From Methylophilus sp. (GTDB taxonomy: Bacteria > Pseudomonadota > Gammaproteobacteria > Burkholderiales > Methylophilaceae), in contig JAUYRP010000011.1 of assembly GCA_030696695.1 (NCBI GenBank), positions 372,001 to 436,000 on the forward strand: a stretch of DNA of 64,000 bases, given 5' to 3'. Made by a program: the position numbers and the translations under genes. Each line of letters starts with the position of its first letter. Position 1 is the stretch's first letter. The notes under the pieces were generated by a model that saw only the letters and a program-made list of their open reading frames with translations, was not told the origin of the DNA and did not search any database. Shown here in pieces: positions 1-64,000 of the stretch.

Positions 1-1700
1 AAGCGCGATATGTAGCAGAGTTAATTGATCAAGAGCAGCAACGCGACGCGCAACAAAGTATTGCCGTGCTAGTGCGTTCACGCACCCATTTACACGATTT
101 AGTATCTGAAATTCGGCGTAATTTTCCACATCTCAAATTCCAAGCCGTTGAGATTGAGGCCTTACATACCCGTCAAACTGTGCAAGATGCACTCTCGCTG
201 ACGCGCGCTATGCTACATCGGGCAGACCGTGTGCACTGGCTGAACGTATTGCGCGCGCCTTGGTGCGGCCTAACGCTTGCAGATTTGCACTCACTGTGCG
301 CGCACGACCACCATGCCACCATTTGGCAGTTGATGCAGCATGGTGAACACTTGAGTGAAGATGGGAAAGTGCGCTTACAGCATGTGCAATCCATTTTAGC
401 GCAAGCCTTTGCACATCAAGGCAGAATGCCTTTACGCCGTTGGATTGAAAGCACTTGGCTACAACTAGGCGGAGGTAGCACGCTGGTGAACGCAGGGGAT
501 ATCCGCGATGTGCAGACATTTTTTGACTTAATTGAAAAACTCGCTAATGGTCATGTGTTGGATTTTGCGCAATTAGAATCAGCCATGCAAAAACTCTACG
601 CTGAACCCGATGTAGCGGGCAACGAACAGCTCCAATTTTTAACCATACACAAATCTAAAGGCTTGGAATTTGACTGCGTAATTTTACCAGCGCTGAATCG
701 AAAACCCCGCCAGCCTGATGCACCCTTGATGCTGTGGGAAGAAGTACAAACCGAGGGTAGAACTCAATTGCTTGCGGCACCTTACAGCAAAACAAAAAAA
801 CAAAGTGCACCCAATATTTACGACTACATTAAGCAACTTGAGGCGACACGCGCTAACAATGAAACAGCGCGCTTGCTCTATGTGGCAGCCACACGCACCA
901 TACGCAAACTTCATTTGGTAGCCATCGCCAAGCGTAAAGAAAATAACGATATCACGCCTGCTAAGCAATCGCTGTTGGAACTGCTGTGGTCAAGCATACA
1001 ACAGTTTTTTGAGCTGGTCGAAGCCAAGCCACTACAAAACACGAACACACAAACGTTGGCTGATTTCATTCCAAAGTTAATGCGGCTTGAACAACCCATT
1101 CTACCAACAGCACTGCAAAACGTACAGATAATGCATGTGCAGCCAAACGTTAACAGCGACCACATAGCACCTAAAACGTTGGTGGCAGACACGCTGGCTA
1201 CCGACAAAGGTACGCTTACGCACTTGTATTTAGAATTGATTAGTCGCACAGGATTGCCACAATGGACAACGCAGCGTTTACTAGAATGCAAACCAGCGAT
1301 GCACAATTGGTTGCAACAACAAGGGTATACGCATGCAATCAGCTCACACGTCGCTGATGATGTCATTCACTTATTACAAACCACGCTCAATAGCACCGAT
1401 GGCCAATGGGTATTAAAAGCAAGGCCCATGGCTACGAGCGAGTTAGCGATGGAAACGGCTAGCGATATGCAGGTCAGCAAGAAAATTATTGACCGTACAT
1501 TTGTTGAAAATGGCACACGGTGGATTGTTGATTATAAAACGACGACTATCAGTGTAGAAGCAGATGAAACTACGCTTAAATTATTTGCCGAACAATTTAG
1601 AGCGCAATTAGAAGGTTACGCTCAGCTGTTTGCAAATGAGCAGTTACCTATACAAAAAGCAATTTTGTTTGTGAGCTTAGGAAAATTAATTACCCTGTGA
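1..1700 (+). CDS. AddA/RecB-like UvrD-family helicase-nuclease, C-terminal part
   Basis: The reading frame is already open at base 3, so the 5' end lies outside the window; the GTG at 66 is internal. The visible part carries late superfamily-1 helicase motifs: TIHKSKGLEFDCVILPAL (motif V region, encoded near 640-690) and RLLYVAATR (motif VI, near 870-900). About 210 residues later RWIVDYKTTT fits a PD-(D/E)xK nuclease core. Helicase plus C-terminal nuclease is the AddA / RecB plan for processing double-strand breaks ahead of RecA loading. In such systems an AddB-type partner is usually adjacent; it would lie upstream, out of view. Converges with mfd. The family call is firm; AddA versus another RecB-like protein is less certain. 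Confidence 0.85.
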   Translation, partial: ARYVAELIDQEQQRDAQQSIAVLVRSRTHLHDLVSEIRRNFPHLKFQAVEIEALHTRQTVQDALSLTRAMLHRADRVHWLNVLRAPWCGLTLADLHSLCAHDHHATIWQLMQHGEHLSEDGKVRLQHVQSILAQAFAHQGRMPLRRWIESTWLQLGGGSTLVNAGDIRDVQTFFDLIEKLANGHVLDFAQLESAMQKLYAEPDVAGNEQLQFLTIHKSKGLEFDCVILPALNRKPRQPDAPLMLWEEVQTEGRTQLLAAPYSKTKKQSAPNIYDYIKQLEATRANNETARLLYVAATRTIRKLHLVAIAKRKENNDITPAKQSLLELLWSSIQQFFELVEAKPLQNTNTQTLADFIPKLMRLEQPILPTALQNVQIMHVQPNVNSDHIAPKTLVADTLATDKGTLTHLYLELISRTGLPQWTTQRLLECKPAMHNWLQQQGYTHAISSHVADDVIHLLQTTLNSTDGQWVLKARPMATSELAMETASDMQVSKKIIDRTFVENGTRWIVDYKTTTISVEADETTLKLFAEQFRAQLEGYAQLFANEQLPIQKAILFVSLGKLITL

Positions 1701-1720
1701 TGGATAGTTGGGAAACGTTA

Positions 1721-1737
1721 GCACTGGCTGCCAGTGC
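1721..1737. terminator. Short hairpin between converging addA-like gene and mfd
   Basis: A perfect 7-bp GC-rich stem (GCACTGG / CCAGTGC) with a 3-nt loop lies in the 54-bp gap between two convergent genes. There is no clear T-run on either side, so it may assist termination in both directions without being a canonical intrinsic terminator. Confidence 0.4.
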
Positions 1738-1754
1738 AATCGTGATCCTAAGTT

Positions 1755-4700
1755 TTAAGCAAACTCTTTCAGCAAGGTTTTAATCAGCTCAGTTCTATGA
1801 TTCACATTGCCGAGTTGCACAGATACTCTTAATTTATCAGGGCCGTTCATGCGACAACGCCGATCACGTTGCAAAAGGTTCACTAACTTCATTGGATCAA
1901 TATCGGCTTTGATATTGAATTGCAATTGAATTGCAGCATCGGACGCATCAATTTTAATAATGCCCAGTGGTTTAGCGGCAATGCGTAATCGGTGACACGC
2001 CATTAAAGCTTCACCTGGCTCAGGTAGTAAACCAAATCGGTCTATTAATTCCTCTTGCATACCATCCAGCGCATCATCATCGTTACAGTTAGCCAAGCGC
2101 TTATAAATGACCAAGCGCTCATGCACGTCTGGACAATAGTTGTTAGGTAGCAAGGCAGGCGTATGCAAATTAATTTCTGTCGTCACGCCCAACGGTGCAT
2201 CTAGGTCTGGCTCTTTGCCTGCTTTGAGTTGTTTCACTGCATGATTGAGCATGTCAGAATACAAACTAAAGCCAATTTCTTGCATTTCGCCACTTTGGCT
2301 GTCACCTAGTAGCTCCCCTGCCCCACGAATTTCTAAATCATGCATCGCTAAATGGAAGCCTGCACCTAAGTCTTCAAGCAATTGAATCGCATCCAAACGC
2401 TTTTGTGCTTGTGCCGTTATTTTGCGATGTGGGTCAGTGAGCAAATAAGCATAGGCCTGATGATGGCTACGCCCTACCCGTCCACGTAGTTGGTGCAATT
2501 GCGCCAAGCCAAACATATCGGCCTTGTTCATGATGATGGTATTGGCAGTGGGCACATCAATCCCAGTTTCAATAATAGTGGTACACAGCAACAAGTTAGA
2601 GCGTTGCTGATAAAAATCGCGCATCACATATTCCAGTTCGCGCTCACGTAATTGCCCATGGGCAATGGCAATACGTGCTTCTGGCAGAATCTTCTCCAGC
2701 TTTTCTTTTTGCACAAAGATGGTGTCGACTTCATTATGCAAAAAGTACACTTGCCCGCCACGTTTAAATTCGCGCATCACCGCTTCACGGATAATGCCAT
2801 CGGAATAATCCGTATGAAATGTTTTGATGGCCAACCGTTTTTGCGGTGGTGTGGAAATCACAGAGAATTCGCGCAAACCTTCCATCGCCATACTCAAAGT
2901 GCGCGGTATAGGCGTGGCGGTGAGGGTCAATACGTCTACTTCTGCGCGCAACGCTTTCATTTGCTCTTTTTGGCGTACACCAAAGCGATGCTCTTCATCC
3001 AAGATCGCTAAACCTAGGTTTTTAAATTTCACATCTTTTTGGATTAAGCGATGGGTACCAATGATGATGTCAATTTTGCCATCGGCTAGACCACGCAAGG
3101 CTTCTGCTTGTTCTTTGCCAGTTCTAAAGCGCGAGATTTCTGCAATCTTAATTGGCCAGTCGGCAAAGCGGTCACAGAAATTTTGATAGTGTTGCTCTGC
3201 CAATAAAGTCGTTGGCACCAACACGGCCACTTGTCTGCCGCCCATTACTGCTACAAAGGCAGCACGTAACGCCACTTCCGTTTTACCAAACCCTACATCA
3301 CCGCACACCAGCCTGTCCATGGGGCGACCAGACTGCATGTCTTTAATCACATTTTCAATGGCTTCCAACTGGTCGGGTGTTTCCTCAAATGGAAAACCCT
3401 CACAGAATGCTTCGTAATCATGCAAGCCCAAAGTAAACGCATGGCCTTTACGTGAAGCGCGTTGCGCGTACAAATTCAACAATTCCGCCGCTGTATCACG
3501 AATTTGTTTGAGCGCTTTTTTCTTGGCTTTTTCCCACTGACCGCTGCCCAAACGATGCAAAGGCGCACTCTCTGGCGGGCCGCCAGAGTAACGGGAGATG
3601 AGGAAGAGTTGTGAGACTGGCACGTAAAGCTTGTCTTCGCCAAAGTATTCCAACAACAATAATTCGGTTTCACCTTCACCAAAATCAATATTGACCAAGC
3701 CTTTGTAACGCCCCACGCCGTGTTGCTCATGCACCACAGGGTCATCTAGACGTAACTCCGATAAATCTTTGAGCATCCCTTCGGTATTGCGCGCTTTTTC
3801 TTTATCGCGGCGACGTTGCTGACGTACAGTTGATGCATACAACTCAGCTTCTGTAATGACAGCATAGGCATCATCCATAAAGCCTGTATGCAGAGCAGAT
3901 ACTGCCAACATCACAGGCGCGGTCGCTTGCACAAACTCCACCCATGACTCACACGTTTGTACTTGTAGCCCATGCTCGTTAAATAGCTGCAGCATGGTTT
4001 CGCGACGACCTAAACTCTCTGCCACAATCAGCACACGTTGTTGTGTCTGCGCAATAAATGCATTGAGTTTGTGAAGCGGATGTTCAGCGCGCCTGTCTAC
4101 ATCAATGGCGGGTAAAGGGTTCGCAGGGTCTAGCTGCGCTTGCACGATGGCAAAATTGTGGGTTTGGCTAAAAAATGTATCTGTTTTGAGTAGCAATACT
4201 TCTGGTTGCAAGATGGGTTTTTCTGGATCATGCGCCATCAAGCGATAACGCGAAGTGGCATCAAACCAAAAGCTTTGCGCTGCTTTGTCTAGGGTGCCGT
4301 GTAAACACAGCACAGCTAGCTTGGGTAGGTAATCAAAAATAGTTGCAGTAGCATCAAAAAATAAAGGTAAATACCATTCAATGCCACCACTGGCGGTGCC
4401 TTTGCTTACGTCTTTGTAAATTTTGGCGCGTTGTGGGTCACCTTCAAAATGTTCTCTAAACTGGCTTCTAAATTTAGCAATACCTGCTTCATCCAATGGA
4501 AATTCTCGCGCTGGCAATAACCGAATTTCAGGTACAGGATACAAACTACGTTGCGTATCAATATCAAACGTGCGTATGGTCTCAATTTCAGCATCAAACA
4601 AATCAATACGATAAGGCAGCACACTGCCCATGGGAAACAAATCCACCAACCCGCCACGTACACTAAATTCGCCTGGGCTCATGACCTGGCTGACATGGTG

Positions 4701-5147
4701 ATAGCCAGCATGCGCGCATTGATTTCTAAGTGCCTCTAAATCGAGCTGCTGCCCTTTTTTGAGCATAAAAGTATGGGCAGAAAGAAACGCGACAGGTGGC
4801 AAGCGTAATAACGCGGTTGCCATTGGCACAATAATCACGTCGCTACTATTTTGGCTGATTTGATATAGCGTGGCCAGACGTTCTGAAATTAGATCTGGGT
4901 GAGGAGAAAATACGTCATACGGCAAAGTCTCCCAGTCAGGCAATAAATTGACTTTTAAATCTGGCGCAAAAAAAGGTATTTCTTCTAACAAACGTTGTGC
5001 TTCAAACGCGTTGGCGGTCACAATCACCAAGGGTGCGTGTGTTGTTTTTAAGCGACAAGCCAACGAAGACAGCGCAACGCTATCTAAGCCATTGGCAGCA
5101 TAAGAAAAACGTACAGGATGACCAACCGACGGTTGAGATAAGACCAT
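1755..5147 (-). CDS. mfd: Transcription-repair coupling factor Mfd
   Basis: Mfd removes RNA polymerase stalled at DNA lesions and recruits UvrA. The protein is about 1130 aa, close to the family length near 1150. Visible landmarks are an N-terminal UvrB-like region, the RNA-polymerase-binding domain (VHEQHGVGRYKGLV, then GEDKLYVPVSQL), Walker A GDVGFGKTE near residue 615, the DEEH box in LDEEHRFGVRQKEQ near residue 717, TATPIPRTLSMAMEGLRE, and a C-terminal TRCF domain. I chose the ATG at 5147 (MVLSQPSVGH). The longer frame to 5201 needs a TTG and adds a hydrophobic stretch not expected of Mfd. Neither start has a strong Shine-Dalgarno sequence. Transcribed alone, divergent from rpiA. Confidence 0.96.
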   Translation of the reverse strand: MVLSQPSVGHPVRFSYAANGLDSVALSSLACRLKTTHAPLVIVTANAFEAQRLLEEIPFFAPDLKVNLLPDWETLPYDVFSPHPDLISERLATLYQISQNSSDVIIVPMATALLRLPPVAFLSAHTFMLKKGQQLDLEALRNQCAHAGYHHVSQVMSPGEFSVRGGLVDLFPMGSVLPYRIDLFDAEIETIRTFDIDTQRSLYPVPEIRLLPAREFPLDEAGIAKFRSQFREHFEGDPQRAKIYKDVSKGTASGGIEWYLPLFFDATATIFDYLPKLAVLCLHGTLDKAAQSFWFDATSRYRLMAHDPEKPILQPEVLLLKTDTFFSQTHNFAIVQAQLDPANPLPAIDVDRRAEHPLHKLNAFIAQTQQRVLIVAESLGRRETMLQLFNEHGLQVQTCESWVEFVQATAPVMLAVSALHTGFMDDAYAVITEAELYASTVRQQRRRDKEKARNTEGMLKDLSELRLDDPVVHEQHGVGRYKGLVNIDFGEGETELLLLEYFGEDKLYVPVSQLFLISRYSGGPPESAPLHRLGSGQWEKAKKKALKQIRDTAAELLNLYAQRASRKGHAFTLGLHDYEAFCEGFPFEETPDQLEAIENVIKDMQSGRPMDRLVCGDVGFGKTEVALRAAFVAVMGGRQVAVLVPTTLLAEQHYQNFCDRFADWPIKIAEISRFRTGKEQAEALRGLADGKIDIIIGTHRLIQKDVKFKNLGLAILDEEHRFGVRQKEQMKALRAEVDVLTLTATPIPRTLSMAMEGLREFSVISTPPQKRLAIKTFHTDYSDGIIREAVMREFKRGGQVYFLHNEVDTIFVQKEKLEKILPEARIAIAHGQLRERELEYVMRDFYQQRSNLLLCTTIIETGIDVPTANTIIMNKADMFGLAQLHQLRGRVGRSHHQAYAYLLTDPHRKITAQAQKRLDAIQLLEDLGAGFHLAMHDLEIRGAGELLGDSQSGEMQEIGFSLYSDMLNHAVKQLKAGKEPDLDAPLGVTTEINLHTPALLPNNYCPDVHERLVIYKRLANCNDDDALDGMQEELIDRFGLLPEPGEALMACHRLRIAAKPLGIIKIDASDAAIQLQFNIKADIDPMKLVNLLQRDRRCRMNGPDKLRVSVQLGNVNHRTELIKTLLKEFA

Positions 5148-5210
5148 AAATGAATGTTGAAAATAGCTAAGATGAAGAAGAAAAACTTGGATTAACGCCA
5201 AACATTGCCT

Positions 5211-5216
5211 ATTATA
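5211..5216 (-). promoter_or_regulatory. Possible -10 box for mfd
   Basis: TATAAT on the minus strand, about 65 bases upstream of the chosen mfd ATG, inside the 254-bp divergent mfd/rpiA region. No good -35 element is seen at 17 bp, so this is only a candidate. Confidence 0.3.
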
Positions 5217-5401
5217 ACTGCAAGCACGTGAATAGATTGTGCGTTTTAATGTTGTTCAACAAATATGCGTGCCGCAGTCTGCTTACACATCAAAATAAGC
5301 AGCAAATGGTACTCACTTCAAATCATTGTATCGCGTATTATTTCAGCATTATTTCCACGCGATCCATATAACAATATCGCTTTAATATGAGGGGACAGCA
5401 C

Positions 5402-6079
5402 ATGAACGAGAAACAACTTGTTGCCATACACGCTGCCAATTATGTGCAATCTGGAATGTTAGTTGGGCTAGGCACTGGCTCTACAGCCAATTTCTTTATT
5501 GAAGAGTTAGCACGTAAACAACGCGAAGTTGGGCTGAAGGTCACTACCATTGCCAGCTCTAATATCAGCATGATCAAAGCGCAAAGTTTGGGTTTGAACG
5601 TGATAGGGTTACAGCAAATTGCCGAGATTGATTTATACGTCGATGGGGCTGATGAAATCACACCGACAATGACTTTATTAAAAGGCCGTGGCTACGATTT
5701 AGTCATGGAGAAATTGTTGGCTAAAGCAGCCAAGCAATTCTTAGTGGTCGCAGATAAAAGTAAACTCGTTGATAAAATCGGGACCAACTTCCCAATTCCT
5801 ATTGAAGTGATGCCATTTGCTTGGCAAGCTGCCAAAAAGAGTATTGAAGCGCTAGGCGGTGTAGGTGATTTACGCCCAAACGCAGCCAAAGATGGATTAA
5901 GTATCACCAGTTATGGCAGCTTGGTATTGGATATGCGCTTTCCACCAGAACTAGATGAAGCAAACTTAAATCAACTGCTAAACAATGTGCCAGGCGTAGT
6001 GGAGCATGGTATTTTCTGTGCGTTAGCACATGGCATTTTAATTGCAGATAGTCAGCAGGTAGAAGAGCGCTGGAAGTAG
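5402..6079 (+). CDS. rpiA: Ribose-5-phosphate isomerase A
   Basis: Interconverts ribose 5-phosphate and ribulose 5-phosphate in the non-oxidative pentose phosphate pathway; in ribulose-monophosphate methylotrophs this feeds formaldehyde fixation. Family motifs are present in order: GLGTGSTANFFIEEL (phosphate-binding loop), YVDGADEIT with the catalytic Asp region, LKGRGYDLVMEKLLAK, and GGVGDLRPNAAKDG. The 225-aa length matches the family (about 219). The ATG at 5402 is preferred over the in-frame ATG at 5387 because AGGGGA (5390-5395) sits at normal ribosome-binding distance before it. Followed 24 bases later by mltF on the same strand. Confidence 0.97.
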   Translation: MNEKQLVAIHAANYVQSGMLVGLGTGSTANFFIEELARKQREVGLKVTTIASSNISMIKAQSLGLNVIGLQQIAEIDLYVDGADEITPTMTLLKGRGYDLVMEKLLAKAAKQFLVVADKSKLVDKIGTNFPIPIEVMPFAWQAAKKSIEALGGVGDLRPNAAKDGLSITSYGSLVLDMRFPPELDEANLNQLLNNVPGVVEHGIFCALAHGILIADSQQVEERWK

Positions 6080-6103
6080 CCTGCGCCTATCCGCTCTTAA
6101 GAA

Positions 6104-7519
6104 TTGACTGTGCGCCTGATTCGACTCACTGTTGGGTTAATGATGCTGATGCTACTAGGCTGTAGCGAGGACAATGCATTCCCTTCGCAAAACAAACCAA
6201 AAGTGGTGAACGACCCCAAAGTTATTCGGTTTGTGACCATCAATAGTCCAAATACCTATTATATAAACGAATCCGATAACGAGGCGGGATTGGAATATGA
6301 GCTTGCCACACGCTTTGTGAAAAGCTTAGGGCCCGATTACCAGGCTAAATTCATCGTAGTCGATAGCTTCTCTAAAATCATCCCCACCTTACTTTCCAAT
6401 AAAGCCGATATTGCTGCAGCCGATATTTCTGTGACTATCGAGCGTAAAAACATCATTGACTTCTCTGAACCCTATCATCAAGTACAACAGCATTTGGCGT
6501 TTAACCGTGACCGCAATAAAAGACCCAAAAATTTATCTGCGTTAGATGGTCACATTATTGCAGTGCCTGCCGGTACCAGCTTTGCAGAGCGCATACGGAA
6601 ACTAGGCAAGCAACATACGGGGCTGGTTTGGGATGAAATTGAAAACACCAGCTCTGAACAATTATTAGAGGCCCTATCCCAGGAGGAAATTGATTACACC
6701 ATTGCAGACAGCCACTTACTTGCTGTGATGCAATATTACTATCCTAATATTCAAACTGCTTTTGCTGTAGGTGAGCCTGAAAAAATTGCATGGGCAGTTG
6801 CACGAGATAGAAATCCAGCGTTATTAAATCAGATCAATGCTTATTTTAAAGAAGTTAAGCGTGACGGCACATTACGCAGTTTGATTGATCGCTATCACGG
6901 TAATACCACGCGTCTAAAAACCATTGATGTCAAAACGTTTTTAGCGCGCACGCGCACACTCTTGCCAAAATACACGCGCTTATTCAAAGAGGCACAAGAT
7001 ATTACAGATGTCGACTGGCGCTTACTTGCGGCGATTAGTTATCAGGAGTCACATTGGGATACATTTAGCACCTCCCCCACCAATGTGCGCGGACTGATGA
7101 TGCTCACGGAGCAAACCTCAGACATGATGAATGTGCAAGACAGACTAGACCCCAAACAAAGCATACCCGCTGGTGCCAAGTTCTTTTTATGGATGAAAGA
7201 TCGCTTTCCTGAGCGCATTCCAGAGCCAGACCGCACTTACTTTGCGCTGGCTGCCTACAATAATGGCGTAGGGCACCTTGAAGATGCGCGTGTATTAGCA
7301 CAGCGCCTAGGGCTTAACCCAGATAGCTGGGCCGATGTTAAAACAACTTTACTGAAACTGAACGACCCGCAATATTATACTCGGGCAAAACACGGCTACT
7401 GTAGCTGCGGCGGCCCCATTATTTATACAGAATCTGTGAGAAGTTACTATCAGATTTTGCTCAAACATCAACCTAGTCATAGCCCTGATTTAGAGCCATT
7501 TAAGATCGCTGAGAATTGA
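6104..7519 (+). CDS. mltF: Membrane-bound lytic murein transglycosylase F (MltF-type lipoprotein)
   Basis: An outer-membrane-anchored enzyme that cleaves peptidoglycan between MurNAc and GlcNAc. The N-terminus has a lipoprotein signal with lipobox LMLLGC. Residues about 40-265 form a periplasmic solute-binding (SBP_bac_3) fold, regulatory in MltF. The C-terminus is a Slt lysozyme-like domain with catalytic Glu in SYQESHW, then TSPTNVRGLMML and YFALAAYNNGVGHL. The 471-aa length and domain order fit MltF. Start is TTG at 6104, immediately after an in-frame stop; GTG at 6110 is equally possible. Neither has a convincing ribosome-binding site, suggesting translation coupled to rpiA upstream. Confidence 0.93.
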   Translation: MTVRLIRLTVGLMMLMLLGCSEDNAFPSQNKPKVVNDPKVIRFVTINSPNTYYINESDNEAGLEYELATRFVKSLGPDYQAKFIVVDSFSKIIPTLLSNKADIAAADISVTIERKNIIDFSEPYHQVQQHLAFNRDRNKRPKNLSALDGHIIAVPAGTSFAERIRKLGKQHTGLVWDEIENTSSEQLLEALSQEEIDYTIADSHLLAVMQYYYPNIQTAFAVGEPEKIAWAVARDRNPALLNQINAYFKEVKRDGTLRSLIDRYHGNTTRLKTIDVKTFLARTRTLLPKYTRLFKEAQDITDVDWRLLAAISYQESHWDTFSTSPTNVRGLMMLTEQTSDMMNVQDRLDPKQSIPAGAKFFLWMKDRFPERIPEPDRTYFALAAYNNGVGHLEDARVLAQRLGLNPDSWADVKTTLLKLNDPQYYTRAKHGYCSCGGPIIYTESVRSYYQILLKHQPSHSPDLEPFKIAEN

Positions 7520-7559
7520 CTATTACTTGCTTGAACTATTGCTCATTTAAAGCGATGGC

Positions 7560-7592
7560 GCTGCTTAATAATATTGAAGCTTATTAAGCAGC
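7560..7592. terminator. Bidirectional 12-bp hairpin between mltF and serS
   Basis: A perfect 12-bp inverted repeat (7560-7571 with 7581-7592) around a 9-nt loop lies between the convergent mltF and serS genes. No strong T-run flanks it on either strand. The position suggests a shared transcription end or 3' stabiliser. Confidence 0.5.
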
Positions 7593-7607
7593 TAGGGTAA
7601 TATAAAC

Positions 7608-10209
<2,602 letters not shown>

Positions 10210-10264
10210 GACGGAATTTTAAGCGCGAATCAGAGGATTGACCACAAGCATTTGTGATTGAGCG

Positions 10265-11611
10265 TTACCAATCAAAATCACGGCGAATCTGAATAGACAT
10301 CGTGGCACGCTCAAATGCATTTAATTCAATATTAGATTCATTTTTAATCAGGCTAATTTGTGGCTTCACTGTCCAGTAGCGTGCTGGCACATAATTCACA
10401 CCCAAGGTAATGTCATATTGCTCATCTTTGCGTTTGCGTAAAAATGCTAAATCTTCCGCTTTGTGATCGCGTGACTCAAAACCCGCGGACACATAGGCCA
10501 ACCAACTTGGCGCAACCACCAATTGGCCACCAGCACGCACGCCATAAATATCTTGGTCTAAGAATCGCGCATTCGCTCTCACGGTATCTTCTTGCGCAAC
10601 GTATGCCCCGAAAAATACCACTGGGTTTGTGCTGGCCTCAAACGCATGCGCATAGTTGAGCCCAAACACATAGCGATCTGCATCACGGATTGGGCTATCC
10701 TCATATTCAAGCTTGGCATATTGGCCATACACGCTTGCTTGATTTTGTGGATCTATATTCTTCTGCCATTGTGCGGTAGCACCATAAGCATGACGAAATG
10801 TGGCATCGTCCACATAAAAGTGACCATCTTGTACGGCTAACGTATAACTATTGTCATCCTGCTTAATTTGCACACCCAAGTTCAAATCAATCGCTGCGGT
10901 TTCAAACGCGTGATACGTTTGATTAATGCGTTTGGCAAATTGCACATTACCAATAAAAGCCACCTGCTCAGAGGCCGGAATGCGAAAGCCTGCTCCACCT
11001 GCTAGACTAAAAAAAGTATCAGACTTCTTTTTGGCTTCATCCGCCAAGGTAAAGTTGAGCCCACCAAATACGGGCACCGATATAGTATTCGCACCGGTGG
11101 CGCTATTCACATTACTATCCCAGCCCAGCCCTGTCTCTAAAAAGCCATGATAAGTCGTGCTTATTCCCATGGCTTTATCGATTGCGGATAAATACTTTTC
11201 AATGGCTTTGGCGGTTTCAGCAGACGGATTTTGGTTAAGCAAATAATTAAACTCGGTTTTAGACGAAGCCACTTCACCCAAGAAAAAATGGGCTTTGGCG
11301 ATTTTGGCGCGCGCTAACGCGTTGTTCGGGTCAATCACTAACACACGTTCCAATGCAAACATGCCTTGGGTGTAGTGTCCACTTTCAACTGCCGCATTAC
11401 CAAGCAGCAAGTCAAAATCCAGATGGCCAGCGTATTGTTTTTCTAAAGGCAATAATGCTTGATATGCGCCTTCAAAATCATTGGCGTGGATTAAGGTTTC
11501 TGCTTGTTGAATTGCGGGATGGTTTGCAGCTTCTGCTGCTGAAGCAATTGGTGTGGCTGTTGAGAAAATCCACATACAACCAACAACACAGATTGTATGC
11601 AGCCGCAGCAT
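10265..11611 (-). CDS. Secreted TPR plus outer-membrane beta-barrel protein, Slam/DUF560-like
   Basis: About 448 aa. A signal peptide (MLRLHTICVVGCMWIF up to SAAEA) is followed by roughly 130 residues of TPR-like helices (ANDFEGAYQALLPLEK; ALERVLVIDPNNALARAKIA), then from LETGLGWDSNVNSATG onward about 290 residues of alternating-pattern strands ending in FDW, typical of an outer-membrane barrel. TPR plus barrel beginning with a G.GWDSN.N motif is the layout of Slam surface-lipoprotein translocons and related DUF560 proteins. I prefer ATG 11611, eight bases beyond the end of lolA, over the GTG-type extension to 11641 that would overlap lolA. The gene interrupts the otherwise conserved lolA-rarA junction. 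Fold assignment is fairly secure; a Slam function is inference. Confidence 0.7.
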   Translation of the reverse strand: MLRLHTICVVGCMWIFSTATPIASAAEAANHPAIQQAETLIHANDFEGAYQALLPLEKQYAGHLDFDLLLGNAAVESGHYTQGMFALERVLVIDPNNALARAKIAKAHFFLGEVASSKTEFNYLLNQNPSAETAKAIEKYLSAIDKAMGISTTYHGFLETGLGWDSNVNSATGANTISVPVFGGLNFTLADEAKKKSDTFFSLAGGAGFRIPASEQVAFIGNVQFAKRINQTYHAFETAAIDLNLGVQIKQDDNSYTLAVQDGHFYVDDATFRHAYGATAQWQKNIDPQNQASVYGQYAKLEYEDSPIRDADRYVFGLNYAHAFEASTNPVVFFGAYVAQEDTVRANARFLDQDIYGVRAGGQLVVAPSWLAYVSAGFESRDHKAEDLAFLRKRKDEQYDITLGVNYVPARYWTVKPQISLIKNESNIELNAFERATMSIQIRRDFDW

Positions 11612-11618
11612 GTTGGAA

Positions 11619-12242
11619 TTATTCGCCCACCACATCCACACCTTTAGGTGTGCTGAACAAGAATGTCTCGGTAGCCAAAGTTGGATTACGTTCTATTTGA
11701 TTGAAGGCAATATGGGTCACATGACTAAAGCTGTCGTACAACTCCATTTTCTTAAGTTGCCCATCTTTAAAGCCAAGCAGCACGCGGTCAAAACCACTTT
11801 CTTTGTCTTTAGGCAATGCCAACACCCAAGTTAAGCTATCTTTGCGCACTGCATTCTTGAGCGTAAAGCTTTTTTCTACCGCTTCGCCACCCGCCAACAT
11901 AGCAGCTGGGCTAGAGCCAAGCGTTTTACTTAAATCTCGCACTGTCACTTGCTGTAAATCCATGTCATACAAGAACACCTGCTTACCATCGCTGATAATT
12001 TGCTGTTCATAGGGCTTTTGATAGTCCCAGCGGAATTTATTGGGGCGTTGTAGCTGCATGGTGCCTTCCACCATTTGCACCTTGCGCCCCTGCTTATCTA
12101 ACACCTCTTGTTTAAAATCAGCACGCATGGATTGCGTGTTCAAGAAAAAGTCTTTTAAGCTACTCACGCCATCCGCATGTACGGTTGTAGTAATCAAAAG
12201 GCAGATGGATAACAGTAATTTATGCATAATTTGACTACTCAT
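11619..12242 (-). CDS. lolA: Outer-membrane lipoprotein carrier LolA
   Basis: A periplasmic chaperone that takes lipoproteins from the LolCDE transporter to the outer membrane. At 207 aa it has a signal peptide ([18 protein letters not shown]) and LolA-family segments [37 protein letters not shown] and [19 protein letters not shown]. The ATG at 12242 overlaps the end of ftsK by eight bases (ATGAGTAG), implying translational coupling. An internal ATG at 12227 would also give a good signal peptide. Immediately followed by the TPR/barrel gene. Confidence 0.95.
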
Positions 12243-14547
12243 GGCTTCCAGAGCCGCTGTTGGCTAACACTTCTCGATTACCGTTACTTTGCATGGCAGA
12301 CACTAAACCAGCGCGTTCCATCTCTTCAATCAAACGCGCTGCGCGGTTGTAGCCTATACGTAACTGGCGCTGTACAGAAGAAATAGAGGCGCGGCGGCTG
12401 GTCAATACAATATTTACCGCTTCGTCATACAAAGGATCTTTCTCACCACCAGTGTCACTCAACACACTGCCTTCGCTACTCTCTTCTGTTTCATTAGTGA
12501 GAATACCTTCGATGTAATTTGGTTCACCTTGCGATTTTAGGTAGTTAACTACTTTATGCACTTCTTGGTCGGATACAAAAGCACCGTGGATACGTTGAGG
12601 GAAGCCAGTGCCCGGTGGCATATACAGCATATCGCCCTGCCCTAACAATGCCTCTGCTCCCATCTGGTCTAAAATAGTACGTGAATCGATCTTGCTCGAC
12701 ACTTGAAACGCCACACGCGTAGGAATATTGGCTTTAATCAGCCCAGTAATCACGTCCACCGATGGTCGCTGTGTGGCTAACACCAAGTGAATACCTGAAG
12801 CACGTGCTTTTTGTGCCAAGCGTGCAATCAGTTCTTCCACTTTTTTGCCGACGACCATCATCAAATCGGCTAACTCATCAATCACCACCACAATCAAGGG
12901 CATTTCATCCAGCGGTTCTGGGTCATCTGGGGTTAGGCTAAACGGATGCGGAATGGTCGTATCGGCTTTTTTAGCATCATGGATTTTTTGGTTGTAACCT
13001 GCAAGATTACGCACGCCTAACATCGACATGAGCTTGTAGCGGCGCTCCATCTCGGCCACGCACCAATTCAACGCATTGGCTGCTTGGCGCATGTCCGTCA
13101 CCACTGGTGCTAATAAGTGTGGAATGCCTTCATACACGGAGAGCTCCAGCATTTTCGGGTCGATTAAAATCATGCGTACTTTGCTAGCTTCGGCTTTATA
13201 AAGCAAACTCAAAATCAATGCATTAATGGCTACTGATTTACCAGAGCCAGTGGTACCCGCCACTAATACATGGGGCATTTTGGCTAAGTCTGCTACAACA
13301 GGCTTGCCTGCAATGTCTTTGCCCATCGCAATCGCCAAAGGTGAATGCATATCTGCATACACTTGGCTACCCATGATTTCGGATAAGCAAACAATTTGGC
13401 GTTTAGGGTTAGGTATTTCCAAGCCCATACAGCTTTTACCAGGAATCGTCTCCACCACACGGATACTGACCACCGACAATGCACGTGCTAAGTCTTTGGC
13501 TAAGTTGGTGATTTGGCTACCTTTTACACCTGGGGCTGGCTCAAACTCATAGCGCGTAATCACTGGGCCTGGTTGCGCTGAAATTACTTTTACTTCAATG
13601 CCAAAATCAACCAATTTACGTTCGATTAAGCGCGAAGTGAAATCTAAGGTTTCTGCAGATTGAAGCTCTACTGTGGAAGTCACTTCATCAAGTAAATGTA
13701 ATGGTGGCAAATCACTGTCAGGCAAGCTATCGAATAACACCGTTTGACGCTCTTTTAGCACACGTTCACTTTTAGGAATCTCTAGCTCAGGTACTTTAAT
13801 CTCAATCGGCGCCCTGTCTTCTGTGCGTTTACGTTCTGTTTCTATGTATTCATCACGTTTAATTTCAACTTGTTTACCTGCTTTGCGGTCTTGCCAATCG
13901 TAATACTTATCCAAAGTCCAAGCATGTGCGGCGAGCACCCAAGCACCTAATTTTTCCGTCATCATAATCCATGACCAACCTGTGAACAGGCTAAAGCCAA
14001 TTGCCATCAGAATAATCAAGAACATAGTTGAGCCAGCAAAACCAAACATACTGCGCAATAACGAATCTAAAGCATTACCGATCATCCCGCCCTGTGTGAG
14101 CGGAAACTGCGCTGGTAGTGCCAATAAGTGCCCCGATTCAAAAGCAGCAGAGGCTAAAATTAAGAGTGTGAAGCCCACTAAATTGAACAATAGAAACGGT
14201 CGCTCGCTGACGGTGGTACCTAGGCGTTTATACACTAACCACATGCCATAAAACGCCAACACCACCCACCACCATGCTGAAAAGCCAAATAGATACAGCA
14301 GCATATCGGATACCCAAGCGCCTACAGCGCCGCCTGCATTGTTGACAGCCGCTTCCTCGCTGGCCATATGCGACCAAGACGGATCTTGTGGAGAGTAAGT
14401 AATCAGAATAACCGCCAAATATAGGCCGACTAATACCAAGCCTAGCCACCAGGCTTCTTTGACTAAACTCGCACCATGCAGTGCCTTTTCGCTGGGTTCT
14501 GTTTGAACTCGACCGTTAGAAGGTGAGGATTTTTTATTAAAAAACAA
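12235..14547 (-). CDS. ftsK: DNA translocase FtsK
   Basis: A septal DNA pump that clears chromosome ends during division and activates XerCD recombination. At 770 aa it has four predicted N-terminal membrane segments (about residues 30-200), a short Glu/Lys-rich linker, the RecA-like motor with Walker [15 protein letters not shown] near residue 430 and Walker [18 protein letters not shown], and a C-terminal winged-helix gamma domain ([18 protein letters not shown], then [20 protein letters not shown]) that reads KOPS. The linker is short compared with E. coli FtsK, closer to the SpoIIIE plan. First gene of the ftsK-lolA-TPR-rarA-serS run. Confidence 0.97.
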
Positions 14548-14670
14548 TGTGTTATAAACCCTATATTCGTTGAAGGCTGGATATTCAATTATTCAGTGAT
14601 TATAGCAAAATCAAATTGCACTAAGTGAGTCTAATCCTTAAAATGTACACTTAAATCATAAGGAAACAAT

Positions 14671-15132
14671 ATGGATACTGGAATTAAAGCAAAAGACAGA
14701 AAAGTAATTGCAGAAGGTTTATCTAAGTTACTCGCAGACACCTATACCTTATATCTCAAAACCCATTACTTCCACTGGAACGTGACTGGGCCAATGTTCA
14801 ACACCTTGCATCTCATGTTTGAAACGCAATATACCGAGCTTGCATTAGCAGTTGATTTAGTGGCCGAGCGTATTCGCGCATTAGATGTGTATGCGCCTGG
14901 TACTTATAGTCAATTTGCCAAACTTACCTCGATTAAAGAGGCGGATGGCGTACCGAAAGCCAACGACATGATTAAAGAGTTAGTGGCTGGGCACGAAGCG
15001 GTTTGCCGCACAGCGCGCAGCGTATTTCCAGCTGCCGAGACTGCAGCTGATGAAGCGACAGCAGATCTATTAACGCAGCGCTTGCAGCTACATGAGAAAA
15101 CTGCGTGGATGTTGCGTAGCCTGCTGGAGTAA
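14671..15132 (+). CDS. dps: Dps-family ferritin-like DNA-binding protein
   Basis: Forms a 12-subunit shell that oxidises and stores iron with peroxide and can coat DNA. At 153 aa it shows the interfacial ferroxidase signature [19 protein letters not shown], then [18 protein letters not shown] (His and Asp/Glu iron ligands). The N-terminus is short with several lysines ([10 protein letters not shown]), so DNA binding may be weak. A Shine-Dalgarno AAGGA precedes the ATG. Sits next to trxB, in keeping with an oxidative-stress role. Confidence 0.95.
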
Positions 15133-15186
15133 TAGTATTAAGCTGCATCCAAAGCCAAAAAAGCTTTGATTTATTCATCAAAATGC

Positions 15187-16198
<1,012 letters not shown>

Positions 16199-16215
16199 TT
16201 ATTTAGTACCAAATT

Positions 16216-16253
16216 CGCATAGCACTCTCTTATTTTGGGTGGCTATGCGTTTT
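16216..16253 (+). terminator. Intrinsic terminator after trxB
   Basis: An 8-bp stem CGCATAGC / GCTATGCG (16216-16223 with 16242-16249) is followed directly by TTTT, 18 bases after the trxB stop. It ends just before the Smr gene ribosome-binding site, so the Smr gene depends on read-through or a promoter inside this stretch. Confidence 0.65.
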
Positions 16254-16266
16254 GACAGGAAACGCT

Positions 16267-16824
16267 GTGAGTGCTCAAAAAGACAAACCTGCGCAGCCAC
16301 CATTAGAAGAAGACATTGCCTTGTTTTATGAGGCAGTGAAAGGTGCGCGTCCTGTCAAAGCCAGTCGCTTATTACATCCCGTAAAAAAACCCAAACCCAT
16401 TCCAAAACAACTCATCAAAGATGAGCGCCAAGTGCTGGTAGACTCACTCAGCGATCACTATTATCCTGCTCACGAGCTGGAAAGCGGCGAAGAGTTACTC
16501 TATTTACGTGATGGACAATCCCCTATTATTTTAAGTAAATTAAGGCGCGGTCATTGGGTAGTGCAGGCCAGCATTGATTTACACGGCCTGATTGCGGACG
16601 AAGCCCGTATGTATGTGGCGGAATTTATTGCAGATTGCAAAAAACGCAATATTCGTTGTGTACGCATCGTGCACGGCAAAGGGCTTGGCTCTAAAAATCG
16701 AGAACCGGTACTCAAGCATAAGTTACGAAGCTGGTTGATGCAAAAAGATGAAGTGCTTGCATACGCGCAGGCCAAACCTAATGATGGTGGCAGTGGCGCA
16801 GTCATAGTGTTGCTGAAGGCTTAA
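16267..16824 (+). CDS. Smr-domain protein (MutS2 C-terminal-like endonuclease family)
   Basis: A stand-alone Smr protein of about 185 aa, like E. coli YdaL/SmrB relatives. The C-terminal Smr domain begins IDLHGLIADEARMYV and includes the HGKG loop in CVRIVHGKGLGSKN, ending GGSGAVIVLL. Family members are nicking nucleases; SmrB cleaves mRNA at collided ribosomes. The N-terminal 90 residues are basic and proline-rich. Start: GTG at 16267 has AGGA at proper distance; the TTG at 16252 is less likely. Confidence 0.9.
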   Translation: MSAQKDKPAQPPLEEDIALFYEAVKGARPVKASRLLHPVKKPKPIPKQLIKDERQVLVDSLSDHYYPAHELESGEELLYLRDGQSPIILSKLRRGHWVVQASIDLHGLIADEARMYVAEFIADCKKRNIRCVRIVHGKGLGSKNREPVLKHKLRSWLMQKDEVLAYAQAKPNDGGSGAVIVLLKA

Positions 16825-16971
16825 AGTTTTAGAATAGATGTCTTGATAGGATACAAGGTTGACGTTGAACGAAATGTTTAGCCAATGTTTTATAAAAACT
16901 ATCACTAGCATTTCTTCAAATACCAGTCAGCTACTGGGACTAGGACTTACCAACAACGGTGTAAGACAGAT

Positions 16972-18231
16972 TTAATTGGCCAAAACCTTGCTACTGTATT
17001 TCAATCGTGCCTTACGCTTCTTCCACCACAGATAGACGCCAGTGACTGAAAGCATCACAACAACAACTCCCATCAAACTCACAAAAACTTTAAATGGCAA
17101 CCCCCACAGATCCGCCATATGCAACGCTCTAATCCATGTGGTCACAGTATCACCAGAGGCTTTTCCGACCGGGATATAAATATTCATCACCTCTCCGGTA
17201 TTCGCATCAATGTACATGCGCGTATTTCCACGACTTGAATGAATATCTTGGTTACTGACAAACCGATAATGGTATAAACCTACCTGTGGTATGTAGCTCA
17301 TGCCTAATGGTTCAATTTGCGTGAGCTTATGCGGATTGGGTGTATTCAAGTAATGTAAAGCGATAGTTCTTGCATCCGCATAACTTAATTGAGGGTTGTT
17401 GTTAGGTTGTGATAGCTTTGGCATTTTTGATCGCGCGTCCTGCATTTCAAAAAAGAGATTCATCACGGGGCTATACACCTCTCTATTCAAGTTTAAGGCC
17501 ACGCTACTCCATGCCAATACCAATAGCATAGCCCACATCCAAAGCCCACCTGCATGATGTAAATCAAAATTAATTTTGTGTGGATTGGTGGGCTTAATCC
17601 GAACCTTCCATGCAGGTTGCCAACGTCTTATCCAAGTTAAAAGTTGTTTCGCTAGTGATTTGCTTTCACGCTGATTTCTTGTTTTGCGTGGAAAGGTCAG
17701 ATAAGCACCAACAAAACAATCGACTGTCCACAGCACGGCAATGATGCCCATTAAATATTTCCCCACCACGCCGAGTGCTAACTCTTGATGTAACTGATAA
17801 ATAAATGGGATTAAATTTTTAGCACCTTCGCTAAGGTCCCCCAGTGTTCTCACGCCTTGCACGTTTCCAGTGTAGGGGTTAACAAACAGCTGATTGTAAC
17901 CAAGCACATAAGGCTTGCCTGTTTGCAGGTTAATTTTTGGCTCAGCAGTATAGATAACAGCATCATGATCTACTGGCTGTAAAGGCACCCAACCAATTTG
18001 AATGGTTGGGTACTTAGCTTGCAGTTGCTCACGTAAAACCACAGGGTCAATGGCTTTGCCTTCAATATTCGCTGGCTTTATTTTGTAAAGATCTGGGTTG
18101 ATTGCCCGATCTAATGGGCGGTAAAACGTAATGATTGAGCCTGTGACGCCCGCCACAACCAAGAAAACAGCCATGCTCAACCCCACATAGCGGTGCATCA
18201 ATACCCAATACTGACGAATATTCCTAACCAT
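16972..18231 (-). CDS. PepSY-associated transmembrane protein, iron-uptake linked (cassette 1)
   Basis: A 419-aa inner-membrane protein of the PepSY_TM family (PiuB/FoxB-like). It opens with WVLMHRYVGLSMAVFLVVAG, a membrane segment with the family's conserved His-Arg-Tyr. Two more membrane segments lie near residues 155-180 and 225-250, and a fourth at the C-terminus (FVSLMGVVVVMLSVTGVYLW) precedes a basic tail. Relatives next to siderophore receptors are implicated in reductive iron release at the inner membrane. Last gene of the minus-strand iron cassette, 168 bases after the receptor, with a strong hairpin in between. Confidence 0.88.
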   Translation of the reverse strand: MVRNIRQYWVLMHRYVGLSMAVFLVVAGVTGSIITFYRPLDRAINPDLYKIKPANIEGKAIDPVVLREQLQAKYPTIQIGWVPLQPVDHDAVIYTAEPKINLQTGKPYVLGYNQLFVNPYTGNVQGVRTLGDLSEGAKNLIPFIYQLHQELALGVVGKYLMGIIAVLWTVDCFVGAYLTFPRKTRNQRESKSLAKQLLTWIRRWQPAWKVRIKPTNPHKINFDLHHAGGLWMWAMLLVLAWSSVALNLNREVYSPVMNLFFEMQDARSKMPKLSQPNNNPQLSYADARTIALHYLNTPNPHKLTQIEPLGMSYIPQVGLYHYRFVSNQDIHSSRGNTRMYIDANTGEVMNIYIPVGKASGDTVTTWIRALHMADLWGLPFKVFVSLMGVVVVMLSVTGVYLWWKKRKARLKYSSKVLAN

Positions 18232-18347
18232 TATTCACAATCTATTTTGTTAGCTTTGCTGGCGATATCCGCAATTTAGTACCTGTAGCAATTTCTATGT
18301 TGCTAAGGATGAGGCGTGTTAGCCAATGATTAATTTACAAGCTAAGA

Positions 18348-18387
18348 CTTGTTACATAACCACCTTTAAATGTGGCTATGTAACAAG
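18348..18387. terminator. 16-bp hairpin between TonB receptor and PepSY gene
   Basis: A long inverted repeat (18348-18363 with 18372-18387; one mismatch that is a G-U pair in one of the transcripts; 8-nt loop) lies 12 bases beyond the receptor stop. No T-run follows on the minus strand. Its place between a very abundant receptor mRNA and a downstream membrane gene suggests a 3'-end stabiliser or partial attenuator. Confidence 0.5.
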
Positions 18388-18399
18388 CAATGCTCAACG

Positions 18400-20859
18400 T
18401 TAAAAGAATGCTGAAAGAGACACGAATAGTGATCTTGGAATGCCAGGGTGCGCAATCGTGGCATCGCTTGCTCTAGCGATATACTCTCGGTCGAACAGGT
18501 TTTTTACATTCATGCTTGCACGCACGTTCTTCCAGTTATACCACAGGCTAAAGTCAGCCACGGTATAGGCATCCAGCTTAAGGTTGGTATCAAACTGAGC
18601 GGTACTTTCATCCACATAGCGTGCACCAATTCCCATGCCCAATCCGGCAAGAGGGCCTCCATTTACAAAATCGTAGGTAAGCCAAACGCGCGCTGCATTT
18701 GGCGACACGCTCCCTAGTGGTTGACCCACTTGTGTAGGGTCGTTCCTATTCTCCAACACTTCAGTATCTGTATAGGCATAACTGGCAACCACTTTAATTT
18801 GATCGGTCAGATTACCTGTCGCATCCAGTTCAACACCACGACTGCGTTGTTTTATCCCCGGGAAAAATGCGTTTTGCCCAGTAGCATTAAACAAAGCTTG
18901 GTTAAACACAGCAACATCCTTCTTCTCGATATCATAGAAGGCAATAGTTGTTAGGAACCTTTCCGCAAAAAATGTGCTTTTTAGACCAATTTCATATTGT
19001 CTGCCAGTTGTAGGGTCGAGTGGGTTACCTGTCTCATCCACAGTACTGGGTGTCTGCGGACGGAAAGATTGACTAGCACTGAGGTAAGCAGAATGCTGAT
19101 CTGTCAACATAAACAGCGCGCCTAATCTCCCAGTAAACGCTTGGTCCTCTACACGTTGTGTGGCAACGCCATTGTTACTACCAGACGTCACCACATCGTC
19201 AAACCTACCACCCAACAAGAGCTTCAAGCGACCATCTTCTAGCAGTGATAGCTGATCTTGAAAGTACAAGCTTGTCCATCGCGTTTTGGCGCGCTCGTCG
19301 CTCAGTGTCAGGTTAGCTGGTGGCACAAAGTTCACTACTGGGTCGTTGGATATAGCAACACTTGGCGCATTCACACGAAAGCGTTGCCACTCGGTTTCCT
19401 GTTCAATCAGTTCAGTACCGATTAAGAAGGTATGATCAATCGATCCCGTTTTGAATTTAGCAGTGCCATCAAGTACAAACTGCACCTCATCATCCACACG
19501 GTCCTCGTTTTGATATCTGAGGAGTAAGTTGTTGCCTTGAATACCTCGCGGACGTAGCGACTCATTCTGGTTGTCAGCTCGGTGGTACTGAAGTTGATTA
19601 CGAATGCTCCACGTTGAGTTAAACGTATGAGACAACTGGTAGCCAACGTAGTAATCCTCGTTCGTCCTACCATCCAGTGTATCGTCAATAAATGAAGTGC
19701 TCTCAGACACTCTGGGCTTACCGTTAGTAAATAGTGGAACACCCGTATCGTAAGGTTGCTTTTCTTTTAAGTATGAAAAATCAACCAATAACTCGGTGTT
19801 ATCGCTAGGCTTCCAAAGTAGGCTTGGTGCAATGGCTATACGATCCAAATCCATCGAGTCGCGGAATGAGTTGCTGTCTGTGTGTGCGACATTCACTCGA
19901 TATAAGAGCGTTTCATCTTTATTGAGCGCACCCGTTGAATCGACAGTCGTTCGTCGAAAGTCATAACTACCCAACTGCTGTTCGACTCTGTGGCTGGACT
20001 CGGCTTGCGGACGCTTGGTGACATAGTTCACGATACCACCTGGCTCAAGTGCTCCATAAAGAATAGAGGCTGGCCCTTTGAGCACCTCTACACGTTCAAC
20101 GTTTACAAGATCTACTGCGCCAGCGTTAGTTGCACGCAGGCCATTACGCATCAGATTAGGCGATTCAAAACCACGGATAATTGGCAGCACTTCGGTTTGC
20201 GCATTCAGTGTGTTGCCTGCCTGTTGAACCCCACTGACATTTTCATATACATCCTTCAGATTGAGTGCCACTTGGTCTTCGATTACATCACGAGTAATCA
20301 CCTGAACAGATGCTGGCGTCTCAAGAATGCTCGTGTCTGTTTTTGTGCCTGTAGCACTCCGTTTTGCAACATAGCCGTTGACTGGGCTCCAAGCATTTTC
20401 CGGGGTTGTTCCAGCCGTTACATTCACGGTTGGCAGTTCTTGCACATCTTTTACGTCACGTGCTACCACCTCTGGCAATGTTTCAACCAGTGTAGATTTC
20501 TTTGTTGCCTTTTGTAACTGATAAACCCCTTTAGCACTCTCAACGGCTTGCAGCTCTGTGCCCATCAATAAGGCATCAAATGCCTGCTGGATAGTATAGT
20601 TGCCGTTGATTCCTGCACTGGTTTTACCGTCTACTAATGCTGGTGGCAACGTAACACTTACGCCAGCTAGGCTTGCAAACTCACCGAGTGATTGTGCCAA
20701 TGTGCCAGATTTAACGTGATAACTCGCCGATGCTTTGGTCGTGCTCTCAGCCGCATGTACAACTGAAAATGGTATAAAAACCGCGTGACTGACGGCCGTT
20801 AGCATGAGTGCGACTTGTACCGCTTTGCGCACTTGGTTACCTTGAGGTTTTTGTTGCAT
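18400..20859 (-). CDS. TonB-dependent siderophore receptor with STN signalling domain (cassette 1)
   Basis: An outer-membrane transporter of 819 aa. After a signal peptide (ending near VHAAEST) comes an STN domain (YHVKSGTLAQSLGEFASLAG, then YTIQQAFDALLMGTELQAV; about residues 45-112) that talks to FecR. A plug follows (ETPASVQVITRDVIE; ERVEVLKGPASILYGALEPG; IVNYVTKRPQ), then a 22-strand barrel ending SLFVSLSAFF. Plug sequence is of the FhuE/FpvA-type siderophore class; the ligand cannot be read from sequence. The ATG at 20859 has a strong GGGAAGG ribosome site; the extension to 20913 does not. Downstream of its own fecI and fecR homologues. Confidence 0.93.
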   Translation of the reverse strand: MQQKPQGNQVRKAVQVALMLTAVSHAVFIPFSVVHAAESTTKASASYHVKSGTLAQSLGEFASLAGVSVTLPPALVDGKTSAGINGNYTIQQAFDALLMGTELQAVESAKGVYQLQKATKKSTLVETLPEVVARDVKDVQELPTVNVTAGTTPENAWSPVNGYVAKRSATGTKTDTSILETPASVQVITRDVIEDQVALNLKDVYENVSGVQQAGNTLNAQTEVLPIIRGFESPNLMRNGLRATNAGAVDLVNVERVEVLKGPASILYGALEPGGIVNYVTKRPQAESSHRVEQQLGSYDFRRTTVDSTGALNKDETLLYRVNVAHTDSNSFRDSMDLDRIAIAPSLLWKPSDNTELLVDFSYLKEKQPYDTGVPLFTNGKPRVSESTSFIDDTLDGRTNEDYYVGYQLSHTFNSTWSIRNQLQYHRADNQNESLRPRGIQGNNLLLRYQNEDRVDDEVQFVLDGTAKFKTGSIDHTFLIGTELIEQETEWQRFRVNAPSVAISNDPVVNFVPPANLTLSDERAKTRWTSLYFQDQLSLLEDGRLKLLLGGRFDDVVTSGSNNGVATQRVEDQAFTGRLGALFMLTDQHSAYLSASQSFRPQTPSTVDETGNPLDPTTGRQYEIGLKSTFFAERFLTTIAFYDIEKKDVAVFNQALFNATGQNAFFPGIKQRSRGVELDATGNLTDQIKVVASYAYTDTEVLENRNDPTQVGQPLGSVSPNAARVWLTYDFVNGGPLAGLGMGIGARYVDESTAQFDTNLKLDAYTVADFSLWYNWKNVRASMNVKNLFDREYIARASDATIAHPGIPRSLFVSLSAFF

Positions 20860-20979
20860 AACCTTCCCTTTTAAAATAAACGTGATTGGATTAGCGAGAA
20901 TTTCTTCTCTCATTACCTACATCACACGCCAGATTTAAAAAAGGGACAAAGAAATAGAAGATTTTTTGCTTGGTCATGC

Positions 20980-21927
20980 CTAAACGTCTGCGGCGTCTAA
21001 CATCACCCAATATCTTGTGAGATAACGTACTTTTACTGGCAACATGCTCGGCAAACTATCAATCACGGCACTGACGTTATTGAGTTGAAAAGCGCCTGAT
21101 ATTTTAAGATCAGCTACTTCTGGCGCACAGCGCAATGTACCGCTTCGATAGCGGTTCAGCTCACTGACAAAATCTACTAGCCGCATCTCACGTGCGAACA
21201 GTATGCCGCGAGTCCAGCTCTCTATATGTGTGTCAATTGCGTTGGCAACTTCAATTTTATGTTCACTGAATCGGGTTTGTTTCTGCGCATGCACCACGTG
21301 ACGATCACCCTGCTTTGTAGCAATTTCTACCGAACCCTCAATCACAGACAGCAAGATATCTTCGTCATTTTGTTTCACCACAAATCGCGTCCCCAGTGGC
21401 TTGAGCTGCCCAAACGCAGTGACTACCGAAAATGGTCTGCTAAGCGCATCGCTTTTGCTGGTTTGTATCATGATTTCACCAGCTTCAAGCACAATTTGAC
21501 GCTGCTTGTCATCAAACCGAGTGTTAATCCCTGACGACGTGTTGAGATAAATCTCAGTACCGTCGCTTAAGACCACTTTCCGTTGCTCGCCAGTGTGCGT
21601 GGTGTATTCTGCACGGTATAGGCGCGCTGGTTCGCTTTGCCAACCTTGCCAACCCAAACTACCCGCAGTCACCAGAACCGCTAAGGTTTTGATTGCATGG
21701 CGGCGATTGATCTGCGCGCTTGTTTTCAACGTAGCATAGGCCAAACCACTTGGCATACCAACAAACTTTTCACTCACTTCTACTGCGCGTTGCCATGCAA
21801 GCTCATGAGCAGGGTCAGCATTTCGCCATGCTTGGCAAGCACGCTGTTCTGCTAGAGTTGTACTCGGTTCTTGCAGACGGAAATACCATTCCGCAGCTTC
21901 TATGGCTATTTTTTCAGAAATTGTCAT
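20980..21927 (-). CDS. FecR-type anti-sigma/sigma-regulator (cassette 1)
   Basis: A 315-aa single-pass inner-membrane regulator. The cytoplasmic part shows the FecR N-terminal signature (AAEWYFRLQEPSTTLAEQRA, then CQAWRNADPAHELAWQRA). One membrane segment follows at about residues 78-95 (TLAVLVTAGSLGWQGW), then the periplasmic FecR domain (EYTTHTGEQRKVVLSDGTEI, LNTSSGINTRF, PLGTRFVVKQ) and a C-terminal STN-like segment. It relays the receptor's ligand-bound state to the sigma factor. Its ATG overlaps the sigma-factor stop by four bases (ATGA), so the pair is translationally coupled. Confidence 0.93.
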   Translation of the reverse strand: MTISEKIAIEAAEWYFRLQEPSTTLAEQRACQAWRNADPAHELAWQRAVEVSEKFVGMPSGLAYATLKTSAQINRRHAIKTLAVLVTAGSLGWQGWQSEPARLYRAEYTTHTGEQRKVVLSDGTEIYLNTSSGINTRFDDKQRQIVLEAGEIMIQTSKSDALSRPFSVVTAFGQLKPLGTRFVVKQNDEDILLSVIEGSVEIATKQGDRHVVHAQKQTRFSEHKIEVANAIDTHIESWTRGILFAREMRLVDFVSELNRYRSGTLRCAPEVADLKISGAFQLNNVSAVIDSLPSMLPVKVRYLTRYWVMLDAADV

Positions 21928-22433
21928 GGCATCAACAAAATACAGCGTGCCATGGCCTGTACCATATAGCGCTTTACGGTGCGCTCACTCACTGATAGCT
22001 GCGATGCAATTTGCGCATAAGTCAGCCCTTCCAGCTGCGCTATTAAAAACGCCTCTCGTACTTTTGTAGGCAAACCATCCAGCATGCTGTCAATTTGCTG
22101 TAACGTTTCTAAAATCAACACATTATGTTCAGGTGATGGTTTGGTTAAGTCAGACGAATGCGCTAAGAAATCAAGATATGCCTGTTCTAATGCTCTACGA
22201 CGGTAAAGATTTGCAACCAACCGCTTCGCAACCACGGTAAGGTATGCACGGGGCTCATCTAAATGCCAGTTTGAATTTTTATCTACAAGATAATCTGGTG
22301 CGCTCAAAATACGCATAAATGTATCTTGCGCCACATCTGCTGCATCTGCCGCATGCACTAGCCTGCGCTGCAACCTAGTGCGCAGCCAATGATAGTGGTT
22401 AGCGTATAAGTGGTGAATGGTGGCAGGAGCCAT
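21924..22433 (-). CDS. FecI-type ECF sigma factor (cassette 1)
   Basis: A 169-aa extracytoplasmic-function sigma factor. Region 2 is DAADVAQDTFMRIL with the following RAYLTVVAKRLVANLYRR; region 4 is VREAFLIAQLEGLTYAQIA, then SVSERTVKRYMVQAMARC. The two-domain layout without region 3 is typical of FecI. It is expected to direct transcription of the downstream receptor when FecR signals ligand binding. Upstream lies a Fur-box-like sequence (22474-22492), so iron-starvation control is likely. Confidence 0.94.
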   Translation of the reverse strand: MAPATIHHLYANHYHWLRTRLQRRLVHAADAADVAQDTFMRILSAPDYLVDKNSNWHLDEPRAYLTVVAKRLVANLYRRRALEQAYLDFLAHSSDLTKPSPEHNVLILETLQQIDSMLDGLPTKVREAFLIAQLEGLTYAQIASQLSVSERTVKRYMVQAMARCILLMP

Positions 22434-22473
22434 ATTGCATGATGGCCAGAATTATTCATGGCCATATATAGTA

Positions 22474-22492
22474 AATAAGAATCATTATCATA
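22474..22492 (-). promoter_or_regulatory. Fur box upstream of cassette-1 sigma factor
   Basis: AATAAGAATCATTATCATA resembles the reverse of the Fur consensus GATAATGATAATCATTATC (core AATCATTATC exact). Lies 41 bases before the sigma-factor ATG in the divergent 236-bp control region, a position suited to promoter occlusion by Fur-Fe(II). Confidence 0.75.
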
Positions 22493-22618
22493 TATATGAA
22501 TATTAGCGTCAACACTATACACGCACTAGATTGTTCAATGTTATGTCCATATGATGTCTGAACCCTTTCATTACTCTACCCTAGTGAGGTTGTCGATTTA
22601 ACTAATATGTCTTATCAT

Positions 22619-22637
22619 GAGAATGATTATCATTTAT
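22619..22637 (+). promoter_or_regulatory. Fur box upstream of cassette-2 sigma factor
   Basis: GAGAATGATTATCATTTAT matches the 19-bp Fur consensus at 14 positions and overlaps a second half-site series (TTATCATGAGAATGATTA). It is 33 bases upstream of the plus-strand sigma factor ATG. Confidence 0.75.
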
Positions 22638-22669
22638 AATTTTCAAGTCATTCAAATTAAGGCTATGTC

Positions 22670-23179
22670 ATGGCAACTTCGGAGGCGTCCATTCAACAAG
22701 AAGTACACTCGTTGTATCGTTCTCATCATGGCTGGTTAGTGAGTTGGTTAAAACGACGCCTAGGATGCATACAAAATGCCAATGACTTGGCGCAAGACAC
22801 GTTTTTACATGTTATCGACAAATCCACCAGCTTTGCTCAAGTCAATGAACCACGCGCATTATTAAGCACAATCGCCCATGGCCTGATGGTGGATCATGTG
22901 CGCCGAAAAGACTTAGAACAGGCCTACCTTCAGACGATTGCACATTTGCCGCAGCGATTGGATGCCTCGCCAGAAGATCGCTTAATCTTTATTGAAGCAC
23001 TATTGCATATTGATCAACTCTTTAATGGCTTAAAACCCAATGTAAGGGATGTATTTTTACTCTCAAGGCTAGAGGGCATGACATATCCAGAAATCGCCAC
23101 CAAACTAGGCGTATCGCTGAGAACGGTAGAAAGTCATATGGCCCAAGCATTACGCCATGTGCTTACCACGCAGCACTAG
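22670..23179 (+). CDS. FecI-type ECF sigma factor (cassette 2)
   Basis: 169 aa, the same length as its divergent neighbour. Region 2 reads NANDLAQDTFLHVIDK with RALLSTIAHGLMVDHVRRKD; region 4 reads VRDVFLLSRLEGMTYPEIA and GVSLRTVESHMAQALRH. Both sigma factors share the LEQAYL segment between domains, which argues for common origin. It should serve the downstream FecR and receptor genes. A Fur-like site lies just upstream. Confidence 0.94.
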   Translation: MATSEASIQQEVHSLYRSHHGWLVSWLKRRLGCIQNANDLAQDTFLHVIDKSTSFAQVNEPRALLSTIAHGLMVDHVRRKDLEQAYLQTIAHLPQRLDASPEDRLIFIEALLHIDQLFNGLKPNVRDVFLLSRLEGMTYPEIATKLGVSLRTVESHMAQALRHVLTTQH

Positions 23180-23247
23180 ACTATGCTTTACGCTGAGCAG
23201 TTACAGCGATATGCTGTAGGCCTTTATCCTTTCTAGGCTATATTGCA

Positions 23248-24300
23248 GTGAGCGCTCCTAGTCCATCACCCGCTGAGCAATTAGCAAACCCTGATCATGT
23301 TGACATTGCGCAATCGATACACGAGGAATTAATTGCATGGTCAGTTAAGTTAAATTCAGGGCTATTCACTGCAGAAGACACACAGCAGTTTGAACATTGG
23401 CGTGCACTGAGCCCTGCGCATGAAGCCGCTTGGCAAAAGCTATATGCCGTGGAGCAAAATTTGCGCACACTGCCTGCAGAGGCTAAACATATGGCTGTAG
23501 AAACATTACAGATTGCAGATAAGCAAAGGAATCGCCCCACCACCCGTAACCGCACGTTTAAGCTGATAAGTTTAACCATCATCACACTCATGGGGGCTGC
23601 ACTCGTTGCAAATCAATACGCCCCTTGGCAGCAGTCGCTTCACTACGCCACAAGCGTAGGCAAAACAGAAAACTTTTTACTGGCAGATGGCACACAACTG
23701 ATGTTGAACACCAATTCCAAAGTGGAAATAAAACTTTCCTTATTAAAGCGAGAAATTGTATTGCAGCGTGGCGAAATTTATATAGAAACTGGCAAAGACA
23801 GTGACTCCATTATCGGACGTCGTTCATTTTGGGTTAAGACTGAACAAGCTGAACTGGAGGCTATTGGTACGCGTTTTTCTGTCAATCAGCAATCTTCCAG
23901 TACAAAACTACACGTAGTAGATGGCATTGTCGCGATGCATGTAGATAATGACGTGCCGCCAGTACGCGCGTATGCCAATGAAACCTATACGATGCCTGAT
24001 GCCGTGTCGGCACCGATTAAAATGGGCACAACAGATGATGGGCTGCACATGGATCCAATGGCTTGGGTCAATGGCATGTTGGTCGTTAAACAGATGCGGT
24101 TGGATGAGTTCGCCATCGAGTTGTCACGCTATCAAAATTTGCCCGTGGTCTGTGAGCCGAGTGCAAGTAACCTGAAGGTCTCTGGGGTATTTCAATTAAA
24201 CCGTGCTGATCCTGTGGAGTATGCGCTCAAAGCCATTTCTAGAACACTGCCAGTGCGCATGCGTAAGCAAGATGACATCATCTTTATCAGCAAAAAATAG
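23248..24300 (+). CDS. FecR-type anti-sigma/sigma-regulator (cassette 2)
   Basis: 350 aa with the same plan as the cassette-1 FecR: cytoplasmic N-terminus (EELIAWSVKLNSGLFTAED, then FEHWRALSPAHEAAWQKLY), one membrane segment near residues 108-125 (LISLTIITLMGAALVANQY), the periplasmic FecR domain (ENFLLADGTQLMLNTNSKVE, EAIGTRFSVNQQ) and a C-terminal STN-like part (NLPVVCEPSASNLKVSGVFQ). Begins with GTG 68 bases after the sigma-factor gene; an alternative start a few codons in cannot be excluded. Confidence 0.92.
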   Translation: MSAPSPSPAEQLANPDHVDIAQSIHEELIAWSVKLNSGLFTAEDTQQFEHWRALSPAHEAAWQKLYAVEQNLRTLPAEAKHMAVETLQIADKQRNRPTTRNRTFKLISLTIITLMGAALVANQYAPWQQSLHYATSVGKTENFLLADGTQLMLNTNSKVEIKLSLLKREIVLQRGEIYIETGKDSDSIIGRRSFWVKTEQAELEAIGTRFSVNQQSSSTKLHVVDGIVAMHVDNDVPPVRAYANETYTMPDAVSAPIKMGTTDDGLHMDPMAWVNGMLVVKQMRLDEFAIELSRYQNLPVVCEPSASNLKVSGVFQLNRADPVEYALKAISRTLPVRMRKQDDIIFISKK

Positions 24301-24418
24301 TGTGTTTACGCAATATTAATAAAACCTACCTAAAGTAATTGCAAAAAAACTGCGGGTTTTTTGCTAGTTGTTCGGCATAAGGTTATTTATCTCAAACTCA
24401 GTAAGGGATGTTTAACCT

Positions 24419-26866
24419 ATGCTTCACCAACACACCAATCAATTCTCTAACCGTTCCACTCATTTGTCACGCAAGCTAGCGCCAAGCAAAAAGATTGCAA
24501 GCTTTGTACGCGCATTATTTTTAACGGGTGGATTTGCTGTAATGGCACTTACCTTTACAGGATTAGCCAACGCTACTGACTCTAAACCAGCTCATTACAA
24601 TGTGCCAGCAGGCAATCTTGAGGATGCACTCAACGCATTTGCAAAACAATCTGGTGTCACGTTAACGTATGACCCTGCCATAGTTAGAGGTAAAAGCGTT
24701 AGTGCAATCAACGGTGAATTCACTCAGCAGCAAGTCTTAAATAACTTGCTCAAAGGTACAGGGTTGGGACCAGTAACACGTGATGGCGCCATAGTAGTCC
24801 AATCCATTCCTGCACGTAGTGAACTGCTAGAAGAGGTGGTTGTTAAAAGTACAAAGGAGACTTCGCACAAAGGCTTATCCGCACCTTTCGCTGGTGGTCA
24901 GGTGGCAAAAGCTAGTCGTGTGGGAATTCTGGGCAATGTCGATATCTTTGACACCCCCTTCAGTACGCAAAGCTTTACTGATGAGTTTGCGCTGGACCAA
25001 CAAGCACGGCGCGTAGCAGATATCATTGCAGTAGATCCATCTGTACGCAGTGCGATGGCTGAATATGGTGACAGTGAAACTTACATGATTCGCGGTTTTC
25101 CGTTATTTGTGAATCAAGTGGGGATGAATGGTTTATATGGTATGACAGAACTCAGACGCATTGCTCCAGAGTTCTATGAGCGTGTAGATGTGTTAAAAGG
25201 ACCAGCTTCTATGCTTAACGGCAGCAGCCCATTTGGTATCACGGGCGGCAATATTAATTTGGTGACAAAACGTGCTGATGACAAACCGCTCAACCGCTTC
25301 ACGGGTAGTTATATCTCGGATAGTCAATTTGGTGGGCATGTGGATTTTGGTCGTCGTTTTGGCGAGGATAACGTTTGGGGTGTGCGCCTTAATTTACTTG
25401 CACGTGACGGGGAAACACCGATTAACAATCAGGAAGACCGGATGTATGACGGTTCTTTGGCTGTGGATTATCGTGGTGAAAAGTTAAGCGCTAGTCTGGA
25501 CATGATTAGTCAAGACCGTATCACAAAAGCATACTCTGGGAATATTACTTACAACCAAGGCTTTGCACTGCCGCGTGCTCCGGATAATGATAAAAACTAT
25601 GTCAATGATTGGGAGTACTTCAAAGGCAACTCTAATAATTGGATAGCAAAAGCAGAATATGAATTTAGCCCAGAAATTAGCACGTATGTAACTTATGGGC
25701 AGGCAAAAGGGCAGGAAGAATATTTTTATGCGGGTACACAAGGCCGTCGTTTTATCAACAGCGCGGGCGATTTTACTGGGCGCGTAGGTGGATATAAAGG
25801 CTATTACGAAGTGGAAACCTATGAGGTGGGTTTGCGCGGTCGTATGATGCTGGGCAATATTAGTAATAGCTATGCGCTTTCTTATAGTGATTTTGATCGT
25901 ACCGCCGGTGGTGCGACGGTGCATGCAACCGGCGTATACACAGGCAATGTGTATGAAAGGCCTAATCTCCCTAAACCTACCGTCAATTATGGCGTAATTC
26001 CTCAAAACGGAGATTTACAACTAAGCAGTTTGGGCTTAATCAATACCTTTGGTTTTTTAGAAGATAGCTTATTAATCACGTTAGGTGCGCGCGATCAAAA
26101 GCTGTATAGCGGCATTTTCACAACAGGTGTAAAAACTGGCGCTTATGACAAAAGCAAAATAACACCCACAGTGGCAGTGCTAGGTAAGTTAGGTAACTAC
26201 TCTCTTTACGGAAACTACAGTGAAGGATTATCGCAGGGTGCCACTGCGCCTAACACTGCAACTAATGCACGTGAGAATTTAGGCCCTTTTGTAAGTAAGC
26301 AATTCGAAGCTGGCGTGAAGTATAACGCTGGCACTTTTGGACTGACCGCGGCAGTATTCCAAATAAGTCAGCCAAGTACCTATACCACTACAGCTGGACG
26401 TTTTGTAGCAGATGGTGAACAACGTAACCGAGGGCTGGAGTTATCTACCTTTGGCGAACCATTGAATGGCGTACGCTTACTAGGTGGTATTACTTTGATT
26501 GACCCGGAGCAAACTCAGACACTGAATGGTGTGAATGACGGTAAAGATGGAATTGGTGTACCTAGAGTGAATGTAGTGATGAATGGGGAATATGATATTT
26601 TCGCCATCCCTGGGTTAACCCTGACTGGTCGTGTTAGTGCATTTAGTGATGCACAAGCGGATGTTGGGAATACGCAGAGTATTCCTGGTTGGACTAGATT
26701 AGATGCTGGTGCACGTTATATTACAGAAGTTTCGGGTAAGGTAGTCACCTTACGCGCCAATGTGATAAACCTCACCAATAGGGACTATTGGAACTCTGTC
26801 TCTCGCAGTTTTATTACACAAGGTGCGCCTCGTACAGCGTTAATCTCGGCAACAGTTGATTTTTAA
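24419..26866 (+). CDS. TonB-dependent siderophore receptor with STN signalling domain (cassette 2)
   Basis: 815 aa. A long basic N-region and signal peptide (ending near GLANATD) lead to an STN domain (YNVPAGNLEDALNAFAKQSG, then EFTQQQVLNNLLKGTGL; about residues 58-128). The plug has PFSTQSFTDEFALDQQARRV, ETYMIRGFPLF, ERVDVLKGPASMLNGSSP and NINLVTKRAD. The barrel ends LISATVDF with terminal Phe. The plug differs clearly from the cassette-1 receptor, so a different ligand is probable. It is followed after 18 bases by the PepSY gene, suggesting one transcript. The 118-bp gap before it has a weak A/T hairpin at 24341-24363. Confidence 0.93.
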   Translation: MLHQHTNQFSNRSTHLSRKLAPSKKIASFVRALFLTGGFAVMALTFTGLANATDSKPAHYNVPAGNLEDALNAFAKQSGVTLTYDPAIVRGKSVSAINGEFTQQQVLNNLLKGTGLGPVTRDGAIVVQSIPARSELLEEVVVKSTKETSHKGLSAPFAGGQVAKASRVGILGNVDIFDTPFSTQSFTDEFALDQQARRVADIIAVDPSVRSAMAEYGDSETYMIRGFPLFVNQVGMNGLYGMTELRRIAPEFYERVDVLKGPASMLNGSSPFGITGGNINLVTKRADDKPLNRFTGSYISDSQFGGHVDFGRRFGEDNVWGVRLNLLARDGETPINNQEDRMYDGSLAVDYRGEKLSASLDMISQDRITKAYSGNITYNQGFALPRAPDNDKNYVNDWEYFKGNSNNWIAKAEYEFSPEISTYVTYGQAKGQEEYFYAGTQGRRFINSAGDFTGRVGGYKGYYEVETYEVGLRGRMMLGNISNSYALSYSDFDRTAGGATVHATGVYTGNVYERPNLPKPTVNYGVIPQNGDLQLSSLGLINTFGFLEDSLLITLGARDQKLYSGIFTTGVKTGAYDKSKITPTVAVLGKLGNYSLYGNYSEGLSQGATAPNTATNARENLGPFVSKQFEAGVKYNAGTFGLTAAVFQISQPSTYTTTAGRFVADGEQRNRGLELSTFGEPLNGVRLLGGITLIDPEQTQTLNGVNDGKDGIGVPRVNVVMNGEYDIFAIPGLTLTGRVSAFSDAQADVGNTQSIPGWTRLDAGARYITEVSGKVVTLRANVINLTNRDYWNSVSRSFITQGAPRTALISATVDF

Positions 26867-26884
26867 GGGCTGATTTTAAAAGCG

Positions 26885-28165
26885 ATGCGTTCTGTTTTTA
26901 TCTTACTTCACCGCTATGTCGGCCTATTGATTGCAGTTTTTCTGATTTTCAGCGGGCTGACCGGTGCCATCATTTCTTGGGACCATGAGTTGGATGACTG
27001 GCTTAATCCCCATCTGACAAAAACCCAAAGTGTAGGCTTGCCTATTTCGCCGATGGAAATTGCCAAGCAGGTTGAGGCGCGCTACCCAGAGGTGCGCGTG
27101 ACGAATCTACCCATTAGTCTTGAATATGGCGAGTCTTATCACTTTGGTGTAAGCCCAAAACAAAATCTAGATACTAACCGTTTATATGCGCCAGGCTTTA
27201 ACCAAATCTTTATTGATCCTGTAACTGGCGAAGAACTTGGTAAGCGACAGTGGGGGCAAGTATGGCCAATTACACAAGAAACGTTTGTCTCATTTCTCTA
27301 CAAACTACACTACTCGCTGCACATGCCAGAAATGTGGGGAACTGACCGCTGGGGCATCTGGCTATTGGGTGTGATTGCGATTTTGTGGACTCTGGATAGC
27401 TTTATTGGCTTTTACCTAACATTGCCAGCCAAACGGCGTCTTAATGCCAGAAAATATCAAACGGATGAGTCAGATGAGTTACCTACAGCAGACTTACCAA
27501 TGCCAGCGAACAAATCATGGTGGCAACGCTGGCAACCTGCATGGAAAGTGCGCTGGACTAGTGGCTCTGCCAAACTTAACTTCGACTTGCACCGTGCGTT
27601 TGGGCTTTGGACATGGGCCCTATTGTTTATCATCGCCTTTACGGCACTTTCATTAAATCTTTATCGGGAAGTGTTCCTTCCCATTATGTCTAAGGTTTCA
27701 AATGTCACACCAACCCCATTTGATTTACGCGTGCGTGCTCCAAAACATGCGCCGATAGCGCCAGCAAAGCAATATGAGGATATCATTTCAACAGCAGAAA
27801 CTGATGCAAAAAATCGAGGTTGGCCAGAGCCTGCAGGCAGTGTGCTCTATAACCAAGGCTTTGGTATTTATGGTGTGCAGTTCTATTTTCCGGAAGAGGG
27901 TCACGGTGCTGGAGGTGTTGGCCATAAACGCTTGTATTACGATGGCCAAGATGGAAGATACCTAGGCGACCGTCAACCATGGAAAGGCACAGTTGCCGAC
28001 ATCTTCGTACAAGCCCAATTTCCAGTGCATTCTGGACGCATACTGGGCTTGCCAGGTCGAATATTAATATCTGTGATGGGTTTGGTAGTGGCAATGCTCA
28101 GCTTGACGGGTTATCTAGTTTGGTGGCGTAAATATACATCCCGCCGAAAATACTTAACCATTTAA
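26885..28165 (+). CDS. PepSY-associated transmembrane protein, iron-uptake linked (cassette 2)
   Basis: A 426-aa PepSY_TM family inner-membrane protein. The first membrane segment carries the family motif LLHRYVGLLIAVFLIFSGLT. Further segments occur near residues 160-180 (IWLLGVIAILWTLDSFIGFY), 235-260 and at the C-terminus (RILISVMGLVVAMLSLTGYL). The periplasmic loops hold PepSY-like segments (ELGKRQWGQVWPI; LYYDGQDGRYLGDRQP). Shares WQRWQPAWKVR and a NFDLH motif with the cassette-1 copy at equivalent places, so the two are paralogues. Probably moves iron-siderophore handling to the inner membrane; the biochemical role of the family is not settled. Confidence 0.88.
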   Translation: MRSVFILLHRYVGLLIAVFLIFSGLTGAIISWDHELDDWLNPHLTKTQSVGLPISPMEIAKQVEARYPEVRVTNLPISLEYGESYHFGVSPKQNLDTNRLYAPGFNQIFIDPVTGEELGKRQWGQVWPITQETFVSFLYKLHYSLHMPEMWGTDRWGIWLLGVIAILWTLDSFIGFYLTLPAKRRLNARKYQTDESDELPTADLPMPANKSWWQRWQPAWKVRWTSGSAKLNFDLHRAFGLWTWALLFIIAFTALSLNLYREVFLPIMSKVSNVTPTPFDLRVRAPKHAPIAPAKQYEDIISTAETDAKNRGWPEPAGSVLYNQGFGIYGVQFYFPEEGHGAGGVGHKRLYYDGQDGRYLGDRQPWKGTVADIFVQAQFPVHSGRILGLPGRILISVMGLVVAMLSLTGYLVWWRKYTSRRKYLTI

Positions 28166-28279
28166 AGAGTATCCATTTAGCCCCTGTTGAACGATTCAAA
28201 CTTAATTCATTTTTGTCTTGCTAATCTTTATTGCCAATTAAGTTAATTGATTAGCTAGGTATTTTATAAGTACACAATG

Positions 28280-28313
28280 CCTGCTTTGGCGGGTATAGCA
28301 AAACCGCCGCAGG
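28280..28313. terminator. GC-rich bulged hairpin between convergent PepSY and ABC genes
   Basis: CCTGC and GGCGG pair with CCGCC and GCAGG across an 11-nt loop, with a TTT bulge on one side. Placed between two converging genes, seven bases from the ABC-gene stop. No T-run, so only a possible bidirectional terminator. Confidence 0.35.
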
Positions 28314-28319
28314 TTAATC

Positions 28320-30143
28320 CTAGTCCACCAAAAAACCACCGCTTTGATGTGCCCATAATTTGGCATACACGCCACCAACTGCTAATAATTCAGCATGCGT
28401 GCCCTGCTCTACGATTTTTCCAGAATCTAACACAATCAAGCGATCCATAGCAGCGATTGTTGATAAACGATGCGCAATGGCGACCACCGTTTTACCTTCC
28501 ATCAATTGGTATAAATGGCTTTGTATCGCCACTTCTACTTCAGAATCCAAAGCACTAGTGGCTTCATCCAGCAGCAAAATAGGTGCATCTTTTAGCATCA
28601 CGCGGGCTATTGCGATACGTTGGCGCTGACCGCCCGAAAGCTTAACGCCACGTTCACCAACATGTGCATCATAACCAGTGCGTCCTTTCGCATCTCGCAA
28701 GGTCAATATAAACGCATGCGCTTCTGCACGTTTGGCCGCTTGCACCATGTCTTCCTCTGTTGCATCGGGGCGGCCATACAAAATATTGTCGCGTACAGAG
28801 CGATGCAACAAAGAGGTGTCTTGTGTCACCATGCCGATATTGGCACGCAGACTATTTTGCGTAACTTGCTGAATATTCTGGCCATCAATCAATATTTGGC
28901 CCGATTGAATATCATAAAAACGTAGTAGCAAATTAACCAGCGTTGACTTACCAGCACCAGAGCGCCCTACCAACCCTACGCGCTCGCCCGCACGAATGTG
29001 TAAATGAAACGATTGCAATAGATTGGGTTGACTTTCATAGCCAAAATTAACATGGTCAAATACTACTTCGCCACGTTTAACTTCAATAGTCTTGGCATCG
29101 GCAACATCTTGCACTTTATGCATGGCAGACAAGGTATTGATGCCATCTTGCACCGTGCCGATTTGCTCATAGAGTGAAGTCATTTCCCACATGACCCAAT
29201 GGGAGATGCCATTTAAACGCAAACACATGGCCGTAATCGCAGCCACAGCACCCATGCCAACTTGGCCTTGTGTCCACAACCATAGCGCCATACCGCCAGA
29301 ACCGATAATCAATAGCATATTCAGAAAGTGATTGATGGTTTCCACACCACTGACCATTTGCATTTGTTGTTTGACCGTATTTAAAAATTCACGCATGGCG
29401 GATTTTGCGAAATTGGCTTCACGACCTGCATGAGAAAATAATTTAACCGTGCTGATATTGGTGTACGCATCGGTAATGCGGCCAGTCATCAATGCACGTG
29501 CATCGGCTTGCTGTTGGGATACCTTTGCCAAGCGGGGAATAAAATATCTGAGCGCACCCACGTACAGCGCCAACCAAATGAGAAATGGCCAAACCACCAT
29601 TAGGCTGAATCCGCCAACGACCGTCACGATGGTCACAAAATAAATGACCACATACACCATAATATCAGAGACGATAAACCAGACATCGCGCACGGCTAAT
29701 GCAGTCTGCATCACTTTGGCTGAAACACGGCCGGCGAATTCATCTTGATAAAAACTCATGCTTTGACCAAGCATGAGACGATGGAAATTCCAACGCAACC
29801 GCATGGGGAAATTACCTGCCAGCGTTTGGTGTTTAAGTAATGTTTGTATCCATATCACCACGGTACTGAATAGTAAAATACCTGCCAAAACCACCAAGTC
29901 ATGCAGGTGTTCATTCCATAGCGTGTTGGGTGCCATCTTGCTCAACTCATCCACCACTTTACCCATCATGGCAAACAACAGCGCTTCAAATGCACCTATC
30001 AACGCGGTGAGTATTGTCATCCCCAATATAAATGGGCGCATACCTTGTGTGCATGACCATACAAACGACCAAAAGTGTTTGGGTGGCACCTCAATAATAG
30101 GCTCGGGGAATGGATTAACTAGATTTTCAAACCAACGCAGCAT
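28320..30143 (-). CDS. ABC exporter, fused permease-ATPase (subfamily B)
   Basis: A 607-aa half-transporter expected to work as a homodimer in the inner membrane. Residues about 35-330 hold six membrane helices. The nucleotide-binding domain has Walker A VGRSGAGKSTLVNLLLRFYD, the Q-loop GMVTQDTSLLHRSVRDNILY, signature LSGGQRQRIAIARVML, Walker B ILLLDEATSALDSE and the switch His in VVAIAHRLSTIAAMD. It resembles MsbA/multidrug exporters; the substrate is unknown. Starts seven bases after ispF on the same strand, so probably in the ispDF transcript. Confidence 0.92.
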   Translation of the reverse strand: MLRWFENLVNPFPEPIIEVPPKHFWSFVWSCTQGMRPFILGMTILTALIGAFEALLFAMMGKVVDELSKMAPNTLWNEHLHDLVVLAGILLFSTVVIWIQTLLKHQTLAGNFPMRLRWNFHRLMLGQSMSFYQDEFAGRVSAKVMQTALAVRDVWFIVSDIMVYVVIYFVTIVTVVGGFSLMVVWPFLIWLALYVGALRYFIPRLAKVSQQQADARALMTGRITDAYTNISTVKLFSHAGREANFAKSAMREFLNTVKQQMQMVSGVETINHFLNMLLIIGSGGMALWLWTQGQVGMGAVAAITAMCLRLNGISHWVMWEMTSLYEQIGTVQDGINTLSAMHKVQDVADAKTIEVKRGEVVFDHVNFGYESQPNLLQSFHLHIRAGERVGLVGRSGAGKSTLVNLLLRFYDIQSGQILIDGQNIQQVTQNSLRANIGMVTQDTSLLHRSVRDNILYGRPDATEEDMVQAAKRAEAHAFILTLRDAKGRTGYDAHVGERGVKLSGGQRQRIAIARVMLKDAPILLLDEATSALDSEVEVAIQSHLYQLMEGKTVVAIAHRLSTIAAMDRLIVLDSGKIVEQGTHAELLAVGGVYAKLWAHQSGGFLVD

Positions 30144-30150
30144 AGGTCAA

Positions 30151-30636
30151 TTATTTAGATGCGATGAGGCATACAGCTTCAGCTGCAATACCTTCACCGC
30201 GGCCAGTGAAACCAAGTTTTTCTGTGGTGGTGGCTTTGATATTGACTTGCTTAACTTCGATAGCACAATCTTGTGCAATATTGATTTGCATTTGCGCAGT
30301 GTGTTGACTGAGCCTTGGCGCTTCACAAATCACAGTAGCATCGATATTGCCAATGACAAAATCATGACTATGCAACAACGCCACCACATGTCGCAACAAA
30401 GCTCTGGAATCAATGCCTTTGAAACGCATATCAGTAGGTGGAAAATGCTTGCCTATATCCCCTAAGGCGGCAGCCCCCAGCAACGCATCACAAATAGCAT
30501 GCAGCAATACATCTGCGTCAGAATGACCATCTAAGCCGCGTTCAAACGGCACATGTACACCACCAATAATACAAGGGCGACCTAACACTAAGGCGTGCAC
30601 ATCAAAACCATGTCCAACTCTAAACGGAATATTCAT
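30151..30636 (-). CDS. ispF: 2-C-methyl-D-erythritol 2,4-cyclodiphosphate synthase
   Basis: Catalyses the cyclising step of the MEP isoprenoid pathway. At 161 aa it has the zinc-site motif [11 protein letters not shown] at the N-terminus, the family segment [33 protein letters not shown], and the C-terminal [19 protein letters not shown]. Complete. Ten bases downstream of ispD, as in many proteobacteria. Confidence 0.98.
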
Positions 30637-30646
30637 CTGGGTTATT

Positions 30647-31324
30647 TCACTCAGTTATTAATGCATTCAGCACAATGAGATCTTCTGGGTATGTGACTTT
30701 CAAATTTCTGAGCGCCCCTCGCACAAGTTTTGGCTGCAAACCAATCGCCTCAATCGCTTGCGCTTCATCTGTAGGCACGCCGTGGAAAGTTGAAAGCGCT
30801 TCTCGCAATGTAGCTAACTTAAACATTTGAGGCGTCTGTGCCTGCCAAAGTTGCTCACGTGGTATGGTTTTTTGTGCACGTTGCTTGGCATCTGCTAACT
30901 TCAATGTATCAGCTAAAGGCAGAGCCAATAATCCACCCACCTCATCATTACTCAAGTCCTCAATTAGCGAATGTAGCATGTCTTGATTGAGGCCTGGCCT
31001 TGCCGCGTCATGAACCAGCACCCAGTCTGTATCATCAATAGCACCTATCGCATGCAAACCGTTCAATACGGTTTCGGCGCGTGTCACACCCCCACAAGTG
31101 TGCACCTTAGTTTTGTTAGATAGCGTAATTCCAGCATGCGACCAATAGCTATCCTGTTGACTTAACACCACATGCACCGAATCAATATAAGTTGACTGCT
31201 CAAAGGCCTGAATAACGTGTTGGATCAATGGCTTGCCATTCAGGGTGAGGTATTGCTTAGGTGTATCTACGCCCATTCGAGCGCCGCTTCCCGCAGCGGG
31301 GATAAGGGCATGAAATTTTGTCAT
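30647..31324 (-). CDS. ispD: 2-C-methyl-D-erythritol 4-phosphate cytidylyltransferase
   Basis: Attaches CMP to MEP in the isoprenoid pathway. At 225 aa it has the nucleotide-binding loop [20 protein letters not shown], the [14 protein letters not shown] segment, [12 protein letters not shown], and the terminal [13 protein letters not shown]. All key residues are present. First gene of an ispD-ispF-ABC run; an intrinsic terminator 76 bases upstream separates it from the PepSY gene. Confidence 0.97.
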
Positions 31325-31394
31325 GCATTATTTTAACATGCCACTCAAACAATCAAATCGGAATTGCTTAGCAACTGCTAATCAGCTGCTGAAT

Positions 31395-31425
31395 AAAAAA
31401 AGGCGCTTAAAGCGCCTTTTTTGGT
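31395..31425 (-). terminator. Intrinsic terminator of the tandem-PepSY gene
   Basis: A perfect 8-bp stem AGGCGCTT / AAGCGCCT (31401-31417, 1-nt centre) with flanking A7/T6 tracts, so it works in both directions. It lies 34 bases past the stop of the minus-strand PepSY gene and insulates ispD. Confidence 0.88.
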
Positions 31426-31458
31426 ACCAATTTCAAATTACATCAGTGAAGTTTGTAA

Positions 31459-31986
31459 TTACTCTTGACCAATTTGATAGTTTTCGTAGCTTACTTCTAC
31501 AATCTTACCGGTAGTCGCATCAACTTCAACTTTAATCTCTTCGCCATCCGCTTCTAAAATATCAAATTCGTAAGAAGCTTTGCCGTCTGGCTCTAACTCA
31601 TACTCAACTTCTACAATTGAACCAGGATGAGCAGCTAACGCAGTTGCTTTTGCATCCGCTTCAGATACCTTAGCTAAGGCTACGAATCTCGCATCGTCCG
31701 CCTTCACTTCCTCTTCTACTTCAGTAATTTTGCTTGTTTGTACATCGCACTCAACATCCCAAGCTTTACCATCAGGTGTTTCAATATCAAATTCATACAC
31801 ACCTCTTTTTTTCTCAGATTTGTATTCTAATTTGACAATCTTTCCGTCTTTTTTAGTAAGCGCTGATTTCACGCATTTGCCTAAACTGTCGTAGCTTTTT
31901 GGTTTCAATGTATCGTGCCCAGCAAAAGCAGAACTTGCGCCAAATGCTGCTACCAATATTGTGGCACCTAGTGTTAAACGTAACAT
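31459..31986 (-). CDS. Secreted tandem PepSY-domain protein
   Basis: A 175-aa periplasmic protein with a clear signal peptide ([18 protein letters not shown]). Two PepSY repeats follow: the first about residues 35-95 ([31 protein letters not shown]-like end), the second about 105-170 ([38 protein letters not shown]). The mature protein is strongly acidic. PepSY proteins are inhibitor or sensor modules; family members encoded beside cytochrome b561 genes are common, but their task is not established. Good Shine-Dalgarno AAGGAGA. Upstream sequence has a tandem 11-bp repeat. Confidence 0.85.
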
Positions 31987-32069
31987 ACTTCAATCTCCTT
32001 AAAACGACATAAAAAATTCGTACGTATAGTATGGGTCCAGCACTAAAAAGTTCAATAGGCAATTGATTC

Positions 32070-32091
32070 TTTTACATATTTTTTACATATT
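32070..32091. promoter_or_regulatory. Perfect tandem 11-bp repeat, likely response-regulator site
   Basis: TTTTACATATT occurs twice in direct tandem (32070-32080 and 32081-32091), spaced one helical turn. OmpR-family regulators bind such tandem direct repeats. The site is 84-105 bases upstream of the PepSY gene ATG and about 200 bases before the divergent cytochrome b561 gene. Confidence 0.55.
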
Positions 32092-32107
32092 TGGTTATAT
32101 ATAACCA
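32092..32107. promoter_or_regulatory. 16-bp perfect palindrome TGGTTATATATAACCA
   Basis: A symmetrical sequence abutting the tandem repeat in the divergent PepSY / cytochrome b561 region. It could be a second operator or simply an AT-rich promoter element. Confidence 0.4.
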
Positions 32108-32284
32108 TTTTTATGTACATTTCATGACAACATACCATCGCGTTTTCTAGTTGAGAGGTACCAACTTATACCCTGCAATCACAATATGGTTGTAGTCACG
32201 CATGATTTGGGATTAGTATTCGCTTACACGCAACACTTTAGTGACCCAGCACGACTATAGTTTTATATTGAAGAACGCTATCCA

Positions 32285-32836
32285 ATGACAACTCAACATA
32301 CCTCTCAGCAATACCACAAAATTTCTATCGCGTTACACTGGGTCATGCTAGTGCTAATGATTGCCGTTTATGCATGTATAGAATTACGTGAGTTTTATCC
32401 GAAAGGTAGCGAGATACGAGAAGGCTTTAAAACATGGCATTTTATGCTTGGATTAACAGTACTAGGGCTTGCATGTTGTCGTTTAGTATTTAGAGGTTTG
32501 TATGCGGCACCTGCTATACGACCTACGCCAGCAAAATGGCAAATTGGCACCGCACATTTTGTCCATGCCTTTTTATACTTACTGATGATAGGTATGCCAA
32601 TTGGTGGATGGCTAATGCTAAGTGCTGCTGGTAAACCGATTCCATTCTTTGGCTTAACGTTACCCACACTGATTCAAGAAAACAAAGAACTTGCCAAAAC
32701 GATTAAAGAAATACATGCCACAGTGGGTGAAATAGGTTATTACGTAATTGCTCTTCACGCTTTTGCTGCCTTGTTTCACCACTACATAGTAAAAGACAAC
32801 ACGTTATTACGCATGATGCCTAAAAAAATTAAATAG
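32285..32836 (+). CDS. Cytochrome b561 family protein
   Basis: A 183-aa four-helix inner-membrane dihaem cytochrome. Candidate haem-ligand histidines lie in each helix region: SIALHWVMLVLMIAVYACIE, TWHFMLGLTVLGLACCRLVF, HFVHAFLYLLMIGMPIGGW and YYVIALHAFAALFHH. This YceJ/CybB-type family moves electrons from quinol, for example as a superoxide:quinone oxidoreductase in E. coli CybB. Divergent from the PepSY gene, with which it shares a control region. Confidence 0.92.
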   Translation: MTTQHTSQQYHKISIALHWVMLVLMIAVYACIELREFYPKGSEIREGFKTWHFMLGLTVLGLACCRLVFRGLYAAPAIRPTPAKWQIGTAHFVHAFLYLLMIGMPIGGWLMLSAAGKPIPFFGLTLPTLIQENKELAKTIKEIHATVGEIGYYVIALHAFAALFHHYIVKDNTLLRMMPKKIK

Positions 32837-32892
32837 TAGTTGGTTTAAATTACCAAATTAATATTTAACCTCCGTTGCGTTTGGCAACAAAA

Positions 32893-32917
32893 AAGGGCTT
32901 GAGAGTTTCAAGCCCTT
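32893..32917 (-). terminator. Intrinsic terminator of amtB
   Basis: A 10-bp stem AAGGGCTTGA / TCAAGCCCTT with a 5-nt loop, followed on the minus strand by a T-run (AAAAAA on the plus strand just before it). Lies 23 bases past the amtB stop. Confidence 0.85.
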
Positions 32918-32939
32918 GTTCCATTGTAGCCGGCAAGAA

Positions 32940-34142
32940 TTAATCTTCTGAGCGTGCAGGAATTTTATGAATACTTAAATCAGCCCCATCAAATTCTGCC
33001 TCTGTATCCATACGAATGCCCACCGATAATTTCAGCAAGCCATAGACGACAAAACCGCCTATCAATGCGACTGCAATGCCCATCCCCGTGCCGACAAGTT
33101 GAGACATAAAGCTGACACCTGCCTCACCGCCGCCCGTGCCGCCTAATGCTCTAGCACCAAAAATACCCGCAGCTAAACCACCCCAAGCGCCACATAACCC
33201 ATGCAAAGGCCACACACCTAATACATCATCAATTTTTAAGCGATTTTGCGTGATGGTAAACGCCCATACAAACAATGCACCCGCAACCAGCCCTGTGGTT
33301 AAAGCGCCTAAAGGATGCATGATGTCTGAACCAGCACATACTGCTACCAAGCCTGCTAGAGGGCCATTGTGTACAAACCCTGGGTCATTTTTACCAAGGA
33401 CTAAAGCTGCTAATGTCCCCCCTACTAATGCCATGAGGGAATTCACCGCCACTAAACCTGAGATACCTTGCACCGATTGTGCAGACATGACATTAAAACC
33501 AAACCAACCGACTGTTAATATCCACGCACCAAGCGCCAAAAATGGGATATTTGACGGTGGATAGGCATGCAACTTGCCATCTTTACTGTAACGGCCATTT
33601 CTTGCACCCAGCAATACCACGGCAGTCAGTGCAATCCAGCCACCCATCGCATGCACTACAACCGAACCAGCAAAGTCTCTAAACCTTGCACCAAAAGTAG
33701 AAAATAGCCAATCTTGAACACCTAAATGTCCGTTCCAAGCGATGCCTTCAAAGAATGGATATACAAAACCCACCACCAAAAATGTGGCTGCGATTTGTGG
33801 GTTGAATTTTGCACGTTCTGCAATACCGCCTGAAACAATCGCCGGAATAGCAGCCGCGAATGTCAGCAAGAAAAAGAATTTGACTAGATCATAGCCATTT
33901 TTTGCTGCGAGCACTTCTGCCCCGCTATAAAAGCTAATACCATAAGCGATGCTATACCCTATAAAAAAATAGGCAATGGTGGACACTGAAAAATCCACCA
34001 TAATCTTAACCAAAGCATTCACCTGGTTTTTACTGCGCACTGTCCCTACTTCTAAAAATGCAAACCCTGCGTGCATCGCAAGCACCATAATGGCACCTAA
34101 TAATACAAACAAGACATCATTGGCTGAAACCAAGCCCTCCAT
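32940..34142 (-). CDS. amtB: Ammonium transporter AmtB
   Basis: A 400-aa inner-membrane ammonium channel/transporter with about 11 membrane helices. The two pore histidines are in FAGSVVVHAMGGW and WPLHGLCGAWGGLAAG. Other family blocks are AGFAFLEVGTVRSKN and WFGFNVMSAQ. No separate signal peptide is evident. There is no glnK/glnB next to it, which is unusual for amtB. A sigma-54 promoter and NtrC-like sites lie upstream (34193-34287), so nitrogen-limitation control is predicted. Good ribosome site AGGAGAT. Confidence 0.97.
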   Translation of the reverse strand: MEGLVSANDVLFVLLGAIMVLAMHAGFAFLEVGTVRSKNQVNALVKIMVDFSVSTIAYFFIGYSIAYGISFYSGAEVLAAKNGYDLVKFFFLLTFAAAIPAIVSGGIAERAKFNPQIAATFLVVGFVYPFFEGIAWNGHLGVQDWLFSTFGARFRDFAGSVVVHAMGGWIALTAVVLLGARNGRYSKDGKLHAYPPSNIPFLALGAWILTVGWFGFNVMSAQSVQGISGLVAVNSLMALVGGTLAALVLGKNDPGFVHNGPLAGLVAVCAGSDIMHPLGALTTGLVAGALFVWAFTITQNRLKIDDVLGVWPLHGLCGAWGGLAAGIFGARALGGTGGGEAGVSFMSQLVGTGMGIAVALIGGFVVYGLLKLSVGIRMDTEAEFDGADLSIHKIPARSED

Positions 34143-34192
34143 GGCAATCTCCTAGATCATTATGTTGATTATTTAATTTCGAAAGACAGGAA

Positions 34193-34207
34193 GCAAATTA
34201 CGCGCCA
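34193..34207 (-). promoter_or_regulatory. Sigma-54 promoter of amtB
   Basis: The minus strand reads TGGCGCGTAATTTGC, matching the sigma-54 consensus TGGCACG-N4-TTGC with one change and exact GG/GC spacing. The start of transcription would fall near 34182, about 40 bases before the amtB ATG. Confidence 0.8.
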
Positions 34208-34258
34208 AAAGTTATGTCTTTGATTTTTAGTGAGATTTTAATTTATGCAGGTTTAATT

Positions 34259-34287
34259 TGCACTAATTTTGTGCAATGCACAGTGCA
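34259..34287. promoter_or_regulatory. NtrC-like enhancer sites upstream of amtB
   Basis: TGCAC-N7-GTGCA at 34259-34275 has the dyad layout of NtrC sites (compare TGCAC-N7-GTGCA at glnAp2). TGCAC-A-GTGCA follows at 34277-34287. They are about 75-105 bases upstream of the predicted sigma-54 start, the usual enhancer distance. Confidence 0.65.
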
Positions 34288-34303
34288 CAGCACAAAATTA
34301 GTG
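34261..34303. repeat. 14-bp perfect inverted repeat downstream of the two-repeat protein gene
   Basis: CACTAATTTTGTGC (34261-34274) and its exact complement (34290-34303) flank a 15-bp centre that itself contains TGCACAGTGCA. It sits 11 bases past the stop of the minus-strand gene at 34314, overlaps the NtrC-like sites, and has no T-run. Confidence 0.7.
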
Positions 34304-34313
34304 AATTAGTTTC

Positions 34314-34985
34314 CTACAAAATGCTGACTTTGTTAATTTTGAGCACATGGTCACGTGCATCTGGATTGCCTGACCAAAAGTGATAGAACTCTCGCACCAC
34401 CACTAAAAACAGTTGCCTTGTTTTTTTCAACTCAAATAGTGGTGTGGTTGCATCTACTGCAATTCGGAAAGCATTTTTTTGTGTGATGGGCGCATCTCTA
34501 AGACGCACAATTAGTATCTTGGCAAACTTGATACGTACATCAGTCACCTCTGGTGGTGCATGCTCGTCATTAAGCGCTTTAAGGTAAGATTTAATCGCCC
34601 AGTTTTCTGCTGTGGAAAACTTCTCTTGATCAATATTTTTCCAAAGCTCTTCTAAGGAAATTTCTACAGGTATCCAATCTACAGGATGTAAATCAAACCC
34701 GACTTCGGAATTAAGATGGCTAATGGCTTTGATATCTCCCATCCAAAATGGATAGAACTCGCGCGCAATCACCAGATTGGCTGGCCAATTGGATGCAGCC
34801 TGACCTTCCATTAACTTTTCTAAGGCATCACGATAGACCGTACCAGCGAGTTCTTGGTCTGCCAAAAAAGGCACTAGTTGATGTAAAAATAGCTCGCGTT
34901 GCGCGATACTTGCATCATCACCACCTTTACCTCTCAGCAACTTAAAATAAGCAGCTATTGCATCATCTTCGCGTGTTTTATTCAT
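34314..34985 (-). CDS. Protein of unknown function with internal duplication
   Basis: 223 aa; I do not recognise the family. No signal peptide or membrane segment is visible, so it is probably cytoplasmic. Two halves align: residues about 9-95 and 128-218, each ending in a near-identical block (REFYPFWMG at 75-83; REFYHFWSG at 198-206) followed by Ala and His at matching places. Between them is a linker with WIPVEISLEELWKN. Composition is mainly helical. It precedes amtB on the same strand, with the sigma-54 control region in between, so it is not in the amtB transcript. Function unknown. Confidence 0.8.
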   Translation of the reverse strand: MNKTREDDAIAAYFKLLRGKGGDDASIAQRELFLHQLVPFLADQELAGTVYRDALEKLMEGQAASNWPANLVIAREFYPFWMGDIKAISHLNSEVGFDLHPVDWIPVEISLEELWKNIDQEKFSTAENWAIKSYLKALNDEHAPPEVTDVRIKFAKILIVRLRDAPITQKNAFRIAVDATTPLFELKKTRQLFLVVVREFYHFWSGNPDARDHVLKINKVSIL

Positions 34986-35096
34986 TTTATGATGATTAAT
35001 TCAAGATTGTTAGCTAATATAATTCATGTGCGCCAATATGCAAATATATTATTGTCGCTATAAACATACTTTTCTATTTCTCCCCGCAGGTGCCCT

Positions 35097-35408
35097 TTGG
35101 AAATATTATTACTTATCATGCTTATTGCAGGTGCTTGGTTTTGGTTGGACACCATTTCTAAACGCGAGGCTGCGATTCATTTTGGCCATACGCTGGCACA
35201 ACGTTGCCAACTACAATTATTAGACGAAACGGTAGCTTGCACCAAAATTAGTTTTGGCCGTGACAGCCGCGGGCACGCACAATTTTTGCGTGAATACGCC
35301 TTTGAGCTAAGTCCTAATGGTGCTGAGCGCATGCAATGCACACTCAAATTATTAGGTAAACAATTACATAGCTGGGATATTCCTCCTTACCTACAAACTG
35401 TCCAGTAA
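35097..35408 (+). CDS. DUF3301 family protein
   Basis: A 103-aa small protein with one N-terminal membrane segment (EILLLIMLIAGAWFWLDTIS) and a cytoplasmic or periplasmic domain including HTLAQRCQLQLLDETVA and RRYAFELS-like YAFELSPNGAERM. It matches the DUF3301 pattern, whose function is unknown. Starts with TTG at 35097, supported by AGG nine bases upstream; ATG at 35118 would cut the membrane segment. Ends two bases before the gluQ ATG, so they share a transcript. Confidence 0.8.
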   Translation: MEILLLIMLIAGAWFWLDTISKREAAIHFGHTLAQRCQLQLLDETVACTKISFGRDSRGHAQFLREYAFELSPNGAERMQCTLKLLGKQLHSWDIPPYLQTVQ

Positions 35409-35410
35409 CC

Positions 35411-36313
35411 ATGTCTGACTATGTTGGTCGATTTGCTCCCTCGCCCACAGGCCCATTGCACTTTGGCTCCCTTGTGGCAGCCGTTGCTAGTTATTGCGAT
35501 GCCAAGTCAGCCAACGGTAAGTGGTTACTCAGAATTGAAGACCTCGACAAACCAAGAGAGGTCAAAGGTGCTGCTGCATCGATTATTCACTGCTTAGAAG
35601 CTTACGGCTTTGTTTGGGATGACGAAATCATCTATCAAAGCCAACAAGTAGAGCACTATGAAAAAGCACTCGCACAATTGCGATTAAATGCACTTGTTTA
35701 CCCGTGTACTTGTACTCGAAAAGAAATCGCGGACTCATCCTCACAATATGGCATTGAAGGCATGATCTACCCTGGTACATGCCGCCATGGGATCCATCAA
35801 GAAAACAAGCCCAGCGCGTGGCGCATGCTTACCACCGATCGCGTGATTGCATTTGATGACCGTGCTTTTGGGCATATTCAACATATACTCAGTAGAGACA
35901 CTGGCGACTTTGTAGTCAAACGTGCGGATGGGCTCTTTGCTTATCAACTGGCCGTGGTAGTGGATGATGTAAATCAAGGCGTCACAGATATCGTGCGTGG
36001 TGCAGACTTGCTGAACTCTACTACTAGGCAGATTTACTTACAACATGCGTTAGGTTTAACTACACCACGCTATTTACATATCCCTATCGTGAAGAACGCG
36101 CAAGGCGAGAAGCTCAGTAAACAAACACTGGCGAGTCCGTTGCCAATGGATAATACGCAGTCCACCCTTTTTTCTGCATTTAATTTTTTGGGTTTACAGC
36201 CACCGCAGACAATAAAAAACGCCACATCCAATGAGATGTGGCGTTGGGCAATTCAACATTGGAATAGCGCAAAACCATCAAAAACACCCTTAAGGAGTAA
36301 TAAAATTCTCTAA
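35411..36313 (+). CDS. gluQ: Glutamyl-Q tRNA(Asp) synthetase
   Basis: A truncated GluRS-like enzyme (300 aa, no anticodon-binding domain) that attaches glutamate to queuosine of tRNA-Asp. Class I signatures: GRFAPSPTGPLHFGSLVAAV with the HIGH-like HFGS, and EKLSKQTLASPL as the KMSKS-like loop. A zinc site is visible as CTCTRKE and GTCRHG. The gene symbol is also written yadB. Its 3' part contains a minus-strand terminator (see 36213-36245). Confidence 0.95.
   Translation: MSDYVGRFAPSPTGPLHFGSLVAAVASYCDAKSANGKWLLRIEDLDKPREVKGAAASIIHCLEAYGFVWDDEIIYQSQQVEHYEKALAQLRLNALVYPCTCTRKEIADSSSQYGIEGMIYPGTCRHGIHQENKPSAWRMLTTDRVIAFDDRAFGHIQHILSRDTGDFVVKRADGLFAYQLAVVVDDVNQGVTDIVRGADLLNSTTRQIYLQHALGLTTPRYLHIPIVKNAQGEKLSKQTLASPLPMDNTQSTLFSAFNFLGLQPPQTIKNATSNEMWRWAIQHWNSAKPSKTPLRSNKIL
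36213..36245 (-). terminator. Minus-strand intrinsic terminator inside the gluQ coding region
   Basis: An 11-bp perfect stem AACGCCACATC / GATGTGGCGTT (36218-36228 with 36235-36245, 6-nt loop). Reading the minus strand it is followed by T6. It lies 180 bases past the stop of the convergent TonB receptor gene and within codons of gluQ. Confidence 0.75.
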
Positions 36314-36424
36314 AGTGTGTTAAGAAATATGTGTAATTGAATCAGCTCTATACAATCAATCACAAAAGCATCATCTAACAAGCAAATATGAGGTTAATGC
36401 CTATAGAAATCCGTTAACACTTGT

Positions 36425-38521
36425 TTAAAAATCGTAGCGAGCACCCACTTGAACTAATGCTGGCATACCACTCAAGATACCTCTGGTGCGGTCCACTATA
36501 TAATCCTTATCGAATACATTCTTACCAACTAAGAATAACGTGGTTTTATGTTCAGGCATTCTGTAGTTCAAGGCAGCGTTGTAAATGGTATAGCTAGCAA
36601 TCTCGCCCAGTTGACCTGTTGCATCAACTGTTGTTGTTTCAGCAAAATCGGCATATTGTCTACCTACATGCACCGCCTCAATCATAGTATCCCAATTACC
36701 AAACTTATAACCTAGTGCAGCAGTAATCGTGTTTTTTGGAGCATAAGGTTGACGATTTCCAGACTGGCTACCACCTACAACAGCATTTGTAGCCACATTT
36801 CGAAATGGAGAATCTTGCTCTGCTACTGGCAACCATGTATACGCAACACGAGTATAAAGCCCATTATCAAAATCATATTGGCCCAAAAACTCCAAACCCG
36901 CAAAAGTAGCTTTCCCTTGAGAGAGAGCTACATTACTTGCCACTGAACCAACTGCAATCAAATTATCAAAATTATTGTAAAACGCTGTAGTCTCTATACT
37001 AAACTGCTTGGTAGGTCGCGCGCGAAAACCTAGCTCATAATTGGTAGACTTCTCAACATCCACATCAACAGAACCTCCATTTGGTCCAATCAAATCTTCC
37101 GTGCGCGGTGGAGCGAAGCCTTCATGCACACCTGCAAAAATGGTGTATTGATCATTAGGAGTATATGCAAAAGATATACCTGGCACCCACTCGTGAACAG
37201 TCTCATCACCGTCAGCACCATTCAAGCGGTTTTTGCGCTTATTTTCTACATGCTCATAGCGAATCGCTGGCGTGATGCTGAAATTACCTAGATCAAAACG
37301 ATTACTTACAAACCCAGAATAAGCATTGGTTTCGCGGTAATTGTTTTCACTTAACGAACCAGTGCGCGCTGTGGGTGATGTCCCATTTTTCTGTTTACGA
37401 TATTGCTCTTCGTAATGTGCTTTTACTCCAAGTTCCAAAAAGCCCATGGCATGATTCACACTTAAGCGTGGCTCTATACCATACGTTTCATAAGTACGTA
37501 GCCGTCCCTGATTTCCTAAACATGTTTCGGTATCTACTGCGGTACCAGCAACTCTCCCAGCTCCTACAGCAGCACAACCAGCACCAGCAGCTATATTGCT
37601 AGCTGTAGAGTTACTTTGTTGACGCCACCAATCACGATCAAAATGGCTGTAATAATAGTTGGTTGTTAATGTTATGTCTGAAGAAATTGCCCAATCGTGG
37701 GTGAGCGATGTGCCGTAGCGTGTAATTTCAAAATCATCGTTATTAAATGGGTTGTATTCTCCCCCGAAATTTTGGTATTCAGCACGCGTTAAGCCAGTGT
37801 AACTAACTTGGGAATCTTCACTAAAGTAATTAGCACGGAAAGTAAGTGCATGATTGTCATTAATAGCTTTGGTAAATTTAAAATTTAAATCATCGACATT
37901 GTGATTTGAGTTATCACGTGCACCTTCACCTTGTTTGTGTGTGTAATCCAACAACATCCCATTCCCACCCACATTCACTTTAGTATTTATAAAATCTCTA
38001 TTACCTGCGGTCAAACTAACATGTCCACCAAACTCTTGTGGCGCATCAGGGGTAATATGGTTAATAACCCCACCTATCGTTTGTGGACCGAACTTAATCT
38101 GACTTGCTCCCTTTAGCACTTCGATTGAAGAAAAGCGATCTATAGTAGGGTAGTAATAGCTTGCATTATCACCATATGGCGCATAAGCTAGTGGTATTCC
38201 ATCTTCAAGTAGTAGTACTTTGGTAGAACGAGTGGGATTCAATCCACGGATACTGATATTGGGACGCATACCAAAGCCCTCTTCATCTCGCACTACAACA
38301 CCCGGTACTTTACGCAAAGCTTCGTTAGTCGTCATCACATGTGCGCTTTCTAACTCTTCATTATCAATAATTGTAGAAGAGCTTGGCATGCGAAATTGCT
38401 CATACTTATTTCCAATAACATCCACACGAGGCAATTTGATGACCTCTAGCTCTGCTGCCAAACTCTGTTGTGTCATTACAATCATAACCGACCAAATGAT
38501 GGGTTTAATTCGTACTATCAT
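36425..38521 (-). CDS. TonB-dependent receptor, FecA/iron-dicitrate-like, without STN domain
   Basis: A 698-aa outer-membrane transporter. Signal peptide (WSVMIVMTQQSLAAE), a possible TonB box (EVIKLPRVDVIGN), plug (TNEALRKVPGVVVRDEEGFG; NISIRGLNPTRSTKVLLLED; SSIEVLKGASQIKFGPQTIG; GVINHITPDAP) and a barrel ending VQVGARYDF. The plug is most like FecA-type iron(III)-dicitrate receptors but lacks the N-terminal signalling domain, and no fecIR pair adjoins it. A Fur box lies 53 bases upstream, so iron repression is direct rather than via surface signalling. Confidence 0.92.
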   Translation of the reverse strand: MIVRIKPIIWSVMIVMTQQSLAAELEVIKLPRVDVIGNKYEQFRMPSSSTIIDNEELESAHVMTTNEALRKVPGVVVRDEEGFGMRPNISIRGLNPTRSTKVLLLEDGIPLAYAPYGDNASYYYPTIDRFSSIEVLKGASQIKFGPQTIGGVINHITPDAPQEFGGHVSLTAGNRDFINTKVNVGGNGMLLDYTHKQGEGARDNSNHNVDDLNFKFTKAINDNHALTFRANYFSEDSQVSYTGLTRAEYQNFGGEYNPFNNDDFEITRYGTSLTHDWAISSDITLTTNYYYSHFDRDWWRQQSNSTASNIAAGAGCAAVGAGRVAGTAVDTETCLGNQGRLRTYETYGIEPRLSVNHAMGFLELGVKAHYEEQYRKQKNGTSPTARTGSLSENNYRETNAYSGFVSNRFDLGNFSITPAIRYEHVENKRKNRLNGADGDETVHEWVPGISFAYTPNDQYTIFAGVHEGFAPPRTEDLIGPNGGSVDVDVEKSTNYELGFRARPTKQFSIETTAFYNNFDNLIAVGSVASNVALSQGKATFAGLEFLGQYDFDNGLYTRVAYTWLPVAEQDSPFRNVATNAVVGGSQSGNRQPYAPKNTITAALGYKFGNWDTMIEAVHVGRQYADFAETTTVDATGQLGEIASYTIYNAALNYRMPEHKTTLFLVGKNVFDKDYIVDRTRGILSGMPALVQVGARYDF

Positions 38522-38573
38522 GCTTACCTCTGCTCAATTTAACTAGTGTAAAATTATGTAAACGCAATTCTAT

Positions 38574-38592
38574 ATAATAATCATTCTCATTA
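38574..38592 (-). promoter_or_regulatory. Fur box upstream of the third TonB receptor
   Basis: Contains AATAATCATTCTCATTA, close to the Fur consensus (reverse orientation). Located between the receptor gene and the divergent hslO gene, nearer the receptor. Confidence 0.72.
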
Positions 38593-38646
38593 CAATCTGG
38601 AAATTGCAATCTACGTTTAAAACACTAAAAATGTTAAAATGCTCGG

Positions 38647-39537
38647 ATGCACACACATCAAGACGTCTTACACCCATTTATTTTTGAAAACACGCCCATC
38701 CGCGGCAACCTCGCCCACCTAAACGTAACTTACCTAGATGCGCTACAGCACCAAGCTTTACCGCTCTTACTTAAAAAAGCACTAGGTGAGTTAATGACAG
38801 CAAGCGCATTGTTGATTTCTACGTTAAAGATGGATGGGGCATTAATTTTGCAATTGCAAAGCAAAGGCATCCTCAAACTATTGGTAGTTGAGTGCAATTC
38901 AGACTTAGAAATGCGGGCGACTGCAAAATGGGATGAAGCGTTACTGGATGAGGCCATTGCTGAACATAAGCCAGATGCTACATTCACCCAATTGATTGCA
39001 GCAGGTCAATTCGTCATCACCCTAGACCCTAGTATAGGCGAGCCATACCAAGGCATCGTTCCGATTGAAGGTAATAGCATTGCAGAAATGTTAGAGAACT
39101 ATATGTTGCGTTCACAGCAAATTGATACGTCCATTTGGTTGTATTGCAACGGTGAACAAACCGCAGGCATGTTGCTACAAAAATTACCTAACCAGCAAGC
39201 TGAGGATGTCGATATGTGGAATCGCGTGAATCAATTGGCGAACACCGTGACCGATGCGGAGCTGACGCAGCTAGCACCTGAACTATTATTGACCCGCTTA
39301 TTTCATGAGGAACAAGTGCGTTTGTTTGACCCAAGAACCACTAGAGCTTTTTGCAGTTGTAATCGCGACAATGTCGCAAACATGCTCACCATGCTTGGGC
39401 AAACAGAAGTTGAAAGTATCATTGAGGAACAAGGTAGTATTCAAATTCATTGCGATTTTTGTAATAAGCACTATGTGTTTGACGAAGTGGAAGCGCTGCA
39501 GTTATTTGAAACGCCAACCGCGCCCATCACACACTAG
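38647..39537 (+). CDS. hslO: Hsp33 redox-regulated chaperone
   Basis: A cytoplasmic holdase activated by oxidation of a zinc-bound cysteine cluster. At 296 aa the N-terminal core is seen in HQALPLLLKKALGELMTASA and the C-terminal redox switch as CSC (FCSCNRDNVANML) and CDFC (HCDFCNKHYVF), giving the four zinc ligands CxC...CxxC. Intact. Converges with the M48 protease gene, with only six bases between stops. Confidence 0.96.
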   Translation: MHTHQDVLHPFIFENTPIRGNLAHLNVTYLDALQHQALPLLLKKALGELMTASALLISTLKMDGALILQLQSKGILKLLVVECNSDLEMRATAKWDEALLDEAIAEHKPDATFTQLIAAGQFVITLDPSIGEPYQGIVPIEGNSIAEMLENYMLRSQQIDTSIWLYCNGEQTAGMLLQKLPNQQAEDVDMWNRVNQLANTVTDAELTQLAPELLLTRLFHEEQVRLFDPRTTRAFCSCNRDNVANMLTMLGQTEVESIIEEQGSIQIHCDFCNKHYVFDEVEALQLFETPTAPITH

Positions 39538-39543
39538 CAATGC

Positions 39544-40659
39544 CTACAATGGCGCCTCTGCTGCTTGCGTATGGGTATTGATGTTTTCTAATATCGCTTC
39601 GATGTCCCAATTAAGCACCTGACAATCTGCACATGGGTGTTGCTGGGCAAACTTTTCAGCCATTTGAATGCGATTTTGCGTATCTGGATGTGAAGACAAC
39701 CATGCCGGCACCTTGCTTTGTTTTGGCTGTTCACTGGCCAAACGCTTAAAAAAGCTTGCCATCCCATCAGGACGAATCCCCTGTTTTAATAAGAGTTGCG
39801 CGCCTTTTAAATCGGCTTCTGCTTCTACTTGGCGACTGAAAAACTGTGTAGATACCTGATGTGCAATCATGATCAACGCTGCGTTTGCATCGCCTAACAC
39901 CAGCATTACAATTGCTGCCACACCTGCACTATTCATCATATTTTTTAATGCATGGCGCTGCTCTACATGCTGAATCTCATGCGCGAGCACCGCCGCTACT
40001 TCATCTGCACTTCCTGCTTTTTTCAGCAAGCCTGTATTAACGATAACAATGCCACCAGGCATGGCAAATGCGTTTACGGCATCATCTTTGATAACCAACC
40101 ATTGGTACTTGTACTTAGACCCCTTTGTGAGTTGCTGACCAATGCCTTCCACAAAACTGACTGCAGCACCAGATTGAATAGCGTCTTGTCGCTTGTTATA
40201 TGAGCTGAGCACGGCCTTGCCCATCTCATGCTCGGTCTCGATCGAGATGCGGCTTGCCGCCCAATCAAGCAGATGGTCATATTGCCAAATGCCTATCATC
40301 ACTGCCAAGACAATCAAGCCCGCACCGTAGATTAAACTATTCCACACGGTTTTTTGGCTAAAGGTTGCCACATGCCAACCTTTAAGCCCTGTCACCAAGT
40401 TAGCAGGTAATAATTGCTTGAGTTGCTTTTGTGAATTGGGTGAGTCTGCCACCAACATAAAAGCACCTGCGCTAGTTTGCCAATGTAGCTGTAATTGATC
40501 ATGATCAAAACCGCCAATTTCTGCCTTGAGCGCAAGAAACGCAACCGACTGATGGTGTGATGGAATACGTATGCCCAGCTCATTCAGGACGCACTCTGTA
40601 GCAATGCCAGCTGGTGGTAGGTTTGGCCCAAACAATAGGACTTGAACAACGTGCTGCAT
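39544..40659 (-). CDS. M48-family zinc metalloprotease, membrane-anchored
   Basis: 371 aa. After an N-terminal soluble region and one membrane segment (SLIYGAGLIVLAVMIGIWQY, about residues 110-130), the peptidase domain has the HExxH zinc motif in VLAHEIQHVEQRHALKNM and a downstream glutamate ligand in SRQVEAEADLKGAQLL. It also shows FAMPGGIVIVNTGLLKKA, conserved in the Oma1/BepA/LoiP-like M48 group. Probably acts in envelope protein quality control. Its start is six bases after the AIM24-family gene. Confidence 0.92.
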   Translation of the reverse strand: MQHVVQVLLFGPNLPPAGIATECVLNELGIRIPSHHQSVAFLALKAEIGGFDHDQLQLHWQTSAGAFMLVADSPNSQKQLKQLLPANLVTGLKGWHVATFSQKTVWNSLIYGAGLIVLAVMIGIWQYDHLLDWAASRISIETEHEMGKAVLSSYNKRQDAIQSGAAVSFVEGIGQQLTKGSKYKYQWLVIKDDAVNAFAMPGGIVIVNTGLLKKAGSADEVAAVLAHEIQHVEQRHALKNMMNSAGVAAIVMLVLGDANAALIMIAHQVSTQFFSRQVEAEADLKGAQLLLKQGIRPDGMASFFKRLASEQPKQSKVPAWLSSHPDTQNRIQMAEKFAQQHPCADCQVLNWDIEAILENINTHTQAAEAPL

Positions 40660-40664
40660 CTGAG

Positions 40665-41465
40665 TTATTTACCAATTAAAGCTACGATGACCACAACGAT
40701 AATAAAGATGAGGTATAACTTACCCCAAATAGAGCCTTTGCTTTGACCCGCGACCGCTGCACTCAATATCACACGGCCCAATCGGTTCATCGGTAGCGAC
40801 TGAATCCAAACGCGACCTGGACCAGAAACCGTTGCATAAAATAAGCCTTCGCCACCAAATAAACTGGTTTTCAAACTACCCGTATATTTAATGTCATAAC
40901 GCACTGTGGATGACATAGCTACTAAACAACCCGTATCTATTTTTAGGCTATCCATTGGCCCTAATTCCACCGCCTTTAATGTGCCAGAAGCATGCACAAA
41001 CACAGTGCCCTCACCACTGATTTTTTGCATGATGAAGCCTTCACCACCCAACAATCCAACACGGATACGTTTTTGAAACGCGAGTGCGATGCTTTGCCCC
41101 ACTTGCCCTGCTAAATAAGCACCCTTTTGACATATCAGCGTACCGCCTTGCTCTTGCAATACAATCGGCACAATCTGGCCCGGACTGGGTGCGGCAACCG
41201 CTATATCTTGTGAGGTTTGTCCGTGATTGGTATAGACACTGCTAAACATGGATTCGCCAGTGAATCGACGCTTGATAGCCTTAATTAAACGGCCGACAAA
41301 CCCAAACGATGACTGGCTACCATCCCCTAACATTGCCCGCATTTCAATGGCCTGATCGGTATACATCATGGCGCCTTGCTCAGCCATAAATGTCTCGCCT
41401 GGGGCAAGGGTCACCTGAATGTACTGTAAATCATTGCCATGTATGTTGTAATTTAGGGTCGTCAT
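40665..41465 (-). CDS. AIM24 / TIGR00266 family protein
   Basis: A 266-aa member of the AIM24-like double-stranded beta-helix family: LAPGETFMAEQGAMMYTDQAI, QKGAYLAGQVGQSIALAFQ, GGEGFIMQKISGEGTVFVHA and GPGRVWIQSLPM. The C-terminus has one membrane segment (LYLIFIIVVVIVALIGK), suggesting tail anchoring. The bacterial function is not established; yeast AIM24 relates to mitochondrial inner-membrane organisation. Lies between the pilin-like gene and the M48 protease on one strand. Confidence 0.85.
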   Translation of the reverse strand: MTTLNYNIHGNDLQYIQVTLAPGETFMAEQGAMMYTDQAIEMRAMLGDGSQSSFGFVGRLIKAIKRRFTGESMFSSVYTNHGQTSQDIAVAAPSPGQIVPIVLQEQGGTLICQKGAYLAGQVGQSIALAFQKRIRVGLLGGEGFIMQKISGEGTVFVHASGTLKAVELGPMDSLKIDTGCLVAMSSTVRYDIKYTGSLKTSLFGGEGLFYATVSGPGRVWIQSLPMNRLGRVILSAAVAGQSKGSIWGKLYLIFIIVVVIVALIGK

Positions 41466-41499
41466 TGGGTTCCTTTTTTTGTTTTAAGTATTGAAAAAA

Positions 41500-41979
41500 T
41501 TAGCGACAAGATTGCGGTAAATACTCATCAGGTATGGTAGTCATATTTTCACCTTTGACTACCATGGGTGGTGGCGGTGAGGCATTTCCACACACCCAAG
41601 CAATTGGCACAACTTGCGAGTCCTCAACTACTGCAGGTCGAATAGTCAGTACTTTATCTTTAATTTTTGGATGTACTTTGTTGCCTAGTGTCATATGGAT
41701 AGCACCATCTTTAACCGTTAGAGACGTGACAAAATTACTCACAATTTTTTCTGGGCTGGGTAACCCAACAGCCGCATTATCTGGGGGCAAGGTTTTATTT
41801 ACTTTCCAACTTTGCTCTATGGGTTCAGTTGCTACATCTGCCCATGGAATGGTACCGGCCACTTGCGTTTTGACAATACGCGCCAAACTCGATGGGATGG
41901 CTATCATTGCTAATATGACCAATATTGCCATGACGACCATAATCTCAATGGCACTAAATCCTAAGTATTTTCTTTGCAT
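41500..41979 (-). CDS. Orphan type IV pilin-like protein
   Basis: About 159 aa. N-terminal class III signal MQRKYLGFSAIEIMVVMAIL: prepilin peptidase should cut after Gly, leaving FSAIEI with the conserved Glu at position 5 and a hydrophobic helix. The C-terminal domain has two cysteines (WVCGNASPPP; YLPQSCR) that could form the usual loop. The start ATG 41979 has a perfect AGGAGG site; a GTG at 41997 overlaps the upstream methyltransferase stop but leaves no ribosome site. No other pilus gene is nearby, so it depends on machinery elsewhere. Confidence 0.85.
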   Translation of the reverse strand: MQRKYLGFSAIEIMVVMAILVILAMIAIPSSLARIVKTQVAGTIPWADVATEPIEQSWKVNKTLPPDNAAVGLPSPEKIVSNFVTSLTVKDGAIHMTLGNKVHPKIKDKVLTIRPAVVEDSQVVPIAWVCGNASPPPPMVVKGENMTTIPDEYLPQSCR

Positions 41980-41993
41980 ACCACCTCCTGAAC

Positions 41994-42788
41994 TCACTTT
42001 GCTTCACTGCGCTGACGCTGGCATTCAAACAAACAAACAGCAGTCGCAGCCGCTGCATTAAGCGACTCCACAGCAAGCGTACTCACATTGGCCATTGGAA
42101 TCGTAATCGCTGCGTCCACTGCGTTGCTCACAGCATGGCTAATACCTGCGCCCTCATTACCAACGACAAACAAACTCGGTGAAACTAAGTCTTGGCTATA
42201 TAAAGACTGTCCTTGTATAGTCATGGCAAAACGCTTGCCGTGAAAGTTGGCTAGCGTTGTAGGCAAATCGGCTTGCTCAATAATTGGCAATACAAATTGC
42301 GCGCCTTGTCCGCCACGCAATGCTTTGGGTGACCAAGCATCGGTGCAGCCTTTTGAGAGATACACCACTTGCACGCCTGCTGCAGCGGCTGTGCGCAGCA
42401 TGCTGCCCATATTGCCAGGATCCTGAATATCTTCTAACGCCAACACAAAATCAGCGTGTTCAGGTATCGGCAGTCGAGGAATGTTCACCATAGCTAATAT
42501 GCCAGTACTACTTGCTACTGGAGTCAGTTCTGCAAACATCAAGGTGGGAAACATTAGCGTGTTGACATCTTGCAGTTGCTGCAGCAATTGTGTTGCCTCT
42601 AGCGAGCTTTTGCCTTCTGGGATAATCAGCATCTGCGGCTCACCAAATACTTGGTAATACGCTTCGATTAAATGTACACCATCTAGCAATGTGGCGGATT
42701 CACGACGACGTTCCCGCGCATTCTCTGCCAATTTTTTAAGGTGCTTAAAAACAGGATTATCTCGCGAAGTGATATGTTTAAACGCCAT
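41994..42788 (-). CDS. TrmH/SpoU-family RNA 2'-O-methyltransferase
   Basis: 264 aa. An N-terminal substrate-binding part (SRDNPVFKHLKKLAENARER, LLDGVHLIEAYY) precedes the knotted SPOUT domain with VLALEDIQDPGNMGSMLRTA (motif 1), LFVVGNEGAGISHAV (motif 2) and ITIPMANVSTLAVESLNAAA (motif 3). It methylates ribose in rRNA or tRNA; the exact target cannot be read from sequence. First gene of a four-gene minus-strand run. Confidence 0.92.
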   Translation of the reverse strand: MAFKHITSRDNPVFKHLKKLAENARERRRESATLLDGVHLIEAYYQVFGEPQMLIIPEGKSSLEATQLLQQLQDVNTLMFPTLMFAELTPVASSTGILAMVNIPRLPIPEHADFVLALEDIQDPGNMGSMLRTAAAAGVQVVYLSKGCTDAWSPKALRGGQGAQFVLPIIEQADLPTTLANFHGKRFAMTIQGQSLYSQDLVSPSLFVVGNEGAGISHAVSNAVDAAITIPMANVSTLAVESLNAAAATAVCLFECQRQRSEAK

Positions 42789-42909
42789 GGGTTCAATGTT
42801 TACGATTGTTTACCTGCATTCTAACCGATGCTTATTGTGAAACATAAAAATTGGGCGTAAATTTGCACCACAACAATAAAAATTTCATTACTTTCTGGAG
42901 GATTCACTG

Positions 42910-43596
42910 ATGTCACTAACAAAGCGGGCAGTTGCAGAACTCATAGGTACTTTTTGGTTAGTATTAGGCGGCTGTGGGAGCGCCGTATTAGCAGCAGGCA
43001 TACCTGATTTAGGCTTAGGTTATTTAGGTGTGTCATTAGCATTTGGTTTAACCGTGGTCACCATGGCGTATGCCATTGGTCATATCTCAGGCTGTCATCT
43101 CAACCCAGCGGTGTCTATAGGTTTGGTGGCGGGCGGGCGCTTTAAAGCCGCCGAGTTACCACACTACATTATCGCGCAAGTCCTTGGTGCTATTCTGGCG
43201 GCGTTGGTCATTCGTTGCATTGCCAGCGCTGCCGAAGGCTACGCAGGTGGATTGGCTTCGAACGGGTTTGCAGAGCATTCGCCCCATGGTTATAGCATGG
43301 TGGCGGCCTTGGTGACTGAAGTCACCATGACTGCGATGTTTTTATTCATCATTATGGGCAGCACTGATAAACGCGCACCAGCTGGTTTAGCGCCTATAGC
43401 AATCGGTTTTACTTTGGCACTGATTCATATGATTAGCATTCCAGTCACCAATACTTCGGTCAACCCAGCACGTAGCACTGGCCCGGCCTTGATTGAAGGT
43501 GGCATTGCCTTAGAGCAACTCTGGCTATTTTGGCTGGCCCCAATTATTGGCGCTGTGATTGGTGCAGTGGTCTATAATTTTGTTAATAAAGATTAA
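42910..43596 (+). CDS. aqpZ: Aquaporin Z
   Basis: A 228-aa inner-membrane water channel with six helices and two NPA half-helices, HLNPAVSIG and [11 protein letters not shown]. Asn-Pro-Ala-Arg followed by Ser-Thr, and the small residues at the selectivity filter, fit water-specific AqpZ over GlpF. A strong GGAGGA ribosome site lies nine bases upstream. Followed by an intrinsic terminator. Confidence 0.95.
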
Positions 43597-43610
43597 GGTA
43601 TTCAACTGAT

Positions 43611-43640
43611 ACGCCCACATGATGTGGGCGTTTTCTTTTT
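43611..43640 (+). terminator. Intrinsic terminator of aqpZ
   Basis: A 9-bp stem ACGCCCACA / TGTGGGCGT (43611-43619 with 43623-43631, 3-nt loop) followed by TTTTCTTTTT, starting 15 bases past the aqpZ stop. Confidence 0.9.
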
Positions 43641-43672
43641 CAAGATAATAGCGCGTGCTTTATAATGCAGGT

Positions 43673-44389
43673 ATGGCTAAAAAACTAGATCTAGAACGTA
43701 TCCTATCCAAACAAGGGTTCGGCACACGTAAACAATGCCGCATCATGATTATCAATGAAGAAATCACGGTCAATGGTGAGTTGTGCGATGACCCAGAGAC
43801 TGAATTTTCTCTAGATAATTTGCAATTCACAGTCAAGGGCGAAGCGTGGGATTACAAGGCGCAATCTTATTTGATGATGCACAAGCCAAGCAATTACGAG
43901 TGCTCACATAAAACGCAGCATCACCCCACAATTTACAGCCTGTTGCCGCACCCGCTTGTAGAACGAGGTGTGCAATGTATAGGCAGGCTAGACGAAGACA
44001 CTACCGGACTTATATTAATTTCGGATGATGGTCAGTTTATACATCGCATGAGCTCACCCAAACATAAGGTACCCAAAATATACGAGGTCACCTGTAAGCA
44101 CCCTATCACTGACGCTAACATTGCACACATACTTGCTGGCGTGCAGTTGATTGACGAGCCTGCTCCTATTGCAGCATTGGCTTGTACGCGCTTGAACGAT
44201 CACGTTATTCATATGACACTGGCTGAAGGAAAATACCATCAGGTAAAACGGATGATCGCGGCCATTAGCAACCGTGTGGAAGGCTTAAAACGTATTCAAA
44301 TTGGCAAATTAATGCTACCAAGCGACCTCAACGTTGGTGAGTGGCGATGGCTTACCGAGCAAGATTTGGCAGCGCTATCTAACCACTAA
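43673..44389 (+). CDS. rsuA: RsuA-family rRNA pseudouridine synthase
   Basis: About 238 aa. N-terminal S4 RNA-binding domain (LERILSKQGFGTRKQCR), then the catalytic domain with the essential Asp in CIGRLDEDTTGLILISDDGQ, and the C-terminal GKYHQVKRMIAAISN. Most like RsuA, which makes pseudouridine 516 in 16S rRNA, rather than RluE/RluF, but this is a similarity judgement. ATG 43673 gives a standard S4 start; the frame extends to a GTG at 43655. Confidence 0.88.
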   Translation: MAKKLDLERILSKQGFGTRKQCRIMIINEEITVNGELCDDPETEFSLDNLQFTVKGEAWDYKAQSYLMMHKPSNYECSHKTQHHPTIYSLLPHPLVERGVQCIGRLDEDTTGLILISDDGQFIHRMSSPKHKVPKIYEVTCKHPITDANIAHILAGVQLIDEPAPIAALACTRLNDHVIHMTLAEGKYHQVKRMIAAISNRVEGLKRIQIGKLMLPSDLNVGEWRWLTEQDLAALSNH

Positions 44390-44497
44390 ACGCTCACCAC
44401 TTTGCAGTCGCAAATCACATAACTAAATTTAACGGGTGTGATTCATCATCGTTTATCGCGTTGTTTTGCAGTACATCCATGAAGGAGTTTCAAGCAT

Positions 44498-45088
44498 ATG
44501 AAAAAGCTTTACCAATACTTTTTTAGAGGATTAATCACAGCCTTGCCATTAGGGCTCACCATCTACTTCTTTTATATATTTTTAGTATGGGCTGAGCAGT
44601 TTTCCATGTGGTTGATACGCCCTTTTATTCAAGAGTTTTATTTACCAGGGATGGGCATCGGATTAGGCTTATTCGGGATTGTATTGCTAGGCTATCTGGT
44701 ATCTCATCGGCATATTTACAAGCTGTTATCCTTTATCGAAGTACCCTTCACCAACATTCCAGTCGTCAAAAGCATTTACTCTTCTTTAAAAAGTTTTGCG
44801 GATTACTTCGCACCGCATAAAGAAAATACCACACAACAAGCGGTCATATTGACAATGCCAGGGCATGGTTTAGAAATTGTTGGGCTGATCACACGCAAAG
44901 ATACTAAAGGTTTACCTGACGGGTTCATGGAGGGGGATCGTGTGGCTGTATATCTACCTATGGGTTATAACATTGGTGGCTACACTGTATTTGTGCCCAG
45001 AGAATGGTTGAAACCGATTGATATGTCGATAGAAGATGTCATGCGTGCCTCACTATTTGCTTGGATGACACACGACAAGCCGAAGTAA
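44498..45088 (+). CDS. DUF502 family membrane protein
   Basis: 196 aa with two N-terminal membrane helices (GLITALPLGLTIYFFYIFL; GLFGIVLLGYLVSH), then the DUF502 signature IPVVKSIYSSLKSFADYF and DRVAVYLPMGYNIGGYTVFV. Function of the family is not known; plant LCV-like relatives exist. A strong AAGGAG site precedes the ATG. Single gene, converging on a BON-domain gene. Confidence 0.9.
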   Translation: MKKLYQYFFRGLITALPLGLTIYFFYIFLVWAEQFSMWLIRPFIQEFYLPGMGIGLGLFGIVLLGYLVSHRHIYKLLSFIEVPFTNIPVVKSIYSSLKSFADYFAPHKENTTQQAVILTMPGHGLEIVGLITRKDTKGLPDGFMEGDRVAVYLPMGYNIGGYTVFVPREWLKPIDMSIEDVMRASLFAWMTHDKPK

Positions 45089-45089
45089 T

Positions 45090-45128
45090 CGATACACCAG
45101 CGACAGTAAAATAGTCGCCAGTGTATCG
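45090..45128. terminator. 15-bp imperfect hairpin between DUF502 and BON genes
   Basis: 45090-45104 pairs with 45114-45128 (13 of 15 positions, 9-nt loop) directly after the DUF502 stop, between convergent genes. There is no T-run, so termination is plausible but not proven. Confidence 0.45.
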
Positions 45129-45154
45129 GTATAGGTAAAAAACGAAGTTGAAGT

Positions 45155-45490
45155 TTATTCTGGCTGTGGGTAAACAAATTTACCAAACACCATATAAACC
45201 GATTCTGTGTTTTTAATGATTTGCGTAATATTGTCAGCCTGCGCTTTAGACTCTACATTGCCAGAAGCATTGACTACGCCTTTTTCATCAAACTGAATAT
45301 CTAAATTACTCGCATCCACTTGATGCTCACTTAATGCAAGCTCCACTTTTTGTTTCAACACATCTGGTGGAACATAGTTATAGATAGGCTCACTTTGGTT
45401 TGCAAATACTGCACTGGTAGCGGCCAGACCTAATGCAAGCATGAATGATCGTTGTGCAAAGTTTTGTTTGCGAGATGATGATTTAAACAT
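45155..45490 (-). CDS. Small periplasmic BON-domain-like protein
   Basis: About 111 aa: signal peptide (SFMLALGLAATSAVFA) and one BON-like module, LKQKVELALSEHQVDASNLD, GVVNASGNVESKAQADNITQ and ending YMVFGKFVYPQPE. BON domains bind phospholipid or outer-membrane surfaces; relatives such as OsmY answer osmotic stress. The ATG at 45490 has a GGGAG ribosome site ten bases upstream; the ATG at 45505 would place that site inside the gene. Confidence 0.75.
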   Translation of the reverse strand: MFKSSSRKQNFAQRSFMLALGLAATSAVFANQSEPIYNYVPPDVLKQKVELALSEHQVDASNLDIQFDEKGVVNASGNVESKAQADNITQIIKNTESVYMVFGKFVYPQPE

Positions 45491-45793
45491 GATGACTCCC
45501 TTCAATGAATAGTGAAATAAATTGCAAGTTCATTGTAGGTACGCATGTGATTCGGACGTATCGGGGATTGTCTTATATCTATGTAAGAATATTCTTGCAA
45601 ACGCCTGCTTGGCGCAACGTGCACATGACAATAAAAAACTCGCTATTGCCGACCAACATCGTATAATGCGAGCACCTAGCGTTCGACCAATCAACGTTAC
45701 GGTTCTCTCAATACCTAGTTTCTAGGATTCATTATTCGTCTGTCATGATTGGTGTTGCTTAGATGCAACTGGCCGTCGCAGGAAAAAATACAC
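45491..45793 (+). promoter_or_regulatory. 303-bp intergenic region with long rhlE leader
   Basis: No gene is seen here. A TATAAT -10 box at 45662-45667 implies a start near 45674, leaving a leader of about 120 bases before the helicase ATG at 45794. Long structured leaders are common for cold-inducible DEAD-box helicase genes. I see no clear -35. Confidence 0.45.
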
Positions 45794-47164
45794 ATGCAAA
45801 CAACAACTTCCGCTCAGACGCAACACGGGCTGACATTTGAAGCATTACACTTAGCCGCACCTATTTTGCGCGCCATTCATGATGCAGGTTACGACAAACC
45901 CACCCCTATTCAAGCACAAGCCATTCCGCTCGTGCTACAAGGTGGAGATTTACTAGCAGGCGCACAAACTGGTACGGGCAAAACGGCTGGTTTCACCTTA
46001 CCTATTTTGCATATCCTTAGCCAACATCAACAAAAGCCCACAACCAAAGGTCGTCCGCGTTGCTTGATGCTAACGCCTACGCGTGAATTGGCTGCGCAGA
46101 TTGAAGAGTCCGTGAAAACCTACGGCAAGTACTTATCTTTAACCTCTATGGTGGTCTTTGGTGGCGTTAGCATTAACCCGCAAATAAACCGTTTAGGAAA
46201 AGCCATTGATATTCTTGTGGCTACGCCTGGTCGTCTGCTCGATTTAGCCAATCAAAAAGCCATTGATTTATCGGGTGTTGAGATTTTAGTGTTGGACGAA
46301 GCAGACCGTATGCTAGACATGGGCTTTATTCACGACATTAAAAAAGTGTTGGCGCAATTACCTAAACAACGTCAAAACTTATTATTTTCGGCCACCTTTT
46401 CAGATGAAATCAAACGGTTGGCAGATCAACTGCTCACCAAACCTGGCTTTATTGAAGTCGCGCGCAGAAACACCGCTTCTGAATTAGTAGAACAAACCGT
46501 GCATTTGGTAAAGCAAGCCCACAAAAGCGCATTGGTGAGCTATTTAATTAAACAAAATGCTTGGGAACAAGTACTGATTTTTACACGCACTAAGCATGGT
46601 GCAAATCGTTTAGCAGAAAGGCTGATCAAAGATGGCATTCCTGCGGCAGCGATTCATGGCAATAAAAGCCAAGGCGCTCGCACAAAAGCGTTAGCCGATT
46701 TTAAAGCTGGGAATATTCCTGTGCTTGTCGCAACCGATATTGCTGCACGCGGTTTAGATATTGATCAATTACCACAAGTGGTCAACTTTGAATTGCCCAA
46801 CGTACCTGAAGATTACGTGCACCGGATTGGACGCACTGGCCGTGCAGGAAGCTCAGGCGCTGCCATTTCTTTGGTGGACTTTGAAGAAACAAAGTATTTA
46901 AAAGATATTGAAAAGCTAATCAAGCGTGATATTCCTAAAGTGCATGTAGAAGGATTTGAACCACCGACCAAGCAGGAAGCAGAACCGCCAAGACCACCAA
47001 GACCACCACAAGGCAAACCGCGTCAATCGCAAACCAATGCGGCTAGGCCAGCGGGGCAAGCTAAGGCCAACCCAAACTCTAAATCTAATACCAACCAAGG
47101 CAAGCCTAAATCACATGGCTTTGCCAACAAAGCCAATCATCATAACGGGCAGCGAGGGAAATAA
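45794..47164 (+). CDS. rhlE: DEAD-box RNA helicase, RhlE type
   Basis: 456 aa. Superfamily-2 motifs in order: Q-motif [20 protein letters not shown], Walker [37 protein letters not shown] in [18 protein letters not shown], and [10 protein letters not shown]. The tail after residue about 385 is low-complexity, rich in Pro, Lys, Asn and Gln, as in RhlE proteins that assist ribosome assembly and RNA decay. The ATG at 45794 is the first that starts at the conserved region. UPF0178 follows two bases later. Confidence 0.93.
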
Positions 47165-47166
47165 CC

Positions 47167-47625
47167 TTGCGCATTTGGGTGGATGCGGACGCTTGTCCTG
47201 TGGTGATTAAAGAAATGCTGTATCGCGCAGCAATTCGGGTACAAGTTTCCACCACCTTTGTTGCCAATACTTACTTAAAGTTACCACCCTCACCTTTTAT
47301 TCAATTGCTGACAGTGCCAAAAGGCTTTGATGTAGCGGATAATCGGATTGTGCAGGAACTCACTGCAGGTGATTTGGTCATTACTGCCGATATTCCACTC
47401 GCAGGATTAGTGATTGCCAAAGGTGGGTTTGCACTTAATCCCAGAGGGGAATTTTATTCCACTGCCAATATGGCAGAACGTCTGGCCATGCGCAATTTGA
47501 TGGAAGAGTTACGCTCTAATGGTATAGAAACCTCTGGTCCATCGGCATTCAATCTTGCCGATAGACAGTTGTTCGCAAGCCAGCTAGACCGTTTTTTAGC
47601 AAAACATCACACCTTAAATACATGA
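47167..47625 (+). CDS. UPF0178 (YaiI/YqxD) family protein
   Basis: 152 aa with the family opening [20 protein letters not shown], then [20 protein letters not shown] and [18 protein letters not shown]. The acidic DxDxC and TADIP residues resemble a PIN/NYN-like nuclease site, but activity is not established. Starts with TTG; GAGGGA upstream supports it. It sits between rhlE and a lipocalin in one run, with a 4-base ATGA overlap to the latter. Confidence 0.9.
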
Positions 47626-48224
47626 TTGGATATGCACATACTATGTTGAATTTACTCAATAAAAGCTGTTTAAGCCTGCTAGCATTACTCGTGACTGCTT
47701 GCATGGGGGTGCCAGACAATGTAAAGGTTGTCGATAGCGTAGATGCAAATCAATATTTAGGGACATGGTATGAAATTGCACGCTTGGATCACTCGTTTGA
47801 GCGTGGATTAGAGCAAGTCACTGCCAATTACAGTAAAAACCCTGATGGCAGTATCAAGGTGATTAATCGTGGCTACAACCCTACTAAGCAAGAATGGAAA
47901 GAAGCCGAAGGTAAAGCCTATTTTGTGGATGCGCCCAACCCTGATGGGACGTACACGGGCAAACTCAAAGTATCATTTTTTGGGCCATTCTATGGTGCTT
48001 ACAACATCATGGCATTAGATAAGCCATACTACAATTATGTGATGATATGTGGGCCAGATAAATCTTATCTGTGGATTTTAGCGCGCACACCACAACTCAC
48101 ATACCCAATCAAACAAGAATTGATGTCCAAAGCCAAAGCCTTAGGGTTTGAAACTAACGACTTAATTCATGTAAACCAAGTGCCTGACACGCGCACGTTT
48201 AAAGCTGGTCCACACGTGCAATAA
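47622..48224 (+). CDS. blc: Outer-membrane lipocalin Blc
   Basis: About 200 aa lipoprotein with lipobox LVTAC. The lipocalin fold signature is [20 protein letters not shown], followed by [20 protein letters not shown] and the second conserved block [20 protein letters not shown]. Bacterial Blc binds lysophospholipids and is used during envelope stress. Start: ATG 47622 overlaps the previous stop (ATGA); ATG 47643 gives a tighter signal peptide and is a good alternative. Confidence 0.92.
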
Positions 48225-48295
48225 ACCACACGCTCCATAGCTGAAGTCTATGGATATGGTTTGGCGAGTATCCTATGCCGATACACGGTGTGGTT
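48224..48295. other. Possible three-way-junction RNA/DNA structure between blc and the GT2 gene
   Basis: Three nested inverted repeats: outer AACCACAC (48224-48231) with GTGTGGTT (48288-48295), inner TCCATAG/CTATGGA (48234-48254) and GTATC/GATAC (48268-48284). They lie between two convergent genes, directly after the lipocalin stop. Confidence 0.4.
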
Positions 48296-48318
48296 CAATG
48301 CGTGTGACAAACCCACAC

Positions 48319-50883
48319 TCATTTTTCTTTTCTTTCAGAAATCAATTGGCAAATCAATGCGCTCCAATAGGGCAGCGATTGCAAGGTCAACATTAAGACC
48401 CATAATTGCGCATCTAAATTCTCAAATCCACGGGTTGCAAGCATAGCAATGCTTGCCATAATGAGTGCCGATAGCAGCCCGACCTCCTCATAAATAGGTT
48501 TAAAAATCTCCCATTGCTTACCTATAATTTTGCCTTTTGCGGTGACTTTAAACACACCACGTTTTTGAACAAGTCCCATCAACACGCCACGCGCAATCGC
48601 ATGTGATAAAGCCAAACTTGCGAGCGAGGCGCCCCATATATCCATCCAGCTACATTTCATGGTTTTGCGGTAAAGCACAGGGCCCAGTGCTGCCTTAATG
48701 GCCAAAAAGCAGATGATCGGCATAATCATGATCGCTACAGGCAAGCTAAATTCTTTGGGGAATGCCAGCATCGCCACTGTCCATAGTATAGAGCCGAGTG
48801 TGAAAAATAACTGCAATGCATCGCCCAGCCAACCAAACCACCCTGTTAAAAAGTGGTAACGCTGGCCAAAATTCAGCGTCGATTTACCTAGTAATTCAGA
48901 CATATGATGTTTAAGAATTTGCATCGCGCCAAAGGCCCAACGGTAACGCTGTGATTTAAGCGCATTGAAATTGGCAGGTGTCAGCCCGCGTCCAAATACA
49001 TCGTCCACATAGCGTAATTCATAGCCGCGCTCTAACAATCGCAAGCCTAATTCTGTATCTTCGCAGATACACCATTCTGACCATTTTCCGCAATCTATCA
49101 GCGCTTGATGTCGTACCAAGGTCATGGTGCCATGTTGAATCAGTGCATTACGCTCATGGCGATGATGCATACCGATTTTGAAAAAGCCCTCAAATTCCCA
49201 ATTACACATTCTTCTAAAAAAGTTATGTTCCCAATCACGGTGCGCTTGTGGTGCTTGCACCACTGCCACCTTGTCGTCTTTAAAATGCGGCACAAGGTCT
49301 GACAGCCAATCCGTTGTCACCACATAATCGGCATCGACCACACCAATCACTTTAGCTTGCGGATTGGTTTGTTCCAACGCAAAATTGAGCGCACCTGCTT
49401 TAAACCCTGGCCAACTGGGCAAATGGAAAAATTTGAAGTTATCAGGCAGTGTCGCCATATAAGTTTCTATAGGCCGCCACTTGGCTTCATCTTTAGTATT
49501 GTTATCCACCACAATGACTTCATACTGCGTGTAATGAAGCTTGGCCAAACTTTCAATAGTGGCGATTACCATTTCTGGTGGCTCGTTGTAACAGGCTAAA
49601 TGTATTGATACGAATAGTTCTTGGTCTGCACTGAGTGGTTTGGCACGCTTAAATGCTCTCACCCAAAGACCTTTGAACATGACCTCACTAAACTCAACAG
49701 CATAAATCATCAACACTGCTGAAGTGAGCAGCATGCCAACAATCAAGCCGATCAAAATAATAAAATCGCGCAGCGAGTAGTAATAGTCGCCCGGCAAATT
49801 CCAAGCGACAACCAATGTGGTAATACAGGCTTGTAACAATATTGCCAATGACACTTTGCCACCTAAGCGCCAATGCCTAAATCGCCAAGCAATAAACATG
49901 ATAGGCAAGAAAGCGATGGCAGATGCCCAAGTGGCTTTCATAATCCAGCGATTGTCTTTTGGTACAGCGCCATTGAGTGAATACTTGGGCTGTCTATCGG
50001 CATCGAACATACCCCAATAGGCACCAGCCCAACCTTCAATCTGTTGTTTCCAAGGCTGGTCAATCGCCTCCATCAAATAATAATCGTAATTTTGATAAGC
50101 TGTTCTGGCTAAAAACTCACGTACAAAGCGCGCTTGATTCACTTGTGATGCTCTTGATGCCCCAATGTCTGGGCCTTCGCTCGGCCAGCCAATTTCGGTA
50201 ATGATAATTTTCTTACGTGGATAAGCGTTCATGACCTCGTTGTAGCGCTGAAATGCATAATTCACAGCATCTTCAACCGGCACGCCTTCATGGTAGGGCA
50301 ATAGGTGCACCGCTATGAAATCCACATGCTTCACCAGTTCAGGATTTTTTAACCAAACATGCCATGGCTCAGCAGTAGAGATAGGAATATCTAGCTTTTC
50401 CCGCACTTCATCTAAATATGGAATGAGCTCCTCTAAGGCGATGTCTTTTCTTAGTAGCACCTCGTTACCCACAATTGCACGCTCAATATTAGGATAAAAG
50501 GCCACTTTTTCTTCTAGGGCCGCAATCTCACGAGCATTATTATCTTTGTCTGGGCTAATCCAAGCCCCTGCAATCACCTCATAGTTTAATTTAGATGCCA
50601 ACGCAGTGATTTCGGCATTATCTAGCGAACCATATAATCGAATACGATTCGTCAGTGGGTTGAGCAACTTTAAGTCTCTGGCCAGCTCCGCCGTGCTGGG
50701 ATATTGATTATCTAAAGGATTCTGATTCTTCTGGTATCCACTGTAGGCAAACCCGTTCACAATGGGTGGTGCATCCAGCATCTGTATAGTGTGATTAGTA
50801 AATGCCCATAGACCAAAATGTATAGCGGCTACTGCCAATGCAAATAGCAAAGGAAAAAGGATGTATTGAAACAGTCGTTGCAT
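48319..50883 (-). CDS. GH17-like / GT2 fusion, beta-glucan synthase (NdvB/NdvC-like)
   Basis: 854 aa. After one membrane segment, residues about 40-310 form a GH17-type barrel with both catalytic glutamates (IVGNEVLLRKD near 140; IIITEIGWPSEG near 230). Membrane helices follow, then a GT2 synthase domain (about 430-680) with VDNNTKDEAKW, DxD in VVDADYVVTTDW near 517, ED in CICEDTELGLRLLERGY near 608 and the QxxRW-like QRYRWAFGAMQ near 645. C-terminal helices form a channel. This combination makes and trims beta-1,3/1,6-type glucans in rhizobial NdvB/NdvC systems. The product here is inferred. Ten bases separate it from the upstream GH17 gene. Confidence 0.88.
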   Translation of the reverse strand: MQRLFQYILFPLLFALAVAAIHFGLWAFTNHTIQMLDAPPIVNGFAYSGYQKNQNPLDNQYPSTAELARDLKLLNPLTNRIRLYGSLDNAEITALASKLNYEVIAGAWISPDKDNNAREIAALEEKVAFYPNIERAIVGNEVLLRKDIALEELIPYLDEVREKLDIPISTAEPWHVWLKNPELVKHVDFIAVHLLPYHEGVPVEDAVNYAFQRYNEVMNAYPRKKIIITEIGWPSEGPDIGASRASQVNQARFVREFLARTAYQNYDYYLMEAIDQPWKQQIEGWAGAYWGMFDADRQPKYSLNGAVPKDNRWIMKATWASAIAFLPIMFIAWRFRHWRLGGKVSLAILLQACITTLVVAWNLPGDYYYSLRDFIILIGLIVGMLLTSAVLMIYAVEFSEVMFKGLWVRAFKRAKPLSADQELFVSIHLACYNEPPEMVIATIESLAKLHYTQYEVIVVDNNTKDEAKWRPIETYMATLPDNFKFFHLPSWPGFKAGALNFALEQTNPQAKVIGVVDADYVVTTDWLSDLVPHFKDDKVAVVQAPQAHRDWEHNFFRRMCNWEFEGFFKIGMHHRHERNALIQHGTMTLVRHQALIDCGKWSEWCICEDTELGLRLLERGYELRYVDDVFGRGLTPANFNALKSQRYRWAFGAMQILKHHMSELLGKSTLNFGQRYHFLTGWFGWLGDALQLFFTLGSILWTVAMLAFPKEFSLPVAIMIMPIICFLAIKAALGPVLYRKTMKCSWMDIWGASLASLALSHAIARGVLMGLVQKRGVFKVTAKGKIIGKQWEIFKPIYEEVGLLSALIMASIAMLATRGFENLDAQLWVLMLTLQSLPYWSALICQLISERKEK

Positions 50884-50892
50884 ACTAGATGA

Positions 50893-52518
50893 TCAGTGCT
50901 GATGGTTACTGTTGTTGAACAATAACGGAGTAGTCAATAAAAAGGTAATGGCTAGCCAAAATGCAGCATTCATATTGAGCGGTTCGGTTAAATAACAAAT
51001 CAATGCAGCCGTAAAACTAGCAACGCCCAATGGTAAATACAGTGATTGCGAAAACCTAATGGGAGTGTTTGCAAGCCATAACCCGATTGATAATTGTAAC
51101 GCTGGCAATGCATATAGGTAGACTGGGAAATCACGATAGCGTCCATCAACGGCTAGTAACAAACCAATGGTCACTGCGCCGATTAGCAGCGCCAAAACTG
51201 AACCTTTGACAATCTTGACAGCCAGCTGAGATGGTCGATATAACATGACGGGGATGCTCAACATTATCAAACAAGTGGCAATGAATGCGCCACCAAAAGA
51301 TAGCCATTGCAAAGCCAAGACAGGCGCAGACAGAGGTTGGCCTGCCAATGGAACGCAAGTGAGTGCGGTCAGCCAGAATCCATCACCGCAAGCATTGTTT
51401 AAATATTCCAACTGCAACATCAAGATGAGGCCAGTAAATGCACCAAGCATTGCCATCCCAAAAAGTGCAGCCCTACGTTTCTCACCTATTAGAAATGTGA
51501 ATACTGCCAACAAAAGTGCCCCTATTGCACCAAACACAACTGGCCTAGCGTGGTCTTGTCGCTCAGCCACATTGCCAGTGTAACTAAATTTAGGGTTCGA
51601 CTGCGTATCGTAAATACCCCAAAAACCACCAACGGTGCCTTCTAACACACGTTTCCATGGTTGATCAAATGCCTCAATCAAATTGTAATTCCATTGTTTT
51701 TGGTGGGCTTCACGTAAAAAAGTCCTGATATAAGTGGCTTGATTCAGTTGACTTGGAATGGATAATCCACGTTGGCGCCCAATCGATGGCCAACCCGTTT
51801 CCCCAATCAAAATAGGCTTGGTAAACGCACCTTGTAATTTACCCATGACCATATTGGCATGCACTATAGATTGCTCAACTGACTGCGGATTATTTTCCCA
51901 ATAAGGCAGTAAATGGATGGTGACGAAATCCACCGATTTTTCTAACCTGCCGTGTTTTAACCAAAACTCCCAAACATCTGCATACGTCACAGGTGTTTTG
52001 GTAAGTTGCTTGGCGCGTGCAAGATAGGCAATCATCGCGTCCTCAGTTTGCTCGCCACGCAGTAATACCTCATTGCCAATGATTAAACCTGTCACTGTTT
52101 CTGGAAATTGATTGGCAAGCGCTGTCGCCAAGCGAATCTCCTTATCGTTATCCGCCGCTGTCCAGCCTATCCAAGCGCCCAACAGCACTTTGAGGCCAAT
52201 TTTCTGTGCCGCATAAGGTACATAATCTAACCCTTGGCCAACTGAATAGATACGCACACAATTGGTACGACTAGCAATACGTTTTAAATCAGCATCTATC
52301 TGAGATTTAGTAATCATCGTACCGACTTTAAATGGCGTTTGATCTTTACCGTAATAAGGTGCGTACGACACGCACTGCACTTTGTTATCTGCTGGCAATA
52401 TTGCTTCTGGTAGCGCAACAGGCTGATTTTTTTGCCAAAGCCACAGACTCAGTAGCGCTAATAAAAACAAATTAAAAAAATTAAATTGCCACAGTGCACG
52501 TGGCCTAATGTTATTCAT
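50893..52518 (-). CDS. Membrane GH17-like beta-glucanase/transglycosylase
   Basis: About 541 aa. An N-terminal membrane anchor (FNFFNLFLLALLSLWLWQ) precedes a GH17-like domain with CVSYAPYYGKDQTPF, the acid/base Glu in LIIGNEVLLRGE near residue 150 and nucleophile Glu in ILIGETGWPSIG near 239. The C-terminal 230 residues are eight or so membrane helices with no catalytic motif that I recognise. It probably elongates or branches the glucan made by the downstream GT2 fusion. ATG 52518 (MNNIRPRALW) is chosen; the frame stays open to 52596. Confidence 0.85.
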   Translation of the reverse strand: MNNIRPRALWQFNFFNLFLLALLSLWLWQKNQPVALPEAILPADNKVQCVSYAPYYGKDQTPFKVGTMITKSQIDADLKRIASRTNCVRIYSVGQGLDYVPYAAQKIGLKVLLGAWIGWTAADNDKEIRLATALANQFPETVTGLIIGNEVLLRGEQTEDAMIAYLARAKQLTKTPVTYADVWEFWLKHGRLEKSVDFVTIHLLPYWENNPQSVEQSIVHANMVMGKLQGAFTKPILIGETGWPSIGRQRGLSIPSQLNQATYIRTFLREAHQKQWNYNLIEAFDQPWKRVLEGTVGGFWGIYDTQSNPKFSYTGNVAERQDHARPVVFGAIGALLLAVFTFLIGEKRRAALFGMAMLGAFTGLILMLQLEYLNNACGDGFWLTALTCVPLAGQPLSAPVLALQWLSFGGAFIATCLIMLSIPVMLYRPSQLAVKIVKGSVLALLIGAVTIGLLLAVDGRYRDFPVYLYALPALQLSIGLWLANTPIRFSQSLYLPLGVASFTAALICYLTEPLNMNAAFWLAITFLLTTPLLFNNSNHQH

Positions 52519-52696
52519 GTGGTGAGCATTCCATTGACAGTGCGTAACGTAAAAAAACATCACGCTGTGAAGTGCTAGTATGATAATGCAAGTCAAACAA
52601 TATTTACAAAAAAGCTTACATGTTATTTACGCCATCGACTGCACTCACAGTACAATAGTCAATGTTAAGTTAACTTTCATTAGGTCACGCATTTTT

Positions 52697-53173
52697 ATGG
52701 TTAAGATTTTTTTGGCAGCCTCACTACTTTGTTGCACTTTGGCAGCACAGGCAAAACCTGCATTTACTGGCACTAACTTTAGTGGTTTGTATGATTGCAA
52801 AGGTAGCAACGAGTTAGTGGGTAGTTACCAAGTCACCGTCAAGCTAAAACTCAATCGTATCAGTAGTTATGCTAAATTTGGTGCCTACGACATGATTACT
52901 GAAACAGATAATTCTGTCACCTACCGTGGGCAAGCTGTAGCCAACGGGAACCGTTTAGCGCTCTCTTACAAATTGACCGAGGGTAAGTATGTGGAATACA
53001 CCACTGGCATCGCAGAAATGAAGAGAATCAGCAAAAACCGTTGGAGCTTTCGTAATCTTTATTACGAGCCAGATGATAGTGGCGGCAACTATGGTGAAGA
53101 AGATTGTGTGATGCAAGCAACCTCTGTTGCTAAAACCAGCAGCAAATCACCCAAATCTATAAAAAAGTCATAA
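52697..53173 (+). CDS. Secreted protein of unknown function
   Basis: 158 aa from the ATG at 52697, with a clean signal peptide (MVKIFLAASLLCCTLAAQA). The mature part has two cysteines (GLYDCKGSNELVG; GEEDCVMQA) that may pair, and a lipocalin-like spread of beta strands. It resembles no family I can name. The tail is Ser/Lys-rich. Divergent from the glucan operon. Its stop codon overlaps that of the convergent deacetylase gene by six bases (TCATAA). Confidence 0.7.
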   Translation: MVKIFLAASLLCCTLAAQAKPAFTGTNFSGLYDCKGSNELVGSYQVTVKLKLNRISSYAKFGAYDMITETDNSVTYRGQAVANGNRLALSYKLTEGKYVEYTTGIAEMKRISKNRWSFRNLYYEPDDSGGNYGEEDCVMQATSVAKTSSKSPKSIKKS

Positions 53174-53983
53174 GCCTACACTATGGCCACGGACTAGCTT
53201 TATACCGTGGTCATTCAGCATCTGTTTAAATTGCTGGCTTGCCAGAACCGCATATTCAACATACCTAGCCGACAGAATTGGATCTTGTAAGTCTACATCT
53301 GTTGATGTTGCGATTGCAGGATGACACATCAATGCAAATGGCGACGTTTGCGTATGGCTATTTGCCAACCAAAGATTGAGCTTTTGACGATAACTCTCTA
53401 TATTTAAATCAAAGTCATACACGCCGAGTAATGTGTGTGTATATTCAAGTCCCTTCTCCGCTGCAAGTTTTTTTAGCGCGCTGGCGCCAAGCAAACGAAT
53501 GATCATCGCTTTTAAGCCGTCCCAATATGGCGGGTTTGCAACACGTATCCAAGGCATCGATTTAGCGTATCGTCTATCCAATTCCTCAATCAAAACCTCT
53601 CTAATCTGCGGCAACTGATGCACATGTTGATGCCCATCCACATAGTCTGGAGCTGACGCTAGCGCATCTTCAAAGGCATCCAACTGCAATCGAATTGCAT
53701 GCAGTATAGATTGCCTAGACAACATGCCTAGTGCGGTCTTGGCTATTAACTTGGGCAACGCATGCTTTAAAGCTTGCGGATACTGAGTGAAATCTAAATG
53801 TAACCCTATATCCGCCAGCGACCTAATCTCTGCTGTCATTTGTTGTGCTGCCACAGGCCAACGCGGGCTCAACGTCAAACATGACGTTGCAGTAACGCGT
53901 CCCATACGGATTAAATGTAAGATACCTGCATCTATGGCTGCACTTTGTGCGTAGTCATCGGCTGTAATAATGATGGATGTCAT
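53168..53983 (-). CDS. YdjC/ChbG/HpnK-family sugar deacetylase (NaxD/LgmC-like)
   Basis: 271 aa. Metal-site residues are visible: Asp-Asp in ITADDYAQSAAID at the start, His in DIGLHLDF and DGHQHVHQLP. The family removes acetyl groups from N-acetylated sugars; NaxD of Francisella and LgmC of Bordetella act on undecaprenyl-phosphate N-acetylhexosamine for lipid A decoration, and HpnK lies in hopanoid loci. The start ATG 53983 overlaps the GtrA stop (ATGA). The frame extends further upstream through gtrA, but the family start is MTSIIITADDY. Confidence 0.9.
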   Translation of the reverse strand: MTSIIITADDYAQSAAIDAGILHLIRMGRVTATSCLTLSPRWPVAAQQMTAEIRSLADIGLHLDFTQYPQALKHALPKLIAKTALGMLSRQSILHAIRLQLDAFEDALASAPDYVDGHQHVHQLPQIREVLIEELDRRYAKSMPWIRVANPPYWDGLKAMIIRLLGASALKKLAAEKGLEYTHTLLGVYDFDLNIESYRQKLNLWLANSHTQTSPFALMCHPAIATSTDVDLQDPILSARYVEYAVLASQQFKQMLNDHGIKLVRGHSVGL

Positions 53984-54378
53984 TTGTTTGAAAATGCCCA
54001 ATGCTTGCTCAGCAAATAAGTGCATATTGCAACCAGCAACATCACCAGTGCTAACACCAACCAAAATGGCAACGCTGTGAAACGCAAGCAAAGCAACACC
54101 AGTGTTTGATTTGCTAAAAACCCGAAGACAGCCACGAGCATAAACTTGGGTAAAGCATGTTGATGCGCTTTAAGATGGTTAGCAAAAGAGAATTTATGAT
54201 GCCCAATATAACTGACTGGAAATGCAAAAACAAACCCCATTATATTTGCCCAGGCGGGATTCATTTGTAACAGCCCTTCCAACGTCACGGCAATGACATA
54301 ATGTACAACAGCAGCGGCTGCGCCCACCACAGTAAACCAAGAGACTGAGCGCATAAGTTGATGTGGGTTAATCCGCAT
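53980..54378 (-). CDS. GtrA-family membrane protein (putative polyprenyl-phosphate-sugar flippase)
   Basis: 132 aa, four membrane helices: WFTVVGAAAAVVHYVIAVTL, NIMGFVFAFPVSYIGHHKFSF, ANQTLVLLCLRF and LALVMLLVAICTYLLSKHWAF. The family block NIMGFVFAFPVSYIGHHKF is typical of GtrA. The family is thought to flip undecaprenyl-phosphate-linked sugars across the inner membrane. Overlaps the upstream GT2 gene by 11 bases and the downstream deacetylase by four. Confidence 0.92.
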   Translation of the reverse strand: MRINPHQLMRSVSWFTVVGAAAAVVHYVIAVTLEGLLQMNPAWANIMGFVFAFPVSYIGHHKFSFANHLKAHQHALPKFMLVAVFGFLANQTLVLLCLRFTALPFWLVLALVMLLVAICTYLLSKHWAFSNK

Positions 54379-55396
54379 CTGATCTCTGTTTTTCGGTTGG
54401 CTTGCTCACCTCTGCCACTATGTAGGGCGGGCGGCCTTTCACTTCATCGTAGATGCGTGCTAAGTATTCACCCAAAATACCAATAAATAATAACTGCACG
54501 CCTGATAAAAACATCATGCTGGCGACCACAGTTGGCCAACCAGGAACAGACTCACGGAAAAAAAGCTTATCTACCACGACCACAATGCCATAACCAAAAG
54601 AAATCAAAGCGAGTAACACACCGACAGCACTCGCTAACCGTAAAGGCAATGAAGAGAAACTGGTGATGCCGGTCCATGCCAGACTCATCAACTTTAAGCG
54701 CGAGAATGCGCTTTCACCATGTGTTCTTGGCAATGGTGTATAGGGAATACCAATGGAGCGATAACCCACCCAAGCGTAGATGCCCTTCATAAAACGATTG
54801 CGCTCTGGCAATGCGCATAGCGCTTCTACCACTGCCCTATCCATTAAACGGAAATCACCTGCGTCTTTTGGGATATCAATTTGACCGCTGGCACTTATCA
54901 GCCTGTAAAACAGTCTTGAACCCCATTTTTTAAATCTAGACTCTACTTCACGATCTTGGCGGACTGCATACACCATATCGTAACCTTCACGCCACTTCTC
55001 TAGCATCTCCACCAACAGCTTGGCTGAATGTTGGCCATCTGCATCCATACAAATGACGATATCACCCACGGCATAACTTAAGCCTGCAGTAATCGCGTAC
55101 TCTTTGCCGAAGTTACGTGAAAACCTGACCAAGGTCGTATTCAATCTGGCTGGCAGCTGCTTCACGGCATCTGCAGTAGCATCGCGACTGCCATCGTCCA
55201 CCACCAGCACATCCCAGTGTGGACTAATCTCGGATAATGTCTGCGTAATATTTTCTACAGTATTGGCAATGGCAAACGCTTCATTATAAGCAGGCACAAT
55301 GACTGTAATATGTGGTGTCGCTTGCGCTCGCTGAACACTAGAGATTGCGCTGTTGGACGTCAATTTTGAATCATTCATGAGGTGCTGGTGTTGCAT
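54368..55396 (-). CDS. Polyprenyl-phosphate glycosyltransferase, GT2 (GtrB/ArnC/FlmF2-like)
   Basis: 342 aa. GT2 core: VIVPAYNEAFAIANTVENI, VVDDGSRDATADAV, FSRNFGKEYAITAGLSYA, and DADGQHS with DxD. Two C-terminal helices (LPLRLASAVGVLLALISFGY; VASMMFLSGVQLLFIGILG) followed by YLARIYDEVKGRPPYIV complete the DPMS/GtrB plan. It transfers a sugar from a nucleotide to undecaprenyl phosphate on the cytoplasmic side. The start at 55396 has GGGAGGG seven bases upstream, and the gene overlaps the GT39 stop by 26 bases. Confidence 0.92.
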   Translation of the reverse strand: MQHQHLMNDSKLTSNSAISSVQRAQATPHITVIVPAYNEAFAIANTVENITQTLSEISPHWDVLVVDDGSRDATADAVKQLPARLNTTLVRFSRNFGKEYAITAGLSYAVGDIVICMDADGQHSAKLLVEMLEKWREGYDMVYAVRQDREVESRFKKWGSRLFYRLISASGQIDIPKDAGDFRLMDRAVVEALCALPERNRFMKGIYAWVGYRSIGIPYTPLPRTHGESAFSRLKLMSLAWTGITSFSSLPLRLASAVGVLLALISFGYGIVVVVDKLFFRESVPGWPTVVASMMFLSGVQLLFIGILGEYLARIYDEVKGRPPYIVAEVSKPTEKQRSDAD

Positions 55397-57014
55397 CACG
55401 TGCCCTCCCGGTTAACTGCCTTCTGTCTTTCACTACGGCCAATACGGTATCGCGCCGGATTACTTCACCTATGACCTCACCCTGCAAGACTTGATCGCAA
55501 TTCATATTGGTAGATGACATGTAGAAATCGGCTGACTGCCAGTCTTTAACCACCATAAACCGATCATCTAAGTAAGCGCTGCCTTGAAACGACTCCGCAC
55601 ATACAGCAACACTAAAGGGCGCGTCCTCCGCACGCAAAGGCAATGCCATCAATATATGGGATGCCTCGCGCAAGCTGCTGGACCAATAATCACTCTCCCA
55701 TTGCTCCTCCGCTTCTCTCGTTTCACCTGCCAAATGATTATAAAAAACATATTCGTAAGGATGAAGCTGTATGCATTGAACAAGAGTAGATATCGACAAC
55801 CCGATGCAAAGCACGCTGTAAACAATGCGCTTAATGTTTGCACTTTGCAATGCTGAGAAGGTGTAATCAATGCCCAGGGCAGCCAATACCGCAAGTGGCG
55901 GTAAGATAAATGTAAAATGCCTCACGCCGTTATATAAAGCTGGCTCAGTGATGAGTACAAATGCCAATGGAAACAAGATGGCCACCAGCAAAGGATTCAA
56001 TATTAACGCATGCTTAGAATACCAATAGGCGCGCATATTGCTCAAACGCGCTAGTACAAACCAAGTAATGCTCACCAAACCTAATAAGAATACTTCTGGC
56101 AGCTTAACCAATAGGTAATGTAATAAATAGGTTCTAGTTACATTGCCTATGGAGGTAACCATGCCATCATCAATGGTCAACATGTTGAATGAGAAGTGAG
56201 AGAATGCTTTAATCGCCTCGGAAGGATGGCTGGGTGACATCACACCCCAAGGCCAAAACACAGCCATAATAATGAAAGCGACCAACGCAGCGGGTAATAA
56301 ATGTAGACTTGCTCGCAGTAGATACGCCAGTCTATCTGACCATTGCTTAGCCATCACCAAGCTGCCTAGCATCAGCGACATGACTAAATAAACAACTGCG
56401 AAACCACCGCCAATACGCATACCCAGAGCACAGCCGATTGCGATACCAAGCTTAATACTCAGCTGCAGTGGAATAGTAGGGCCAAGACGGCAAACTTGAA
56501 TCGTGTAATAGAGCGCCCAAGTCATGCAGGTTGCAAAAGGAATGTCTTTAGTATGCGTAAACATGGCGCCAGTCCATGCAGCCGTGAGGCTAAGTAAAGC
56601 GAGTGCGATAAACCCAGTGCGCGACGTGCCTAGTGTGTAAGCAATTTTGTAAACTGCCAAAAGACCAAACAAACCAAAACTTGCAGAGAGTAAGTGGCGC
56701 ATATCCCAAAGCCACATTACATTGGCTTTTTCAATGAGCGCTGCAATCACATCAAAAAAACCACCGTAAAGGTAAAGGTTTTTATAATGAAATGCTGATT
56801 GGTTTTGAAATCCAGATTCGTAGAACTCTAGCAACAAGCGTCCATAAACATGCTGTACTTCCTCATCGTTACTAATACCGTATTGCCTAAATGTCAGCAA
56901 AGTAAATAGGATCAATATTGCCAGCAAACCATAGCTCGCAAATGTATATCGTTTAGAGGTGTGAGCAGGTATCAAGTCATTGATTTCAATATGAGGTGCG
57001 AGATTATTATCCAA
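55371..57014 (-). CDS. GT39/ArnT-like membrane glycosyltransferase
   Basis: 547 aa, about eleven membrane helices. The first external loop contains the acidic NDEEVQHVYG, the expected catalytic loop of PMT/ArnT-type GT-C enzymes. Further landmarks are RHLLSASFGLFGLLAVYKIA and HTKDIPFATCMTWALYY. GT-C enzymes take a sugar from a polyprenyl-phosphate donor on the periplasmic face. The C-terminal 120 residues are soluble. It heads a four-gene overlapping operon with GT2, GtrA and the deacetylase; the acceptor is unknown, lipid A or another envelope glycan. Confidence 0.85.
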   Translation of the reverse strand: MDNNLAPHIEINDLIPAHTSKRYTFASYGLLAILILFTLLTFRQYGISNDEEVQHVYGRLLLEFYESGFQNQSAFHYKNLYLYGGFFDVIAALIEKANVMWLWDMRHLLSASFGLFGLLAVYKIAYTLGTSRTGFIALALLSLTAAWTGAMFTHTKDIPFATCMTWALYYTIQVCRLGPTIPLQLSIKLGIAIGCALGMRIGGGFAVVYLVMSLMLGSLVMAKQWSDRLAYLLRASLHLLPAALVAFIIMAVFWPWGVMSPSHPSEAIKAFSHFSFNMLTIDDGMVTSIGNVTRTYLLHYLLVKLPEVFLLGLVSITWFVLARLSNMRAYWYSKHALILNPLLVAILFPLAFVLITEPALYNGVRHFTFILPPLAVLAALGIDYTFSALQSANIKRIVYSVLCIGLSISTLVQCIQLHPYEYVFYNHLAGETREAEEQWESDYWSSSLREASHILMALPLRAEDAPFSVAVCAESFQGSAYLDDRFMVVKDWQSADFYMSSTNMNCDQVLQGEVIGEVIRRDTVLAVVKDRRQLTGRARDATPAPHE

Positions 57015-57130
57015 ATTGATGCATAACGGAAGATAGACACACCTTGATGCATGAAAAATAGTTTTAGGCTTGTGGTTTCACCGATGTACTTTGCCTTAGA
57101 GAATGACCAGTGAATGGATAACACCCATTA

Positions 57131-57161
57131 AAAAACCACACTCAACTTGAGTGTGGTTTTT
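57131..57161. terminator. Strong bidirectional intrinsic terminator
   Basis: A 15-bp perfect stem (57131-57145 with 57147-57161) with A5/T5 at the ends, so it works on both strands. It lies 38 bases past the stop of the minus-strand EF-hand/BON gene and 117 bases before the GT39 ATG. Confidence 0.9.
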
Positions 57162-57198
57162 ATGAGCTAGCCTATTAGTAATATCGTGCTTAAACGTA

Positions 57199-57714
57199 TT
57201 AGCTTTTAACGACCAAACCATTTTTGATGGATTTAACGCCTTCAACAGTAGCTACCACCTGCTCGGCCTTGGCTTTCATCGTTTCATCTGCAACGAAACC
57301 ACTTAACACCACCTCACCTTTGTAGGTCTCTACACTGATTTTCAGTGACTTGAGAGATTCCTCAGCCAACAGTTTCGCTTTGGCCTTAGTAGTAATCACA
57401 CTATCACTCACCACTTGCGACACTTTTTGCTCACTCACTTGTGTTTTGATTTCAGCATACTCGTTTTTGTCTAATGTACCGTCGCTGTCTTTATCTGCCT
57501 TAGCGAACAATTTGCTATTCAATGACTTATCCTTTTCAGCTTCAGTCATGGTCAACAGCCCATTTTTGTTCACGTCCAACTGATTGAACTGCTCTGAGTA
57601 AGAACTTTGCGTATCTTGTACCTTATCGGTGTCGAATGCACTGGCATGAAATGACACACCTGCCGCTAACATTGTTAAAGCAATCGTTGTTTTTTTAGTG
57701 TTGATATTGTTCAT
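57199..57714 (-). CDS. Periplasmic EF-hand plus BON-domain protein
   Basis: 171 aa. Signal peptide (TTIALTMLAAGVSFHASA), then two EF-hand calcium loops DVNKNGLLTMTE and DKDSDGTLDKNE (about residues 47-85), then a BON domain (SDSVITTKAKAKLLAEES, KGEVVLSGFVADETMKAKAE, VEGVKSIKNGLVVK). The fusion suggests calcium-dependent membrane or surface attachment. The ATG at 57714 has an AGGAGA site; a TTG/ATG further up is less likely. Divergent arrangement is absent: the histidine-kinase gene upstream has the same orientation. Confidence 0.85.
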   Translation of the reverse strand: MNNINTKKTTIALTMLAAGVSFHASAFDTDKVQDTQSSYSEQFNQLDVNKNGLLTMTEAEKDKSLNSKLFAKADKDSDGTLDKNEYAEIKTQVSEQKVSQVVSDSVITTKAKAKLLAEESLKSLKISVETYKGEVVLSGFVADETMKAKAEQVVATVEGVKSIKNGLVVKS

Positions 57715-57861
57715 TTCTGTTCTCCTAAGTATTGAATATGTACAAAACAAAGTACGTTTTGTTGAATGCCATCTTAAGGAGATTGAAAAACTAGGTAAGT
57801 CGTAGATTCTCCGATTATTGTGTCAGAAAATGACTACATGCTGGTTTAACTATCCGAGGAT

Positions 57862-59283
57862 TTAACTATCCGAAGCCTTAACATCTAAAGGTAGGATAGC
57901 GCGCGTAAATAGGCCATTGCCTACAGTGCTGGCCACCTCAAAGTGCCCACCAATGGCCAATACACGATGTCGCATGCCACTTAAGCCATGGGTTTTGGTG
58001 TCTAAATTATCTAAATCTAAGCCCACACCATTGTCTTGGATTTCGATTTTCAAATGCTTGTCATCACTAATCATATGAATAGAGAGCGCTGTGGCTTTGG
58101 CGTACTTATTACAATTATTCAATGTCTCTTGCACAATTCTGTAGGCAACTAAACTAATGGTTTCGTTAATTTGGGTGCTCTCATCAGGCAAGGTTATGGT
58201 GAGCTCCCACTTATTACGCTCTACCGCATCATCAATTAACGAGCGTAACGCAGGCCAGAATCCAAACGATGAAATCATAGAGGGATGCAACTCTTGCACT
58301 ACTTGGCGTTTAAAGTTGATGCCCTGATCTAAATACGTGTTGGTTTTTTTCAGTTTCTCAGCAACTTCTGGATGTGTTTTTCCTATAGATTTGATTACCC
58401 ATGAGATATCCATTTTAGAAGCAGTTAAGATTGAGCCTAATTCATCATGCAACTCTCGGGCTAACTTATAACGTTCGCGTTCTACATCTGCTTGATAATC
58501 TAAAGCTAAGCTACGTAGCAATTTGCTTTGCTCAATGGCATGTGTTTCATGACGTTGATTTTCATCTGATAAGCGCTGTTGTAACGCTGCTTTGTCTGAG
58601 AGCTCTTTTAGTAGCTGCTTGATCACCATCACCACTAGAAAAATGAGGATGATTGGGCCTGCAATTACTGAAGTGCGGATGACGGCGCGCGTGACGTTAC
58701 GTGCCTGATACACTGATTTTAACTTGTCCCTTAAGGCTGCCTGCAACTCTTCGGTATTCAAACTAATGCTATTCATCTGAATTAAACCACTGTCTAATTT
58801 CACCACTTTTTTGGCATCAGCTACTTTACCGTTGGTGGCAAACTCCAAGGTGACGTCCATTTCAGAAATTTTGGCCCCTACATCTGCAGACAGCTTACCA
58901 AGAATAGCTTGTTCGTTTTTATATGCTGCCGCAGGAGATATTGCTAGCAGCTCAGACTGTATGGTTTGAACGCTTTTTTTTGCGTCTTCCACGCCCACAT
59001 CATAAAACAGCAGGTAATCTTTTGAGTGTGTCAGTAAATAGCCACGTTGCGCACTTTCAGCCTTGTAGATATGGCCACGCAATTGTGAGACTTCTTGCAC
59101 AATACGATTAAGTTGCGCAATTTGATTCGATTTTTCGGTGGCGTCATGGAGCCAGTTTTCGTTAAAAAATAAGCTGAAAATAGTCACGATGAGTGACACG
59201 CCCAATAACCCGATATTTCGACCACCAAAAATATCAAAAAGTTGATCAAACTTGGTAAACAGTAATTCAAGAAATTTTCGCAT
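57862..59283 (-). CDS. CHASE3-type sensor histidine kinase, NarX/DesK (HisKA_3) class
   Basis: About 473 aa. Two membrane helices (LLGVSLIVTIFSLFF; TSVIAGPIILIFLVVMVIKQ) bracket a periplasmic CHASE3 domain (QLRGHIYKAESAQRGYLLTH). After a coiled linker comes HisKA_3 with phospho-His in LARELHDELGSILTASKMD, then HATPase with NCNKYAKATALSIH and IQDNGVGLDLDN and HGLSGMRHRVLAIGG. HisKA_3 kinases pair with LuxR-type regulators, so the NarL-type gene at 60628 is the likely partner. The frame extends to 59325; the start at 59283 is a judgement. Confidence 0.9.
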   Translation of the reverse strand: MRKFLELLFTKFDQLFDIFGGRNIGLLGVSLIVTIFSLFFNENWLHDATEKSNQIAQLNRIVQEVSQLRGHIYKAESAQRGYLLTHSKDYLLFYDVGVEDAKKSVQTIQSELLAISPAAAYKNEQAILGKLSADVGAKISEMDVTLEFATNGKVADAKKVVKLDSGLIQMNSISLNTEELQAALRDKLKSVYQARNVTRAVIRTSVIAGPIILIFLVVMVIKQLLKELSDKAALQQRLSDENQRHETHAIEQSKLLRSLALDYQADVERERYKLARELHDELGSILTASKMDISWVIKSIGKTHPEVAEKLKKTNTYLDQGINFKRQVVQELHPSMISSFGFWPALRSLIDDAVERNKWELTITLPDESTQINETISLVAYRIVQETLNNCNKYAKATALSIHMISDDKHLKIEIQDNGVGLDLDNLDTKTHGLSGMRHRVLAIGGHFEVASTVGNGLFTRAILPLDVKASDS

Positions 59284-59492
59284 CAGACTCAGTAAATTCG
59301 ACAAAACTATTCGTGAGAATAACACGCTTCAGTGACATCCGCATGTATCTATGCCCCCTATTTATGCAATGCTTGTAGGCGCTTTCTTACATGGGTTTCA
59401 GACATTCACCACTCATGCATCAACATGGCTATAGTTAATATAGCAACACGTTGTACGCAATCATTTAAAGCGTACTTATTAAGGAGATCAAC

Positions 59493-59648
59493 ATGCTTCA
59501 TTACACCGTTGTATTTTTAGTCATTGCGCTTATTTCCGCAGTGTTTGGTTTTGGCGGTATCGCAGCGAGTGCAGCAGGCATTGCAAAAATATTGTTTTTT
59601 GTATTTTTGATACTGACCATTATTTCGTTTTTAAAATCTAGAAGTTAA
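59493..59648 (+). CDS. DUF1328 / YtjA family small membrane protein
   Basis: 51 aa with two short membrane segments: [20 protein letters not shown] and [19 protein letters not shown]. It matches the E. coli YtjA pattern (FLVIALI, GFGGIA, AAGIAKI). A strong AAGGAG ribosome site lies seven bases before the ATG. Members are often induced by membrane or general stress. It begins a plus-strand run with the YqjD- and YqjE-like genes, divergent from the kinase. Confidence 0.9.
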
Positions 59649-59693
59649 TTTTTAAACGCACATTCAATTCAATACATTTATTAGGAGTCAATT

Positions 59694-60113
59694 ATGTTTA
59701 ATTTAAATAAAGAAAATATCCGTTCTGAAGCAGACCAACTTGCACAAGAAGCCAACAATACCGTGGATAAAGTAGCCAATCAGGTTAAATCATCCGCTGC
59801 AAAAGCTTCAGAAAAAATTGTCAATAAGACTGAAGCCACTAAAGATCAGGCTGAATCATTGATCAATAGCTTAAGAAATTTACTTGATGAGCACAAACAA
59901 CGATCAAAAGTGGATGAATTTAAAGAGCAACTTACTGACAAAGCAGCTGAGTTAAAAGCAGTGGTGACGGACGAAGTCACACATGCCTATGCAACCACTA
60001 AACAGCGTGCTGCAGATACTGTGAAAGAAAATCCAGTGGGCACTTTGGTGCTAGTAGCTGGTGTGGGCTTACTGTTAGGTTATGTGTTAGGCTCAAAACA
60101 ATCTTCACAATAA
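59694..60113 (+). CDS. YqjD/ElaB-like (DUF883) membrane-anchored protein
   Basis: 139 aa: a long charged amphipathic helix rich in Lys, Glu, Ala (NTVDKVANQVKSSAAKASEK) followed by a single C-terminal membrane helix PVGTLVLVAGVGLLLGYVLG. This is the DUF883 plan; E. coli YqjD and ElaB bind ribosomes and are stationary-phase proteins. Good ribosome site AGGAG. Thirteen bases before the next gene. Confidence 0.85.
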   Translation: MFNLNKENIRSEADQLAQEANNTVDKVANQVKSSAAKASEKIVNKTEATKDQAESLINSLRNLLDEHKQRSKVDEFKEQLTDKAAELKAVVTDEVTHAYATTKQRAADTVKENPVGTLVLVAGVGLLLGYVLGSKQSSQ

Positions 60114-60126
60114 GAAAGCATAAACT

Positions 60127-60582
60127 ATGTTTGCATCCATTCTAAAAATGATTACCTTCTACTTAATCGGCAACCGTATCTCTGAAGCTAAACAGGATTT
60201 AATAGCGGTGAAAGATAACGCAGCAGACTACGCTGAAAGCAGAGTAATGCGCATTAAACTGAATGTGATGCAAGATTTACAGCGCATCGTAAATAGTTTC
60301 ATTGGTTTTTTAGTGATGTTTTCCGCGATTATTTTCAGTGGCTTGCTAGGCTTAATGTGGTTATTTGCCACCGCCTGGCAAAGCCCAAATCGCGAACTTA
60401 TTTTAGGGATTGCTATGTTAGTACCACTGTGCGTCAGCGCTGTTATTTACTTGGCGATAAAAGCCTCTTGGCAGAAAAAACCCTTGTTAAATGAAACAAC
60501 CGAATTAATCTCCAATGATTGGCAAACGTTCCGCCACGGACTGGATGGGACTGCCGATACTTCGGATGAAGCAAACCGTTAA
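60127..60582 (+). CDS. YqjE-like / phage-holin-family membrane protein
   Basis: 151 aa with two central membrane helices (FIGFLVMFSAIIFSGLLGLM; LILGIAMLVPLCVSAVIYLA) and charged ends. It follows the DUF883 gene directly, as yqjE follows yqjD in E. coli, supporting a YqjE assignment. The holin similarity in databases refers to shape only; it is not evidence of a prophage. Confidence 0.75.
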   Translation: MFASILKMITFYLIGNRISEAKQDLIAVKDNAADYAESRVMRIKLNVMQDLQRIVNSFIGFLVMFSAIIFSGLLGLMWLFATAWQSPNRELILGIAMLVPLCVSAVIYLAIKASWQKKPLLNETTELISNDWQTFRHGLDGTADTSDEANR

Positions 60583-60627
60583 TTCGTATGGTTTAATACA
60601 CACTACTCCACTACCCGGACCACCCGC

Positions 60628-61260
60628 ATGAAAAAAATCCTACTTGTTGATGACCATAAAATTGTCTTGCAAGGTTTACGCAACTTGATTGAGTTGGAAT
60701 CCGATTTAGAAGTCACAGATGAAGCCTCTTCCGGTGTAGAGGCTTTAAACTTGATACGCAAAAATAAATACGATGTGGTGGTGCTGGATATTTCTATGCC
60801 AGACAAGAATGGTGTAGACACCTTACACGATCTTAAACACATTGCCCCAGATTTACCTGTGCTAGTGTTAAGTGGCTATGCTGAAGAGCAGTACGCACTC
60901 AATCTAATGCGTAGCGGATGTAAAGGTTACCTTTCTAAAGATGCGGATTCTGATGAAATCATCCGTGCTATTCGCACCATTGCACAAGGCAAAAAATACA
61001 TCTCCTCACAACTGGCCGAGTTAATGACAAACGAACTCAGCCACCCTTCTGACAAACAACTCCACGAACAATTGTCTGAACGTGAATTTCAAGTGTTCTT
61101 TAAACTGGCGAGTGGGCTAACGCCAACAGAAATTGCTGAAGAGTTGCATATCAGCATTAAAACAGTCAGTACCTATCGCACCAGAATTTTAGAAAAAATG
61201 AGTTTAAAAACCAATGCCGACTTAACTTACTATGCCATTAAATATGCCTTGGTTACCTAA
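60628..61260 (+). CDS. NarL/LuxR-type response regulator
   Basis: 210 aa. Receiver domain with acidic pocket LLVDDHKIVL, phospho-Asp in VVVLDISMPDKNGVD (about residue 54), Thr/Ser in VLVLSGYA and Lys in GYLSKDAD. The C-terminal LuxR helix-turn-helix is LSEREFQVFFKLASGLTPTE with IAEELHISIKTVSTYRTRIL. A good match for the HisKA_3 kinase at 57862-59283, separated by three stress-type membrane genes that may be its targets. Confidence 0.92.
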   Translation: MKKILLVDDHKIVLQGLRNLIELESDLEVTDEASSGVEALNLIRKNKYDVVVLDISMPDKNGVDTLHDLKHIAPDLPVLVLSGYAEEQYALNLMRSGCKGYLSKDADSDEIIRAIRTIAQGKKYISSQLAELMTNELSHPSDKQLHEQLSEREFQVFFKLASGLTPTEIAEELHISIKTVSTYRTRILEKMSLKTNADLTYYAIKYALVT

Positions 61261-61359
61261 AGTGAGCACTGGCAAAGTATGTAGGACAAAGCCCGATACA
61301 TTTGTAGTGGCACTTTTATTACATTATGGTTTTATTTGGCACCTTTTGCAGAAAAAATC

Positions 61360-61740
61360 ATGATGCGTGTACTTTTGGTCGAAGATTCCCAGTTGTTACG
61401 TGACTCTCTTATGGAGATGCTCAGTGGCTGTGTACACGTCAAAATAGATGACTATGCAACCAATAAACAAGAAGCGATTACTTTGCTGGATGCTAAAGAA
61501 TATGATTTCATGATTGCGGACATAGAGTTGGCGCAAGGCAATGGTTTTGAGGTGGTAAAACATACCATGAGTCCAGACTATCCGTTTAAACGTCCGTTAA
61601 CGCTCATGCTGACAAATCACACCAACGGGTACTTTAAAAACCTAGCCAATCAATTAGGCGTAAAGTATTTTTATGACAAATCCATGGATTTTGAAACTGC
61701 AATTCAAACCATAGAGGATGAATCTAAAAATTTCGCATAA
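61360..61740 (+). CDS. Stand-alone receiver-domain protein
   Basis: About 126 aa, a CheY-like receiver with no output domain: LLVEDSQLLRDSLMEML, phospho-Asp in FMIADIELAQGNG, Thr region LTLMLTNHTNG and Lys in KYFYDKSMDF. It may work by binding a partner or as a phosphate sink for the neighbouring kinase. The start is ATG 61360 or 61363; the frame goes back to a TTG at 61336. Followed at once by a terminator. Confidence 0.85.
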   Translation: MMRVLLVEDSQLLRDSLMEMLSGCVHVKIDDYATNKQEAITLLDAKEYDFMIADIELAQGNGFEVVKHTMSPDYPFKRPLTLMLTNHTNGYFKNLANQLGVKYFYDKSMDFETAIQTIEDESKNFA

Positions 61741-61768
61741 AAAAACGGGTATTCAATACCCGTTTTTT
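61741..61768. terminator. Strong bidirectional intrinsic terminator
   Basis: A 13-bp perfect stem AAAAACGGGTATT / AATACCCGTTTTT with a 1-nt centre and a T7 tract, between the converging receiver gene and TraB-family gene. It begins directly at the receiver stop. Confidence 0.92.
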
Positions 61769-61803
61769 TCATTCTGATCCAACTCATTACTACCAACAAA
61801 ACC

Positions 61804-62688
61804 TTAACGCATTTTTAATGGTGTTAATGTAAACCCTGCCTGTTTAAATGCTGCTATCAAACCAGTCTTGCCTGCTAGGTGGGAGGCGCCCACTGCAACA
61901 AAAGTAGGTCCTTCGCTAGCCTTTGCAATACTGCGTTGCGCCATCACTACGTTACGTTCATCCAACAGTTTTGCGCGCATTTTTTGCCATATTGGCTTAG
62001 GCAACATTCCACCGGTAATTTGCTCATCTAAACTGGAAATTTTCTCTGCATCGCCTTTTAAATAAGCGTTGATCAGCTTTTCAAAGTCTTTTTCTTTTTG
62101 CTCAGGGGTGCGCTTTAATACGGCTCGCAGCATCACCATTTGTTCCTCTAAACTAAAGCTATCCATTACCCCAAAATGCTCTTGTGGCGTCTCAATGCCC
62201 ACCACATCCTTCGATAAGTCTTCTGATTTTGTCATCAGTAAATTGTCTTGTGCAAATGGCGTTTGCGGCTTTGGCAAATCAAAAATCACAGCCAATAGCC
62301 ATGGTTTCATTTGCATGGCTGCGCCTAAGTGCATCACATGAAAATCCGCTAACTCCCGCACTTGCTCAAACTCTTCGTTGGTCATCAATGTCGCGATATT
62401 GCCTTCAGGCAACATCAGTAATTTGGGGTCTTGGCTGGGCGACACCTCCATCATAAAAGTGTCCACAGCATTCAACGCCTCTAGTACTTGCGGTGAAAAG
62501 TCAGCAACACGATTGTCATCGGTGTGCATGGTGCCAAATAAATAACTGGTGATGCCAGTTGGCGACTCCATTTTCCAGAACAACCCTTTATCAGCAGCTT
62601 GCACCCATAAAGGTGACAACATCAGTAGCGTTGCAAGCCAATAGATAGGGGTTTTAAACAATATTGCTGGACTAGAAAAACGGGACAT
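61804..62688 (-). CDS. TraB/GumN (TIKI-like) family protein
   Basis: 294 aa. Signal peptide (WLATLLMLSPLWVQAAD), then the TraB-fold signatures: LFGTMHTDDNR (first GxxH), FMMEVSP with conserved Glu, and FVAVGASHLAGKTGLI (second GxxH). The fold is shared with TIKI metalloproteases, so a periplasmic protease-like role is possible. The bacterial function is not established. A single gene between terminator 61741-61768 and the YgiQ gene. Confidence 0.9.
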   Translation of the reverse strand: MSRFSSPAILFKTPIYWLATLLMLSPLWVQAADKGLFWKMESPTGITSYLFGTMHTDDNRVADFSPQVLEALNAVDTFMMEVSPSQDPKLLMLPEGNIATLMTNEEFEQVRELADFHVMHLGAAMQMKPWLLAVIFDLPKPQTPFAQDNLLMTKSEDLSKDVVGIETPQEHFGVMDSFSLEEQMVMLRAVLKRTPEQKEKDFEKLINAYLKGDAEKISSLDEQITGGMLPKPIWQKMRAKLLDERNVVMAQRSIAKASEGPTFVAVGASHLAGKTGLIAAFKQAGFTLTPLKMR

Positions 62689-62739
62689 ATTCTCTCCTGA
62701 GTGTGCACATGCGCTTCTGAAAGACCACAGCCAATTTCA

Positions 62740-64000
62740 CTAGTTCTGTTTGGCTGGTTTTTTACTGGCTTGTCTGTGTGGTTTTGCAGACTCTACAACT
62801 TTAACGCCTGCTTTAGGCCGTTGTGCACTCTTAGCTTGGTAAGGCCTAGCTGCATTTTTCATGTCATTGAATGATCTCGGCAAGGGCTTAGCTTTAAAAC
62901 TGGTGCCATCAGATTGACGAATGGTGCCGATTACAGCTGGTTGAAATGCAGGCACCAAATGCTTTTTGCTGTTACCGATCAAATCGGCACGTCCCATACG
63001 CTTCAAAGCCTCGCGCAACATTGGCCAGTTAGCTGGGTCATGGTAGCGGATAAACGCTTTGTGTAGCTTACGCACACTACCCGCTTTAGCCACTGGCACA
63101 TCTTCAGAATCTTCAGTGACTTTGCGTAGCGGATTTTTACCACTGTGATACATGGCCGTGGCCATTGCCATGGGTGTAGGGGTAAAGTTTTGTACTTGAT
63201 CTAAGCGGAAATCATATTTTTTGAGCCAGAGTGCTAAATTCAGCATGTCTTCATCAGTAGTGCCAGGGTGGGATGCAATAAAGTATGGGATTAAATATTG
63301 CTTCTTGCCTGCCTCTGCACTGAATTTCTCAAACATGGCTTTGAATTCATCATATGCGCCCATGCCAGGTTTCATCATTTTGCTCAGCACATTCTCTTCA
63401 GAGTGTTCTGGTGCGATTTTTAAATAACCACCTACATGATGCTGCACCAACTCTTTAACATATTCTGGTGATTTCACTGCCAAATCGTAACGTAAGCCAG
63501 ATCCAATCAGAATCTTCTTCACCCCTTTGATGGCGCGCGCTTTGCGATAGAGTTGTATCAAAGCACTATGATCTGTATTGAGATTTTCGCAAATACCTGG
63601 ATAAACGCAGCTTAATTTACGACAAGCCTTTTCTATCGTTTCTGACTTACATGCGATGCGATACATATTGGCGGTGGGACCGCCTAAGTCTGAAATAATG
63701 CCAGTGAAACCATCCACTTTATCGCGGATTTCTTCAATTTCTTTGAGAATTGACTCTTCGCTACGGCTTTGAATAATGCGGCCTTCATGTTCAGTAATGG
63801 AGCAGAAAGTACACCCCCCAAAACAACCGCGCATAATATTCACAGAAAAGCGAATCATCTCCCACGCAGGTATTTTGGCGTTTTTATAGATGGGATGTGG
63901 CTTACGCGCGTAAGGCAAATCATAGACGTAATCCATCTCTTTGGTAGTGAGCGGAATGGGCGGCGGATTTAACCACACTTCACGGTCACCATGCTTTTGT
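62740..64000 (-). CDS. YgiQ-family radical SAM protein, C-terminal part
   Basis: The frame is open to the window edge (upstream codons read QKHGDRE before VWLNPP), so the N-terminal third is missing; full proteins have about 700 aa. The radical SAM cluster motif is CxxxCxxC in [19 protein letters not shown], then the family blocks [30 protein letters not shown] and [20 protein letters not shown]. The C-terminal tail is Lys/Ala/Pro-rich. The reaction of this family is unknown. Confidence 0.93.

Follow-up and report, generated by a model that had tools for sequence, protein, structure and literature searches.

A predicted Slam-family outer-membrane protein at the lolA-rarA junction of Methylophilus and its probable cargo, a non-lipidated FecR-domain protein

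What is exported by a predicted outer-membrane protein whose gene is wedged between lolA and rarA, and is the adjacent lolA gene a guide to the answer? The question is raised by a locus in the window, the stretch of 64,000 nucleotides of a Methylophilus genome analyzed here. A sequence-only reading of this DNA recognized the gene order ftsK-lolA-rarA-serS with one gene inserted and proposed that the inserted gene, hereafter X, encodes a Slam-like translocon which, together with LolA, forms a dedicated route for lipoproteins to the cell surface. As detailed below, the first part of this proposal is well supported, whereas the second is not.

The open reading frames of the window bear out the presence of an extra gene on the same strand at that junction. 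All genes of the locus are encoded on the minus strand, in the order ftsK (12235-14547), lolA (11619-12242; Pfam LolA, E 1.2e-47), X (10265-11611; 448 aa), rarA (8890-10209) and serS (7608-8882). X is separated from lolA, its upstream neighbor, by 7 bases and from rarA, its downstream neighbor, by 55 bases; the close spacing to lolA had thus been noted correctly, although the figure given, 8 bases past lolA, was off. The mechanically called open reading frame of X reaches a GTG at 11641, which overlaps lolA, and we place the start at the ATG at 11611 because both the apparent signal peptide and the closest relatives agree with this position. In a promoter scan, the single site listed was a weak one between X and rarA, with none between lolA and X; shuffled sequence gave more. 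Among the 22 genomes of the genus that were examined, 6 carry X and 16 do not, and in all 16 X-less members lolA and rarA are spaced by 10-33 bases, so that the presence or absence of X is a genuine difference between genomes at this site.

X is a predicted outer-membrane protein of the Slam family (SlipAM/DUF560, type 11 secretion). The Pfam SlipAM profile matches residues 232-446 well over its cut-off (E 2.5e-9; 37.5 bits against a cut-off of 22), and TPR_19 matches as well (E 1.5e-6); the NCBIfam search returned matches far below cut-off only. In an alignment of 60 sequences, namely, X and 59 relatives, SlipAM was found in 59 (E up to 1; best E 1.7e-23) and TPR_Slam in 26, X itself not being among the latter. 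X is the sole SlipAM gene found in the window's genome at E up to 1, and none of the 14 control genomes gave a match. The AlphaFold model, built with the 60 sequences (mean pLDDT 92.5; pTM 0.74), contains helices at residues 22-29, 32-42, 46-60, 64-76, 80-93, 98-110, 114-125 and 131-148. Seven of these make up the predicted N-terminal TPR-like domain (residues 32-148; positions 11168-11518), which is followed by a predicted C-terminal barrel of 14 strands as assigned by DSSP (residues 153-447; positions 10271-11155). The count refers to the long strands, the first at 153-165 and the last at 433-447; two short ones at 176-188 were left out. The GWDSNVN motif (11105-11125) occupies the end of the first barrel strand, and its residues G163, D165 and N167 are invariant in all 60 aligned sequences. 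Hence the signal peptide (judged by eye), the TPR-like helices, the barrel beginning with GWDSNVN and the Slam domain plan anticipated from the sequence are all present, and the strand number is the one expected: Slams combine an N-terminal TPR domain with a 14-stranded barrel, as described in PMC5449769, and 14 strands are likewise given for T11SS outer-membrane proteins in PMC8406197. A lipobox expression matched X and two close relatives (3 of 60) within the hydrophobic stretch of their signal peptides; given the outer-membrane barrel, X is unlikely to be a lipoprotein.

The assignment of X to the Slam family is based on the sequence profiles and the strand count rather than on the fold search of the PDB. 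Foldseek places BcsC first (E 1.2e-11; TM 0.38), followed by FadL and, in third position, PelBC, and no Slam entry is found among the 50 best matches listed. Best matches to BcsC-type proteins had been named in advance as evidence against a Slam; BcsC does top the ranking by E-value, yet its TM is low, and 14-stranded OmpG chains reach a TMt of 0.63-0.74. Foldseek alone neither proves nor excludes a Slam. In a sequence search against the PDB, only the TPR stretch of X was matched, in designed TPR proteins and fusions carrying them.

The conserved neighbor of X is a FecR-domain protein, not lolA. In several other genera of the family Methylophilaceae, a FecR-domain gene lies between X and rarA (Pfam FecR in all six scanned). 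A scan of genome contigs, for which the pattern was taken from the alignment of X, yielded 164 relatives; the 80 best were retained, 19 within the family and 61 outside of it. Outside the family, a FecR open reading frame is present in 60 of the 61 loci, L110 being the miss, and in 57 it follows X immediately and in the same orientation; the exceptions have it on the other strand (L093) or upstream of X (L095 and L096). FecR adjoins X at 10 of the 19 family loci and is missing beside X at 8, from the window's wider clade, whereas at L064 X extends to the contig end. The same linkage emerged from an order-wide sample of 399 genomes, in which X and FecR were called at E 1e-40 and FecR had to lie within 1.2 kb on the same strand: among 115 X matches in 99 genomes, FecR is directly downstream of 87 and upstream of 1 more (median gap 51). 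Counted by genome at this threshold, 82 have both genes, 17 only X, 16 only FecR and 284 neither, and in the 16 X-less genomes the open frames with FecR matches span 253-355 aa, less than a complete partner would need. At E 1e-40, 27 X genes have no partner beside them; the loci of 26 were fetched. Twelve of these loci (L185, L187, L188, L189, L192, L193, L197, L198, L200, L201, L202 and L203) hold an open reading frame that matches the partner profile with a weaker score, upstream, or on the other strand. Neighbors of X without a clear FecR domain match a profile of the partner's C-terminal barrel at L188 (E 1.3e-8) and L204 (E 3.1e-6), and the neighbor at L190 resembles the barrel partner by eye; in the rest of the fetched loci, no partner was found.

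X and the partner are also retained or lost jointly. Of 187 genomes of the family, 43 have an X match at E 0.001 or better, and the 29 with an E of 1e-45 or better were taken to carry orthologues. Partners were called by hand; a match counted if its E was 1e-60 or better or, in G071 and G162, if the gene was split but its pieces extended into the C-terminal part. Both genes are found in 27 genomes, X alone in 2, the partner alone in 1 and neither in 157 (Fisher p 4e-29, a value which ignores phylogeny). X lacks a detected partner in G168 and in G184, where X extends to the contig end; in G138, the one genome with only the partner, the contig ends just past the FecR gene, beside rarA, where X would lie. 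Within the window's genus, the same 6 of 22 genomes (the window's own, G000, as well as G067, G070, G071, G072 and G078) have both X and the partner even though the two are unlinked there (p 1.3e-5, again ignoring phylogeny). Weak signals were also obtained in G064 (a fragment with FecR only) and in G076 (an X-like match). In G159, remnants of X containing stops are found at the lolA-rarA junction, and no partner match was obtained in this genome.

What kind of protein is the partner? The protein modelled is that of Azospira oryzae DSM 21223 rather than the window's own (AlphaFold with 44 sequences; mean pLDDT 87.6; pTM 0.59). The model consists of a FecR domain at about residues 30-191, a low-confidence linker (203-224), six strands (232-317) and a further eight strands (332-447). 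TbpB chains take the first 13 Foldseek ranks, some of them from complexes with TbpA (5kkx, E 5.6e-7, TMt 0.54), and HpuA is also recovered (9mr0, E 3.8e-4), as is NHBA (6cuj and 5o1r, E 3e-3 and weaker, TMt 0.55-0.66). The FecR part matches a putative anti-sigma factor (4m0h, E 3.0e-4) and PupR (6ovk, E 3.2e-4), and its first portion superposes on 5ix9 at 1.2 A over 61 columns with 30% identity (E 0.027; TMt 0.73). The latter structure, which we take to be the cell-surface anchoring domain of MpAFP, is also the only one matched by the partner profile among PDB sequences (E 7.3e-4). We considered the partner as a FecR anti-sigma factor and rejected this candidate, because the protein appears to carry a signal peptide and lacks the cytoplasmic portion of such factors.

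In profile searches of 47 partners, at E up to 1, NCBIfam slam_lipo ('Slam-dependent surface lipoprotein') was found in 10 (best E 1.5e-9; the score for L078, 27.6 bits, is below the cut-off of 80), Pfam TbpB_B_D in 4 (best E 0.0019) and HphA_C in 1. The NCBIfam retention_LapA profile was found in all 47 (best E 2.7e-10), with 18.3 bits for the window's partner and 31.9 as the highest score given, against a cut-off of 50. A crude AxA motif is present in 39 of the 47, the signal peptide being otherwise judged by eye, and a regular-expression form of the C-terminal motif matches 38. The barrel profile matches 60 of the 71 FecR open reading frames directly downstream of X (domain E up to 0.01), a count which is partly circular because many of these proteins were used to build the profile. 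Of the 11 without a match, 6 run off the end of the locus, 2 are broken and 3 are whole (L044, L072 at 5143 and L075 at 11856). Lipoprotein cargo, which defines a Slam in the strict sense, was not seen at these loci: none of the 47 partners has a lipobox within its first 60 residues, nor was one seen in the partner from the window's genome.

In that genome, the partner is encoded on a different contig from X (G000:C32:393688-395157; 503 aa; FecR E 3.6e-9), so that the pairing there is based on co-occurrence; the linkage of X to a candidate cargo with a TbpBBD-like eight-stranded barrel holds in the relatives. Residues 5-496 of the 503 align with the 44-sequence partner profile (hhalign probability 100) and residues 347-492 match the barrel profile (E 1.5e-13); no match was obtained with the pedestal profile, which covers the six-stranded part, or, at E up to 1, with TbpB_B_D and slam_lipo. 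Seven clade-mates with an unbroken FecR gene at this second site also match the barrel profile. Judged by eye, the site lies beside a DUF502-like gene, after which aspS comes in most cases. On the other side lie ssb-MFS-uvrA in G070, G067, G071 and G078, and ssb and MFS in G167; this gene group is absent beside the FecR gene in the window's genome, G165 and G166. In FastTree phylogenies, X of the window's clade falls within the family set (support 0.96), whereas the second-site FecR proteins group in one deep clade of their own (support 1.0), separate from those at the junction. Relocation and replacement of the FecR gene cannot be told apart from these trees, as the second-site proteins do not nest among the junction ones.

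Taken together, the family membership of X, the predicted folds, the linkage in relatives, the joint presence and absence, the Slam-cargo-like predicted fold of the partner and its missing lipobox make it probable that X is a type 11 translocon exporting a non-lipidated FecR-domain protein, encoded on another contig in the window's genome. The FecR protein is most likely the cargo, with export itself deduced from sequence and models. The cargo would cross the inner membrane by Sec, X would recognize its C-terminal eight-stranded barrel and pass it through the 14-stranded pore, and the cargo would then fold outside, the barrel and the six-stranded pedestal carrying the FecR domain. X may have cargo unlike the FecR partner.

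A more elaborate version of this scheme is conceivable, although we regard it as doubtful: a tethered, non-lipid form of type 11 secretion, in which the FecR domain would act as a LapA-type retention module held in the periplasm or the pore while X passes the pedestal and barrel outwards. In the window's clade, the genes for the two halves of such a system lie at separate sites and are nonetheless inherited together. A glycosyltransferase might belong to such a system. A TPR-GT41 gene is present in 35 of the best 80 of the 164 loci, mostly right after the FecR gene (for L060, Glyco_transf_41 matches at E 2.1e-103), and the window's genome has two GT41 (O-GlcNAc-transferase-like) open frames elsewhere. 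HMW adhesins offer a model for glycosylation of exported cargo, and by analogy the GT41 protein could glycosylate the FecR cargo.

Three other explanations deserve consideration. The FecR protein could be a periplasmic sensor or wall binder acting jointly with X, which would serve as pore or receptor for something else, with no export of the partner. Such an arrangement appears unlikely. It draws on the similarity of the FecR domain to the signaling domains of PupR (6ovk) and the putative anti-sigma factor (4m0h), on the resemblance of the X barrel to porins such as OmpG and on the FecR regulator gene beside a Slam/TbpB locus in Lysobacter described in PMC11233812. However, the partner looks like a signal-peptide protein without the cytoplasmic part of an anti-sigma factor, its C-terminal half has a predicted fold like that of Slam cargo, and the X neighbors at L188 and L204, which have no clear FecR domain, nevertheless match the barrel profile, with the one at L190 alike by eye.

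The second explanation is the one proposed from the sequence alone, that X is a Slam translocon for LolA-delivered surface lipoproteins coupled to the adjacent lolA. We consider it very unlikely, notwithstanding that X does belong to the Slam family, lies only 7 bases from lolA with no promoter-like site listed between the two, and that LolA carries lipidated TbpB before Slam according to PMC9090332. A survey of the junction across the family did find lolA next to X in 27 of the 29 orthologue-bearing genomes; in G038, the gene upstream of X is murJ-like and on the opposite strand (by eye), and in G037 no more than about 240 bases precede X on the contig. The gap between lolA and X, however, is about 100-180 bases in many relatives, and outside the family LolA was found at none of the 61 X loci, 8 of which show less than 1 kb upstream of X. 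The adjacency is most simply explained as a site shared by descent, because related genera have the order lolA-X-FecR-rarA, in some cases with a GT41 gene inserted after FecR, and the window's clade has FecR at the second site. As for the postulated surface lipoproteins, neither TbpB_B_D nor slam_lipo had a match above cut-off in the window's genome, which is a weak negative because no control genome exceeded the cut-off. With lolA adjacency seen only within the family and a conserved partner that is a FecR protein without a lipobox, the dedicated LolA-to-surface route is not supported, and on the strength of the neighbor surveys we rejected LolA coupling as the main explanation.

Finally, the first and third Foldseek ranks of BcsC and PelBC might suggest that X belongs with ordinary TPR-fused porins or with polysaccharide exporters like BcsC, PgaA and PelB. 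This is extremely unlikely and was rejected on profiles and strand count: the TM values are only 0.37-0.38, the X model has 14 strands, as in T11SS, against the 16 of PgaA (PMC8406197), SlipAM but not BCSC_C is among the nine Pfam families for X, and visual inspection of the genes around X, at 5-17 kb of the window, revealed no polysaccharide synthase.

The reading that we prefer, export of the FecR-domain protein by X, has implications beyond this locus. According to PMC8406197, nine of ten T11SS clusters contain no characterized protein, and few cargo candidates are reported for marine cluster 3 in PMC12282271. Here, a large T11SS set comes with a clear, linked and apparently non-lipidated FecR-barrel partner and thus with a directly testable cargo, and a cultured bacterium, Azospira oryzae DSM 21223, is among the carriers of the pair. 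FecR is not mentioned anywhere in the main texts of PMC12282271, PMC8406197 and PMC5449769, and a non-lipidated FecR-barrel protein is a cargo type absent from the main texts of the two T11SS surveys among them (PMC12282271 and PMC8406197). In the Lysobacter locus, Slam is accompanied by an RpoE sigma factor, a regulator of the FecR family, a TonB-dependent transporter and a lipoprotein that depends on Slam; in the description of the locus in PMC11233812, FecR is a separate regulator and is not presented as cargo. Within the open-access literature searched, which is no proof of its being unpublished, we did not find a FecR-type T11SS cargo. As for lolA, its adjacency is a local feature of gene order rather than evidence for a lipoprotein route, and a tempting misreading is thereby corrected.

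How does the predicted system compare with known ones? The partner resembles LapA-type retention modules in that the first part of its FecR domain superposes on 5ix9, but it scores below the family cut-off where bits are given. LapA adhesins leave the cell by type 1 secretion. The C-terminal domain of NHBA resembles the partner in fold. TbpB, HpuA and hemophilin/HphA share with the partner the pedestal and the C-terminal eight-stranded barrel, that is, two of the three elements of the T11SS cargo plan described in PMC12282271 (effector, pedestal and eight-stranded barrel), a plan which the Azospira model displays in full; TbpB and HpuA are named as Slam cargo in PMC8406197. The difference from these cargo proteins lies in the effector part, which in the X partner is the FecR domain. 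Slam1 and Slam2 of Neisseria have the family and the domain plan in common with X (PMC5449769), but their known cargo are lipoproteins, whereas the X partners have no lipobox. The soluble-cargo T11SS represented by HrpB of Xenorhabdus, as described in PMC8406197, likewise combines a SlipAM barrel with an N-terminal TPR domain, and in relatives of X, too, the neighboring protein lacks a lipobox and has an eight-stranded barrel at its C terminus. The X set differs from the HrpB type in being beta-proteobacterial and largely environmental, in the unlinked genes for cargo and translocon in the window's genome and in the FecR domain at the N terminus of the partner.

In one of the genomes compared, G159, the lolA-rarA junction holds only remnants of the Slam-family gene, interrupted by several stops (locus L030; contig G159:C2, around 172005-172518), and no match to its FecR-domain partner was found in this genome. 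In several other loci, including L080:4055-4810, L083:2866-3648, and L098:6193-6945, the position immediately upstream of the Slam-family gene is occupied by another FecR gene, a short one of about 250 aa that contains the FecR part alone. One of the loci, L093, comes from a metagenome-assembled genome record titled Bordetella parapertussis, a title which may be a misassignment. At L205:1-1327 and L206:1078-4071, two further Slam-like genes are adjoined by a large protein, repeat-like by eye and without a FecR match, which possibly represents a different cargo.

In the window itself, inspection of ORF translations by eye revealed two sets of genes for a TonB-dependent receptor, a FecR-type anti-sigma factor, and an ECF sigma factor, together with PepSY-type genes (18400-28165), as well as an adjacent pair at 48319-52596, of which one gene seems to encode a fusion of glycosyl hydrolase and glycosyltransferase-2 and the other a membrane protein related to it.

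Among the 80 loci surrounding the best 80 of 164 Slam-family relatives (L036-L115), 35 contain a TPR-GT41 gene located close to or directly after that of the FecR partner (for example, L060:9740-11896). The proximity of this gene, which encodes an O-GlcNAc-transferase-like glycosyltransferase, suggests that the predicted cargo may be glycosylated.
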